From Liquidambar formosana (Eukaryota; Streptophyta; Magnoliopsida; Saxifragales; Altingiaceae), in NCBI GenBank assembly GCA_039720395.1, contig CM077831.1:9536333-9600332 (forward strand): a stretch of DNA of 64,000 bases. Direction: 5' to 3'. This document shows positions 1 through 64,000 of this stretch, one piece after another. The position numbers were made by a program, and so were the translations under genes. The notes beneath the pieces were generated by a model. That model had not been told where the DNA came from, ran no database searches, and was given only the letters and a program-made list of their open reading frames with translations. How positions within the stretch are numbered: the stretch's first letter is position 1; each line of letters starts with the position of its first letter.

Positions 1-1950
1 AATGAGGCCCGATCTTCAATTAAATGGTGCTGTATCGATTTTGAGGGGTTGAATTGAAGATCCAATGGTCGGTTTGACTATTGGATGAGAAATTGTGAGG
101 AATTGAACCACCTAAAGTTGCATTAGGGGTTCAGTTTTGGGCAATTTGGGGATCGGAGGGCTCGTGCCTTTTGATTCCCAATCGAATGGTCCTAGCCGCT
201 CTAGGGATATTGAATTAAAGATCCTACGGTTGAATTGACCATCGGATCGAAGATTGTTAGGAATTGAACCCCCTAGTACTGAATTAGGGGTTTGATTTGG
301 GGTGAATTGGGGATCGAAGGGCTCGTGCCTTCTGATTTCCAATCAAATGGTCTTAGACCGCTCTAGGGATATTGAATTGAAGATCCTACGGTGGAATTGA
401 CCGTGGGATCAAAGATTATTGGAGATTGAACCACCTAGTGTTGATTTAGGGGTTTGATTCGGGGTGAATTGGGGATCGGAGGGCTCGTGCCTTCTGATTC
501 CCAATCAAATGGTCCAAGACCGCTCTAGGGATATTGAATTGAAGATCCTATAGTGGAATTGACCATGGGATCAAAGATTGTTGGAGATCGAACCACCTAG
601 TGTCGATTTAGGGGTTCGATTCGGGGTGAATTGGGGATTGGAGGGCTCATGCCTTCTGATTCCCAATCAAATGGTCCTAGACCGCTTTAGGGATGTTGAA
701 TTGAAGATCTTATAGTGGAATTGACCGTAGGATTACAGATTGTTGGAGATCGAACCACCTAATGTCGAATTAGGGGTTCGATTCGGGGTGAATTGGGGAT
801 CGGAGGGCTCGTGCCTTCTGATTCCCAATCAAATGGTCCTAGACCGCTCTAGGGATGTTGAGTTGAAGATCTTACGGTGGAATTGACCGTGGGATTAAAG
901 ATTGTTGGAGATCGAACCACCTAATGTCGAATTAGGGGTTCAATTCGGGGTGAATTGTGGATCGGAGGGCTCGTGCCTTCTGATTCCCAATCAAATGGTC
1001 CTAGACCGCTCTAGAGATGTTGAGTTGAAGATCTTATGGTGGAATTGACCGTGGGATCAAAGATTGTTGGAGATCGAACCACATAATGTCAAATTAGGGG
1101 TTCGATTCGGGGTGAATTGGGGATCTGAGGTCTCGTGCCTTCTGATTCCCAATCAAATGGTCCTAGACCGCTCTAGGGATGTTGAGTTGAAGATCTTACG
1201 GTGGAATTGACCGTGGGATCAAAGATTATTGGAGATCGAACCACCTAGTGTTAAATTAGGGGTTCGATTTGGGGTGAATTAGGGGTTCGATTCGGGGTGA
1301 ATTGGGGATCGGAGGGCTCGTGCCTTCTGATTCCCAATCAAATGGTCCTAGATCGCTCTAGGGATGTTGAATTAAAGATCCTATAGTGGAATTGACCATT
1401 GGATCAAAGATTATTGGAGATTGAACCACCTAGTGTTGAATTAGGGGTTTAATTTGGGGGAAATTGGGGATCGGAGGGCCCATGCCTTCTGATTCCCAAT
1501 CAAATGGTCCTAGACCGCTCTAGGGATGTTGAATTGATGATCCTACGGTTGAATTGGCCATCGAATCAAGGATTATTAGAGATTGAACCACCTAGTGCTG
1601 TGTTAGGGGTTCAATTTGGGGGCAATTGGGGATCAAAGGGCTCGTGCCTTCTGATTTCTAATCAAATGGTCCTAGACCGCTCTAGGGATGTTGAATTGAA
1701 GATCCCTACGGTGGAATTAACCATGGGATCAAAGATTGTTGGAGATTGAACCACCTAGTGTTGTGTTAAGGGTTCAATTTGGGGGAAATTGGGGATCGGA
1801 GGGTTCATGCCTTTTGATTCCCAATCAAATGGTCCTAGAATGCTCTATGGATGTTGAATTGAAGATCCTACGGTTGAATTGACTGTTGGATCAAAGATTT
1901 TTGGAGATTGAACCAACTAGTATCGATTTAGTGGTTCGATTCGGGGTTTT
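1..1950. repeat. 162-bp satellite array, about 12 copies
   Basis: A landmark (CTCTAGGG after the GACCG box) recurs at 199, 361, 523, 685, 847, 1009, 1171, 1356, 1518, 1680 and 1843. The spacing is 162 bp except one 185-bp step, where a 23-bp piece is duplicated near 1260-1285, and one 163-bp step. Units differ by scattered transitions. The array continues off the left edge and ends near 1950. Since 162 is a multiple of three, chance open frames run through it; they are not genes. On the minus strand it lies downstream of the 3' LTR edge of element A, so it is probably internal to that LTR. Confidence 0.95.
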
Positions 1951-2095
1951 TGGGTATCGTGCCCGTTGCTGGCTCTTGGGCCTCAGATGCCAAGGGTTGA
2001 ATTGGGGAAAGGCTTTGTCCTAGTAGGTAGGATAGAATGAATGAAGTTAGGTGCGGAGTGTGTCCGACCTAATTGTACTGTTAACGGGTTAATCG

Positions 2096-2122
2096 ATTTT
2101 TCTGGAAGCGGCCCAGAAAAAT
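2096..2122. repeat. 10-bp hairpin 13 bp inside the LTR edge
   Basis: ATTTTTCTGG (2096-2105) and CCAGAAAAAT (2113-2122) are perfect reverse complements around a 7-base loop, 13 bp from the LTR end at 2135. The role is unknown; integrase recognition or a local structure are possibilities. Confidence 0.6.
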
Positions 2123-2135
2123 TTGGGTATCTACA

Positions 2136-2148
2136 GCTGCCCCTCTTT
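2136..2148 (-). promoter_or_regulatory. Polypurine tract of element A
   Basis: On the minus strand the sequence AAAGAGGGGCAGC lies immediately before the LTR start TGTAGATACC. Gamma has the near-equivalent AATGAGGGGCATC at 21098-21110. This is the expected plus-strand primer site for reverse transcription. Confidence 0.8.
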
Positions 2149-2462
2149 GTCAGGTTTTCCTTGGGAGAACTATGACAAAGACTGTATGACACGTTTTGTT
2201 GGGACAACGACGGATAATGTTTGGCTTGGCGTAGCTTGGCGCACCACAAGAAACCTGGATATGCACTTGGTTTGACCAGGGGCAATTTGGTCGTTTCCTT
2301 AGTTTAGGGTCTTTGCAGACACTCTCATAGTTTAGGGTTTTTGTAGACCAATGCCCATGGATGAGCGGGCCTAGATGTGGCTTGGCGTGCCTTGAGGGGC
2401 CAATGACAAGTGCTTATAAGAAGCGGGGAGCAAAATAGGTATTTTGGGAGTTTCATTTAATG

Positions 2463-2512
2463 GTCATGCTGGCATGGCAGGCATGACTTCATGCTTGTAT
2501 GGTCGGCGTGAA
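2463..2512 (+). promoter_or_regulatory. Palindromic module upstream of the PMD gene of element A
   Basis: GTCATGC (2463-2469) and GCATGAC (2481-2487) flank TGGCATGGCAG. A second, imperfect copy follows at 2489-2512. The core TGGCATGG(C/T)AGGC(A/G)TGA recurs at 10436-10452 before the DUF7745-like gene of the same element. A role as promoter or enhancer is inferred from position. No clear TATA box follows here; TTATAAGA at about 2415 precedes the module. Confidence 0.5.
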
Positions 2513-2718
2513 CTGTCACGATTCAAAGCTGAAGCGTTATGCGGGTTGGGAGGCCATTGCACCGTATTTTCCAACTCTTTCTTGCATTTTCTTGTCTGCT
2601 AATCACTGGGAATCGCTTGGGATTGCTTTCAGACTTCGTTTGGGACTTGCGTTTTCGATTGGGAGGATTTTTGGCAGATTTGACTGAGGGTTTTTGGTGG
2701 TTTTCACATCCGACTTCG
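2513..2718 (+). other. Candidate untranslated first exon of PMD gene A
   Basis: A strong splice donor (CTTCG|GTAAGT) occurs at 2719. The matching acceptors are TTTTGCAG at 7057-7064 and its duplicate at 7312-7319, just before the PMD start codon. By analogy with gamma, whose PMD gene also has a long first intron filled with repeats, this segment may be the leader exon. Its start is not defined. Any short peptide here is not supported. Confidence 0.35.
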
Positions 2719-5289
2719 GTAAGTCGAGTTTTGATTGTTTTTGAGTTTTTGTTTCAGTTTTAGCATGATTATATTATGTTTCTGATTATTTTAGGCTTGT
2801 GAAACCTGGTAAATGCATGGGGGTGATTTTTGCTTGGGTTTTGATAATGGGGGATGTTTGATAGTGGGGGTTTTCATGGGTTTTAAATGGGTATGTGCGA
2901 ATTTTTATGCTTTAATGCTATTCCTGTGTTTTGTAGGCCTTTGCTGTTGTATCTGTGATACATTTAGATGCTTACTGTGATGGTTTGTGTTAAGTTTAGC
3001 TTTGTATGTGCAATGTGGGCATGGGGTTTGAAAATGGGTGTGTTTTTTGTTTTTTGTTTGATTCGTTTTCTGTGTTTTATCATGAGTTTTGTGTTTGTTT
3101 TTTCTTGGATTTGTTCTTGGAACCTGTTTGGATGCTTATGAATAGATCACAGCAGCTTGGACCGAATCTTTGTTGGGGATTTTTTGTGTTTGAATTGGCG
3201 CAATTGTGTGTTTTTCTCTTTTTGTTAGTTTAGATGTTTTGGTTTGGTTTTTTTTCTTCTCTCTCTTTTTCTTTTTTTTTTTTTTAGAATTGCTTTGGGA
3301 GCTCTTGGGCAGGTTTGGGTTTTGAGAAAATAGGGGTATGATGGGGCATTGGGAATTTTTGTCGAAGCTCAGCCATCGTCGAGGCTTAGCCATTGCTTGG
3401 GCAGTGGGTTGGTCTTAGGCTGTACCTCGACCATGTCTGGGCCTGTTTGAATGTTTTGGACAGGTTTAGAAAAGGTAGGAGAGGGCTAGGTGTGTACCTA
3501 GGGTGCAGATTTTAGGTTTGCTTTTGGTAAGAGGTTGCCCTTTGCCTGTTGTTTTGGTCACTTTCGACCTTTAGATGCCTTTCGATTGCCTTAGGCATTG
3601 CTTGAATGTTCTTGGACAGCTTTAAAAACGCAGGGCAACTAGGTATATACCTAGGGTTGAATCTGAACGAGTTTTGGGTTGGGACTACTATGTCTCGTCC
3701 ATTCTTGTTGGGTTTCTTTGAAGTGCGTTTATTGTGGACAAAATGGGTTGGTTTATTTACGTCGGGTAGCATAGGCATTAGCTTTGGTGAGGCCCTTGAA
3801 GTGGACACAAGGGTTGGTTTATGTATAGGGTAATGTGTATAGAGGGCATCGTGTGTGTGCGCGTTTCGCTCAACTCACGTGAGGACGAGTGTGGGGTTTG
3901 TTTTGGGAAGGGTTAGTGGCTTGTCTGCACTCTACTGGGGACTAAGGTCGTGGGGTTTTTTGGTTTTCTTTCGCGTTAGAGCGAGGTGGGTTGTTGTCGT
4001 TGTGTTATTGTTGTTTGTTGTGTTTTGCTTGGTTTAGGCTTTGTACTTGGATGAGCGAGAATTGTGAGAGTTTAAATCTTGTGGGGATGGGTTGTGTTTT
4101 GGGCTAGGTAAGCCACCTCACTCCACTGGGGATTAGTTTGGTGAGTTGGTTGGGTTGAGTTACGGGCGTGAATAGGCGATTTATTGCATGGGCTAGTTGT
4201 CCGTTGGATTGGTACACGTAGCTATCCTCCCGTGGGGTAGCCTAGGTCTTTGTGAGCGGGTATTGTCGTCTTTACTATGGATGGGTGGCTTGCGGTTTGC
4301 AGGTAGGGTCGAGTGGTTGCTTGGTTCCACTAGGGATGTCGAATGCTAGGCACACCGACTTGGTTGTGCCTTTGTGTGAGTTTGGGATACTGATGGCTAG
4401 GTTTCATTTGGGAAACGAGTCTAGGACTTTCGAGCGGCCCATACGATGCCTCTCTCCACTGGGGATTGGTTTTAAGGATGGTTTGAGTGAACTATGTTCT
4501 TGAGATTGAGTTGTGCTTACTCGTGGGGAGTGGGCGAGTGTTTCGGGTGCCCGTGGGTTGCTTGAATGTTGTTTTTGAGTTGTTTCATTTAAAGGAATAG
4601 GCAATATCTTGAATCTGAGATGCGCGGCGAGTTTGAGAGTTGAATTTAGGAAGGGAAATGGTGCAACGGCCTCCTTTTCAATGACAGTGGGACTTGACTC
4701 GGCTTTTACGCGCATCCTTGGGCACGTTACGAGTTTGAGACGAGTATTTGGGGTCGAGACTAGCCTAAATGAGTCAATTAGACCCTTAGGAAGCTACCAT
4801 TGGCTTGAACTAGTCTCGTGAGGTAGGCATGGGGTCATGGTGAGTTTTATACACCTTTACTTAGCATTGTGGAGCTGTCTAGGATGTTAAGAACTCAGTC
4901 ATGGCTTGGTTTAGCCTTGCGGCCTTGGAATGGGGTTTGGGATGCCAATGTTGGCTCGTGGTGACCCTCGGGGGTCGAGATAGGGTGTAGGGAACCCACG
5001 TGAGTTGAGATGGGTTTGTGAATGGCTTCTGTGAACCCACTGGAGTTGTGGAAGGCCACTATGAGCGTGTAACTGCCTTCGTGCGTTGTGTAAGAGTGTA
5101 GATGATTGTCGTGGACCATTCTAAAGGTATAGAAAAGTCCACATAGGCTAGATGTGGCTCTCATGAGCCGAGGTAGATGTTACGAAGTGAGCTAGGTCGC
5201 TCAGCGGCCCTCGTGAGTCAAGGTAAGATTTGTGGAACGAACTAGGTTGCTCATTGATTCCTTTAGGTCGAGGAACAGAGTTTGGGAGT

Positions 5290-6125
5290 GAATAGTGTCA
5301 TTCATCGACTCTCGGAAATGGAGAGAAGGGTTTGGGAGCGAACTGTGTCGTTCATCGACTCTCGACAGTGGAGAGAAGGGGTTTGGGAGCGAATTTTGTC
5401 ACTCATCGACTCTCGGAAGTGGAGAGAAGGGTTGTGGAGTGATGAGTGACTCTCGGAAGTGGAGAGAAGGGTTGTAGGAGTGATCGGTGTCACTTATCGA
5501 CTCTCGGAAGTGGAGAGAAGGGTTGTAGGAGGGATCGGTGTCACTCATTGACTCTCGGAAGTGGAGAGAAGGGTTTGGGAGCGAACGGTGTCGCTCATCG
5601 ATGCTCGGAAGAGAGAAGGGTTTGGGAGCGAACGGTGTCGCTCATCGACTCTCGGAAGTGGAGAGAAGGGTTTGGGAGCGAACGGTGTTGCTTATCGACC
5701 CTCGGAAGTGGAGAGAAGGGTTGTAGGAGTAAACAGTGTCACTCATCGACTCTCGGAAGTGGAGAGAAGGGTTGTAGGAGCGAATTTTGTCACTCATCAA
5801 CTCTCGGAAGTGGAGAGAAGGGTTGTGGAGTGATCGGTGTCACTTATCGACTCTCGGAAGTGGAGAGAAGGGTTGTAGAGTGATCAGTGTCACTCGTCGA
5901 CTCTCAGAAGTGGAGAGAAGGGTTGTAGAGTGATCAATGTCACTCGTCAACTCTCGGAAGTGGAGAGAAGGGTTGTAGAGTGATCCATGTCACTCGTCGA
6001 CTCTCAGAAGTGGAGAGAAGGGTTGTAAGAATGATTGGTGTCACTCATCGACTCTCGGAAGTGGAGAGAAAGGTTTTGGGAACGAACTGTGGCACTCCTC
6101 GACTCTCGAAAGTGGAGAAAAAGGT
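5290..6125. repeat. 51-bp minisatellite, about 17 copies
   Basis: The box ACTCTCGGAAGTGGAGAGAA recurs with a 51-bp step (for example 5461, 5512, 5563); one 40-bp unit (5421 to 5461) lacks the TCACTCATCG part. Variable positions lie mainly in the spacer. 51 bp equals 17 codons, which explains open frames here in several phases. Degenerate relatives extend leftwards to about 4890. Confidence 0.92.
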
Positions 6126-6189
6126 TGTGGTAAGGCGCAAAAGGGTTTACACGAATCATTTAGAGATGTGGAAAGCCCGAATGAGCTTA

Positions 6190-6800
6190 GGACGGCCCTT
6201 ATGAGCAAAGATAGGAGGAAATGGTTCTTGTGAACCATTTAGGGGTGTAAAGAGCTTAGGTAAGCTTAGGACGACTCTCACGAGTTATGATAGGAAGCGG
6301 ATGGTTCGCGTGAACTAAGCGGAATGCAGGAAAGCTTAAGTAAGCTCCCAATGACTCTCACGAGTTACGATAGGAAGTAGATGGTTCGCATGAACCAAGC
6401 AGAATGCAGGAAAGCTTAAGTAAGCTCGCGATGACTCTTACGAGTCGAGATGAGACGCGGATGGTTTGTGTGAACCAAATGAGGGTGTGAACAAGCTATG
6501 TAAGCTTGGAATGACTCTCGTGAGCCGAGATAGGAAGCGAATGGTTTGTAGGAACCAAACGAGGGGTGTGAACAAGCTATGTAAGCTTGGAATGACTCTT
6601 GTGAGTCAAGATAGGAAGCGAATGGTTCGCGGGAACCAAGTAGGAGGTGTAAACAAGTTATGTAAGCTTGGAATGACTCTCGCAAGTCAAGATAGGAAGC
6701 GAATGGTTTGCGGGAACCAAACGGGAGGTGTGAACAAGCTATATAAGCTTGGAATGACTCTCGTGAGTTGAGATAGGAAGTGAATGGTTCGCGGGGATGA
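6190..6800. repeat. 80-81-bp minisatellite, about 7 copies
   Basis: The box TAGGAAGCG recurs at 6291, 6371, 6451, 6531, 6612, 6693 and 6774, giving an 80-bp step that becomes 81 bp in later units. Each unit holds GAACCAA, AAGCT(T/A)AG and GACTCTCGTGAG pieces. It abuts the 51-bp array and shares the GACTCTCGTGAG-like word with the degenerate region at 4900-5290, so the arrays may share an ancestor. Confidence 0.92.
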
Positions 6801-6813
6801 AAATACATAAAAC

Positions 6814-7322
6814 ACATCAACACCTGTTTGTGATCATGATTTAAAGTCTTATGACATGTTTGTTTATGGTTCTTCTTTCTTTTCTGTCTTTGCTTTGTTC
6901 TTTCTTTTACTCATCTGTCTATTAACATGCTCTAATATGCTACATGATATGTCTGTGCATATACTTACCTGCATTGTAACTTTTGCTCATTTGTTCAGCT
7001 TTTGCTTTACTTTGCTTTTGTTTCCAGTCTAATGTTTTGAATTTCCTGGCTTTGTCTTTTGCAGATAAACATCAACACCTGTTTGTGATCGTGATTTAAA
7101 GTCTTATGACATGTTTGTTTATGGTTCCTTTTTCTTTTCTGTCTTTGCTTTATTCTTTCTTTCACTCATCTATATATTAACATGCTCTAATATGCTACAT
7201 GATATGTCTGTGCATATACTTACCTGCATTGTAGCTTCTGTTCATTTATTCAGCTTTTGCTTTACTTTGCTTTTGTTTCCAGTCTAATGTTTTGAATTTC
7301 CTAGCTTTGTCTTTTGCAGATA
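6814..7322 (+). repeat. 255-bp tandem duplication including a splice acceptor
   Basis: The segment starting ACATCAACACCTGTTTG at 6814 is repeated from 7069, a 255-bp offset, up to the PMD start codon. Each copy is T-rich and ends in GTCTTTTGCAG followed by ATA. The intron end and acceptor of PMD gene A are therefore doubled, which offers two alternative acceptors. Confidence 0.9.
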
Positions 7323-7323
7323 C

Positions 7324-10035
7324 ATGGCTTCTGTTGGAGGAGCTGGTGGAGACGATCCTAGACGTGGTCCACCCCGGCGCTGCCCTTCTCGTGCAGAGAA
7401 GGGCAAGGGCATTACAGTTGAGGCTCCCCGCCGGAACAAGCGGCGATGGGGGAGTGGTATAGTGATTGACGAGGCTGCAGCAACGGCCCATGCTGAGGTA
7501 GAGGCTCGAAGGGGAGAGCCTGAGGTTGAGGCTGAGGGTGCCATGCCCGAGACAAAGGCTCAAAGGGGAGAGCCTGAGATTGAGGTTGAGGATGCTGTGC
7601 CCGAGACAGAGGCCGCTAAGATGGGCTTTGATGAGGAGGACCTCATTGGGATTATAAAGGGCCAGGATGCACCCAGGGATAGGTGTCGTAGGCGATAGTT
7701 GTCTATTATTGCTGGTAGGGTTGCTCACAGGGAGCCCACTGCTGAGGAGAGAGCTCAGGTGACTGACACATAGCTACTGAGGGGTTTGTCGGACCATCCC
7801 TCGATGTATGCCCGTATTGGGACTGTGAGTGACTTTGTTTGCTTTTTTGTTTTCTTTTCCTCTATTCCTTCTTGTTTGCTTTATTGTTCATTTCTTTTCA
7901 CCTATCTTGACAAATTCCTTTTCTTGTTTTCCTTTTGAATCTTAACAGAGTCTGATCGGGCGGAACCTCACTTTTAGGGGTGCTTGGCACACAGCGATCC
8001 TATTGGCGAAGAAGGCCAACCCGACCTTGCGAGGCTGGCTAGCTGGCGGAGGTGAGCTTTAGAGCCTTTATGACTATGGACACCTTTAGGGTGAAGCGTT
8101 CATTTATCCAGGCTTTGGGTGAGAAGTGGTTTCCTAACACCAACTCTCTCTATTTGCCTCAGTTTAAGCTGACATTGACCCCGATGGACTGGACGATGAT
8201 CACGGGGATTCGGTTTAGTGGGGCTCCCCTTCCTAGGTGGAAGGTGAAGTTGGTGGAGGTGGCTCGGTTGTTAGAGATCGATCCCACAGGTACTTCGAAG
8301 TCCCGTGTTAGGCTGAGCAATCTGCGGACTGGCGGAGAGGAGTGCAAGGACTTTGCTGTAGACTTCGGCGATCGGAACGAGCTTATGTTCCGTCGCTTGT
8401 TTGTCTATTTCATCGCCAGTTGCTTCTTCTTGACAGCATGTCCACTATTGCCTATGACTTCGAGATGCTGACTGAGCATCGAGAGAGGCTGGGGACTTAC
8501 GATTGGGGATCTGCCACTTTCATTGCCTTCCTGGAGGGTATGTGGAAGAAGTCCGTAGGTGCAGTTGGCTCGTTCTCGGGTTTTTACCCGTTTCTTCAGG
8601 TGCTTTTCTGTTCCCTTTGAAGCTATTTCCCTTTCAGTTATGTTTATGCTTGTGTTTATTTCTTGTTTCCTCGGTGGTTCTGATCCACGTTATGTTTTTG
8701 TTACAGATGTGGGCCTTTGAGCATATTCTTCCCTTCCGTCCCTCAATGGCAATCGCTGACGCCTTCCCCCGCTAGCAGCGATGGGATCCTAATGCCTAGG
8801 ACATCCAGGTGGCCTTCACTGACTTCCTGACGGCCCACTTGCAGCTTGAGTGCATTACGATTGACTCGGTGAGTTGTGTTTGTTGATTTCTGAGATAGTT
8901 GAATTGTATGCCTTGCCATTAGTTGTTAACTTCTCTGTTTTTGTTTCTCATACCACTTTCCAGCCTTACCTCGACAGCGAGCACTTTGGACGTGACGAGG
9001 TAGTGGATGCGAGGGTCGGTTATCGCATCGCATCTTCCTCCGGGGTTAGGATTCTTAGGAGATGTATATGGGTGAGCGGGCCCACCGTCAGCTGACTGGG
9101 GAGATCCGGATCCCGCTGTCGCCTCCTAAGGTACGGTTCGGGAGTCTCGACACCTTCACTGGGGTGATTGAGGATGCGGCTCAGCATCTTGGAGCGACCG
9201 GCGATGGCTACTAAGCTTGGTTTGCTAGCCAGTCCATCGGTTTCATCATGCCGACCATTCCTACCATTGGCGGCATGTCCTTTGGCGGCGACGTGTTACG
9301 CCACTAGCTGGTGAGTTACTATGACTCTTTTGCTTTCCATATTATATCTTTGCTTCTCCCATTTGATGGTTTTGAACTTGCTTGTATGTCTTGACAGCTT
9401 GGGGCCCGTCCGGACCTGATCGTGGTGAACCGGGCAGAGCACGAGGCGATGACTTGCTGCCTTAATGTCCTAGAGCGAGACTGTGCCTACCATATGCAGC
9501 GTTATGTGAGTTTCCCTCTTTTCTTTTTTACTTTTCTTGCTATTCTTCATCTGTGGCTTATCAAGTTCTTTTCTCAGTTGGAAGCAGAGGCGGAGCTCCA
9601 AGAGCTAAGGCAAGCTCGAGCGAGGGCCAGTGGTGAGAGCTCGGGGGCTGCAGCTAACACAAAGGCAGTTCTGGACTCTGCCCCAGTTGCCGAGGACACT
9701 CAGGTTTGTATTTGTCGTAGTGGTTCTTTTGTTTAGCATCGTTCCTTATCATTGCTTCATTTGATCTTTTTCTTTCTCTTTTCTTTCCTTTTTAGGATAC
9801 TACGGTGCCTGGTGCTATAGAGGAGATTGATGCGGTGGCATTGGTGGAGCTAGGGACTGGTAGCGACGAGCCGATGGTGGAAGCAGAGCTTGATGCTGAT
9901 GCAGAGCCCGATGGAGCTGATGGAGATGATACCAGCGATGGTGGCGATGATGCAAAGGCCAAGGAGGACGCCGGGGAGGTGAGCGGTGATAAGGGAGACT
10001 CCGAGGAGACTAAGAGTGATGATGAGGGCGCTTGA
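7324..10035 (+). pseudogene. PMD gene of element A, 7 coding exons, decayed
   Basis: Plant mobile domain protein (MAIN/MAIL1-like fold; molecular function unknown). Exons by GT-AG junctions: 7324-7824, 7949-8599, 8707-8868, 8964-9310, 9398-9505, 9578-9703, 9796-10035. Exon 1 codes a basic/acidic low-complexity head; exon 2 the PMD core (LYLPQFKLTLTPMDWTMITG, then YDWGSATFIAFL); exon 3 the WAFEHILPFRP box; exons 6-7 a coiled-coil-like and very acidic tail ending in GDSEETKSDDEGA. Damage: in-frame TAG at 7696, 7771 and 8773, frameshifts near 8051, 8420 and 9070, and further stops in exon 4. It is antisense to pol A and lies between integrase and PPT. The domain call is strong; the exact exon ends are inferred from splice signals and homology. 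Confidence 0.85.
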
Positions 10036-10382
10036 GGAACACTTCTTCTTTTTCCCCCCTTTGTATGTACTTTTGGACATGTATTTAAGCGCATGGGCGT
10101 GTTTACACATGTTGTTACCATATTTACTTGAGCCTTTGGATGTTTGAACCTTGGTATTAATGAACTGTTTGCTTCTGAGCATGATTCTGGAATTGTATGA
10201 CTGCATGCCATGTTTTTTTGAGTTACATGCTACAATTATGGTGATGATTGGATGTTGAGGGAGGCCGGGTGGGCCTTTGAAGGAGTTGACATGTCCTTTT
10301 GAAGTGCACAGGTTCTGTTTGCTATGCAGGATGTCTGTTATGTGAAGAAACTGTTGCGTTGTCAGAACAAATGGGTCCATGG

Positions 10383-10474
10383 CCCATGACAGCCTATCCA
10401 CGCCTACCAGGTAGGCATGGGCACCCCACTCACGCTGGCATGGTAGGCGTGAGTGGGTTTCTCTTTGTATAAAG
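10383..10474 (+). promoter_or_regulatory. Promoter of the DUF7745-like gene of element A: palindromes and TATA box
   Basis: CCCACTCACGC (10425-10435) and GCGTGAGTGGG (10447-10457) form a perfect 11-bp inverted repeat around TGGCATGGTAG, the same core as at 2470-2480. A second hairpin, GCCTACC-A-GGTAGGC, lies near 10402-10416. A TATA box, TATAAAG, follows at 10468-10474. The coding frame begins about 160 bp further on. Confidence 0.6.
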
Positions 10475-10637
10475 TTGCCCGAAGTGGTGGACCATCCAGC
10501 ATTCACATCATTTGAAACAAAAATACCAGAGAGCATTCCTAGGACTCCGAGGCTTTCCAAAGTTCTCATTTCCTCTGGTTAGGGGCCCTATTGCCAGTGT
10601 TTCTGCTCCATAACTCTATCCTTTCTCCCATGAGGGT
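10475..10637 (+). other. Leader between TATA box and DUF7745-like frame
   Basis: No coding evidence. An ATG at 10630 is out of frame with the conserved product and stops after three codons; the conserved frame is open from about 10632 without an ATG. The native start has therefore been lost, or lies upstream across a frameshift. Confidence 0.4.
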
Positions 10638-12113
10638 TTGAAGAAGTGGGCATGCAGCTTATCTTCTGAAGAGGTGAGTCATATTCGCCCTGTTTATGGA
10701 AATCTTGTCTCATTAGTAGAAGTAGATGTGCATATTCCGCTGATGGAGGCTTTAATTAGCCGTTGGAATAGGGAGCATGCTTGCTTTAGATTTGGCACTT
10801 GTGAAATGGTTCCCATTCTAGAGGAACTTGGGAGGTTGATGGGGTTGTCCTATAGTCATGATGACTTGATTGATCCCATTGGTCGAGGAGGGAAGAATAC
10901 TTTGAGTAACCTGCTTGGGATTTGGCGAAACCATCTGTCTTTGAAATCAGGGGGTGCTGGGATGACCCCTAAGTGTTCTTTGTGCTTCCTTCTGAATCGT
11001 TTTGCTCACTCGGTAGGGTATGCGAACCATGAAGCGGCGTTCACTCGTGACGAGGAGAGTTGGAGGCAGAACCGTCCTCGAGTCTTTGCTTTGGCAGTGT
11101 ATGGATCGATTATCTTTGCATGTGAGCCAAGCCTCTTTGATAGCAAATTCAGCACTGTCGTGGATTAATTGGAGAAAGGCAGGACCGTGATTCTGATGAT
11201 CTTGAGCGAGATGATTCGCTCCGTGCATTGTTGTAGTGTTGATGATAGTAGTCCATTTCTAGGGTGCGCTGCTCTTCTCTCGGTATGGGTTTCAGAGCAC
11301 TTGTTTCAATTCCAAACTATTCCTATAGGTAGCTATCATCGAGAGGATTTGATTCATGACCATCTGTACACCAGTACTGTGGCACGGCCTTCCCTAGACA
11401 TGGTCCAGTGGGAGTTGTTTCTGAGTGATCCCCCTTTTGAGGCGATCGCAGGGAAGATGAGTTAGCTCTGCCAGTGTGATGCCATCTGGAGCTGTGATGT
11501 AGGGTTCTTTGTCCCACTAGTCGGGCTGTATGGCATGTCTGCTTTTCTCCCATACCGAGTACTTCGTCAGTTCGGTAAAGTTTAGGGCATTCCAACTACT
11601 GTTGACATCTCGTCTTGGTTCTTCGACTTTGCTCATTCTTCTGAGAAGAGAACTTAGGAGGCCATGAGGATGTGGGAAGGGAAAAACCACTATCCCATAG
11701 CATATGGGTATGATGTTGAGGGGTCCTTTGGGAACCGGTATGCGACTCGGGATTATCTGACCTGGGTGTCTCATGGCTTTGGAGCCAACTTGGAGCTATC
11801 AGGACCATCTGCATCCCTATCTATCAATCCATTATATGAAGATTTCCTTACCAACTGGTAGGTGCATCATGAGAGCATTCGCCATAGTTGGTTGTCTGCC
11901 CAGCGGTTTCTAGAGAGTCAGTGTACCGAGCTACAGACCGAGAAGGGTCGTTTGAGTGCCGAGCTCGAGTCATTGCGTACAGATGTGCAAGAGACGGTGG
12001 CTGAGGCTGAGGAACTAGTGTTGCCTAAATCATCATCTGGTGATACTTTGACTCAGCGGTGCAAGGAGTGCAGTTTCCTTGGTAAAGTGTTGAAAAGGTT
12101 CCGTGGAGTTTGA
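10638..12113 (+). pseudogene. DUF7745-like gene of element A, one frame with five stops
   Basis: The protein resembles the plant family now grouped as DUF7745 (function unknown; often found beside gypsy elements). Visible boxes are PLMEALISRWNREHACFRFG, then MVPILEELGRLMGL, RVFALAVYGSIIF, FLGCAALLSVWVSEHLF and FLPYRVLRQFG, and a final coiled-coil stretch with heptad Leu (QTEKGRLSAELESL). The frame is unbroken over about 490 codons but has stops TAA 11166, TAG 11463, TAG 11583, TAG 11655 and TAG 11859, with no frameshift. All five can arise from CAG, CAA or TGG codons by C-to-T change. It lies antisense to pol A and converges on it. The family name is from memory, so confidence in it is moderate; the conserved position in gamma supports a real gene. 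Confidence 0.7.
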
Positions 12114-12251
12114 TCTAGGGACTGTTTCCTGATGCGTTCACCCTTTGTAGTTGCCAGGCTTTCTTTTTGAATAGCTTTCTGTTGCAATCTTTGTACTTTA
12201 GTGCGTGCTGTGTGTGTTTTGATTTATTTTGAAAAAGAAAACTTTGCAAGC

Positions 12252-12257
12252 AATAAA
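12252..12257 (+). terminator. Candidate poly(A) signal of DUF7745-like gene A
   Basis: AATAAA lies 139 bp after the stop codon in an A/T-rich stretch. Gamma has AATAAA 65 bp after the stop of its equivalent gene (37810-37815). Confidence 0.45.
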
Positions 12258-12861
12258 TGTGTAAATTTCTACCTTTCAATTGCAATGGCTTTATTGGAAT
12301 CCACTAGGCACTTTTACACAGATTAGTTTAAGAACTTAAACTCATTAAACAGACTAACGGTGCTGTAGACGTCCTGCCGCTGTCCTGTTTTGAGGGAACT
12401 TCAGCCATTAGAGCCTTGGTGAGTAGCAAACATGAATAAGTAGTCACGGTCTTCAATTATCCCCGATTTTGGGATCGGAAAGAAGTTTTGAGTGATGATG
12501 GATGCTAAGCGCTTTCCTTTGAGCGACTTTTTTTCTGGTACTCAGTCTTTGTGAAGAAGGGAACTTGGATGTCACCCCTTTATAAGAATCATTATGACTT
12601 GCTGGAATCCCTTGATTGCTTTAAAATTGTTGGGGTAGAGACCATGGGAGCCGCTTTTTGTTTTGTTTTGTTTTTTTTTTTGAACGGACTCCCGATTGAA
12701 TGTGTCTCGCCCCAATCTTAGTGGAACGGAGCAGTCGTATAGTTGAGTTAAGGAAAGGAATTCATTTCATGGAATCGACTTTAGCATTGATCACAATTTC
12801 TTGATGACAGAAAAAGGGGTTTCATAAATCCCTATCTTTTAACTGAATTCATTTTTCATCC
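12258..12861. other. Convergent intergenic region between DUF7745-like gene and pol A
   Basis: No gene seen on either strand. It holds a pyrimidine run on the plus strand near 12655-12682 (GTTTTG repeats then poly-T), comparable in place to the longer tract at 37981-38076 in gamma. Sense and antisense transcripts would meet here. Confidence 0.5.
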
Positions 12862-15800
12862 TTAGGCATAGTACCTTCGGACTGCATCGAAGTTCACTGG
12901 ACCATAGAGCTCTTGGCCGTCCATCTCTGTCAGTATGAGGGCTCCTCCTGAGAATGCTTTTTTCACGATATAAAGGCCATCATAGTTTGGAGCGAATTTT
13001 CATCAGGGATCTTCTTGGTGAGGCAGTCTCCTCTTAAAGACTAAGTCTCATTCTCTGAACTGCTTGACTCTCACTTTCTTGTTGTAGGCTCTTGCCATTC
13101 TCCTTTGGTAGCATTGGCTGTGACAAATGGCTCTCAATCTCTTTTCTTCGATCAAGTTAAGCTGGTCGTGTCGGGCCTTAGCCCATTCTGCTTCTTCGAG
13201 CTCTGTTTCCATGAGGATCTTGAGAGACGGTATTTCAACTTCAATTGGTAGCACTGCTTCCATCCTGTAGACCAAAGAATACGGAGTTGCCCCTGTGGAT
13301 GTGCGTATAGAAGTGCGGTATGCCAACAGTGCATATGGTAGCATGTCATGCCAGTTATGGTAAGTCGTAGTCATTTTCGCGACTATCCTCTTGATGTTCT
13401 TGTTTGCTGCTTGGACTATCCCATCCTCTTGTGGCTCGGGCTACCATATCTGGCAATGATTTTGCTTTTGATGAACTTGGTCACCACTTTCTTGGTTACA
13501 TTAGCGTATGATTCTACCTCTACCCACTTGGTGAAGTAATCAACGGCCACTAGGATGAATTGGTGACCGTTTGAGGCTTTCGGGTTTATGTTGCCTATGA
13601 CAGCCATGCCCTACATTGAAAATGGTCATGGAGTTGTCATGTTGTTGAGGGGCAGCGTGGGTGTTTTCTCCTTCGCCGCATAGACTTGGCCTTGGTTGCA
13701 TGAACGAGCGAACCTAATGCAGTCATTTTCCATGGTCGTCCAGTAGTAACCCATCCGCATGATTTTTCAAGCTAGCATGAACCCGTTCATGTGGGCCCCA
13801 TATTGCCCTGCGTGGACTTCCTCGATGAGCCACGAAGCTTTTTGAGTGTTGACGCATTTAAACAGTACAGAGTTATAAGACCTTTTGTAGAGAGTATCAC
13901 TGTCGAGGAAGAATTACATTTCCATCCTCCGAATGGTTCGTTTGTCGGTGTCTGTCACGGTTTCAGGGTATTTCCTCTCCTTAATGAAGACTATGATGTC
14001 TTGGTACCACAGTTTCCCATCAGGTTCTTCCTCTACCGAGATCTGCATGATGCCTTCTATTAGGCAGGTATAGGCTGGGCTGTGCCTGATTGTGATTTCC
14101 ACGGGATGTATGTCACAATCACTCGGGATGTTCATGAGGAAGGCCAGGGTGGTAAGTGCGTCCGCGAACTGGTTCCTAGACCTTAGCAGGTATTCGAATG
14201 TAATCTTATGGAACCTAATGATGAGTTCTATGAGATATTAGTGGTATCTGACCAACTTCGGATCTTTCATCTTCCAATCGCCCAATGTTTGGCAGATGAT
14301 GAGTGCAGAGTCTTCGTATACCTCGATATCTCGGATACCAAGATCTAATGCTGCTTGCAAACCCAGAATGCATGCTTTGTATTCGGCCATATTATTGGTG
14401 CATGAGAATCGGAGCTTGATGAAGAGTGGGAGATGAGTGCCCTATGGTGATACAAGGACAGCCCCGATTCCTTGGCCTGTTATGTTAGCAGATCCATTGA
14501 AGTATAGCCGCCGTTCAGGGTATTCTTTGGGTTCTTCTTCCATAAGGTTCATCAAATCCTCATTTGGAAAGAATATTTGCATAGATTCATAATCTGGCAG
14601 GGGCGTTTCAGCTAACTGATCGACAATAGCCTGCCCTTTCATGGATTTCTGTGTAATGAATATTATGTCAAATTCCGTCAATAGCATCTACCACCTGGCT
14701 ATTCTGGCCATAAGTGAGGGCTTTTCAAATATGTACTTGAGTGGATTCATGCGGGCTATGGGGTACGTAGTGAAATGGAGCATGTAGTGCTGTAGTCGAT
14801 GCGCTGACCAAGCCAAAGCATAACAAGTTTTTTCTAAGGCAGTGTACCTTATTTCGTAATCTGTGAACTTCTTGCTTAGGTAGTAGATGGCCCTTTTCTT
14901 TCCTTTTGGTTTCATCATGCTACCCCAGTATGCACCCCATAGAGGTCTCTAGGACAGTTAGGTACATGAGCAATAGTCAGCCTGGTGTTGGTGGTACTAG
15001 GACTGGCCGGTTGAGGAGATGCTCCTTGATCTTTTCGAAGGCTTGCTGGCATTCTGTGGTCCATTTAATGGGCATGTCTTTCCTTAGTAGCTTGAAAATT
15101 GGTTCGCAGGTAGTAGTCAACTGAGAGATAAACCTGCTGATGTAATTGATTCTGCCCAGGAAACTCTGATCTCCTTTTGACTTCTTGGTGTCAGCATATC
15201 GATGATAGCTTTGGCTTTGGATGGATCGACCTTGATTCCGTCTTGGCTGACTATGAATCCCATTAACTTGCCTGATGTGACCCCAAATATGCACTTAGTA
15301 GGGTTAAGCTTGAGTTGATACTTGCGAAGCCTTCGAAAAAGCTTCCTCAGATCTGTCATATGGTCTTCTTCTTTCTGAGATTTGGCAATCATGTCATTTA
15401 CATAAACCTCCAGTTCTTTGTGCATCATGTCATGGAATAGGGTCATCATAGCCCTCTAATAAGTTGCTCCTACGTTCTTTAACCCGAAAGGCATGACTTT
15501 GTAGCAGAAGGTGCCCCAGTCTATAATGAAAGATGTCTTTTCTTGGTCGGATTTGGACATCTTGATCTAGTTGTATCCTGAGAAACCATCCATGAAAGAT
15601 AACATCTCATGCCCGATAATATTGTCCACCAGTACGTCTATGTGCGATAAGAGGAAATCGTCTTTAGGGCTAGCCCGATTAAGATCCCTGTAATCGACAC
15701 ACATCCAAACCTTGCCATCTTTCTTTGGAACTGGCACTATGTTGGCAACCCAATCTGGGTAAGTAGCGACTCTCAAGAATCCTGCTTTAAATTGCTTCAT

Positions 15801-16239
15801 GACTTCTTCCTTGATTTTGAGTAACCATTTTGGTTTCATTCTTCTGAGTTTCTGCTTGACTTGCTTGAACTCAGGTTTCAAAGGCAACTGATGCTCCACA
15901 ATGTCTGTGTCTAAACCCAGCATGTCTTGGTACGACCAAGCGAACACATCTCGGTATTCTATTAAGAGAGACGTAAGCTCTTCCTACTAAGAAAGTGATA
16001 GATTGGAACCAATTCTGACTTCCTTGACACTATCTTTCATCCCAATGTTGATAACAATGGCTTCTTCTAGATTGGGTTTTGGACAATTGTCGTATCGCTC
16101 GACCATTTCCAGTATCTCCAGCATATTCTCCTCCTCATAATCATTTTGAGTAGTTGCATTGATCTCAGCCTCGAAGTCATGTCTAATGAGAGGATTTTCT
16201 TGTTCATCTGTGTTATAGTGCCTGTTTTGTGGATTGTTC
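12862..16239 (-). pseudogene. pol of element A: RT, RNase H, aRNase H, integrase (decayed)
   Basis: On the minus strand: a pre-RT segment; RT palm with VPVPKKDGKVWMCVDYRDLN (about 15700) and the active-site box reading YVND instead of YVDD (about 15405); linked RNase H with AIYYLSKKFTDYEIRYTALE (about 14870); a second archaeal-type RNase H with YFNG instead of YFDG (about 14500), NMAEYKACILGL and FADAL; and integrase (VAVDYFTKWVEVESY about 13550, YALLAYRTSIRTSTGATPYS about 13330, C-terminal FSGGALILTEMDG). It ends in YYA and TAA at 12862-12864. Many stops are present. The integrase segment with the second catalytic Asp, after GSP at about 13430, is lost. Two Asp-to-Asn changes remove RT and aRNH catalysis. 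Dual RNase H places it in the Tat clade. Confidence 0.88.
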
Positions 16240-16417
16240 CTGAAGTATATGTATTTTATAGGCAAAAATTAAGAACACATTCCTTTTGAAGGAAAACAAG
16301 ATAATTGCAATGCATTAATCATCAAGTAAAGTACAAGTGACAATGCTCTTTTAAAGAAAGCATGAAGATAGTTTGAAAATAAAATCACACGACATTTAAA
16401 AGAAAGATAGTGGTCTC
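16240..16417 (-). other. Candidate intron between gag-like ORF and pol
   Basis: A T-rich, stop-rich stretch on the minus strand ends in ATACTTCAG at 16240-16248, a good acceptor, right where the pol frame opens. Ogre-type elements are known to carry an intron between gag-pro and RT. Gamma and C have a similar non-coding gap (41434-41552; about 58973-59170). The donor was not assigned. Confidence 0.4.
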
Positions 16418-17683
16418 CTATGAAAAAGAGGTCGCCCTTGCTGGTGGGAGACCGTAAGCCAACAGGGGGTAATGCTGCTTGCAACTAATTTGCCCTAAGG
16501 AGGCCTGCCTTTTCATAGGGATAGGCACAGCGATCCAGTTGTGGAGTTGCTCCCCGGTCTTTGCAACTTGGATGGAGTTGGTGGATGGAATCATTGGAGA
16601 TTCATCCACGGTAGTAAATATGTAAACCTGGCCATCTTCATCAGCATCATCGAATTCATTTCCCCAAGTTGGTGGTAGAGTTGTTTCTTTGTTCACTGCT
16701 CTGTCTGCGGGGTTAGAATAGAGAACATAAAAGTCGAACTTTCTTGTAGATTCCCCTAATAGCCCCACTTCTGGGTCTCCAGCTTCATACCTCTTGCGAG
16801 GGCGTTGCTGCGATGTCTTTTCTTTTGGCTTTTCCTGTTTCACTGGTGGCTTTACTTTGACTACAGGTCTGCTAACCTTGTTTCCCTTTTTGATAGAGAC
16901 GGTTCCTTTTCTCATTAAATGAATTATGTCAGCCTCGAGTAAAGGGCAATCTTCAATGTGATGTTTAATGACCTCAAGGCGGCAACAGTATTCGCAATGG
17001 TCATAATCCAGTGGTTTGGAGGGGGACCCCTTGACTGCTAGGACCCTTTTTTCTTTGCAGTAGTACAGAATTTCTGACATGGTTACCGAGAATGGTGGTT
17101 CCTTTCCAACCTGTGAAGGTTTGAGTGGAAACTTTTTGCCTGTGACTGTCTGTGCTGCTTCCTGTTGTTTAAGGGCGTCCTTCTTCTGTACCTTCTTCCC
17201 CTTTTCATTGCTTTTGGTAGTATCCTTTTTCTTTCTGGGAGGGGTTTCAGTTTTAGAGTCTGGGACTACCTTGACTCCGTGGCGAGCTATGAACTGCCAG
17301 AATTGACAAAACTCACAACTACACGGGGCCCACCAGATATGTCCCTGTTCGTCCTTTCCTTGAAAGATGGGGTTCTCGAAAGTGTTGTAAGCTATGACTG
17401 GAAAGTCCTCATCTGGTGCATCACGAAAGTCCCCACTCTTGATAAAGGGTGCAAGAGCTTCTTTAATGAAAATGCCATGGCACACGGGCATTCCGCTGCG
17501 TTGGTAGGCAATTATAGGGAAGTCTTTTGGTAATGCAGGCAGTAGTCGCCCATCTTTAATGTACGGCGCAATGGATGAAATGGTTGGTTTGTTGAAGCGA
17601 ACAGGCTGGTATCGGGTACTTTTCTTAGCGTTAGGCTGCAATCCCCCCTTGGCGGCTTTTGAGGTACGCTTTACTTCTGCCAT
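16418..17683 (-). CDS. Intact gag-like protein of element A, 421 aa, protease region missing
   Basis: This is the only long uninterrupted retroelement frame in element A. Residues about 30-110 hold two copies of a motif: IAPYIKDGRLLPALPKDFPI then LAPFIKSGDFRDAPDEDFPV, each followed by IAY. A Cys/Trp-rich piece (WWAPCSCEFCQFWQF) and a basic linker follow. Around residue 230 is CEYCCRLEVIKHHIEDC, aligned in place with the CX2HX4HX4C zinc knuckles of beta and C. Next comes AGDPEVGLLGESTRKFDFYV, also found before the protease in C. The tail LHNWIAVPIP resembles sequence after the protease in gamma and C. The aspartic protease itself (DNGS box) is absent, and no Retrotrans_gag core like that at 62281-61637 is seen. 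The N-terminal domain is not one I recognise. The start ATG has 104 bp of leader before the gamma LTR. Confidence 0.75.
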   Translation of the reverse strand: MAEVKRTSKAAKGGLQPNAKKSTRYQPVRFNKPTISSIAPYIKDGRLLPALPKDFPIIAYQRSGMPVCHGIFIKEALAPFIKSGDFRDAPDEDFPVIAYNTFENPIFQGKDEQGHIWWAPCSCEFCQFWQFIARHGVKVVPDSKTETPPRKKKDTTKSNEKGKKVQKKDALKQQEAAQTVTGKKFPLKPSQVGKEPPFSVTMSEILYYCKEKRVLAVKGSPSKPLDYDHCEYCCRLEVIKHHIEDCPLLEADIIHLMRKGTVSIKKGNKVSRPVVKVKPPVKQEKPKEKTSQQRPRKRYEAGDPEVGLLGESTRKFDFYVLYSNPADRAVNKETTLPPTWGNEFDDADEDGQVYIFTTVDESPMIPSTNSIQVAKTGEQLHNWIAVPIPMKRQASLGQISCKQHYPLLAYGLPPARATSFS

Positions 17684-17786
17684 AAGTCTATTGCAGTGGC
17701 CCTGGATTGTATCCTGAGTCGCGCTATGGTGCTAACTGTCTGGTTAAAGCTTGTACGCTCTATGCTTCTTGGAGCGTCGATGGCTT
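17684..17786 (-). other. Truncated 5' leader of element A
   Basis: No PBS is found between the gag-like ATG and the gamma LTR edge at 17787; the sequence beside the LTR (GGCTT, 17782-17786) is not TGGCGAC. The LTR at 17787 is therefore not A's own 5' LTR. GGCTT could be one half of a target duplication for gamma, but the partner is not available. Confidence 0.5.
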
Positions 17787-18296
17787 TGTGAACCACGGGT
17801 TTCGATCCAAGGGAGGAGGAAAGAGAACCCTTCTTTTAAAAAGACTTGTAGAGATTTAAATTAATAAAAATCTGGTTTTTAAAAGGTTCACAAAAACAAA
17901 ACAAACTAAGAGTCGCCACCTCATTTTTTAAGGAAAAAAGAAAACCTTTGAAAATAGTTTTAAAAGGAAACCTTTGAAAACAAACCTCATGACTCCGATC
18001 AAGGAAAAGCAGGCCTATCAAAACAAGAGAGGATTCGGAGACTAAGTTACGATGTGGGAAGGTTCTAGGAAACATCCTATAGGCACCCACATCGCCCCAA
18101 AGTGGGTCTCTGAATTTATATGGGCTATTTCAATCACTTCCTAATTAGTCACCATGCATATGCAAAGAATCATCCATAAACCAATCCACATTCATCCATG
18201 AACATTCATAAAGCAATAAACATCCATAAAGAATGTAAACATCCATGAACAAGTATGAGAGATATGGAAAGCAAGTAAGAGATAGAGAGAATGAGC

Positions 18297-18441
18297 AAAC
18301 AAGTCCATCCTATCCACTAGCAAATATGTGATGGATAAATGAGCAAGCAAACAAATCCATCCTATCCACTAACAAATATGTGATGGATAAATGTATAAGC
18401 ATGGGTCCATCCTACTCCTCTAGCATATATGTGATGGACAA
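18297..18441. repeat. Three 51-52-bp tandem units in the gamma LTR
   Basis: The words TCCATCCTA and ATATGTGATGGA(T/C)AAATG recur at about 51-bp steps (GTGATGG at 18328, 18380, 18431). Confidence 0.8.
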
Positions 18442-18478
18442 ATGGGTAGAAAGAAAGAAAAAAGAGAGAAAAAGAAAA

Positions 18479-18501
18479 CCTAGGATACTTAGTATCCTAG
18501 G
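18479..18501. promoter_or_regulatory. Short palindrome conserved between gamma and beta LTRs
   Basis: CCTAGGATACT (18479-18489), T, AGTATCCTAGG (18491-18501): 11-bp perfect arms with a one-base centre, followed by GCGGACTTGAAC. The same palindrome and flank occur at 48962-48984 in the beta LTR, although most of the two LTRs has diverged. On the minus strand it lies in the R/U5 part, well downstream of the TATA box. Confidence 0.75.
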
Positions 18502-18894
18502 GCGGACTTGAACATCAAATGAGCGCCTACGAACCTTACATACAAAGATATAAGGATCAAAGTCCACGTAGTTCGATTGAGAAGGGGTTACTCCCTTTAC
18601 AATGAACTATAAACCCTAAGTTTCCATTAAAAGAAAAGAAGGGTTTTAAAAAGAAGAAGAGTTTCCAAAAAAGGAATTTGAGAAAAGATAGAATTTGAAA
18701 AGAGATAGAACTCTTATCCAAAAAGAAGTTTGAAAGAAGTAGAATTCTAAAAGAGATAGAACTCTAATTAAAACAGAATTTTAAGAGAGTTGGAAACTTA
18801 GGACTTCTAATCCAAAGTAAAGACAATAACCCAAGGAGAGAGAAGAGAACAATTCACAAAAGACTTACCATGAACCACTTACCATATGCAAATT

Positions 18895-19325
18895 ATCCCA
18901 AAACATCGAGAAAACACCAATTAATCACCCTATGTATTCTATAGGGAAATTATTAAGCTTAAACCAACCATATTCATGCTCAAATCATCATTAGAAGACC
19001 TAATTCAAATCTGCACAGAATACTAAATATGCATATAATGACCTAACACTCATGCAAATAACAAAAATCAAAAGAAAAACTCAATCCTATATGCTCCTAT
19101 ATGCTCAAATCATCCTGAAACATCGAGAAATCACTAATTAATTACCCTATGTATTCTATAAGGCAATTATTAAGCTCAAATCAACTACACTCATGCTCAA
19201 ATCATCATTAGAAGACCTAAATCAAATCTGGACAGAATGCTAAGCATGCATGTAATGACCTAATACTCATGCAAATAACAAAAATCAAAAGAAAAGCTCA
19301 ATCCTATATGCTCCTATATGCTCTA
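18895..19325. repeat. 227-bp tandem duplication in the gamma LTR
   Basis: ACATCGAGAAA at 18903 recurs at 19130. Both units run through CCCTATGTATTCTATA and end in CCTATATGCTC. Differences are few. Confidence 0.85.
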
Positions 19326-20200
19326 AACACCTTAACATGCACAAAACTATCAAAAACATGTTAAATAGGCATTACCATGATGAAAATATCATATGACAAT
19401 CCTAAACATGAAAAGAAAATCTACCATGATGCCTTAGGTAAGTACTTTATGTAAGAATGTAAAATAATCATCCTTACAGCAAGCTTTCGTAAGTAAAACT
19501 ATCCGGAGATAATTTTACGTAGAAACCACTCCGTATGAATGATTTCTTCACATATCCTACGTAAAATATATACCTAAGAATGCAAAGAAACTCACAGCGC
19601 ACTTAAACACACTCCAAAAAGCACCTATGCACAACCTCACCCTCTATGGACGATAATTATCTTCGAAAAGGATAATCATCCATACACCTATGAAGCCGAG
19701 GCTTACACAGCAAGTGTCCTATACAAAAGATACTTAAAATCATGCATATAATTGAACCATGAAGAGAAAACGGCCTAAACACATCAATTGATTTTTTCAT
19801 GCAAAACGTACCTCTATCCTTAAGAGAGAAACTATCCTAACAGCAAGCAATTCACAATCCTAATCCACTAACATGCTTTCCCATCATATTTGAATCATAT
19901 ACACTCTAAAATATAGAGTATATATGATTCCTAAATCAATTCTAAGCCATAGTTACGCAGAAAATGGAGTAGAAAAAGAAGGAATCGTAAAAGAAAGCAA
20001 AGGCGACTTACAATAAAGCAAAGGTCCTCGCTACGTTCTTCCTTCTCTTTGGCTTGGTCCTCTTCTAGTTCTCCTTCAAAATTGCAGTAGAAAGCCTCTT
20101 CCAAGTGATATGAGTGTGTGCAAACTCGTGGTCCCTCTCTCTCTTATGAATATGAAGTGTCAAATAAGCCAAAAGTCCCCTACACTGATGAATGAGCCTC

Positions 20201-20208
20201 TATTTATA
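20201..20208 (-). promoter_or_regulatory. TATA box of the gamma LTR
   Basis: On the minus strand TATAAATAGAGGC follows GGTTGGT, a canonical plant TATA box. Transcription is expected to start near 20170 and to read towards lower coordinates. The palindromic module lies about 200 bp upstream (20406-20464). Confidence 0.75.
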
Positions 20209-20405
20209 ACCAACCAACCATATGAACCAATGGTTGAGATTAATTCACCATAAAACCAATCTAGGGCTGTAATTAAATCCCATGAATGTTAAACAACTCA
20301 AAACCACCTCCCAATAGGCTTAGAAGTCCTTTAGAAGGCTGAAATTCGGAGTGGTAGAGTCCCATTTCGTCAAAAACTCAAAAAGAGAAAAATCAGGACG
20401 AAGGG

Positions 20406-20464
20406 CTCGGGTGACCGGTTGGGATGAACCGGTCCAACCGGTTGAACCCAACCGGTCACCCGAG
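20406..20464. promoter_or_regulatory. 59-bp palindromic module, LTR copy
   Basis: The arms CTCGGGTGACCGGTTGGG (20406-20423) and CCCAACCGGTCACCCGAG (20447-20464) are perfect 18-bp reverse complements; the centre holds further ACCGGT words. Two other copies of the same length lie before the antisense genes of this element (22722-22780 and 36280-36338). In the LTR it lies in U3, upstream of the TATA box. Confidence 0.85.
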
Positions 20465-21097
20465 AAGAATCCAAAAATTTTGGAATTCTAGCTCGGTTTG
20501 GACTCCGAACTTCAAACAGACTTAAATTCTTCATTTTAACTCCGATTTGAGTGATTCAAAAGCCAAAATTTCAAGGATTCAATACAGAATAAGCCTATAA
20601 TATTCTTGAACCAAGAATCCCCAACCACGGTCAGGTGGCTGGGTTTTCATGAGGCGATTACCCGAAAAAATATCAATTAAGTATAGGGTAATGTGGTGAA
20701 CCAATCCCAAACCTATCAATAAAATAAATTGGCACTTCAATTAGGCACATTTCATCATTCTAAGGTCAATGGAACACTTCGGAACAAATTTGGAAGTCAA
20801 TAGGAAAATATACGAAGTAAAAGACGAAATTGCCTTTTAAGTCACAAAAGTTCTAATTAGCTATCCAAACCTATCTGGAATTGAACCAAATTTGACACAC
20901 ATATCTAAAATGACCCTAGAAACTAAATGCAAGTGATGGGACTCAACAAAGAGTCAAAAATATGCATGCACTGATGACCTATTCTCCTAAGGCTTAAAAG
21001 GGCAAAATTGTCCTTTAAGGCTTAGGGACTCCTAAATGCTTCTAAACCTATCCAAATGCTATCATGATCTCATGGGGATGAAAATGGGGTGTCTACA

Positions 21098-21110
21098 GAT
21101 GCCCCTCATT
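21098..21110 (-). promoter_or_regulatory. Polypurine tract of element gamma
   Basis: The minus strand reads AATGAGGGGCATC directly before the LTR start TGTAGACACC. It parallels 2136-2148 in element A. Confidence 0.85.
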
Positions 21111-21229
21111 AGTGGAGTTTGCTTCGCAAGCGACACCAATGTTAGAAAAGACAACCCATTTTCACAAGAAAATGGCAAGGAACCAATGCTTGAATAGTGA
21201 CTACTAAGGATGTTCATGACTGCTATAAT

Positions 21230-21820
21230 GTACACTTGTACAAAATAGGGGGGGTTTGTGTGTGACTCGAAAGTCATTTAAACACATGGTACTCTCATAT
21301 GCCTATTCTTTCTAATAGGGGAACATATGCTTCTATAATGTACGCTCATTCTTTATAATGAGGACACGCACAAGATAGGGGGTTTGTGTGTGACTACAAG
21401 AGTAATTTAAACACACTATACTCTCATATGCCTATTCTTTCTAATAGGAACACATATGCTTCTATAATGTACGCTCATTCTTTCTAATGAGGACACGCAC
21501 AAGATAGGGGGTTTGTGTGTGACTACAAGAGTCATTTAAACACACCATACTCTCATATGCCTATTCTTTCTAATAGGAACACATATGCTTCTATAATGTA
21601 CGCTCATTCTTTCTAATGAGGACACGCACAAGATGGGGGGGGGGTTTGTGTGTGATTACAAGAGTCATTTAAACACACTATACTCTCATATGCCTATTCT
21701 TTCTAATAGGAACACATATGCTTCTATAATGTACGCTCATTCTTTCTAATGAGGACACGCACAAGATAGGGGGTTTATGTGTGACTACAAGAGTCATTTA
21801 AACACACTATACTCACTAAA
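21230..21820. repeat. 129-bp tandem array in the gamma 3' UTR, about 4.5 units
   Basis: GGACACGCACAAGAT recurs at 21362, 21491, 21620 and 21753. Each unit contains CATATGCCTATTCTTTCTAA, a G-run and GTGTGTGACTACAAGAGTCA. The last step is 133 bp because of extra Gs. Confidence 0.9.
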
Positions 21821-21834
21821 CAAAATCATGAAAC

Positions 21835-22480
21835 TTTAATTTTAACAATTTTGTTAAAATTAAGTGAGGGCAATCCATTCATTGTGCTATAATTTCATCA
21901 AGAAATAAATAGCAATGCAAAGAAATTCATGTATGTGACTCAAAGAGTCATTTAAACATACTATCACAAACACTCCTATCTAAGCAATGACAAGCTTTAT
22001 TTTAACAATCTTTGTTAAAACTAAGCGAAACAAATATTCCAATTGTGCTATAATTTCCTCAAGAAATTAATAGCAATGCAAAACATCCATGTATGTGACT
22101 CAAAGAGTCATTTAAACATACTTCCAAAACCAATTCCAATCAAGCATTCATACGCTTTATTTTAACAATCTTTGTTAAAATTAAGAAAAACACACATTCC
22201 ATTTATGCCATAATCTCCTCAAGAAATTAATAGCAATGTCAATTCATCATAAAGAATCAAGAAATAACAATTTCATGATCCTTACAAAGCATTTCAAGCA
22301 TTCAATCAACTCATCATCCAATCAACAAAGCTTTATTTTAACCTAAGGATTAAAAATAAGCAAGAACACTCAATCAATCCCAACGTGCTATAATTTCCTC
22401 AAGAAATAAATAGCAATAGCAATTCAATCACAAGAAATCAAGGAATATAAAATTCCATGGTTCCAAAAAAATATCATAAG
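21835..22480. repeat. Imperfect 150-177-bp tandem repeats with a hairpin
   Basis: Units share TTTTAACAATCTTTGTTAAAA, GTGCTATAATTTC(A/C)TCAAG and GACTCAAAGAGTCATTTAAA. The first unit holds a perfect hairpin, AATTTTAACA (21838-21847) with TGTTAAAATT (21852-21861). Starts are near 21841, 22011, 22161 and 22338. The GAGTCATTTAAACA word links this array with the 129-bp array. Confidence 0.75.
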
Positions 22481-23068
22481 CATCATCCTTCCATCATCCA
22501 AAGATAAAGCCCTTTAACAAAGCAATTGTCAAAGTGGGCTTGCAAATATCACCATGAGTGCACTAATAATTCAATTAGTGACTAATCACTCATCATTTCA
22601 TTCATTTCAAATCATTCACATCAGGTCCTAGGCCTTTCAAGAGAGATTTCATCAAAAAATCAAGCGAAAAGGGGCTCGGTTAAGCGAAATTGTGCGAAAA
22701 ATGCACAAAATGCAAAACCGATTTGGGGGACTGGTTGGACCGAACTGGTTGGACCGATTGGGGCCAACCGGTCACCCGAGAGGGATTTTTCAGCTGCATA
22801 TTTGGGGTGTTTTGGCTATGAAGCCTTGCACCATCCTCATTTGTTCATCATCCTTTTGCTTGTTTTTGAGAGCTTCTCTCTCTAGAAACCCAAAACCCAA
22901 CATTCCCAACTCCAAAATACCAAAACTTTGGCATTAAACTTGAATCATTGTGGTGATTAAACACCAACAACATCACTTTCAAGGAATCAAAACAACCTTT
23001 GATTCATCAAATCATCCTTCCCAACTTACTTTTTCAAATCAAAACCCATTTTTTCAAGAACACCCAAC
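22481..23068 (+). promoter_or_regulatory. Promoter and leader region of PMD gene gamma, with 59-bp module
   Basis: Contains the module at 22722-22780, whose right arm (CCAACCGGTCACCCGAG, 22764-22780) is intact and whose left arm is worn (15 of 19 positions match, mostly C-to-T changes). No strong TATA box is seen. The ATG used for the gene is at 23069, about 290 bp after the module. Confidence 0.55.
22722..22780. promoter_or_regulatory. 59-bp palindromic module, PMD promoter copy
   Basis: Same length and same right arm as 20406-20464. The left arm begins TTTGGGGGACTGGTTGGAC instead of CTCGGGTGACCGGTTGG-. Confidence 0.75.
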
Positions 23069-23379
23069 ATGAGTTCTTCATCAAATAAATACTCTGATGC
23101 CAAATATCCACATCATTTCCTCAAGAAAACATACAAAGCACCTCATTATGAAGATCAACCGGATAGCTTGCTCTTGGAACCCAACAATCATCTCTCCTAC
23201 ATCCATTCCATGAATGAGGTAAGATAATTCCCAACTCCTTCAGGTTCATTCTTATTCTTTCATTTCATTGTTTCTTTTCAAATATTTGCTATTCTTATGA
23301 ATGAAATGCATTGAGTTCTTACTATTTTGACAACTTTTGGGAGTTTTCCATATACAAAGACCTCATTTTCCAACATAGG

Positions 23380-24130
23380 CATAACTATGCCCACCAAGTG
23401 TTTGATAAAATTCCTAAGAGAATAAAATCATTCTTTTTGCTTTCAAATAGTCAAGATAATCAAAAGTGAACTCAAGAGCATTCTCTAGAATGTTAACCCA
23501 TGAATTTTGAAGTTCTTTTCTTTACAAAAAACCTTGTAGGCATAACTATGCCCACTAAGTGTTTGATAAAATTCCCAAGAGAATAAAATCATTCTTTTTG
23601 CTTTCAAATGCTCAAAGTTCTTAAACAAACTATCAAAGATATTTTCCCAGGAGTTTACCCATGAGTTTAAAAAACATTTTTCTTCACAAAAATCATGTGG
23701 GCATAACTATGCCTACCAAGTGTTTGATAAAATTCTCAAGAGAATAAAATCATTCTTTTTCTTTTCAAATGCTTTAGAAAACCAAAGGGAAACTCAAAGG
23801 CTTTCTCTTGGGATGCCTAAACCATGAATTTTGGAACACTTTTCCTTTATAAATACTTTGTAGCCATAACAATGATTACCAAATAAAACCATTTTTGCTT
23901 TCAAATACTTTGGAAAATCAAAGGAAAGCTTAAGGGTATTCCCTAGAATATCAACCTATGATTTTTTGAAATGCTTTTCTTTGTAAAAACTTTGTAGCCA
24001 TGACAATGCCTACTAAGTATTTGATAAAATTCTCCTTTTTCTTTCAAGTGCTTTAACCAACCCAAGGAAAACTCATGGGTATTCTCTTGAATGCTAACCT
24101 TTGATTTTTGAAACACTTTCCTTTGCAAAA
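23380..24130 (+). repeat. Tandem repeats of about 150-160 bp inside PMD-gamma intron 1
   Basis: Units carry GGCATAACTATGCC, AAGTGTTTGATAAAATTC and GAATAAAATCATTCTTTTTG, with starts near 23388, 23539, 23700, 23862 and 23997. Later units are shorter and more diverged. The host intron runs 23219-24260 (donor GTAAGA, acceptor TTCTTTGTAG). Confidence 0.8.
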
Positions 24131-24566
24131 AACTTTCTTTTCACATGTGTAAACTTTTGAAAATCTTGAAAAACCATGAATTTAAACATTCTTGAGTTAT
24201 TCATTAAGCACAGCAAATACTCAAAATAACAATTTCCATGATTTCCTTTATTCTTTGTAGCCAAACTTTGAGGACAGGACGAGACATGCCTTTGGGGGAG
24301 TTATTGAATGGTGGCGAAAAATGGCCACACGGCAACCCGAAACCCAAAAGATTATAGTTAATGTGGGTTTTGGAGACTTTCTGAACGCTTTGTGGGTGGA
24401 GCAGAGAGACAGACAAGCTTTGCTGGCCCTCACTGAGTTGTGGTGGGACACCACCAACACATTTCATTTCAGTTTTGGGGAAATGACTCTTACCCCAACG
24501 GACTTCACTGTCATTACTGGACTTCGCCTAGGTAGGTGGAGGTTATCATACTATGAGAATGCCCAC

Positions 24567-24571
24567 GGGGA
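24567..24571. other. Target-site duplication GGGGA, left copy
   Basis: GGGGA lies directly before the copia LTR start TGTTGGGAA (24572) and again directly after its end CCTAACA at 34261-34265. Removing the insert and one copy restores the PMD frame. Confidence 0.95.
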
Positions 24572-26229
24572 TGTTGGGAATGGAACAAGAGGGAAAAATA
24601 CAAAGGCGGAATATAAAAATTTTTCCTACGATTCCCAATCCCATGAATCTAACTATGCATAACACAAAATCAAACCCTAACTACAAAGAGGGTTAGAACA
24701 CTTACAGAATTTTTGTCTTCTCCTTTTTGCTCCAAGCTTTGATTCCGGACAGCGGTGAATGAGCAGCCCAAGTGTGCTGCCTCCAACGGTATCCACACCT
24801 AGCTAGAGCTTCAAGTCCTTTCTTTCTTCTTCCTTGTTGTTGCTAGAGGTGGAGAAGAGAGAGAGAGAGAAGAGAGCCTCCAAGGGGCTGGACGGCTAGG
24901 GTTTTTTGTGCAAGCCTCTTGTGCCATGTCACACATAAGTGTGACTTATATAGGCAGCCCACTAAAGGGGGCTGGCCATGGGGAAGAAACCCTAATAGGG
25001 TTATGTGTAATTACTCTTAATTGCACATTAACCCCTATTATTTGTATCAAATACAAATAGGCCCATAAAGAACTATTCTTTATTCACTAAAACCCTTTCT
25101 CTCATAGACTTTAAAGCCCTTCTTGCATGATCAGTGTGTGACCCATTGGGTTCACATCATTAAGTAGTAGGAATAGCACAAGGTGTGCACAACGGAACTC
25201 TTTCCATTTAGGGTCTAATTGGAACTCCTTCCAATTCCCTAATTGATTATAACTCACTTATATCAATTAGGGCTTCTACTAACCATGAGTAACACCTAGC
25301 ATATGGCTCATGGTGTGGTCCTTAATGAGGTGAATAGTCATTTACAAAGAACCCTTCTGTTATAGTTTATAGGTTACAATTGCATCCTTCCTTCAACACA
25401 ATGTCTCCAATTGAACTAATAGGACATGGAAGTCTGTCAAGTCCCTAGTTTAATTACTTTATACTCATTCATAGATATCAACTCATTGATGAACTCATGA
25501 AACTCTTTTCATATTCATCCTACCATGGCCATGGATTTAATGAGTTATATTATGAATGCTATATGAGACATTCTCTCTCTTTTTCCTGAGAGTGATGGAT
25601 CCCTTGTTGATCACTCACATGCCTTCATACACATAGCAGTAGGGCCAATGAACACCTTTGCAGACCCCTGAATAGGATCTGCACTTAGTGTTATCAAACT
25701 TCTAAAGCTACATGCATAAGGCAACTATGGTGTCTCAGGTCTAAGGATTACTTGTACCACTATAACAATGAGAAACCGATTGACAGGCAGGATAAAACTC
25801 CATTCAGTTTATCTCATATCTTTGGTCACATTCAGTGTACCTATTCTTATAATAGGCACCCACTTGTTGGTTGTAGTGTCTCCACACAAATAGCTTGAGA
25901 CTAGCTATCCTCCTATAGAGTCAACCTAACAAGTGCTAGTCCTATGGTTCATTACTGTCCATCATAGTGAACCTTCAACTAGGAATGCTTAAGGAGTTTA
26001 GTACAGAGATATATCTATAGTCTCAAAATTACAACTCTTTGTAATTCCATATTCTCAACTCTAACTCCATGGACATATTATGTAAATATAAATGATGCAT
26101 ATAAACATAATAGAATAAGCCCTTTTATTAAATCAATAATAAATGTGACATACATAAATGAAATCAAATGATTGTTCCTAATCCCTAAACAATCATCTCC
26201 ATGATTGGCTCTAGGGCATAATCCTAACA
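24572..26229 (-). repeat. 3' LTR of copia element 1, 1658 bp
   Basis: Flanked by TSD GGGGA at 24567 and by the PPT at 26230. The TATA box TATATAAG is on the minus strand at 24945-24952, beside the palindrome GTCACAC-ATAA-GTGTGAC at 24928-24945. It contains a GA microsatellite near 24850-24872. Confidence 0.95.
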
Positions 26230-26240
26230 ATCTCCCACTT
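26230..26240 (-). promoter_or_regulatory. Polypurine tract of copia element 1
   Basis: The minus strand reads AAGTGGGAGAT directly before the LTR start TGTTAGGATT. Confidence 0.8.
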
Positions 26241-26379
26241 GCACTAAAGCCAATTGACCATGTATCGCATACCTATCTTCTCAAGATGTTGGTCTTAGAC
26301 ATAACCAATTATGTTTTAAAGCTTTAGTCAGTAGGTCTACAAAAACTTATATAGATAATATCTTCTGTAATGTATCTAT

Positions 26380-27120
26380 TACCTTTTCCAATGATTCCTC
26401 TAATCACTTGGAATTGCCGCTCTATGTGTTTGGACTTTTGATGAGACCGTGATTCCTATACTTGAGATATAGACCCATTGTTGTCACAAAACAAGGTGTG
26501 GGCAACTCAATGGAAGGAACAACTTTAAGTTCTAAATGAACTTATAGATCCAAACAGTCTCCTAGACAATGCGACAATTAATTCACCCTTAATAATGGAA
26601 TCCACTGTATCTTTCATACAGTTCTTCCATTAAGTATTTCACCAACTAAAGTGAATATAAAATATACCCCATATGGATTATATCCAAATCCATATACCCA
26701 TCTACTATGAGTTTACAATTTCCATATACAATCCAATATTCCAAATTTGAATTGATTGATAACTATTTGTAACAATTACAACATAATAGATATTAGGTTC
26801 AATACATAGTGTAAAATAAGGCTTCTTAACACTTTAAGAATCTTACTTGTGTTATCCTAGGGCACATGCCCTTGAATAATGAATTCTTATCTGAAGTAAA
26901 TCAGACCTCCCTTAGAATTCTCCATGTTGAACTCCTTCAACATTTTAACTATGTTTGATGATTTGGAGATACTTAGCAATCTATATGATCTATCTCTATA
27001 GATCTTATTGGATGCTTCTGCCAAATCTTTCATGAATTAGTTTTTCTCCAAAAACTAAAACTTTACATTAGATAACATTCATATATCATTCATAATGATT
27101 ATGATGTCATCCATACTTAG
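26380..27120 (-). pseudogene. Copia pol remnant: RT C-terminal part and RNase H
   Basis: Translated on the minus strand by eye: FFILSMDDIIIIMND near 27090-27140 replaces the copia LYVDDILLIGND active site (V to M); FMKDLAEASNKIYRDRSYRL near 26990-27040; KMLKEFNMENSKGGL near 26900-26950; and DNNGSISQ, one stop, then ESRSHQKSKHIERQFQVIRG near 26385-26490, the RNase H C-terminal motif. Stops and frameshifts separate the pieces. Order and motifs fit the Tork/Angela-like branch of plant copia. No intact domain remains. Confidence 0.7.
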
Positions 27121-29500
27121 GATAAAGAAAAACGATCGCACTCCCACTAACCTTTTATACACTCATGGTCCATCTATACAATGAGAGAAATCAAACAATT
27201 TGATTACTTCAACTTTATAGATGTTCTAATTATGAGAACCTTGTAGTCTATTAATAGACTTCTATAACTTACACACTTTTATGGTTTTTCACCATTTGAT
27301 ATAACATCTTTATATCCTTTTTGACATATCTTATATTCAAAATGTGTGTTTATAGATAACAAGATCCAAATGGATTTCAGCATAACTATTATCAAACAAG
27401 TTTCTTTATAGACAACTTTTTGCCTATGTTGAAAACATTCTTAAATAGCCAAGCCTTTTAGGTCTCTACCTATCCATATTGGATTTAATGACTCTTAGTC
27501 ATTTCTCGAGTTGATGTGAAACATCGTCTAGTCATAATCAATAGGATTATCTTGGTGATCTTTATCACCAAAGAACAATTCTTTCACATTCTAATAGAGA
27601 TACAATATCTCTCTTATGTTAAGAAATATCCAATTTGATCTATGAAAAGATTGTAGTGTATTTAAGGGTTTTTGTCTTAACAGAGACAAGGGTTGGATCT
27701 TTGTTTGTTTGTGGCTTTACAGACAATTCTATAAATTCTATCTACTTTTGCATCTTCTTGAATGAACTCTTTCTCAAGAAAATCCAGCAAACATCCTAAT
27801 GGACAACTTTTGTTCATTAGGGTAATAGAAATACTATCCCAACCACTTTTGGGATATACCACAATTCAACACTTACTTGACCGTATTTCCAGATTGTCTA
27901 CATTAGGTTTCCAGACATACGTAGCACAAGCCCAAGCCTTAACTTCTTTAAGTTGGGTTTCTTCCCATATCATATCTGATATAATTGGGACAAAACTGGA
28001 GTGAACCCTAAATTATCAATATGTAGCAATTTTAAGGTATATCCTAGATGGATACATTAGTAAAACTCATCATGGATCAAACCATATCTTAATAGGGTTC
28101 AATTTGTTCTCTTAGATTCACCATTAAGCTATGGTATTCTAAGATGAGTCTACTATAATTGAATGCATGCTCTACATGACTGTATACATCACAATGTATA
28201 GTCAAATTATAAATGTAACTCATTCACTTCACCAAGTAAAAGATGGGTTTGGTCATCTCATAACCAAGTCATAATCGTTACATTTAAATGAGAGTCTCTA
28301 CATCTCTTGTATTCTCGGAATACGTTGCATTCGCTCTAATTAGTCATTTAAATTCGGAAATCAAATTTCTAGAATGTCTTAAATGACTTAGTTAAGAAAT
28401 AAGTTCCCAAAATTAATCTAGCAACTCTTGCTCTATTAAAATTTTTAAAGGTAACTTATTATCTACTTAACTTTCTGCTTCGATTTAGATTATACTAGAA
28501 TCCAAAAACCAAGAAGCAGAACTAACCAACAATTTAGTTTAGAGCATGAACCAAAACTTCAAAAGTTTGGTTCTTCTAGGAAGACTGATACTTTATCAAG
28601 TTCCCTTTACAATACCTTATATTTACTACAAAATAATTATATTTCTTTGTCTTTGACTTTTCAAGACTTGCTTTCCTCTATGCTTCCATTTTAAATCACA
28701 TCTAGCTACTCAAGCTATTCTATGTGATTAATCATTTTTCAAAAGAATGATTATTAATAAACAACTTTTATTACATCCTAGTCCAGAAGAAGTCCTTTAC
28801 AAGTACTATACTTTATAGTATTATTTTACTCACAATACAACCTTTGTATGTGATGTAGGACATCAAAGGCACTTGCATTGACTAATTTTGCTTCTGAAGC
28901 TCATTAGTCATCAATACTATCATATAGCATGGCAACAAGATGCCAATTGCGCATAGTGTCTTTTTCTTCTTAGGATGTTTTATGGAGGGCCTTTAATAAA
29001 AGGCCTAATAGCATATAAACAATCTTTTGAAATTGAGAACAATTCTCAATTTCCTAAGTCAATCAAAGAAATCGGGTTTAGTCAAACTATCAATATCCTA
29101 TATATTAGGAAATAGGGGTTTTGAGGTGAGTAATTAGGTAATCTACATAAACAGAGAATTAGATTTCATTTTTATCCATAATGATTGGGTCTTTAATCAT
29201 ATGGTACCTCCCACTATTTTATCAAATTCCACACCCTCTAATGGAATTCGGGAATCTCATTCCTAATGGGGATTGGGGTCCCACTGTGACCTAGAAGCCT
29301 CACATGTTAGTTTCTTGACTTCTAACCCACAATAAGAAGACAACTCTTTGTCTACTGCTTCATAAGCAAGTTCCAATCATTTTGCCTCTAGGGAACATAC
29401 ACCTCACATGTTAGTTTCTTGGAATACTTCCCTAGTTAAGTTAAACCCATCATTCACACAGGTATGTTTCGCCAAATATATACCTCACATGTTAGTTTCT
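27121..29500 (-). pseudogene. Decayed copia internal region upstream of RT
   Basis: AT-rich with many stops in all frames. Position implies former integrase and N-terminal RT, but I could not identify a convincing motif. A triplicated phrase, ACCTCACATGTTAGTTTCTTG, occurs near 29300, 29400 and 29482. Confidence 0.35.
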
Positions 29501-32500
29501 TGGTATATACCAGTTTAGGCACCCCATGATATCTCATATGTGATAGTTTCAAGTAATGTCTTTAACATGGGTAGCTCCTACATGTCTGCAGCCAGGTACC
29601 CACATTAAGGGACGTTAGATGATCCTATAATGATGGAAGGCAATGAAGAATTCATTCCCCAATGACTTCTCCATTTTCAACTTAATATTAAATAAGAGGG
29701 GTTTTAAAGGGTCTCATCAAATTAACATGCATCCTATGTATCAAAATTTAAACATATAAATTATGCTATTTATAATCATACATCTCATGCTATTATAAAT
29801 CATACATCGCATGCTATTATATATCAACATATATAAAGTACCATATTTTGATATTAGTCCCTAAGTGAATAGGTAACATATACCAAACTATGGTATTGGA
29901 GCTAAAACAATTATCTCATAAATTAAAAGCTCCCACTATGATGATTATGGACTTTGAGAGGATTCAATCCAAGCCAATAGATTGAATCCAAGGTCTAAGG
30001 TGGGTGTAGGTGATCGTAAAATAACACATTCGAAACATGCATGCTGTCTTGAAACACTTCTCTAAGCTTTTAAGTCCTTCAATCTGCTCCCTTGGCTTGA
30101 TGGTCTCCACCATTGGCTTGTTGGGCTCTATCATGCTCCTTTGGGTCCACCATGCTCCTTAGTGCGCTCTCGATTACATAACATTTACATAATTTAAAGA
30201 AAGGGATACATAAGGGGAATGTGGGGTACATAAGAGAATGATAGAGAGAGAGGGAGAGGGAAGGTGGCATGCAAGCCCCAAATAAATTACATCACCTTAA
30301 TAAAATTACAACTCTTGTAAATAATAACATCCCATTCATAAGACGGCCAATCACAATTGGTTTAAAGGGTATAGTCCATAATCATCATCCAAGCACATAC
30401 ATACAATCTCATTGCATAATGTAAAGAAAAACTGTAAGCATTAAAACATATGGGTAGTATGGTAATTCTCTTGAATGATTTACATTAATCTCATTAATGC
30501 ATCCTAATCTTATTAGGTTTTAACAAAAATATCCAGAATTAAATAAAGTCTTAACATTTAAGACATTACAGTTTCAATTAATCAAATTAATTTAAAACAT
30601 GCAAAGTTTCCTAAAATAACTCTAATATCCAATATTAGGGTTTCCTTAATTAAACAAAACAATTTCATTTAATTAAGAATTTCCAGATTTTAATTTAATC
30701 CCTAATTGTGTTTTAAACCATTTAAAACATTATAAAATTAATCAATATTAATTAAATAATTAATATAGGAATTAAATAAAATCATTAAAATGATGAATTA
30801 GTGTATTAGGGTTTCCTAAAACCCTAAACCCTAAATGCATAACCCTAAACCCTAAATGCAAGCCCTAATCATTAAATGCCTTATGATTGGTCATTTAATG
30901 ACCAATCATTAAAACCCTAGGTTCATACGGTATTTAATAAAAGGGATTAGGGTTTAATTTATGCCAAATAGGGTATTTATTACCCTTAATTAATTACACT
31001 AATTAGGGTTATCAAAAACCCTAACCCTAGACATCATTAATGGTATTAATTATGCCCTAACAATTAATAACCATGATTGGTCATTTAATGACCAATCATT
31101 AACTCTTAATTAAGGTAATTAATATTCCAATTAGGGTTTTAATTAATGCCATAATGAAATTAGGGTTTCATCATTAACTCAAAATTAGGGTTTCATCCTT
31201 AACTCTATGCAGCCGTCACTACCAGGGGGCTGCCTGAGCTTGGCTAGGCTGCCATGGCCACCAATGGCTGTGGCAGGCCATGGCCAGTCATGGGAGAACA
31301 TCCTAGGGGTGTGGGACAAGCCTCTGGACACGTGAGAAGTGGTGGAAGTGGCTGCCATCATCAAGAACAATCAGGGTTTCCAAACCCATTGCTGGAGCCA
31401 TTGTTGCAGACCTTGAAGGTCACAATAGCTTCTAAATCCTTATCAATTCGACTCCTCCATTGAAACCAGCTTTTGTATCATGTCCCTACATGAAATACTA
31501 AGCTAATAGAAGAGGTTTGGATGATCAAATCATCACCAATTGTTCGAAACAATTAAAACAACAGTAGGCTGCCCAGAATTTGACAGCACACTGTCCATGA
31601 TCAGAAATTGATTTAAAACCCAGCAAGATGAATGAATTAGGCTACCAAACGAATTTTCCAGTATCCTACATGTCTTAGGAAACTAATGCAATTGGTTTCA
31701 TGCAATTTGGAGTTCCCTAACTCAAGTTCTAATCAAAACTCCATTGATGACTTTTCTGCAGAAAACTTCTGCTATGCTGTTCATGAAAAATTTTCAAACT
31801 TTTTGAATCTTTTTCCGTCAAAACCTTTTTGAAACTTAAAGAAAATCATATACACATGATATATAATGATCCTATAATGATTTTCCATCATAAATACAGC
31901 AGCTTTAATTAGAATTAATTGCAAGAACCTTAGGGTTCTAAAACCCAGATTCAGCCTCCATGGTGTTCTTCTCCTTCTTCCTTTTGTTCAACATCTTAAT
32001 CCAATTATGATGCATCTAAATGCTTGGGAACCTTTCCCTACCATGTCTAGAACATAACCCAAGTGGTGGCAACCATTGCCATGCTTTTGATCTCCATCAA
32101 TAACTCAAAGTTGTGGCTATTGCATCATTCCCGAGCGAAACTGTCTTTCCAGACAGCCTGTAGTAAAAAATTCATAACTTTCACTACAAAACTCGGATTG
32201 ACGCACCGTTTGTTGGGTTGGAAAGCTTATTCGAAGATCTTTCTAACCATATATGGCTCGAAAATTTTGGAGAAGAACTCTGAATCCGGCATGCAAAACA
32301 AGATGACGGTTTTTCATGGCTACCATGAAAACTGTTCATAACAGTTTTATAAAACCCTAGTTTCCTTATTCTTCTTCTCCAAACTCAAACCCTATGCAAC
32401 CTATTGCATCCATGGCTACACTTAACCATCAATTAGAAGAGGAGTAGAAGAGAATTGACCTAGGGTTCCAAACCCTAGGATCAGCCAAGGAGGAAAACCA

Positions 32501-32588
32501 ATTATGCAGAAAAATTTTCCAGATTTTTGAATCATTCAACAACACCATAATTACCAGCCCATATGTATTTTGTATTATGCATAATCAT
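29501..32588 (-). other. Non-coding 5' internal region of copia element 1
   Basis: No gag frame is seen. It shares high similarity with 52200-55250 (copia element 2). It contains telomere-like AAACCCTAAACCCTAAATGC units at 30818-30870 and two 27-bp palindromes (30883-30909, 31073-31099). Its conservation between copies without coding capacity suggests it is part of a non-autonomous element family. Confidence 0.6.
30883..31099. repeat. Two 27-bp palindromes in copia element 1
   Basis: ATGATTGGTCA - TTTAA - TGACCAATCAT at 30883-30909 and 31073-31099. Matching pair in copia element 2 at about 53546-53572 and 53733-53759. Confidence 0.8.
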
Positions 32589-32601
32589 GGCTCTGATACC
32601 A
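32589..32601 (-). promoter_or_regulatory. PBS of copia element 1, initiator tRNA-Met
   Basis: The minus strand reads TGGTATCAGAGCC one base after the 5' LTR end, complementary to the 3' end of plant initiator tRNA-Met, the usual copia primer. Confidence 0.92.
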
Positions 32602-32602
32602 C

Positions 32603-34260
32603 TGTTGGGAATGGAACAAGAGGGAAAAATACAAAGGCGGAATATAAAAATTTTTCCTACGATTCCCAATCCCATGAATCTAACTATGCATAACACAAAA
32701 TCAAACCCTAACTACAAAGAGGGTTAGAACACTTACAGAATTTTTGTCTTCTCCTTTTTGCTCCAAGCTTTGATTCCGGACAGCGGTGAATGAGCAGCCC
32801 AAGTGTGCTGCCTCCAACGGTATCCACACCTAGCTAGAGCTTCAAGTCCTTTCTTTCTTCTTCCTTGTTGTTGCTAGAGGTGGAGAAGAGAGAGAGAGAG
32901 AAGAGAGCCTCCAAGGGGCTGGACGGCTAGGGTTTTTTGTGCAAGCCTCTTGTGCCATGTCACACATAAGTGTGACTTATATAGGCAGCCCACTAAAGGG
33001 GGCTGGCCATGGGGAAGAAACCCTAATAGGGTTATGTGTAATTACTCTTAATTGCACATTAACCCCTATTATTTGTATCAAATACAAATAGGCCCATAAA
33101 GAACTATTCTTTATTCACTAAAACCCTTTCTCTCATAGACTTTAAAGCCCTTCTTGCATGATCAGTGTGTGACCCATTGGGTTCACATCATTAAGTAGTA
33201 GGAATAGCACAAGGTGTGCACAACGGAACTCTTTCCATTTAGGGTCTAATTGGAACTCCTTCCAATTCCCTAATTGATTATAACTCACTTATATCAATTA
33301 GGGCTTCTACTAACCATGAGTAACACCTAGCATATGGCTCATGGTGTGGTCCTTAATGAGGTGAATAGTCATTTACAAAGAACCCTTCTGTTATAGTTTA
33401 TAGGTTACAATTGCATCCTTCCTTCAACACAATGTCTCCAATTGAACTAATAGGACATGGAAGTCTGTCAAGTCCCTAGTTTAATTACTTTATACTCATT
33501 CATAGATATCAACTCATTGATGAACTCATGAAACTCTTTTCATATTCATCCTACCATGGCCATGGATTTAATGAGTTATATTATGAATGCTATATGAGAC
33601 ATTCTCTCTCTTTTTCCTGAGAGTGATGGATCCCTTGTTGATCACTCACATGCCTTCATACACATAGCAGTAGGGCCAATGAACACCTTTGCAGACCCCT
33701 GAATAGGATCTGCACTTAGTGTTATCAAACTTCTAAAGCTACATGCATAAGGCAACTATGGTGTCTCAGGTCTAAGGATTACTTGTACCACTATAACAAT
33801 GAGAAACCGATTGACAGGCAGGATAAAACTCCATTCAGTTTATCTCATATCTTTGGTCACATTCAGTGTACCTATTCTTATAATAGGCACCCACTTGTTG
33901 GTTGTAGTGTCTCCACACAAATAGCTTGAGACTAGCTATCCTCCTATAGAGTCAACCTAACAAGTGCTAGTCCTATGGTTCATTACTGTCCATCATAGTG
34001 AACCTTCAACTAGGAATGCTTAAGGAGTTTAGTACAGAGATATATCTATAGTCTCAAAATTACAACTCTTTGTAATTCCATATTCTCAACTCTAACTCCA
34101 TGGACATATTATGTAAATATAAATGATGCATATAAACATAATAGAATAAGCCCTTTTATTAAATCAATAATAAATGTGACATACATAAATGAAATCAAAT
34201 GATTGTTCCTAATCCCTAAACAATCATCTCCATGATTGGCTCTAGGGCATAATCCTAACA
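32603..34260 (-). repeat. 5' LTR of copia element 1, 1658 bp
   Basis: Same length as 24572-26229 at a fixed offset of 8031, and identical in all stretches I compared. TATA box at 32976-32983 on the minus strand. Followed on the plus strand by TSD GGGGA (34261-34265). Confidence 0.95.
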
Positions 34261-36279
34261 GGGGATCCCCATTATCTCTTGGAACAACTCGGGACCATAG
34301 GACCCGTTCAAAGGGGTGGAGTGCGCAGAACTTGGCTAAAGAATCATTTTGGTGATCAAAGAGAAGAGGATGATGCGGATCCATCTTGTCTTGCCCGAGC
34401 CTTTATGCTATACATGTTGTCTAGCATATTCTTCGCTAGCTCTAGCGATGTCGCTCCTTTAGGGCATCTTGCTTGCATGGAGAATGTTTAGGAGATGGGC
34501 GATTACAACTGGGGTAATGCCGCTCTTGCCATACTGTATAGGTCTATGAGTGACAGATCACGTGGAGTGAGCACAAACCACTGCGGGATGTCCTTTATCT
34601 GGGAGGTAAATCAACCTACAAGCTTCCTTTTCAATATTTGCAATAAGTATGCATCGTTATTTTCTTTTGAAATTCATTTTCTTTTTGAAAACAGATTTGG
34701 TACTACGAGTACTTGGGGTTTGAGCGTCCTGCTCTTATTGACAATGATCCCTCTTGGCTTGTGATGTCCAATTATCACATTGACAATAGGTGTGACTCGG
34801 TGGATAATAAACACGACTATGCCCATGCTAGGGCATTCCTAGCTTGCATTACTGCTGACAAGGTAATCCCTAAAGCTTTTATCTTTTGAATTCCATCTTT
34901 TTTTTTTCTTTTTTTTTCAATTCTTTCTCTTAACACCAACTCATGAATTAGGTGGACTGGGATCCATGGGCACAATGGAAATATGCCCTTGAGGAGCAAT
35001 GCCACAGGTGTGTCGACATGACAGAAAAACGGATCCTCCTAAAAGGTCTTATGGGTTGCTACTGGTACCTCGGGGAGCGAGTTTGGCGCCAGGTAAAAGG
35101 CAACATCAATGCAGCTGTGGTTCCTATGGCACCACCTGAGAGCATGAGACATGCCAACTCCTTGCAGGGGTGCGAATTGATCAAAGCTATACGAGGCAAG
35201 GATGCGATTGACTTCATAGTTCTGAATGGGAACTACGAGAGTTTCTGTAGGAGGTATCTGATGCCTCCTAGGGTCGTAGGAGTTCCACCCGTAGGGGTAA
35301 GTACATACTCAACCCTATGCATACTTTACAAGTGTTTCCTAGCTGAGATTATGTGCAACTCTTTTCAGGGACAGCGAGCTCGTGGTCACCATTCCATAGT
35401 GGGTTCAACCTCGGGTGTGTCAGGAGTGCATATGGATAGTGATGAGGGCATGGATAGGGACGCACTGCCCCCTTTACCACGGCCTAGGTGGTCCATTGAT
35501 CTGTGCCAAGGAGGCGATATTGTGCCCACGACCATAGCACCTCCCGTGATGGACGAGGTTCCTCAGATAAATCCCAGATATGAGACTATAAGTTTCAAGC
35601 TTGACTTGATTCTCTTAATCCCCAACTTATTCATTACGCATTTCTTACCCAATTTCTCTTCACAGACACCCGCCGGGTATACACAAGAATGGATCAATCT
35701 CAATGCCAGCTTTAGGAGGGACATGATGAGGATGAGCCTAAGCCTATCAAGGCAAGAGGCGTATAGAGCGGGCGAACACGCACACCCAGTAAGAATAGCT
35801 CAAATAAAAAACTTTTTAAAAAATCTTTGGTTTTCTCCTTTAAAAAGTGGTTCTCACATCATTTGTTTTCTTGGAAACTTGCAGATTGATTCCTTCCCTC
35901 AGTACAACCCAACTGCGGCTCCACCACCTCCTCCACCAACAGAAGAAGCAGGGCCAAGCAAGAGAAGGAAACCACCAAGGAAGCGTTGAAGACACTTATT
36001 TTAAGTTTAGGAAACTTAATTTAAGCATCTAGAAACTCTTAACTTGTGAAATCCTTGTATTAAGCCTATGTGGACATTTATATTATCTTTCAAGTTCTTT
36101 CTTTTTAAACCAAGTTCATGCATTCCCCACCTTTGAATTATTATATCTATCTCTTGTTGGTTGAATTTCATGACTCTTGACACAAATTTGAGTCAATTTG
36201 GGCTCAAAATGGTCAAAATTGGCTTTCTGGAGCATACGGGGATCAAAAGTGGTCAAAAAAGGGAATCGGGAAAAACGGC

Positions 36280-36433
36280 CTCGGGTGACCGGTTGGACCC
36301 AACCGGTTGGACCGGTTAGCCTCAATCGGTCTCCCGAGCGGTTTCGCTGTTTACGCGTTTTTGCGACTTTTGACGCTTTTTTCGACTTTTAAGCTTTCTA
36401 GGACTCAAATTTGAGCCTAAAGGCCTATAAAAA
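36280..36433 (+). promoter_or_regulatory. Promoter of DUF7745-like gene gamma: 59-bp module and TATA box
   Basis: The module runs 36280-36338, starting CTCGGGTGACCGGTTGG and ending ATCGGTCTCCCGAG, with the same 59-bp length as the LTR copy. A TATA box (CTATAAAAAC, TATAAAAA at 36426-36433) follows 87 bp later; the first ATG is at 36482. Confidence 0.75.
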
Positions 36434-36527
36434 CACCCCACACATGTTCATAAACCATTATTATTCCTTTAAACTCAATTCATGGAGACTTTTGATAGCT
36501 TTTTGACACTTTGCTTCAGCAACATGA

Positions 36528-37745
36528 GTAAGGAAGACAAAAGGGTTTCAAGAATTATGGCTTGACGCGCTTTATTCCCTCGCCAAAGTAAAGGTAAATT
36601 GGACAATGCTCTATGCTTCTACATACTTTTGGGATCCTGAACCTCATGTTTTCCATTTCCATAGCAATGAAATTTGCCCCACCCATGAGGAATTTTGCGC
36701 GCTGTTCGGAGTGCAACCGTCGGGACCCTTCATCCTTCCATACCTTCGACAAGGTTATGTCTCTTCTTTTGCTTCTCTTCTAGAAATCTCTACCCACGAT
36801 GCTATGGCCTTTATAAAAGATAACATGGTAGATTTGAACAAACTAGCAACGTCTTTCCTGCCCCTTGGGAGGTCATGTGGGCTGCCCTTGTCTCGACCGC
36901 GTCAGCACGCCTTAGCTTTCTGCTTGATTAGGCAGTTTCTCATCACCAATGGTATGTTGTTTGTTCCAATTGAAATTTGTGAGCTTGTAACTCCTCTTTC
37001 CAAGTCCCGAAACATAATTCCAATGGTTCTATTGAAAACTCTCAATGGGCTAAACAAGGTACAGGATCGGTTTGAAGCGAATTTTGAGGGCATCCCCCTC
37101 CTTCTCCATATGTGGTTGCTAGAGAGGTTAAACCTCTTACCACCTCCTCGTGTTGCAAATTATGGGCCTCAGCACTTCCGTTTGCGTGTTCCTGAATTCT
37201 CGCCAGATGCTTCTCCTGATGAATGGCTTGGCATGCTGTACCACACCTCATGGCGATCTATCCATTGGCACGTGCCTCACTGGAAGTGCGATGAAAAGGT
37301 GCTCCTGCGAACTGTGGGCTGTACACTTATCAAGTTAATGGGCTTGAAAGCGACTTCTTTTTACTGGCCATCTCGAATCCTTCGGCAATTTGGTGCAGTT
37401 CAATTAATTCCAAATAATCAAGCAAGTACCACCCAGACAAATTCAAATCAGGTTCACTCCGTTTAACCCGTTTCTCAGTCTCTAGTTAAATGGATGGAGG
37501 AGAGATGGAATGGTTGGAACTCTGCTACCCTAGTTCCAAATACTAATGGACCTTATGAGCTTAGCGAAGAATACAAGAAGTGGTTATCTAAAGACATTGG
37601 CCACAAAGAAACGACCATGAGAGCTCAAGTAGCTGAGTTAATTGGGATTTCTCCACTGAGGGGTGAAAAGAGGCCAAGAAAGGACGACACCAAAGCAAAC
37701 AAGACTACTGGAACAAAGAAGACTCCTCAGAGAGCAAGGAATTAA
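36528..37745 (+). pseudogene. DUF7745-like gene of element gamma, one internal stop
   Basis: The open frame gives about 405 codons. N-terminal boxes: ELWLDALYSLAKVKVNWTML then YASTYFWDPEPHVFHFHSNE and CPTHEEFCALFGVQPSGPF, matching the FWNP...FTFG...PT.EEY pattern of the family. The middle has HALAFCLIRQFLITNG and FEGIPLLLHMWLLERL; later FYWPSRILRQFGAVQLIP; the tail is basic (RGEKRPRKDDTKANKTTGTK). One TAA at 37464 splits the frame. The ATG at 36482 is in another frame and meets TGA, so either a frameshift or a small intron lies near 36525. Sequence has diverged far from the copy in element A, but boxes and position agree. Confidence 0.65.
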
Positions 37746-37809
37746 CAACCTTTTGAATTTTAAGCATGTTAAGCACAATAATAGTCCTTCGAGACTTGCA
37801 ATTATTACA

Positions 37810-37815
37810 AATAAA
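37810..37815 (+). terminator. Candidate poly(A) signal of DUF7745-like gene gamma
   Basis: AATAAA, 65 bp after the stop codon. Confidence 0.45.
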
Positions 37816-37980
37816 ACTATTATCAATTTCTCTAGTTTGGAATGAATTGCCATCAAACAATTAACTTTGATTTATAAATTGCTTTATACATTGTCATGCC
37901 CCTTATTTCTTTTCTTTTTTTCAATTGGACCGCACCCAAGGTAACTTTATGGGCTGCCTACGTATCTCCATCATGTTTGT

Positions 37981-38076
37981 AAACATTTTCTTCTTTTCTT
38001 TTCTTTTCTTTCTTTCTTTTTTTTTTTTCTTCTTTCTTTTCTTTCTTTTTTTCCTTTTTTCTTCTTTTTCTTTTTT
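37981..38076 (+). repeat. Polypyrimidine tract between the convergent genes
   Basis: Almost pure C/T for about 95 bp (CTTTT and CTTT runs). On the minus strand it is a long polypurine stretch just after the pol stop. It could act as a simple repeat or an internal purine tract; no function is shown. Confidence 0.75.
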
Positions 38077-38142
38077 GAATGATGGAGAATCAGGCCCTCG
38101 TAGTTCATGCTTTTCTTTTGCTTAGGCCACCCTTACGGGTTT

Positions 38143-39228
38143 TCAACCTATCAAGCTTTCCACATGGTATCTCTTGAGTTGATCTAAATTGGTTGGTTGA
38201 GAGAACTCTATTCCATCCAAATCCATCAATCGAACTGCTCCTCCTGGCAATATCTCCTTTATGATGTAGGGAGCACCCTAGTTAGGCCTGAACTTGCCCC
38301 TTGGATCAAAGATAGGCGCGCGGATTTCCTTCAGCACTATGTCTCCATCTTTTAAGCCACGATCCTTGACGCGCTTGTTGAAAGCTCTAGCTATTCTACG
38401 CTAATAACCTTGAACATGGTATAAGGCATTTAAACGCCTTTCATCAAGCAGAACTAGCTCATCATACCTGTTTCATACCCAATCCATTTTAGACAGTTGA
38501 TCTTCCATTGTACTTCTTAGCCGACTTCTGTAGCATGTTCTTTACATTCTTATTAGCTGCTTCAACTGCTCCATTTGTCTATGGCCTATAAGGAGAGGAC
38601 TTATGAACTCAAATGCTATACTTCTGCAAGATTTCTTCTACCTCGCCTCGGAAGTGTTGTTCGTTATCTGATATGATCTCATGTGGAACCCCATATCGGC
38701 AAATAATGTGGGTCTTAATGAAATGGGCCACTTGCTTTGACCCCAAGGTTTTGTAGGACTTCGCCTCTACCCACTTAGTGAAGTAATCTATTGCCACCAA
38801 GATAAACTCATGACCTTCCTTTGACTTAGGATGGATCTTTCCAATGATATCTATTCCCCAAGTTGAAAAGGGCCAAGGAGATGACATAGTATTTAAAGGC
38901 ATTGATGGAAGGTGCTGAACATTGGCAAAGATTTGACAATTATGGCATTTCTTAACATGCATATGATAATCTCTTTCCATGATGGTCTAATAGTAACCGA
39001 GACAAGCAATCTTCTTAGCTAGCATATAACCATTCATGTGAGGTGCCCCTGCTCCTTCATGTACTTCCTCAATTATCCTTTGAGCTTCTTCCTCCGTTAC
39101 ATAAAGCAAGTGGATACCGTCGTAGGATAGTTTGTATAACTTTCCTCCGCACATGATGTAGTGGGTAGCCAATCTTCTCAGCGTATGCCTGTCAACCTTT
39201 GAAGCTCTTTCAGGATATTCCCTTTTCT
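38143..39228 (-). pseudogene. Integrase of element gamma (decayed)
   Basis: On the minus strand: HHCC zinc-binding remains (HVKKCHNCQIF, about 38950), first catalytic Asp (WGIDIIGKI), VAIDYFTKWVEAKSY, second Asp (ISDNEQHF), then a frame break near 38609 and the C-terminal GKFRPN...GAPYIIKEILPGGAVRLMDLDG and LKRYHVESLIG with TGA at 38143-38145. Breaks near 38400-38600, 38980 and 39175 disable it. The EILPGGAVRLMDLDG-type C-terminus is typical of Tat-clade integrases. Confidence 0.85.
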
Positions 39229-40440
39229 CTATGAATCTCTGGATGTCATAGAACCACGGACGCCATCTGTTACTTGACTATTTTGAATATTGCAACAGTA
39301 CACTGGCTCTTTTCTTCTTTCAATCACGAGTGGACGAACATTTCTGCCTTCGGGGATTTCCACCATGGACGTAAGTGTAGCGAGAGCGTCAGCGAAGCGG
39401 TTCTTTACCCTTGACAAGTAGTGGAACTCTATTTTGTTGAATTCTTTGGTAAGTGCTTCTAGATAAGCATGATAGGGTAACAGCTTCTTGTCTCGAGTCT
39501 TCCATTCTCCTCTAATTTGGCAGATAATCAAGGCTGAGTCTCCATACACTTCTAACTCTTCAACTCCCAACTCTAAGGCTGCTTCCAACCCTAGAATGCA
39601 AGCTTCATATTCGGCGATGTTGTTTGTGGCTTCGAACCCTAACTTCATTGCCAAAGGGGTGTGGGCGTCATTAGGAGAAATCAACAAGACTCCAATGCCG
39701 AAGCCCCTTTTATTTGCAGCACCATCGAAGTAGAATTTCCATGGCTTCTTTTCTATCTCTAATATGTCCTCGTCAGGGAACCCTTGTTTAATGCCATCTC
39801 CTTCTGAAACTGGATTCTCAGCCAAGTGTTCTGAAATGACTCTCCCTTTTATCGAGCTCTGTACCACATACTTGATATCAAATTCAGATAATAACATCAA
39901 CCACCGCGCAGTACGATAGGTTAACATTGGCTTTTCAAGTAGATATTTGAGTGGATCCATGCGACTAACTAGGAACACCTGGAAAGATAACATGTAATGG
40001 CGGAGTTTTTGGGAGGCCCACACCAATGCCATGCAAGTCTTTTCCACAGCGTTATAGTTCACCTCATAGTCTGTCATTTTCTTACTCAAATAGTAAATGG
40101 CATTCTCTTTTCTCGAATCTTCCAAGTATTGTGCGAGCATTGCCCCCATAGCAGTTTCTGTGACAGTTAAGTACAGCAACAACTGCTCTCCTTCTCTAGG
40201 TGGAACCAGTATCGGTGGATTGCTTAAGTAGTGTTTAATGGCTTCAAAAGCATTCTGGCATTCCTCGTTCCATTCTTTCGGTTCTCTTTTCTTTAGCAGC
40301 TTAAAAATGGGCTCACAAATAGTAGTGAGTTGAGCTATGAACTGGCTTATGTACTGTAATCTTCCTAGGAAACCTCGGATTTCCTTCTCATTTTTGGGCA
40401 GCGGCATCTCTAGAATGGCCTTGATCTTGCTTGGATCCAC
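39229..40440 (-). CDS. Dual RNase H region of element gamma, 403 codons open
   Basis: One uninterrupted frame. Residues 1-75: end of RT connection (GFLGRLQYISQFIAQLTTIC). Residues 80-215: RT-linked RNase H (AIYYLSKKMTDYEVNYNAVE). Residues 240-365: second, archaeal-type RNase H with all four catalytic acids visible: FYFDGAANK, NIAEYEACILGLEAAL, VYGDSALIICQ and RFADALATL. Acquisition of this second RNase H is a hallmark of the Tat clade. It follows RT and precedes integrase. The open frame suggests recent activity, but flanking domains are broken, so it is best regarded as part of a damaged polyprotein. Confidence 0.88.
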   Translation of the reverse strand: MDPSKIKAILEMPLPKNEKEIRGFLGRLQYISQFIAQLTTICEPIFKLLKKREPKEWNEECQNAFEAIKHYLSNPPILVPPREGEQLLLYLTVTETAMGAMLAQYLEDSRKENAIYYLSKKMTDYEVNYNAVEKTCMALVWASQKLRHYMLSFQVFLVSRMDPLKYLLEKPMLTYRTARWLMLLSEFDIKYVVQSSIKGRVISEHLAENPVSEGDGIKQGFPDEDILEIEKKPWKFYFDGAANKRGFGIGVLLISPNDAHTPLAMKLGFEATNNIAEYEACILGLEAALELGVEELEVYGDSALIICQIRGEWKTRDKKLLPYHAYLEALTKEFNKIEFHYLSRVKNRFADALATLTSMVEIPEGRNVRPLVIERRKEPVYCCNIQNSQVTDGVRGSMTSRDS

Positions 40441-40452
40441 TTCAATTCCCCT

Positions 40453-41433
40453 CTATATTATCATAAAACCTAACAGCTTTCCCGCAGTGACTTCGAAAGC
40501 ACATTTCTGAGAATTGAGGCGAAGCTTGTACTTTATTATTCGATCGAAGAACTTTCTGAGCACAGCTATATGTCCTTCCCTATCCTTTGACTTGACAATC
40601 ATGTCGTCGACGTAAACCTCGACCTCTTTGTGTATCATGTCATGCAACAAGGTGGTAGCAGCTCTCTGATAAGTTGCCCCTGCATTCTTTAATCCGAACA
40701 GCATTACTTTGTAATAATAGGTCCCCCACTGAGTGATGAAGGACATTTTCTCCATATTTTCTGGTGCCATCTTGATCTGATTGTAACCCGAGAAACCATC
40801 CACGAAAGAAAGAAGAGCGTGCCCTGCGATACTATCAACTAACATGTCAATGTGTGGTAGTGGAAAGTCATCCTTAGGGCATGCCTTATTCAAATCACGA
40901 AAGTCTACGTACATACGTACTCTGCCATCCTTCTTTGGAACCAGTACTATATTTGCAAGCCATTCAGGGTACTCCACAACCTTAAGGAACTTAGCTTCTA
41001 TCTGCTTGATCACATCTTCTTTTATCTTCAACGCCCACTCAGGCTTCATTCTCCTTAACTTCTACTTAACAGGCTTCATGTTAGGATTGGTTGGAATGTG
41101 ATGCTGCACTATGTCTGTGTCTACTCTAGGCATATCTTCATAAGACCATGCGAACGCTTCAAGGTTTTCTCTCAACAACTCAACCAATTGTTCTTTTTCA
41201 GAAGGGGAAAGTGTTGTACCAATTTTAATTATTTTTGGCAATTCATTCGTCCCTAGATTAATTGATTCTAGTTCTTCTATAATTGGTTGTGCTATCCCTT
41301 TATTCCTTTGCTCAACGAGCTCGGGAGGGATATCAGCGTCTCTAGGGTCTATTTCCATGCCACACACATTAAGAGACAAAAAGGCGCAAAGACAATGAAT
41401 ATAATCTTTGTGAGAAAATAAAGAAAGTACCAA
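40453..41433 (-). pseudogene. Reverse transcriptase of element gamma
   Basis: Two open pieces: 41433-41062 (pre-RT with GTNELPKIIKIGTTLSPSEK and EAFAWSYEDMPRVDTDIVQH) and 41049-40453, which holds RT boxes VLVPKKDGRVRMYVDFRDLN, LLSFVDGFSGYNQIKMAPE, MLFGLKNAGATYQRA and the intact active site EVYVDDMIVKS. A stop in the SxKQKLRR junction (about 41055) and one at 40450 interrupt the frame. The catalytic residues themselves are kept. Confidence 0.88.
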
Positions 41434-41552
41434 TCACTAATTAAAGACTCTGAAATAACAAAACAATACTCACGACAACTCTAAAGAACTCAACAAATGA
41501 AGTACTTTAAACAAAGACAGATTGTTTGCTGACTCAAGACTCAAAAGAAAAC

Positions 41553-42840
41553 CTACATATCCTCTACTGGCTTAGACTCTTCTTTCCTTGGAATAAGAAT
41601 AGGGGATCCTTCAGTGTACCAATTCTGAAGTGGCTCGCTGACTGTCTGGAATGCTGGAACTGGAACCTCTTCACCATCTTCGATGGCTAGCACACATTCT
41701 GAAAACAATCGGCCCATAACCTCTGAATCCATACTATCTGCCCAATCCACTTCTTCTCTGTCGCTATCTATTGCAGATCCCTCAACCATGGTTGCTATGA
41801 TCGGATACAACTCGGTTTCAAAGAAAATCTCAAACCCTGGGACTCTAGCTCTGATGGACTCCACATAAGTAGGCTCCGAAAAACCACAATACGGGAAACC
41901 TTCTCCTTCTTTCATAAAGCACCCATTCAAGGTTGGCTTGTAAGGCTTAAGCGGGTGGATAACAGTGTGTCCACGTGCTTTAGCAATCTCTTTCTCTTTC
42001 TCAGCTGCACTCGTTCCTTGTAATCTGCTTGTGTTGGCTTATATCCCAAGCCAAAGGTATGCAAGGCCGATTGGTGCTTAATTGGCTCTAAATTCCTCGG
42101 TGCCTTGGTCCCATCCCCATGCCAGGAAAGAAACCCATGATCTTCATAATCTCGGCGACATGCAAGTTCCTATGTGGTGAAAAGTTTAGTGGAATAAGTT
42201 CTCTACTTGCGGGTGCTGAGTTGATAACCTGTACATATTCAAACCTTGACAATGGCATATCTGAAGGATCGTGCTTGATCTCACAAATAGGGATTCTTGA
42301 CATTTGACTGGCAGCGAGTTCATAGTCTCCTTGTAAGGTCACAATAGATCCTTTGTAAGGGAATTTAACTTTTGGTGCAAAGATGATGGGATGGCCCCGT
42401 TTGGATGGATCCATGGTCGGCCCAGCAGAGATTGAAACAGGCAGGACCATCAAGAACTTGGAATTTAACTTCAAACTCTGCCAGTCCTATGATTAACGGT
42501 AAGGTCACCATACCAATTACTTCCCTTCTTGTGTTGTCATATGCTCTCACTGACTGCCCAGATGGCACAAAATCTGTAGGTCCCAACCCAAGGGATGTAG
42601 CAGTACGAAGTGGACACACATTCAAAGCGGAACCATTGTCAATAAGGGACGGTGGGAACCCATTTTCCTAGGGTATTAACAGTTATGTTCAAAGCTCTGC
42701 ACATGATCTCTTCTCCTTTTTAGCAAATCAGCTTCCGTAAAGACTATAGTAGCTGCTTTCTCGACGGGGGTTATAAGACTCACCAATCCTTTCGGTGAAG
42801 TATTGATGGGTACTTGGACATGGTTCAAGAGTTTAAGCAT
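41553..42840 (-). pseudogene. Protease region of element gamma, N-terminal part lost in the gap
   Basis: Minus-strand pieces: LLNHVQVPINTSPKGLVSLI next to the gap, aspartic protease active site LIDNGSALNVCPL (about 42625), SVRAYDNTRREVIGMVTLPL, then a segment with ASQMSRIPICEIKH and GFFPGMGMGP, and a post-protease linker (WADSMDSEVMGRLFSECVLA) ending at VEDM and stop 41553. Close match to 60444-58973 in element C. Between 41552 and 41434 is the intron-like gap before RT. Confidence 0.8.
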
Positions 42841-42940
42841 NNNNNNNNNNNNNNNNNNNNNNNNNNNNNNNNNNNNNNNNNNNNNNNNNNNNNNNNNNNN
42901 NNNNNNNNNNNNNNNNNNNNNNNNNNNNNNNNNNNNNNNN
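42841..42940. other. Assembly gap, 100 N
   Basis: Exactly 100 N, typical of a gap of unknown length. Left of it is protease of gamma; right of it is RT of beta. In element order this skips the rest of beta (RNase H to 3' LTR) and the gag and 5' LTR of gamma, so many kilobases are probably missing. Confidence 0.98.
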
Positions 42941-44147
42941 TTTTAATAGTCTCAAAAGCTTCTTGAATTCTTCATTCCATACCTTTGGCACACCCTTCTT
43001 AAGCAGCTTGAAAATCGGTTCACACACATAGTCAAGTTAGTAATAAATCTGCTTATGTACTGAATTTTCCCCAGAAATCCTCGAATCTGCTTTTCTGTGC
43101 TAGGCGGCTTCATCTCCACAATAGCTTTAATTTTTCCCGGATCCTCAATCCTCTCTGAGTGATCATGAACCCTAATAACTTGCCCATAGTGACACCAAAG
43201 GCGCACTTCTGAAGATTCAATTGCAGGTTATACTTCTTTGCCCGCTCTAAGAACCTTTCCAGTGCCATGAAGTGTCCTTCTCGGTCCACGGACTTCACGA
43301 TCATGTCGTCCACATACACTTCCACCTCCTTATGGATCATGTCATGTAGCAATGTTGTAGCAGCTCTCTGATAGGTAGCCTCGGCATTTCTCAAACCGAA
43401 CGGCAATCACTTTGTAGCAATATATTCCCCCACTGTGTGATAAAAACTGTTTTCTCCATATCTTGCGGCGCCATATTTATCTGATTGTATCCAAAAAATC
43501 CATCCATAAAAGAGAGAAGCGCGTGTCCTACAGTACTATCTACAACACATCAATGTGGGCAAAGGAAAATCATCCTTAGGACTTGCTGCATTAAGATCTT
43601 GAAAATCCCAACATTCTTACTTTTCCATCCTTTTTAGACACGGCACTATATTGGATAACCATTTCGGATACTCCACAACCTGTAGGAACCCTGCGTCGAG
43701 TTGCTTAGTTACTTCCCTCCTTTACCTTCAATGCCCATTCAAGTTTTAACCTTCTCAATTTTTGCTTTACCGGCTTTTTAAGGGGATTGGTGGGATAAAA
43801 TGCTGTATAATGTCTAGATCTATGCCGGGCATGTCTTCATAAGACCATGCAAAGGCTGTTATGTTGGCCTTTAAGAGGGCTATCAGCTTTTCTTTTTCGA
43901 GTGGTGAGAGGGTTATCCCAATTTTAATTATCTTTGGCAATTCATTTGTCCCTAAATTGGATTGATTCCAATTCATCCATGTTAGGTTCGGTGACACCCC
44001 TTTTCCTTCGCTCGACGAGCTCCGGGGGACGTCATTCCTAGGATCTATATCCATGCCATAAATATCCATAGAAGAGAGAAAGGAAACACTGCAAGCAAAC
44101 AATGCATAAAAGAAACACACTTCATTAAAGGAACTAACAAAAGACAC
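42941..44147 (-). pseudogene. Reverse transcriptase of element beta (truncated, frameshifted)
   Basis: Pre-RT (GTNELPKIIKIGITLSPLEK, AFAWSYEDMPGIDLDIIQH) at 44147-43767; palm boxes in a shifted frame at 43450-43730; MPFGLRNAEATYQRAATTLL and intact EVYVDDMIVKS at 43406-43110; then connection GFLGKIQYISRFITNL and PIFKLLKKGVPK up to the gap. At least four frame breaks. Confidence 0.85.
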
Positions 44148-44267
44148 AACTTGAAGACAAAAAAGGAAACAAAATTTGGCGCCACGACTATGAAACGACT
44201 CCTAACTCCACAAAGTGGGATAGGCGGACACACTTATTGAAAGCAGGAAAGACTCTAACTAAGGAAC

Positions 44268-45190
44268 CTACAAGCTACTATCAGGCAGGTCATGATCTTC
44301 CTCTTCAAGGATCTCTGCAATGGCTCCATCTTCTAGGTACCAATTACGAAGTGGCATGGTTGCATGGTAAATGACGAATCTTGGCAATCTTCTGTTGCTG
44401 ACTCCCCCAAAGTAAGAACCACATCTTGGAACATGGAACCTAGCCTCGGTATCCACATGTTCTACCCAGTCTTCTTTCTTCTTTCCCATAGAGTTGTACC
44501 AACTTGTCAAGCTCTGAGGATTCGGGCTCCTCTGTAAAGTACTTGTCACAAAAATCTCTATCTGCCAAAGCTGGATCGGAACTTGGGTAAAAAGTGCAAT
44601 AGTGTGATGGCTCTTCCTTTTTCGAACTCTTGTACACATTCAAACCCCATAGTAAGGAAGGACTATGTCTTGAAAACAAAGTGACCATGGTTTCAGAGTC
44701 CATGTGCTCCACCCAATCTTCTTCTCCCAATAACTATCATTGATGACTTCATCATCCACCATTTCAGCGGTGATTGGATACCACCGGTGTAGAAATCTCG
44801 AACCCCGGGATTCTGATCTTGGTTGTTGGATTGATCATAGGCTCTGGGAATCACAGTACAGGAAGTCATCCCCTTCCTTGATAAAATAGCCATTCAGAGT
44901 CGGCCTGTATGGTGAAATCTTAAGTCTGGCACCCTTCCTTTGGCTCTGGCCTTTCCCTTTCTCCTTATTCCTCCTAGTCATTTCTGCATAGTCCATTCTT
45001 GGTGGGCTCATATCCTAACCCAAAAGTATAGGAAACAACACGGCTTTGAATAGAATGGGGAATTCCTTGTTGGTGACGCCCTAGGCCCATACCCGGGAAG
45101 AAATTCATTTTCCGCATATCTCACCAATATGTAAATTACCATGGGGACAATAGTTAAGGGGTATCAATTCTTCCTTTTCTAACGCCTTTT
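44268..45190 (-). pseudogene. Post-protease linker of element beta
   Basis: Pieces resemble the linker of gamma and C: WVEHMDSETMVTLFS (cf. WVDSMDSEVMGRLFS), a fish-like SLKWWMMKSSMIV frame-shifted part, and WYLEDGAIAEILEEEDHDLP near the end. The MDSET segment is present twice (about 44700 and 44460), suggesting a local duplication. Function unknown. Confidence 0.6.
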
Positions 45191-45869
45191 CTATACATTG
45201 CACATACTCGACCCAGACAAAGGTATCTCAACTGATTCTGGTTTTATCTCACATACGGGTAATCCCGCTAGTTTCAATTCATAGTCCCCTTGAAGTGTTA
45301 CTATGGCCCCTTCGTAAGGAAACTTCACCTTTTGATGGAGTGACGATGGCACAGCCCCAGTAGGATGAATCCAAGGCCTTCCCAATAACAGATTATAAAA
45401 CATGACGGCACATCTAAGACCTGAAACTCCACTCTGAACTCTGTGGGTCCCATGAGTAGAGGTAAAGTGACCACCCCAATTACTTCTCTACGAGTGTTAT
45501 CATACGCCCTCACTGTCTGGCCAGATGGAGTGAAATCAGCGGGCCCCAAGCCCAAAACAGTTGCAGTTCTCAAGGGACATACATTCAGCGTGGAGCCATT
45601 ATCATTAAGACCGTGGGAACCCTCTTCCCTATGGTATCAACAGTTACGTGCAAAGCTTGGGAGTGGCTTAGCCCACTCTTAGGTAAGTCAGCCTTTGTGA
45701 ACACTATAATGGAATTCTTTGGAGCAGGGTTTACTAGATTCACCAATCCCTCAGGAGACAAATCGACCGGAACCTGTATCTGGTTTAACAACTTCAGCAC
45801 TGTCTGTCTGTGTTTGTGAGAGGCCATAAGCAAGCCCCATATGGTGATATTGGCATTGGTCTTCTTCAA
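45191..45869 (-). pseudogene. Aspartic protease region of element beta
   Basis: Minus-strand frames 45869-45585 (ITIWGLLMASHKHRQTVLKL, then GLVNLVNPAPKNSIIVFTKA and VDTIGKRVPTVL) and 45573-45191 (RTATVLGLGPADFTPSGQTV, RAYDNTRREVIGVVTLPLLM). The active-site box falls at a frameshift near 45590. Confidence 0.78.
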
Positions 45870-45896
45870 TTGTCTGAGTACTTGATCCTCTTCTTC

Positions 45897-47849
45897 TTAC
45901 ACATCAAAGCACTTATCTAACTCACCTAGTGGATTATCAGACTCCAAGTGTGGAGGCTTGAAATGGCAGCCCCCTCTTGCCATGTGGTCTACTTCTTCAT
46001 CACTAGCCCATATGTCATTAATTTCATTTGTGTCACCCATTAGGTCATCCCATTCAATCATATCAATGTCCTCCATCTGTACCTCTTCAGGTATATCATC
46101 CCAGCCTGTAGGAATTATGGGCTCACTTGGCAATGGATCAGGATAAAGCACATAGTAATCAAATTTCCCCGAAGGTTCTCCTAATAGCCCACTTGAGGGT
46201 CTCCTGCTTCATACCTTTCTTTCAACTGCTATTGGATAGACTTCTTTGGCAATTGTAGGGTCTTTTGATCAACGAGGTCTTGAACAATCTTTTTCAACAT
46301 AGCACAGTCTTCAGTGTCATGGCTGAGTATACCATGGTATTGGCAATATTGATGGGGTGTTTGGGGTCTTGGCTTTGGAAGGTGAGATATAATAAGGCCT
46401 TTGTTACAGCATTGGTAAAAAGCTTGGGTCAAGGACACGGGTAATGGGGTGTATTGTCTTATGGGTAGGCAAGTCGAGATGGGTCGGCTTTAATGGCATT
46501 TATGGAGTTGGATGAATTATGAGAGGGAAGTGGATTTTGGGTAACATTTGGGCGATTTGGTGGAGTTGGTGGTGAGATGATTTGTTTGTCAAGTAAGTCT
46601 TGGATCTCATGCCTAAGGCGATAGCAACGATTGGTTGAGTGGCCTTTGGCTTGGTGGAATTTGCAGTATTCATTTTCATTGTAGTTCTTGGGCAATGGGT
46701 TTGGTGGTGGTCTTGGGTCAAGAGGTTTCAACAGGCCTCGGCATTTTAGCTTCTCAAGCACTTTCTCAAGTGGCATGTGCAGTTCGGTGAATTGGCGAGA
46801 TGGGTTGGTGTCATTTAGGGAGATAGGTTGAGGGGGTTGACCTCGGCATTGTTTTTCCCAGCTAAGTTCGGCCTGCGGCTCCTTTGGACTTCTTCTGTCT
46901 TGATTAACCCATCGGCAATAGCATCCTCAACTTGTGTACCTGCTCTAATAAGAGCCTTGAAATTAGGGAAATAGTGAGCAAAGAGGTGCTTGTGATACAC
47001 CAGCAATAGGTTCTTAACCACCAACTGAATTTGATCTTCCTCATTCGATCTATCTGCCATTTTCAAGGCCTTTTGCCTCCACCTTGTAATGAAAGCGGAG
47101 AAGTCTCATTAGCCCCTTGTTTCGTAGTCTCTAGGTCCCTTCTTGTGACATCCACCTCAGTGTTGTACTTGTAGTGCTCCGAAAACTCATTACATATGTC
47201 CTCCCAAGTTCGGGTTCTATTCTCATCCAAGGCTAAGAACCACTTTAAGGCAGAAGTGGCTAAGGTTTCATGGAACATTTGAGCCAAGAGTTCATCTGTC
47301 GCTCCTCGAGGGTGCATAGCTCGTACATACATCTTCAAATGGGTCTTAGGGCAACCCGTTCCATCAAACTTTTCTAATTCGGGCATCTTGAATTGTAGTG
47401 GAATACGAGCTTGAGGAAACAAAGATAGGGTACATACATCTACCATGTTATCTGTCCTACAGATTCCCTTTATAGTTCTTTCCAATGCTTCTACCCTGCT
47501 AGCCAACACAGAATCTGTATCTGAAGTCTTCCCCTTACTTCCCCCTTCCAGGTTAAAAATTTTGGGTGATTCATTTCCCTTGGCTTAGTACTTCCTCCTT
47601 CATTGGTCTTAGTGCCTTCTCCAGACTGGGTCCCATTTTCGGTGTTATCCCTCGGGTACGGCCATTATTCTGTTCAGGTTCCGACATCTTATGTTGGATA
47701 TCTTGGGCCATTTTCAATGCTCTCTCGGATACATCAGTCGTGTAATCAAGCTTGGTCATGATAGCCTTCAAACAAGTCTCGATATCAAAACCCCCTTCAC
47801 TAGTTGCTTCATCGGCCATATCTGACTGGTTGGTAGGATCAATCTTCAC
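45897..47849 (-). pseudogene. gag of element beta with two zinc knuckles
   Basis: N-terminal 47849-47571; gag core 47509-46815 (LSLFPQARIPLQFKMPELEK, KTHLKMYVRAMHPRGATDEL, TRTWEDICNEFSEHYKYNTE, VDVTRRDLETTKQGANE); first knuckle CKFHQAKGHSTNRC at about 46655; second knuckle CQYHGILSHDTEDC at about 46320 (CX2HX4HX4C in both); acidic spacer 46151-45897 with several Asp/Glu. Frame breaks at about 47550, 47065, 46790, 46445 and 46220. Confidence 0.85.
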
Positions 47850-48534
47850 TAAGCGCCCTTGCCGGTCGCGGATCCAAGCCAGTACGTCCTCTCACTCCTC
47901 TAAGAAAGGGAACAATCAGTCTCTCATCCTAAGGGTATGTCCTAGGCTTCCATATTTGTCTCAATGACTTCACACCATATATACTCAATTAGTCCCTTCC
48001 AATTCAATCACCTTTGCAAGGGTCATGGGCGAAAGGTACGTATTAAGGATATAGGGTGCAAAGGTTCTCTTATTAAATGTTCATTAAGCACATCACAAAC
48101 ACGGTTATGATATCATTACAAACAAATGTGGGTGCATAAGGGTGAAACCATAGTGCCCTACAAGTCTATCTATATAGACTAATGATAAAGGTAGGTTGGG
48201 GTCCTTCACTTGCTTGAGCAATCTTTATACCTAACCACATGTGGCATCAGGAACGCCGCGTGGGTCCAGCAGTACGTGATTAACTCATTTAATATACCCA
48301 AAGGTACTTGGCAAGAGAGGTTGAGAGCTTTCGCCCCAACACATGGAATCAGGAAAACCAAGGTTGAGGCTAGGCCCGTCAGTGGCAAGGGACATCGATC
48401 TTAGCATGCAAGAGTTTGCGCACACAATGCAATAAATGAAAGCACACAATCAAGCGGATACAATGTGATTGATTTTAATTAAACAAAAGAAATTAACTTA
48501 GCCCAATCAAATTGTATAGAGTCTAGCCCACAAA
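47850..48534 (-). other. 5' leader of element beta
   Basis: Non-coding. It contains a region aligned with the leader of C, including a hairpin relic at 48236-48262 (CACATGTGGCA ... CGCCGCGTG) corresponding to CACGTGTGGCA ... TGCCACGTG at 63475-63501, and TCATTTAATATACCCAA(A/G)GG after it. Confidence 0.65.
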
Positions 48535-48552
48535 TCCCCAGCAGAGTCGCCA
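48535..48552 (-). promoter_or_regulatory. PBS of element beta, tRNA-Arg type
   Basis: The minus strand reads TGGCGACTCTGCTGGGGA, three bases from the LTR end. It is complementary to a plant tRNA-Arg 3' end apart from one base, as is known for Ogre elements. Confidence 0.75.
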
Positions 48553-48961
48553 AACTGTGAACCCTAAAAAAGTTAAAAAGCCTACGGGAGGGTTTGAAAA
48601 GGGAAAAGGGAGTTGCCACCTTATTTTTTAAAGGAAACAAGGAAAACCCTAAAAAGCAGTTTTGTTTTAGGAAAACAAAAGATTGACTCCATGTTTAAAA
48701 ATGGTAAGGCAAAAGGTCTTTTGGAAATCAAAGATAGTGGATTCGGAGGCTAACTTACAATATGGGAAGGTTCTAGGCAAAGCCTATAGGCACCCATATC
48801 GCCCTAAACGGTCTCTTAATTTGATTGGGCTAAATCAAAGTCTTAATCACACACAATTCAACAATGATCATCACAAGACAGCATGCATATCATCCATTCA
48901 TTCATCCATATAAGCAGTTAAATCAAAGAAAAATAGAAAAAAAGAAAGAGGGGAGAGAAAA

Positions 48962-48984
48962 CCTAGGATACTTAGTATCCTAGG
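48962..48984. promoter_or_regulatory. Short palindrome of the beta LTR
   Basis: CCTAGGATACT, T, AGTATCCTAGG, then GCGGACTTGAAC: identical to 18479-18501 in the gamma LTR. Confidence 0.75.
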
Positions 48985-49799
48985 GCGGACTTGAACCTCA
49001 CGAAGAGTGCCTACGTACCATGTATGGAAATACATAGATCAAAGTCCACGTAGTTTGAAAGGGAATAGGGTTATAACCTAATAGAGGCCTATGGTAAACC
49101 CTAAGTTTCCTTTCAAGAAAAACATGGTAAGCTTCCAAAAATAAATGATTCTCAAAAGATCTTTAGTAAATATGGAATTGATAAAGATGGAAACTTTGAT
49201 TTAAAAGGCATTTTATGAAAGGACACTGTAGAATCTACCATACCCCTCTATTAAGGAATAACCCTAGGAGGGAGAAAGGGAAAGTTTCAAGGAAAGGAAA
49301 GAAGGGTGAATTGGGGCACCCTCATACCCTACTTACCTTTAAGCAAAAGCAACCTGTCAAAATAACCACCCTATTGCATAGGGTAATTACCTTATTCGCA
49401 AGATTTCATCTTGCGACCAAAATAACCACCCCACATTGGTGGGGTAGTTGCACCTGTTGTACCTGTCAAGCACCTGCAATTTGCATGCAAAACATACCAA
49501 GAATACCAACCAACCAAGCTAGGTCCTAATCAAGCAATTATCATGCTTAAACATAGGCTAACACATGCTCAAAATATGGCGATAAGAACAATGGACAAAT
49601 CTGGACAGAATTGAAATAAGGCTTAAAATCAATCACAAGTCACGCAAACAACATGAATCATAAGCTAACTAAAACCCTAATTCAGCCCTTTTTGCAATGG
49701 CATGCAAAAACCCTAAAACCAACTACCAAAGATGCAAAAATGTCATATTTATCTAATATGCAACACATATGCAGCAACTATGAAGAAAAACAAAGAAAA

Positions 49800-50540
49800 A
49801 TCCTAAGCTATATGCAACTTTCCTAACACAAGGATGAATGAAACCCTAGAATCACACTAGTACATAAAATCCCATGAAATCACTCTAACCCATGCAAAAC
49901 AGAATATGAACAGCATTCAATCTATGCATATTAACCAATAGAATGATCTACACATGATAAAGACATAGGCTTTCACATGAAATAATGCTATCCTAAGCAT
50001 AAACTCAATTTCAGCACAAGAGAAATCCTAGAATCTCAACTATGCAGTAAATCACATGGAATAACACTCTAGCATGCTAAACAGCCCATAAACATCATCC
50101 TAATCATGCATACTAACTCATAGAAGTAGCAAGACATGATAAAAATATATGCTTTAACATGAAATCATAGCTATTCAATGCAAAACCCTAGAACAAACTC
50201 TAGAAACCCTAAAAACACTACTACACATAAAATCACATGGAATAACATTATATCATGCAAATCGAGCCATAAACATTATTCTAATCATGTATTCTAAGCA
50301 TTAGAAGCATCAACACATGATAAAAACATAAGCTTGAACATGAAATAATGCTATCCTATGCAGAAAACCCTAAAAAGACTCTAGAAACCCTAAAAACACA
50401 CATACTCATAAAATCACATGGAATGACATTATATCATGTAAAACCAGTCATAAATAATATCCTAATCATGCATTCTAACTCATAGAAGCATCACCATATG
50501 ATAAAGATATAAGCTTGAACATGAAATAATGCTATTCTAT
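49800..50540. repeat. 181-bp tandem repeats in the beta LTR, about 4 units
   Basis: TGAAAT(A/C)AT recurs at 49978, 50160, 50341 and 50522. Units share AAATCACATGGAAT(A/G)ACA, TAATCATGCAT and CATGATAAA. The array lies downstream of the TATA box on the minus strand, so it would be transcribed. Confidence 0.88.
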
Positions 50541-50811
50541 GCAAAAACCCTAACTTTAAAAGAGATAAGAGGAGAAGAGAGGGTATACCTATGGTTGCTG
50601 CTGTAGAGAGTCCTCCTTCTCTTTTGTACTGTTGGGAATTCCTTCCTTTAAGCCTCCAAGCCAAACTCCAGCCCTCCTTCAAGCTCTCTCTCTCACTCTC
50701 TCACTTAAAGTTTAGGTTAAACTACCCTAGGGATGGCTATCATAGCCTCCAAGTCTCACACATGCCTCTCACTTCAGAAATTGCCTCCCTTATTGCTAAA
50801 GTATAAGGGAG

Positions 50812-50819
50812 TATTTATA
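50812..50819 (-). promoter_or_regulatory. TATA box of the beta LTR
   Basis: The minus strand reads CCCTATAAATACTCCC. It lies about 190 bp downstream of the palindromic block at 51006-51085, the same spacing as in gamma. Confidence 0.75.
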
Positions 50820-51005
50820 GGGTTTGAGGGGAAACCCTCAATGGTTGGGATTAAAACCCTAGGTATTGATCCAAGGGCTCTTAGAGGTTCCCTTGGGGCT
50901 CAAGTAGGTCAAATAGGGCTGAAAATAGGGTTAAATGGCGGCTGGAGGCGAGCAAATCAGAGGAAATATGAAGGAAGCCGCATCAAGACTCAAAAAGGAA
51001 AGTGG

Positions 51006-51085
51006 CTCAGGTGACCACCTGGGGCTGGGCGGCTAGCAGCCTGGGCCCAGGTGGCTAGCCGCCCAGGCCTGGGTGGTCACCCGAG
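51006..51085. promoter_or_regulatory. 80-bp GC-rich palindromic block in beta U3
   Basis: The arms CTCAGGTGACCACCTGGG and CCTGGGTGGTCACCCGAG are near-perfect reverse complements (3 mismatches in 18), with inner arms GGGCGGCTAGC and GCTAGCCGCCC. The outer CTC(G/A)GGTGACC ... GGTCACCCGAG matches the gamma module; the core differs (CCTGG words in place of CCGGTT). Confidence 0.75.
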
Positions 51086-51792
51086 GCCATGTCATCTTCA
51101 GCCCAATTTTGACCCTTTCGACTTCCAATTGTGTTTCAGGGCTCAAATCAACTCCGATTTTGACAAAACGAAAGCCAAAACGATCGTGTTTCAAAGGGGA
51201 ATGTAATTTGAGTCACTTAAGGGCAAGAAACCCTAGCCATGGCTGCATGGTTGGGTCCTACAAAGGCGGTTAACCGCTATGCCTCACCATCGCTTAGCTT
51301 AGGTATGCACATAGGGTCGCACTGAATGCTTTCTAATTCAAAATTCAACCTCCCTAAACACATTTGGGGATGAAATTAAGACTAATCAAGGTCAAATGAG
51401 TAGTCATAGAGTGAAAATCATGAGCCAATTCGAGCTAACCCGAAATAGGTCTCTTAACCAACCTGAGCCTTGTTGAGCCAATCTAATCCCGAACCTTCAA
51501 TTCATCAAATTGAACCCATAAATACCTCAAATGCAACCACATGAACTCCAATTGGCAACTTGGAGATCATTTCAAGGTCAAATGGAAAGTTTGTGGCTTA
51601 AAGGACGATTATGCCCCTCAAGTCACAAAAGTTCTTATTAGCCCTCAAGATCAACTCCAAACCGAACCAAAATTCATACACATCATCCTTAGGACCCTAG
51701 AAACTCAATGCAAAAGACTAGACTAAAAAAGGAAACAAAAAGACACATGAAATGATAAACCCTAGCTAAGGTGGCAAAAATGGGGTGTGACA

Positions 51793-52199
51793 GTCACCGT
51801 TAACCAGAGAAGGGAGAATTCGTAGCTACTCTTGATGGAAAAAATGGAATTTACAATCTGACTGTTTATTTATTATATAGGAATTATAGTTTCCATTTCC
51901 TTTGAATTCCTATTTGTGTTTTATATATTAAGGTATGTGTTTTAGAATATATCAAGGTATGTGTTTTAGAATTATAGTTTCTATATTCGTAAATATTTCT
52001 ATTTATTATATAGGAATTATAGTTTCCATTTCATTTGAATTCCTATTTGTGTTTTTTATATTAAGGTATGTGTTTTAGAATTACTATATTTCTTATCTAT
52101 GCAGAAGAGTGGGTAGTTGTGTATTTAAAAATTAAAATAAGGGTATATTAGTCAATCAAAAGTTTTTCTTACATTCATCTTTTTATAAGTAGTATAGAT
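51793..52199. other. Unassigned AT-rich segment with a 133-bp duplication
   Basis: The block TATTATATAGGAATTATAG to GGTATGTGTTTTAGAAT occurs at about 51871 and again at about 52004. No coding frame. It may be flanking DNA or another decayed element. It ends at 52199, where copia homology starts at a TATACCAG overlap. Confidence 0.5.
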
Positions 52200-53545
52200 A
52201 TACCAGTTTAGGCACCCCATAATATCTCATATGTGATAGTTTCAAGTAATGTCTTTAACATGGGTAGCTCCTACATGTCTGCAGCCAGGTACCCACATTA
52301 AGGGACGTTAGATGATCCTATAATGATGGACGGCAATGAAGAATTCATTCCCCAATGTCTTCTCCATTTTTACTTAATATTAAATAAGAGGGGTTTTAAA
52401 GGGTCTCATCAAATTAACATGCATCCCATGTATCAAAATTTAAACATATAAATTATGCTATTTATAATCATACATCTCATGCTATTATTAATCATACATC
52501 GCATGCTATTATATATCGACATATATAAAGTACCATATTTTGATATTAGTCCCTAAGTGAATAGATAACATATACCAAACTATAGTATTGGAGCTAATAC
52601 AATTATCTCATAAATTAAAGCTCCCACTATGATGATTATGGACTTTAAGAAGATTCAATCCAAGCCAATAGATTGAATCCAAGGTCTTAAGATAGGTGTA
52701 GGTGATCGTAAAATAAACCATTCGAAAAAGCATGCTCTCTTGAAATTCTTCTCTAAGCTTTCGAGTCCTTCTATCTCCTTCATTGGCTTAATGGTCTCCA
52801 CCATTTGCTTGTTGGGCTCCACCATGCTCCTTTAGGTCCACCATGCTCCTTAGTATACCCTCGATTACATAACATTTATATAATTTAAAGAAAGGGATAC
52901 ATAAGGGGAAAGTGGGGTACATCAGAGAATGCTAGAGAGAGAGAGAGAAGGTGGCATGCAAGTCCCAAATAATAAATTACATCACCCAAAATAAATTACA
53001 ACTCTTGAAAATTATAACATCCCATTCATAAGACGGCCAATCACAATTGGTTTAAAGGGTATAGTCCATAATCATCATCCAATCATAAACATACAATCAC
53101 ATTGCATAAAGTAATGAAAAACTGTAAGCATTAAAACATACGGGCATTATGGTAATTCTCTTGAATGATTTACATTAATCTCATTAATGTATCCTAATCT
53201 CATTAGGTTTTACAAAATTTCTAGAATTTAATTAAGTCTTAACATTAAAGACATTTAGTTTCAATCAATCAAATCAATTGAAACATTTAAAGTTTCCTAA
53301 AATAACTCTAATACCAATATTAGGGTTTCCTTAATTAAATAAAACAATTTCATTTAATTAAGAATTTCCAGATTTTAATTTAATCCCTAATTTTGTTTTA
53401 AACCATTTAAAAAATTATTAAATTAATCAATATTAATAAAATAATTAACAAAGGAATTAAATAAAATTATTTAAATGATGAATTAGTGCATTAGGGTTTC
53501 CTAAAACCCTAAACCCTAAATGCAAGCCCAAATATTAAATACCCG

Positions 53546-53759
53546 ATAATTGGTCATTTAATGACCAATCATTCAAACCCTAGGTTAATAGGTTTTAATG
53601 ATTAGGATTAGGGTTTAACTAATGCCAATTAGGGTATTAATTACTCTTAATTAATTACACTAATTAGGGTTTCTAAAACCCTAACCCTAGACATCATTAA
53701 TGGTATTAATTATGCCCTAACAATTAATAACCATGATTGGTCATTTAATGACCAATCAT
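53546..53759. repeat. Palindromes of copia element 2
   Basis: Same paired 27-bp palindrome as in element 1; the second copy is perfect (53733-53759), the first has one changed base in the left arm. Confidence 0.7.
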
Positions 53760-55264
53760 TAACTCTTTAATTAAGGTAATTAATAGTTCAATTAGGGTTT
53801 TAATTAATGCCATAATGAATTAGGGTTTCATCATTAACTCAAAATTAGGGTTTCATCGTTAAACCCTATGCAGCCGTCACCTTCAAGGGCCTGCCTAAGC
53901 TTGGCTAGGCTGCCATGGCCACCAATGGCTGTGGGAGGCCATGGCCAGCCATGGAAGGATGACCTAGGGGTGTGTGCCAAGCCTCTGGACACGTAAGAAG
54001 TGATTAAAGTGGCTGCCATCATCAAAATCAATTAGGGTTTCCAAAACCCATTGCTGGCGCCATTGTTGAAGAACTTCAAGAACACAATTGCTTCTAAAAC
54101 TTAACCAATTCGACTCCACCAACAAAACCGGCTTTTTTATCATGTCCCTACATGAAATACTAAGCTAATTGAAGTGGATTGGATGATCAAATCATCCCCA
54201 ATTGTTCTAAACAATTCAAAGACCAATAGGCTGTCCAGAACTTGACAGCATACTGTCCATGGTCAGCAACTGATTTAAAACCCAGCAAGAAGATTAAGTC
54301 AGGCTACCAAAAAAATTTTCCCAATATCCTACATGTCTTAGGAAGCTAATGCAATTGGTTTCATGCAATTTGGATTTCCCTAACTCAAGTTCTAATCAAA
54401 ACTCCATTGATGACTTTTTTGCAGAAAACTCTGCTATGCTGTTCATGAAAAATTTTCAAACTTTTTGAATCTTTTTCCATCAAAACCTTTTTGAAACTTA
54501 AAGAAAATCATATACACATGATATATAATGATCCTACAATGGATATCCAATAAAAATTCAGAAGCTTTAATTAGAATTAATTGCAAGAACCCTAGGGTTC
54601 TCAAACCCAGATTCGGCCTCCATGGTGTTCTTCTCCTTCTTCCTTCTGTTCTAGCATCTTAATCCAATTATGATGCATCTAAAAGCTTGGGAACCATTCC
54701 ATACCATGTCTAGAACATAACCCAAGTGGTGGCAACCATTGCCATGCCTTTGATCACCATCAAAAGCTCACAGTTGTGGCTATTGCATCATTCCCGAGCA
54801 AAACTGTCTTTCCAGACAGCCTGTAGTAAACAATTCATAACTTTCACTACAAAACTTGGATTGATGCACCGTTTGTTGGGTTGGAAAGATTATTCGAAGA
54901 GCTTTCTAACCATATATGGCTTGAAAATTTTGGAGAAGAACTCTTATTTTGGCATGCAAAACAAGATGACGGTTTTTCATATCTACCATGAAAACTGTTC
55001 ATAACAGTTTTATAAAACCCTGGTTTCCTTATTCTTCTTCTCCAAACTCAAACCCTATGCAACCTATTGCATCCATGGCTACACTTAACCATCAATTAGA
55101 AGAGGAGTAGAAGAGAATTGACCAAGGGTTCCAAACCCTAGGTTTGGCCATGCAGGAAAACCAATTATGCAGAAAAATTTCCAGATTTTTAAATCATTCA
55201 ACTTACACCATAATTTCTAGCCCATATGTATTTTATATTATGCATAACCTGGCTCTGATACCAC

Positions 55265-56836
55265 TTCTGGGAATCATATAAGAGGAAAAAATTGAAGTGC
55301 AGAATATAAAAATTTTTCCTACGATTCCCAATCCCATGAATCTAACTATGCATAATACAAAATCAAACCCTAACTACGAAGAGGGTTAGAACACTTATAG
55401 TTTGAATGTCTTCTCTGTTTTGCTCCCAGCTTCGACTCCGGACAGCGGTGAATGAGCAGCCCAAGTGTGCTACCTCCAACGGTATCCACACCTAGCTAGA
55501 GCTTCAAGCCTATTCCTTCTTCTTCCTTGTTGTTGCTAGAGGTGGAGAAGAGAGAGAGAGAGAGAAGAGAGCCTCCAACAGCTTGGACGGCTAGGGTTGG
55601 GGGGTGTGCAAACATAATGCCATGTCACACATTAACCCCTATTATTTGTATCGAATACAAATAGGCCTATAAAGAACTATTCTTTATTCACTAAAACCCT
55701 TTATCTCATAGACTTTAAAGCCCTTCTTGCATGATCAGTGTGTGACCCATTGGGTTCACATCATCAAGTAGTAGGAATAGCACGAGGTGTGCACAATAGA
55801 ACTCTTTCCATTTAGGGTCTAATTGGAACTCCTTCCAATTCCCTAATTGATTATAACTTACTTATATCAATTAGGGCTTCTACTAACCATGAATAACACC
55901 TAGCATATGGTTTATGGTGTTGTCCTTAATGAAGTGAATAAGTATCTATCAAAGAACCCTTCTGTTATAGTTTATAGGTCACAATTACATTCTTCCATTT
56001 ACACAATGTCTCCAATTGAACCAATAGGACATGGAAGTCTATCAAGTACCTAGTTCAATTACTTTATACTCATTCATAGATATCAACTCAATGATGAACT
56101 TATGGAAACTCCTTTCTATATTCATACTGCTATGGCCATGGACTAAATGAGTTATATTATGAATGCTATATGAGACATTCATTCCCTTTTTCCTGAGAGT
56201 GATGGATTCCTTGTTGATCACTCACATGCCTTCACACACATAGCAGTAGGGCCAATGAACACCCTTACAGACCCCTAAATAGAATCTACACTTAGTGTTA
56301 TCAAACTTCTAAAGCTACATGCATAAGACAACTATGGTGTCTCAGGTCTAAGGATTACTTGTACCACTATAACAATGAGAAACTGATTGACAAGCAGGTT
56401 AAAACTCTATTCAGTTTATCTCATATCTATAGGTACATTCAATGTACCTATTTTATTAATAGGCACCCACCTGTTGGTTGTAGTGTCTCCACACAAATAG
56501 CTTGAGACCAGCTATCCTCCTATAGATTCAACCTAACAAGTGCTAGTCCTATAGTTCATTACTGTCCATCATAGTGAACCTTCAACTAGGAATGATTTAG
56601 GAGTTTAGTACAGAGATATATTTACAGTCCCATAATTACAACTCTTTGTAATTCAATATTCTCAACTCTAACTCCATAGACATATTATGTAAATATAAAT
56701 GATGCATACAAACATAATAGAATAAGCCCTTTTATTAAATCAATAATAAATGTGACATACATAAATGAAATCAAATGATTGTTCCTAATCCCTAAACAAT
56801 CATCTCTATGATTGGCTCTAGGGCATAATCCTAACA
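55265..56836 (-). repeat. 5' LTR of copia element 2, 1572 bp, promoter deleted
   Basis: Aligns with the LTRs of element 1, but lacks 92 bp corresponding to about 24932-25023, including the TATA box and one arm of the GTCACAC palindrome. The deletion joins at a shared CACAT. One LTR end is altered (TTCTGGG in place of TGTTGGG). Confidence 0.85.
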
Positions 56837-57088
56837 ATGCCTTATTCAAATCATAAAAGTCTACACACATATGCACTCTGCCATCCTTCTTTGGAACTGG
56901 TACTATATTTGCAAGCCATTTAGGGTACTCTAAAACCTTAAGGAACTTAGCTTCTATCTGCTTGATCACCTCTTCTTTTATCTTCAACGCCACTCAAGCT
57001 TCATTCTCCTCAACTTCTGCTTAACAGGCTTCATGTCGGGATTGGTCAGAATGTGATACTGCACTATGTCTGTATCTACCCCGGGCAT
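56837..57088 (-). pseudogene. RT fragment of element C, downstream piece
   Basis: Minus strand: DTDIVQYHILTNPDMKPVKQ, KLRRMKLEW, then after a one-base frameshift LKIKEEVIKQIEAKFLKVLE, NIVPVPKKDGRVHMCVDF and YDLNKA, where the copia LTR begins. The catalytic YVDD part is lost. Confidence 0.85.
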
Positions 57089-58763
57089 ATCTTTGTAAGG
57101 AATTGAACTAGAAGGAAATAGGATGCGGAATAACTTGAATAACAAAAATTTCCTATCAATTCCATGCAACCCATGAATCTGATTGTGGTTCATACAAAAC
57201 AATAAAACCCTAATTACAAAGAGAGGGTTTAGAACTTACAGTTGATTATGTCTTCTCCTTTTTGCTCCAAGCTTTGATTTCGGACAGCGGTGAATGAGCA
57301 GCCCAAGTGTGCTGCCTCCAACGGTATCCACACCTAGCTAGAGCTTCAAGTCTTTTCCTTCTTCTTCCTTGTTGTTGCTAGTGTAGGAGAAGAGAGGAGA
57401 GAGAGAGAGGGAGGCTGGAAATTCTGGCCAGCCCTTGGGGAGTTCAACTTATGATGATGTCACACATCATAGTGTGACTTATATAGTCCACACTAAGGGG
57501 GGCTGGCCCTAGGGGGAAACCCTATTAGGGTTTTATGTAATTTCTCTAAATTGCACAATAACCCCTATAAATTATATCAAATATAAATAGCCCTCAAAGA
57601 ACTATTCTTTATGCACTCATACCCTTTCTCTCATTGACTTTAAAGCTCATCTTGCATGATCAGTGTGTGACCCATTGGGTTTACATCATTAAGTAGTAGG
57701 AATAGCACGAGGTGTGCACAATGGAACTCTTTCCATTTAGGGTCTAATTGGAACTCCTTCCAATTCCCTAATTGATTATAACTCACTTATATCAATTAGG
57801 GCTTCTACTAACCATGAGTAACACCTAGCATATGGCTCATGGTGTGGTCCTTAATGAGGTGAGTAGTCATTTACAAAGAACCCTTCTGTTATAGTTTATA
57901 GGTTACAATTGCATCCTTCCTTCAACATAATGTCTCCAATTGAACTAATAGGACATGGAAGTCTATCAAGTCCCTAGTTCAATTACTTTATACTCATTCA
58001 TAGATATCAACTCATTGATGAACTCATGAAACTCTTTTCATATTCATCCTACCATGGCCATGGATTTAATGAGTTATATTATGAATGCTATATGAGACAT
58101 TCTCTCTCTTTTTCCTAAGAGTGATGGATCCCTTGTTGATCACTCACATGCCTTCATACACATAGCAGTAGGGCCAATGAACACCTTTGCAGACCCCTGA
58201 ATAGGATCTACACTTAGTGTTATCAAACTTCTAAAGCTACATGCATAAGGCAACTATGGTGTCTCAGGTCTAAGGATTACTTATACCACTATAACAATGA
58301 GAAACTGATTGACAGGCAGGATAAAACTCCATTCAGTTTATCTCATATCTTTGGTCACATTCAATATACCTATTCTTGCAATAGGCACCCACTTGTTGGT
58401 TGTAGTGTCTCCACACAAATAGCTTGAGACTAGCTATCCTCCTATAGAGTCAGCCTAACAAGTGCTAGTCCTATGGTTCATTACTGTCCATCATAGTGAA
58501 CCTTCAACTAGGAATGCTTTAGGAGTTTAGTACAGAGATATATCTATAGTCTCAAAATTACAACTCTTTGTAATTCCATATTCTCAACTCTAACTCCATG
58601 GACATATTATGTAAATATAAATGATGCATATAAACATAATAGAATAAGCCCTTTTATTAAATCAATAATAAATGTGACATACATAAATGAAATCAAATGA
58701 TTGTTCCGAATCCCTAAACAATCATCTCTATGATTGGCTCTAGGGCATAATCCTAACAATCTT
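57089..58763 (-). repeat. Copia solo LTR with target-site duplication
   Basis: The LTR runs 57094-58758 (1665 bp), TGTAAGGAATT ... CCTAACA on the plus strand. ATCTT at 57089-57093 and 58759-58763 is a perfect 5-bp TSD. It keeps the TATA region (CTTATATAG near 57477) and the GTCACAC/GTGTGAC palindrome. A solo LTR arises by recombination between the two LTRs of a former full element. It interrupts the pre-RT of C at the MPGVDTD box. Confidence 0.93.
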
Positions 58764-58972
58764 CGTAAGACCAGGCGAACGCTTCAAGATTTTCTCTCAA
58801 TAACTCAACCAATTGTTCTTTTTCAGAATGGGAAAGTGTTGTACCAATTTTAATTATTTTTGGTAATTCATTCGTCCCTAGATTAATTGATTCTAGTTCT
58901 TCTGTAATTGGTTGTGCTATCCCTTTATTCCTTTGCTTAATGAGCTCAGGAGGGATATCAGCTCTCTAGGGT
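58764..58972 (-). pseudogene. Pre-RT fragment of element C, upstream piece
   Basis: Minus strand: INLGTNELPKIIKIGTTLSH, EKEQLVELLRENLEAFAWS and Y, continuous with 57088 once the solo LTR and one TSD are ignored. A frameshift near 58965 separates it from the preceding segment. Confidence 0.75.
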
Positions 58973-60652
58973 TTATTTCCATGCCACACACATTAAGAGA
59001 CAAAAAAGTGCGAAGACAATGGATATAATCTCTGCGAGAAAATAAAGAAAGTATTGATTACTAATTGAAGACTCTGAAACAACAACACTTATGACAACTC
59101 TAAATGACCAAAAAAAAAATGAAATACTTAAACAAAGACAGATTTTTTGCTGACTCAAGACTCGAAAGAAAACCAACATATCCTCTACTGGCTTAGACTC
59201 CTCTTTACTTGGAACAAGAACGGGGGATCCTTTGGTGTACCAATTCTGAAGTGGCTCACTAACTGTCTGGAACACTGGAACTAGAATCTCTTTACAATCT
59301 TCGATGGTTAGCACATGTTCTGAAAATAATCGACCCATAACCTCTGAATCCATGCTGTCCACCCAATCATCTTCTTCTCTGCTGCTATCTATTGCAGAAT
59401 CCTCGACTATGGTTGCTGTGATCGGATACCACTCAGTCTCAAAGAAAATCTTGAACCCCGGGACCCTAGCTCCGATGGACTCCACATAAGTAGGCTCTAG
59501 AAAACCACAATACGGGAAATCTTCCTCTTCTTTCATGAAGCACCCATTCAAGGTTGGCTTATAAGGCTTAAGCGAGTGAATAACAGTGTGCCCACGTGCT
59601 TTAGCAATCTCTTTCTCTTTTCTCAACCACGCTCGTTCCTTGTAATCTGCTTGTGTTAGCTTATATCCCAAGCCAAAGGTATGCAAGGCCGATTGGTGCT
59701 TAATTGGCTCTAAAATTCCTCAATGCCTTGGTCCCATTCCCATGCCAGGAAAGAAACCCATGATCTTCATGATCTTGGTGACACGTAAGTTCCCATGTGG
59801 TGAAAATTCTAGTGGGATAAGCTCTCTACCTACGGGGCTTGAGTTGATAACCTGCACATATTCAAATCCTGACAACGGTATGTCTGAAAGATCGTGCTTG
59901 ATCTCACAAATGGGGATTCTTGATAGTTGACTAGCAGTGAGTTCATAGTCTCCTTTTAGGGTCACAATAGATCCTTTGTAAGGGAACTTAACTTTTTAGT
60001 GCAAAGACGATGGGATGGCCCCATTTGGATGGATCCATGGTCGGCCTAGCAAGAGATTGAAACAGGTAGGAAATCAAGAACTTGGAATTCAACTTTAAAT
60101 TCTGTCGGTCCTATGATTAACGGTAAGGTCACCATACCGATCACCTCCTTTCTGGTGTTGTCATATGCTCTCACTGATTGTCCAGACGACACGAAATCTA
60201 TAGGTCCCAACCCAAGAGATGTAGCAGTACGAAATGGACACACATTCAAAGCAGAGTTATTGTCAATAAGGATGGTGGGAACTTGTTTCCCTAAGGTATC
60301 AACAGTTATGTTCAAAGCTTGCATATGATCTCTCCTTCCCTTTGGCAAATTAGCCTCCGTGAAGATTATGGTAGCTACTTTCTCAACAGGGGTTATAAGA
60401 CTCACCAACCCCTTCCGGTGAAGTATTAATGGGTACTTGGACATGGTTCAAGAGCTTAAACATAGTCTGATAGTGCTTGAGAGAAGCCATAAGCAATCCC
60501 CATATGGTAATGTTGGCTTGAGTCTTTTTCAATTGCTTTAGGACTTCATCCTCTTCATCGTAGATTTCAGGTCTTTGCCCCTTCTCTAGTGCTTCCACCA
60601 GATTTTCATTCTCAAGGTAGGATGGTTTTAAGTTACGACCACCCCTAGTCAA
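58973..60652 (-). pseudogene. Protease region and linker of element C
   Basis: Pieces: 60652-60383 (ITIWGLLMASLKHYQTMFKL), 60444-60046 (active-site box LIDNNSALNVCPF, with the usual Gly replaced by Asn; RAYDNTRKEVIGMVTLPLII), 59965-59720 (YELTASQLSRIPICEIKHDL, MGFFPGMGMGP), 59686-59173 (LGYKLTQADYKERAWLRKEK; DWVDSMDSEVMGRLFSEHVL; VEDM then stop). The part from about 59170 to 58973 resembles the intron-like gap of gamma. Confidence 0.8.
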
Positions 60653-60676
60653 GTGATCAACTTCTTCAGAGTCTAC

Positions 60677-63000
60677 CTATAGATCATTTATTTCATTGCT
60701 GAAAGATTCACCCATGATGTCTCCGCATTCAAGCATATCTACCTCTTGCATTAGAGACTTTTCTGTCGACCGTTCTTCTTTTACCAACTTTCCCCATCCG
60801 GTTGGGTGGACTGGGGATTTCTCTGTTGGTTGCTCATCTTCCCATGGATTTCCCCATCCGGTTACACGAATAGGAATTGTTATTGGAGGCAGCGGAGTGT
60901 AGAGAACATAGAAGTCAAACTTCCAAGAATGTTCCCCCAATAAATCCACTTCAGGATCTCCGGCATCATATCTCTCTTTCAACTATTATTGAAATGACTT
61001 TCGTCGCTTACTCGGTTTCTTTAGCATTTCCTTTTCAACAACCTTTCTTTCCCTATAGGCTTCTCTTTGGGATTTTCCCATTCTAGGCATATCGATCTCT
61101 TGCATGTTTCCCTCATGTAGGGTGGGTAACAATGTAGGCACTTCGCATGGATTTGGCTGTGGAACTATCAGAACTCCCTCATCAATCAAGTCTTGGACCA
61201 CTTTCTTTAGTAAGGTGCAATCCTCGGTATCATGGCCAGATTTTCTATAGTATAGGCAAAAGGATGGGTCAGGGATAAATGAAGGCTTGGGTGGAAAGGG
61301 GAGTGATAAGGCCTCTTTTCTTACAATGATGAAATACTTCGGTGAGACTCATAGACAAAGTGGTGTAATGGCGAATGGGTCGAAGTGAACGAGGTGAATC
61401 TTCTATTGCATTAACATTAGAAGAAGGGGATTGGTTATGAGATAGCAAAGGGTTTTGAGTGACATTGAGATGATTATGAGGGGTAGGTGGACCTATGATC
61501 TTCTTGTCAATGAGGTCTTGTATTTCATGTCTGAGACAGACACAATGGTCTGTTCTATGACCTTTGGATTGATGGAAATGGTAGTACTCATTTTCATTGT
61601 ACCACCTAGGCAATGGATTTGGAGGAGGTGTTAGGTCTAGAGGTTTGAGGATGCCCCTTGCTTTAATCTTTCATAAACTTTGTCCAATGGTGCATACAAA
61701 TCAGAGAATTGACTAGGAGTAGAATTGTTGCCAATGTTCCATGGCTGTTGTGGAGCAATTGCATTCACTTCAGTAGGTGCCTTGCCATTGTTCCCTACTC
61801 GATGAAACCTTGAGGGATCTTCAACCTTGATGGTGCCATCAGTTATTACATCTTCAACTTGTGTCCCAGAGCTAATCAGAGCTTTTAAAGTGGGGAAGTG
61901 ATGAGCGAACAAGTGCTTGTGATATATAGGTAATAGGTTCTTGACCACCATTTGTATCTGTTCTTCTTCATTAGGCCTATCGAACATTTTAGAAGCTTTC
62001 TTCCTCCACCTAGTGATGTAGGAAGAGAAAGATTCATTTGCTGCCTGTTTAGTAGTCTCCAAGTCTCTCCTTGTCACATCAACTTCTGTATTGTACTTGT
62101 AGTGATTGATGAACTCTCTACATACGTCTTCCCATGTTCTAGTCTTCGACTCATCCAAGCTTAGAAACCAATGCAAAGAAGAAGTGCTAAGTAATTCATA
62201 GAATAATTGAGCCATCAACTTCTCAGAAGCACCACAAGGTTGCATTGCTCGGACATACATTTTCAAATGGGTCTTCGGCAACCCGTTCCATCAAACTTCT
62301 ATAACTCTGGCATTTTGAATGAAGTCGGCAATCTGGCTTGAGGGAAGAGAGAAAGAGTGTGGATATCCACAAAATCATCAGCACGGTGAATACCCTTCAC
62401 AGTCTTCTCCAAAGCCAACATCCTTGCAGCCATCATCTTTTGGTCATCACTCACAGGAGGGTTTTCAGTGGTGGGGACAAAAGTGGATGATTGGGTGTAA
62501 ATGGGGATATTTTGTAGTGGAGGTTGATTATGTGGAGGTGGTAGATTTTGAGGCGATGATTGAGCATGTGGAAGTGGTGGATTTTGGGCTTGGCCTCCAA
62601 CTTGGGCAGATGGATTAGATTGATTTTGGGCAATGGGGACTTGAGTGTCGGGTATAGCCTGATCTGTAGGAATATTGTGGATGAGGACAGGAGTTCGGTT
62701 GTTGATCTCTTGTGCTATTCTTATTGCGGTTTCAGATTTCATTGACACCTCTTCCAACTTTCCAAGTATGTCATTCAATAGCCTCTTAATCCTTCGTGGA
62801 TCCGCAGGAGTCCCAGAAACAGATGTCTCCTCAGGTGTAGCCGGGTTATTCAATGCAAAAGTCTCATCCATGACAAGGTCTTGTTCGGTACTTCCTCTTA
62901 TCAAATGGCTTGAAGAGTCACGAGTCCAAGCCAACACTCTATTACAACCAAATGACCCATACTTAGTTACAAAGTGACACAAAGCACCTTTAGTCTCCAC
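60677..63000 (-). pseudogene. gag of element C
   Basis: N-terminal 63000-62299 with a Pro/Gln/Asn-rich linker and a coiled-coil-like piece; core 62281-61637 (KTHLKMYVRAMQPCGASEKL, TRTWEDVCREFINHYKYNTE, VDVTRRDLETTKQAANESFS, IYHKHLFAHHFPTLKALISS); first knuckle FHQSKGHRTDHC (about 61590, first Cys replaced by Tyr); second knuckle CLYYRKSGHDTEDC (about 61240); basic segment 61201-60986; spacer 60982-60677 starting RYDAGDPEVDLLGE. One-base break at the CPKT site (62290) and others at about 61620, 61210 and 60985. Confidence 0.85.
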
Positions 63001-63786
63001 AATTGATTTAAACAGGCGGGTAATAGTCCAATAACATTCCTTTAGTTGGGCCTCTCATCCTTATAAGCCTAGTGGGCTTTAGGTAAGAAGGTCGTACTAA
63101 AGGGATGTAGGTCGATTGATTTTAAAGTCATGTTACCCCTTAAAATTAACCACTCACATAGCATTCATTCATATCTCCAACCGCATTCAAGAGTAAGGAA
63201 CTGAATCACTGTATCGAGGGCTTTGTATAATCTTCTCAAAGAAACGTGACATGAACTAGCATTGCCATTCATTCCCACAACACACATTCATGCCACACAT
63301 ACATTCAATCCACACATACATACATTCATGCACACATCCACTCTGTACCTGCATTCATTCCACAAGCATAGTGACTTTAAACTAGCCGAGTCTATGTATC
63401 CTAGACAATCCACTATATGCACTAAAAAAGGTAGGATAGTGTCCCCTACTTACTTGAATCAACTATATACCTATCACGTGTGGCATGAGGAATGCCACGT
63501 GAGTCAAGTGGTGCGTGTTGATCCATTTAATATACCCAAGGGTAAAACCCAAGGATACGTGGCAAGAGGAGTTGATAGCTTCGCGAACATAACACCCGAG
63601 AACGAAGGGAACTGGGGTCAAAGCTAGGCCAATCAGAAAAGGCAAGGATACATCGACCTATCATTTAAATGCAATTGCGCACACAATGCAATAAAGTAAG
63701 CACACATTCAAGCGTATGCAAGTGATTGATTTTAATTTAAGTAATTAAATTAGCCCATATAAATTACTTGAGTCTAGTCCACTAAT
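63001..63786 (-). other. 5' leader of element C with a conserved hairpin
   Basis: Non-coding. CACGTGTGGCA (63475-63485) and TGCCACGTG (63493-63501) form a stem with one bulge, followed by CATTTAATATACCCAAGGG. CATTCA-rich simple repeats lie at 63260-63365. Confidence 0.65.
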
Positions 63787-63804
63787 TCCCCAGTGAAGTC
63801 GCCA
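63787..63804 (-). promoter_or_regulatory. PBS of element C
   Basis: The minus strand reads TGGCGACTTCACTGGGGA, three bases from the LTR end; the tRNA-Arg-type match is the same as in beta with two extra changes. Confidence 0.7.
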
Positions 63805-63807
63805 GAC

Positions 63808-64000
63808 TGTGAACCACGGGTTTCGATCCGGGGGGAAGGAAAACCCTTCTTTTAAAAAAAGGACTTGTAGAAATTTAAATTAATAAAAATCTAGTTTTTA
63901 AAAGGTTCACAAAAACAAACAAACAAGGAGTCGCCACCTCATTTTTTAAGGAAAAAAGGAAAACCTTTGTAAATAGTTTTAAAAGGAAACCCTTAAAAAA
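63808..64000 (-). repeat. 5' LTR of element C, inner end only
   Basis: Starts TGTGAACCACGGGTTTCGAT and matches 17787-17975 of the gamma LTR with few changes; continues past the window edge. Confidence 0.9.

Follow-up and report, generated by a model that had tools for sequence, protein, structure and literature searches.

The window (the whole 64-kb stretch of Liquidambar formosana DNA analysed here) holds one locus of the G (gamma) family, one LTR of the U family and one element of the L family, which together make up the sample of this study (Table 1). G is a Tat retrotransposon and is probably of the Ogre type. Its pol encodes an RVT_1-type reverse transcriptase and then two RNase H domains, by which G is not a Ty1/copia Sirevirus; Ogre/Tat elements have a second RNase H (aRH) placed between the first RNase H and the integrase, and the RVT_3 that follows RT_RNaseH within 39232–40452 of G is a candidate for it. 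An extra plant mobile domain (PMD) ORF occurs in 57% of Ogre elements (PMC6317226) and is present in G, where genes A and B both exceed the curated cut-off (gene A with 37.7 bits). The primer binding site of Ogre/Tat elements is complementary to tRNA-Arg (PMC9289625); a scan of G with a single primer-site pattern gave no match, and TRP28 was not among the Pfam matches of the pieces scanned. Both antisense genes of G are presently damaged: a nested LTR element interrupts gene A, and in gene B the reading frame shifts close to the start, as judged against P0001, and a stop codon stands at 37464. A protein search with gene B returned four relatives, all lacking genomic context. A structure model of the gene-B relative P0001, built from five sequences, had a mean pLDDT of 40.9 and was set aside. 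Antisense PMD/DUF7745 genes are found in both G and L.

Table 1. Features of the G, U and L elements (positions in the window).
Feature	Position	Strand	Remarks
L gene-A module	2464..2511	+	two 23-bp units, 2464-2486 and 2489-2511, type TCAYGCTKGYATGGYMGGCRTGA
L antisense gene A	7326..10032	+	PMD 21.8 bits, under curated cut-off of 34.9
L gene-B module	10398..10452	+	unit 10430-10452 agrees with the two gene-A units in 20/23 and 19/23 positions; unit 10398-10420 diverged
L gene-B TATA box	10468..10474	+	15 bases past last unit
L antisense gene B, open part	10614..11165	+	DUF7745 47.0 bits; PMD 21.4, under cut-off
G LTR TATA box	20201..20208	-	TATAAATA; 198 bp from module edge
T-rich block, TATA side of G LTR module	20368..20385	-	CTTTTTGAGTTTTTGACG; by eye
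G LTR U3 module	20406..20464	-	59 bp; ACCGGT x4, 14/9/14 spacing; 26/29 paired
G LTR start	21097	-	begins TGTAGACACCC...; polypurine run AATGAGGGGCA immediately ahead
G gene-A promoter module	22722..22780	+	59 bp; boxes ACTGGT, ACTGGT, ACCGAT, ACCGGT; 20/29 paired
G antisense gene A, first part	23069..24571	+	ATG 23069; PMD match in 24261-24569
G antisense gene A, second part	34261..35989	+	beyond nested element; PMD matches weak, under cut-off
G gene-B promoter module	36280..36338	+	59 bp; ACCGGT x3, fourth box ATCGGT; 22/29 paired
G gene-B TATA box	36426..36433	+	TATAAA; 87 bp after module
G antisense gene B	36482..37742	+	PMD 55.2 bits, DUF7745 33.7 bits, both over cut-off
G pol	39232..41061	-	RVT_1, RNase H, second RNase H (RVT_3)
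U LTR TATA box	50812..50819	-	TATAAATA; 187 bp from module edge
U LTR U3 module	51006..51085	-	80 bp; 34/40 paired; outer arms of 11 bp, 21/22 identical to G

The original prediction described three 59-bp blocks in G, one in the LTR and one ahead of each antisense gene. Their lengths are exact, and their mutual identity is 45–50/59: in ungapped comparison, the LTR copy (reversed) matches the gene-B copy at 50/59 and the gene-A copy at 45/59, and the gene-A and gene-B copies match each other at 46/59. The 60-bp flanks next to the modules reach 15–24/60 (ungapped), and elsewhere in the window no non-overlapping site matches a module at more than 32/59. Each module contains four boxes at identical 14/9/14 spacing, starting at 20414/20428/20437/20451 in the LTR copy and at 22730/22744/22753/22767 in the gene-A copy (all of which fit ACYGRT), and at 36288/36302/36311 in the gene-B copy, whose diverged fourth box is placed at 36325 by alignment. 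Eight of the ten ACCGGT words in the 64 kb fall inside these modules. The best local alignments between the promoter regions scored 46 for LTR and gene B, 32 for LTR and gene A, and 39 for genes A and B; dinucleotide shuffles attained at most 20, 18 and 20, respectively. A chance or simple-sequence artefact is thus very improbable and, for G, already refuted: although GC-rich, strongly folding DNA occurs elsewhere in the window (for example, at 31201–31290), none of 300 dinucleotide shuffles reached any of the three scores, and the outer-arm pattern with a 30–60 bp gap was found in no stretch of the viral contigs and in a single prokaryote contig, from Verrucomicrobia, inside an unrelated bacterial intergenic repeat array.

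The LTR copy indeed has the perfect 18-bp inverted arms attributed to it, with the first 18 positions pairing unbroken, and ranks first among palindromes in the window (half-width 30) with a score of 26. At the same half-width, the gene-B copy scores 22, barely more than unrelated sites at 21. The gene-A copy, with a score of 20, lies inside the window background and was rejected as a significant palindrome on its own. The spacing to the TATA boxes also agreed with expectation: about 200 bp had been given for the LTR, where the module edge lies 198 bp from TATAAATA, and the 87 bp given for gene B, the DUF7745-like gene, is the distance measured to TATAAA. No TATA-like word is present between the gene-A module and the gene-A ATG. 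Blocks resembling the T-rich CTTTTTGAGTTTTTGACG were noted at 50979–50997 (minus strand) and 36357–36375 (plus strand) when compared by eye.

The U LTR is collinear with the G LTR and carries a palindrome in the matching place, 187 bp from TATAAATA compared with 198 bp in G. The flanks of the U and G modules are 54% and 52% identical, whereas the interiors agree at 17/36, which is the chance level (31 of 60 shuffled interiors do as well); despite this, the U interior is self-complementary. Alignment of the U LTR with the G gene-A promoter did not rise above shuffle level. U-type words were also sought near an antisense gene, a candidate that was rejected: four of the five tested words are confined to the U module, and GGCTAGCC also occurs at 15668, in the L pol.

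Both antisense promoters of the L element lack ACCGGT and share instead a 23-bp palindromic unit with CAYGC-type words; of its four copies, three are clear and one is diverged. The units at 2464, 2489 and 10430 are mutual best matches in the 64 kb (18–20/23, vs at most 16/23 for unrelated sites), and in a random-23-mer control, 3 of 553 GC-filtered sequences (1,500 drawn) had a match of 20/23 at a distance of over 1 kb. The unit at 10398–10420 is itself palindromic, but matches the other units at no more than 16/23, no better than an unrelated site. The shuffle test of the L promoter alignment was modest, its score being reached by 3 of 300 shuffles. A resemblance of the L modules to those of G was rejected, as the scores were reached by 138 and 233 of 300 shuffles. 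Because the U3 of the L LTR lies mostly beyond the window, sharing of a module between LTR and antisense promoters is established for G alone. The palindrome at 51006–51085 and the L modules at 2464–2511 and 10398–10452 were absent from the original prediction.

These comparisons bear on whether the modules are relics of a common origin without function, in which a duplicated piece of the LTR seeded the antisense promoters. The LTR and gene-B copies of G do have the same orientation relative to the TATA box, and on the side of the TATA box their gapped alignment takes in about 38 columns of flank with weak similarity. The low ungapped identity of the G flanks given above and the existence of a separate common unit in L argue against such an origin, which we consider quite unlikely.

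Symmetry could alternatively serve RNA, with the palindrome acting as a hairpin in genomic RNA and serving its packaging, its export or the generation of small RNAs. The 3′ end of the transcript includes U3 and the other two G copies lie in the internal region, and on the sense strand, five modules fold beyond their shuffles: the G LTR (-49.5 kcal/mol, z -9.4), U LTR (-67.2 kcal/mol, z -8.1), G gene-B (-36.4 kcal/mol, z -5.8), L gene-B (-38.1 kcal/mol, z -5.0) and, despite its weak palindrome, G gene-A (-25.6 kcal/mol, z -4.0) modules. Pairing is, moreover, preserved although the interior was replaced between G and U, and small RNAs are drawn to palindromic LTR regions of Sireviruses, as summarised in PMC10760457. 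However, folding of the L gene-A module does not clearly exceed that of its shuffles (z -1.5, with 18 of 200 folding equally well), the gene-A and gene-B modules of G pair less well yet retain the positions of their boxes, and in maize Ty3 elements, according to the same source, such structures show no evident peak. A hairpin function is rather unlikely, if somewhat less so than a relic.

Judging from the sequence, symmetric blocks of family-specific sequence mark these promoters, and the G block is probably the site of one symmetric factor that couples the LTR with both antisense promoters. The dyad symmetry of this 59-bp block suggests binding by one dimeric or tetrameric DNA-binding factor, which would tie the transcription of both antisense genes to that of gag-pol on the sense strand. 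The U palindrome and the L units support this regulon reading: symmetric blocks with different words occupy the same LTR place in U and stand ahead of both antisense genes in L, and each family would use a factor of its own. The earlier claim that one factor links the LTR with two antisense promoters is thus upheld in part and indirectly, through similarity confined to the modules, box spacing, placement at promoters and the U and L counterparts.

Two sub-cases together account for the whole probability that we assign to a shared factor. In the first, a host transcription factor would use the boxes in all three promoters, with no binder encoded by the element. Among the sites of the PLACE database, those matched by palindromic boxes of Sireviruses were mostly stress-related (PMC2829016), and the T-rich block seen by eye beside three modules suggests a compound promoter. 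The words nevertheless differ among neighbours, being ACCGGT in G, CCCAGG/CCTGGG in U and CAYGC-type in L, so a single host factor is not a ready explanation; we regard this sub-case as possible, at odds of about one in three. The second, slightly less probable and put forward tentatively, is that each Ogre family may encode a diverged antisense PMD protein which recognises the palindromic block of that family at the LTR and at the two antisense promoters. The resulting circuit would sustain itself, by activation or by anti-silencing, and from family to family its DNA word would be exchanged completely with no loss of symmetry or position. The likeliest logic of coupling through a shared factor would be feedback, in which the LTR and the promoters of the antisense genes are targets of the antisense proteins themselves or of a host factor that these recruit, and would be either activated or protected from silencing.

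Plant mobile domain proteins are used by Arabidopsis in transposon silencing. PMC7264820 and PMC11963269 describe the function of the antisense genes in plant retrotransposons of the Tat/Ogre type as unknown. A common family-specific block provides a concrete target, as one can ask whether the PMD protein of a family binds and controls it. If it does, plant mobile domain proteins would acquire a role directed at particular sequences, and regulation in these elements would run through a circuit like that of a retrovirus.

The suggestion that G represents a new kind of system is not supported, because shared promoter palindromes have a precedent in Sireviruses (Ty1/copia), where palindromic RM boxes lie before the LTR TATA box and, in members that carry env, on the 5′ side of this env-like gene as well (PMC2829016). 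The sequence of RM boxes varies by element, with a CGG-CCG core in 12 of the 13 listed (PMC2829016), and G similarly has palindromic boxes with a CGG/CCG core (ACCGGT) 198 bp before its LTR TATAAATA. In Sireviruses, however, a single short box recurs 8 to 32 times per element and the env-like gene is in sense orientation, whereas G, a Ty3/gypsy Tat element, has one compound four-box block per promoter and blocks before antisense genes. VANDAL transposons, which encode the VANC anti-silencing proteins, offer a second parallel, in that family-specific short non-coding motifs co-evolve with an element-encoded DNA-binding protein (PMC5735166). The block words of G, U and L likewise differ by family; VANC motifs are dense tandem arrays of one orientation in a DNA transposon, while those described here are symmetric blocks in retrotransposons, and no VANC homologue was among the Pfam matches. 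Gene23 of Grande is transcribed in antisense from its own promoter and has a nuclear product (PMC7264820). The antisense ORFs of Grande (gene23) and Retand encode TRP28 (PMC11963269), in contrast to the PMD/DUF7745 products here; the text of PMC7264820 does not mention a palindrome, and in PMC11963269 the term appears only within the reference list. For the PMD proteins MAIN and MAIL1 of Arabidopsis, 25 of the 26 genes with shared down-regulation carry the promoter motif DOWN (PMC7156037, PMC9899485). Both cases tie PMD proteins to a promoter motif, although MAIN and MAIL1 are host genes and the PMD genes here are borne by elements.

In other sequence collections, a pol piece had no relative in viral contigs, and the PMD alignment had none in prokaryote or viral contigs. 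One exact 17-base match was found in the viral contigs; its surroundings read by eye as bacterial or phage DNA, and it was taken as a chance match.

The DNA of the window is of plant type, and on its minus strand lie several Ty3/gypsy retrotransposons of the Tat type; three families (G, U and L) are distinguished, each represented by a single instance within these 64 kb. The pol of G, the family called gamma in the original prediction, encodes a reverse transcriptase (RVT_1) followed by two RNase H domains, and two antisense genes, A and B, accompany the element. According to one paper, a plant mobile domain (PMD) extra ORF occurs in 57% of Ogre elements, and in Ogre and Retand the second RNase H lies between the first RNase H and integrase (PMC6317226); G is probably an Ogre-type Tat element. 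A nested LTR element interrupts gene A of G and is flanked at both ends by GGGGA, a target duplication read directly. The reading-frame list holds no frame of more than 100 codons in its internal region; it is therefore probably non-autonomous, and probably also recent. A diverged relative (pieces 87-94% identical, with one additional LTR copy) occupies 52198-58762, apparently inserted in a G-like element.

Modules, genes and elements of the G, U and L families
Feature	Position	Strand	Details
G LTR	start 21097	-	polypurine run precedes LTR start
G LTR module	20406-20464	-	
G antisense gene A	ATG 23069	+	PMD 37.7 bits in 24261-24569
G gene-A module	22722-22780	+	
G antisense gene B	ATG 36482	+	PMD 55.2 bits, DUF7745 33.7 bits
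G gene-B module	36280-36338	+	
Nested LTR element	24572-34260		inside PMD exon of G gene A; 1,658-bp LTRs, identical to each other
U LTR	start near 51790		read from sequence
U LTR module	51006-51085	-	80-bp palindrome in U3
L LTR	start 2135		read from sequence; extends past window edge
L gene-A module	2464-2511	+	
L gene-B module	10398-10452	+	

The original prediction placed one palindromic block in the LTR U3 and before both antisense genes of G, and the comparison bears this out: all three blocks are exactly 59 bp long and agree, ungapped, at 50, 45 and 46 of 59 positions, whereas the sequences bordering them agree at 15-24 of 60. Promoter-region alignments scored 46, 32 and 39, whereas the shuffle maxima were 20, 18 and 20 (300 dinucleotide shuffles each, none reaching the observed score). 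The four boxes begin at positions 9, 23, 32 and 46 of the module, giving centre-symmetric spacings of 14, 9 and 14. Eight of the ten exact ACCGGT words in the window fall in the G modules (LTR four, gene B three, gene A one), the other two lying at 11734 and 44783. Three of the gene-A box changes, read from the alignment, are transitions (C to T or G to A) that fall in CG or CNG contexts, as would fit decay of methylated cytosines. Dyad pairing reaches 26/29 in the LTR, 22/29 at gene B and 20/29 at gene A; in palindrome rank the gene-A copy lies inside the window background and the gene-B copy barely above it. The predicted TATA distances (about 200 bp in the LTR, 87 bp at the DUF7745-like gene B) were recovered as 198 bp to TATAAATA and 87 bp to TATAAA, and no TATA-like word was found at gene A.

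The best palindrome of the window at half-width 40 (34/40) lies in the LTR of U, not of G. The two LTRs can be aligned along U3, and the module is placed alike in both, 187 bp from TATAAATA in U. Outer 11-bp arms are identical at 21/22 positions, against 54% (102/189) in the upstream and 52% (110/213) in the downstream flanks; the whole module matches at 35/58 and its interior at 17/36, a value reached by 31 of 60 shuffled interiors. G and U differ in the inner word of each arm but have retained the symmetry, the outer arms and the position. Four of five U words searched are confined to the U module in the window, the fifth also occurring at 15668, and no antisense gene could be assigned to U within the 64 kb. 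Three of the modules (G LTR, U LTR and G gene B) are accompanied, on the side facing the TATA box, by a T-rich block (CTTTTTGAGT...TTGACG-like; 20368-20385, 50979-50997 and 36357-36375), which may be a second common promoter element.

L, too, has antisense genes of the type found in G (B, DUF7745 47.0 bits; A, PMD 21.8 bits, below cut-off). Its two antisense promoter regions contain no ACCGGT, and their alignment with the G promoters does not rise above shuffle level. They share instead a 23-bp palindromic unit, with two copies ahead of gene A (2464, 2489) and one clear copy ahead of gene B (10430), mutually the best matches in 64 kb (20, 19 and 18 of 23, versus 15-16 at unrelated sites). A fourth unit (10398) is diverged, matching the others at no more than 16/23, equal to one unrelated site, and is self-palindromic at 20/23. 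Among 1,500 23-mers drawn at random in the region, 553 passed the GC filter, and three of these found a 20/23 partner at a distance of over 1 kb; the whole-promoter shuffle test was modest, its score being reached by 3 of 300. The final unit ahead of gene B ends 15 bases upstream of TATAAAG. This sharing is seen between the two antisense promoters. Also ahead of the gene-A start, a stretch of about 230 bp ending TTTTGCAGATA occurs in two copies by eye (6835-7325), perhaps a doubled splice acceptor region.

It is possible that the modules act as RNA hairpins, as five of the six fold beyond shuffles (z of -9.4 in the G LTR, -8.1 in the U LTR, -5.8 at G gene B, -5.0 at L gene B and -4.0 at G gene A), although the sixth, at L gene A, does not (z -1.5). 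Because the boxes are symmetric, fixed in spacing, placed at promoters, and common to one element yet distinct from those of the others, we take the block as a putative DNA control site common to the LTR and antisense promoters. Such a pattern would be expected of a DNA-binding factor that acts as a dimer or tetramer and whose specificity changes; the candidates are the PMD protein encoded by the element itself and a protein of the host. In Arabidopsis, the PMD proteins MAIN and MAIL1 are associated with a promoter motif present at 25 of 26 commonly down-regulated genes (PMC7156037). VANC proteins are described as binding family-specific motifs that co-evolve with them (PMC5735166).

That this is a new kind of system is not supported: in Sireviruses (Ty1/copia), palindromic boxes precede the TATA of the LTR and, where env is present, also lie 5' of env, with a CGG-CCG core in 12 of 13 listed and a sequence that varies by element (PMC2829016). 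These boxes are the nearest precedent and make the modules less novel. Two papers on Tat elements report antisense ORFs that have promoters of their own and a function called unknown (PMC7264820; PMC11963269); a search of open-licence papers found no report of a common palindrome in Tat or Ogre promoters.

Two inter-family junctions were also observed. At 40234-44058, two consecutive reverse transcriptase regions are 71% identical; the pol of G apparently stops near 42840 and the gag-pol of U starts near 42940, in a chimeric or truncated junction. The other, at 17787-21097, joins the G LTR and a leader piece (89% like 63808-63999) to a gag region of another type, attributed to L. Tandem arrays occupy 34-1977 (period about 162 bp), 6253-6815 (about 80), 21249-21814 (about 129) and 49820-50544 (about 181 bp). 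Outside plants, a Verrucomicrobia contig from the outer-arm pattern search bears an intergenic array of closely packed palindromes of the GTCACCCGAGTGACC type (L002:1285-1445), judged by eye to be unrelated to the plant module. A PMD/DUF7745 protein related to gene B (P0004), filed as Modestobacter lapidis on a 933-base contig, is likely plant contamination in a bacterial assembly.
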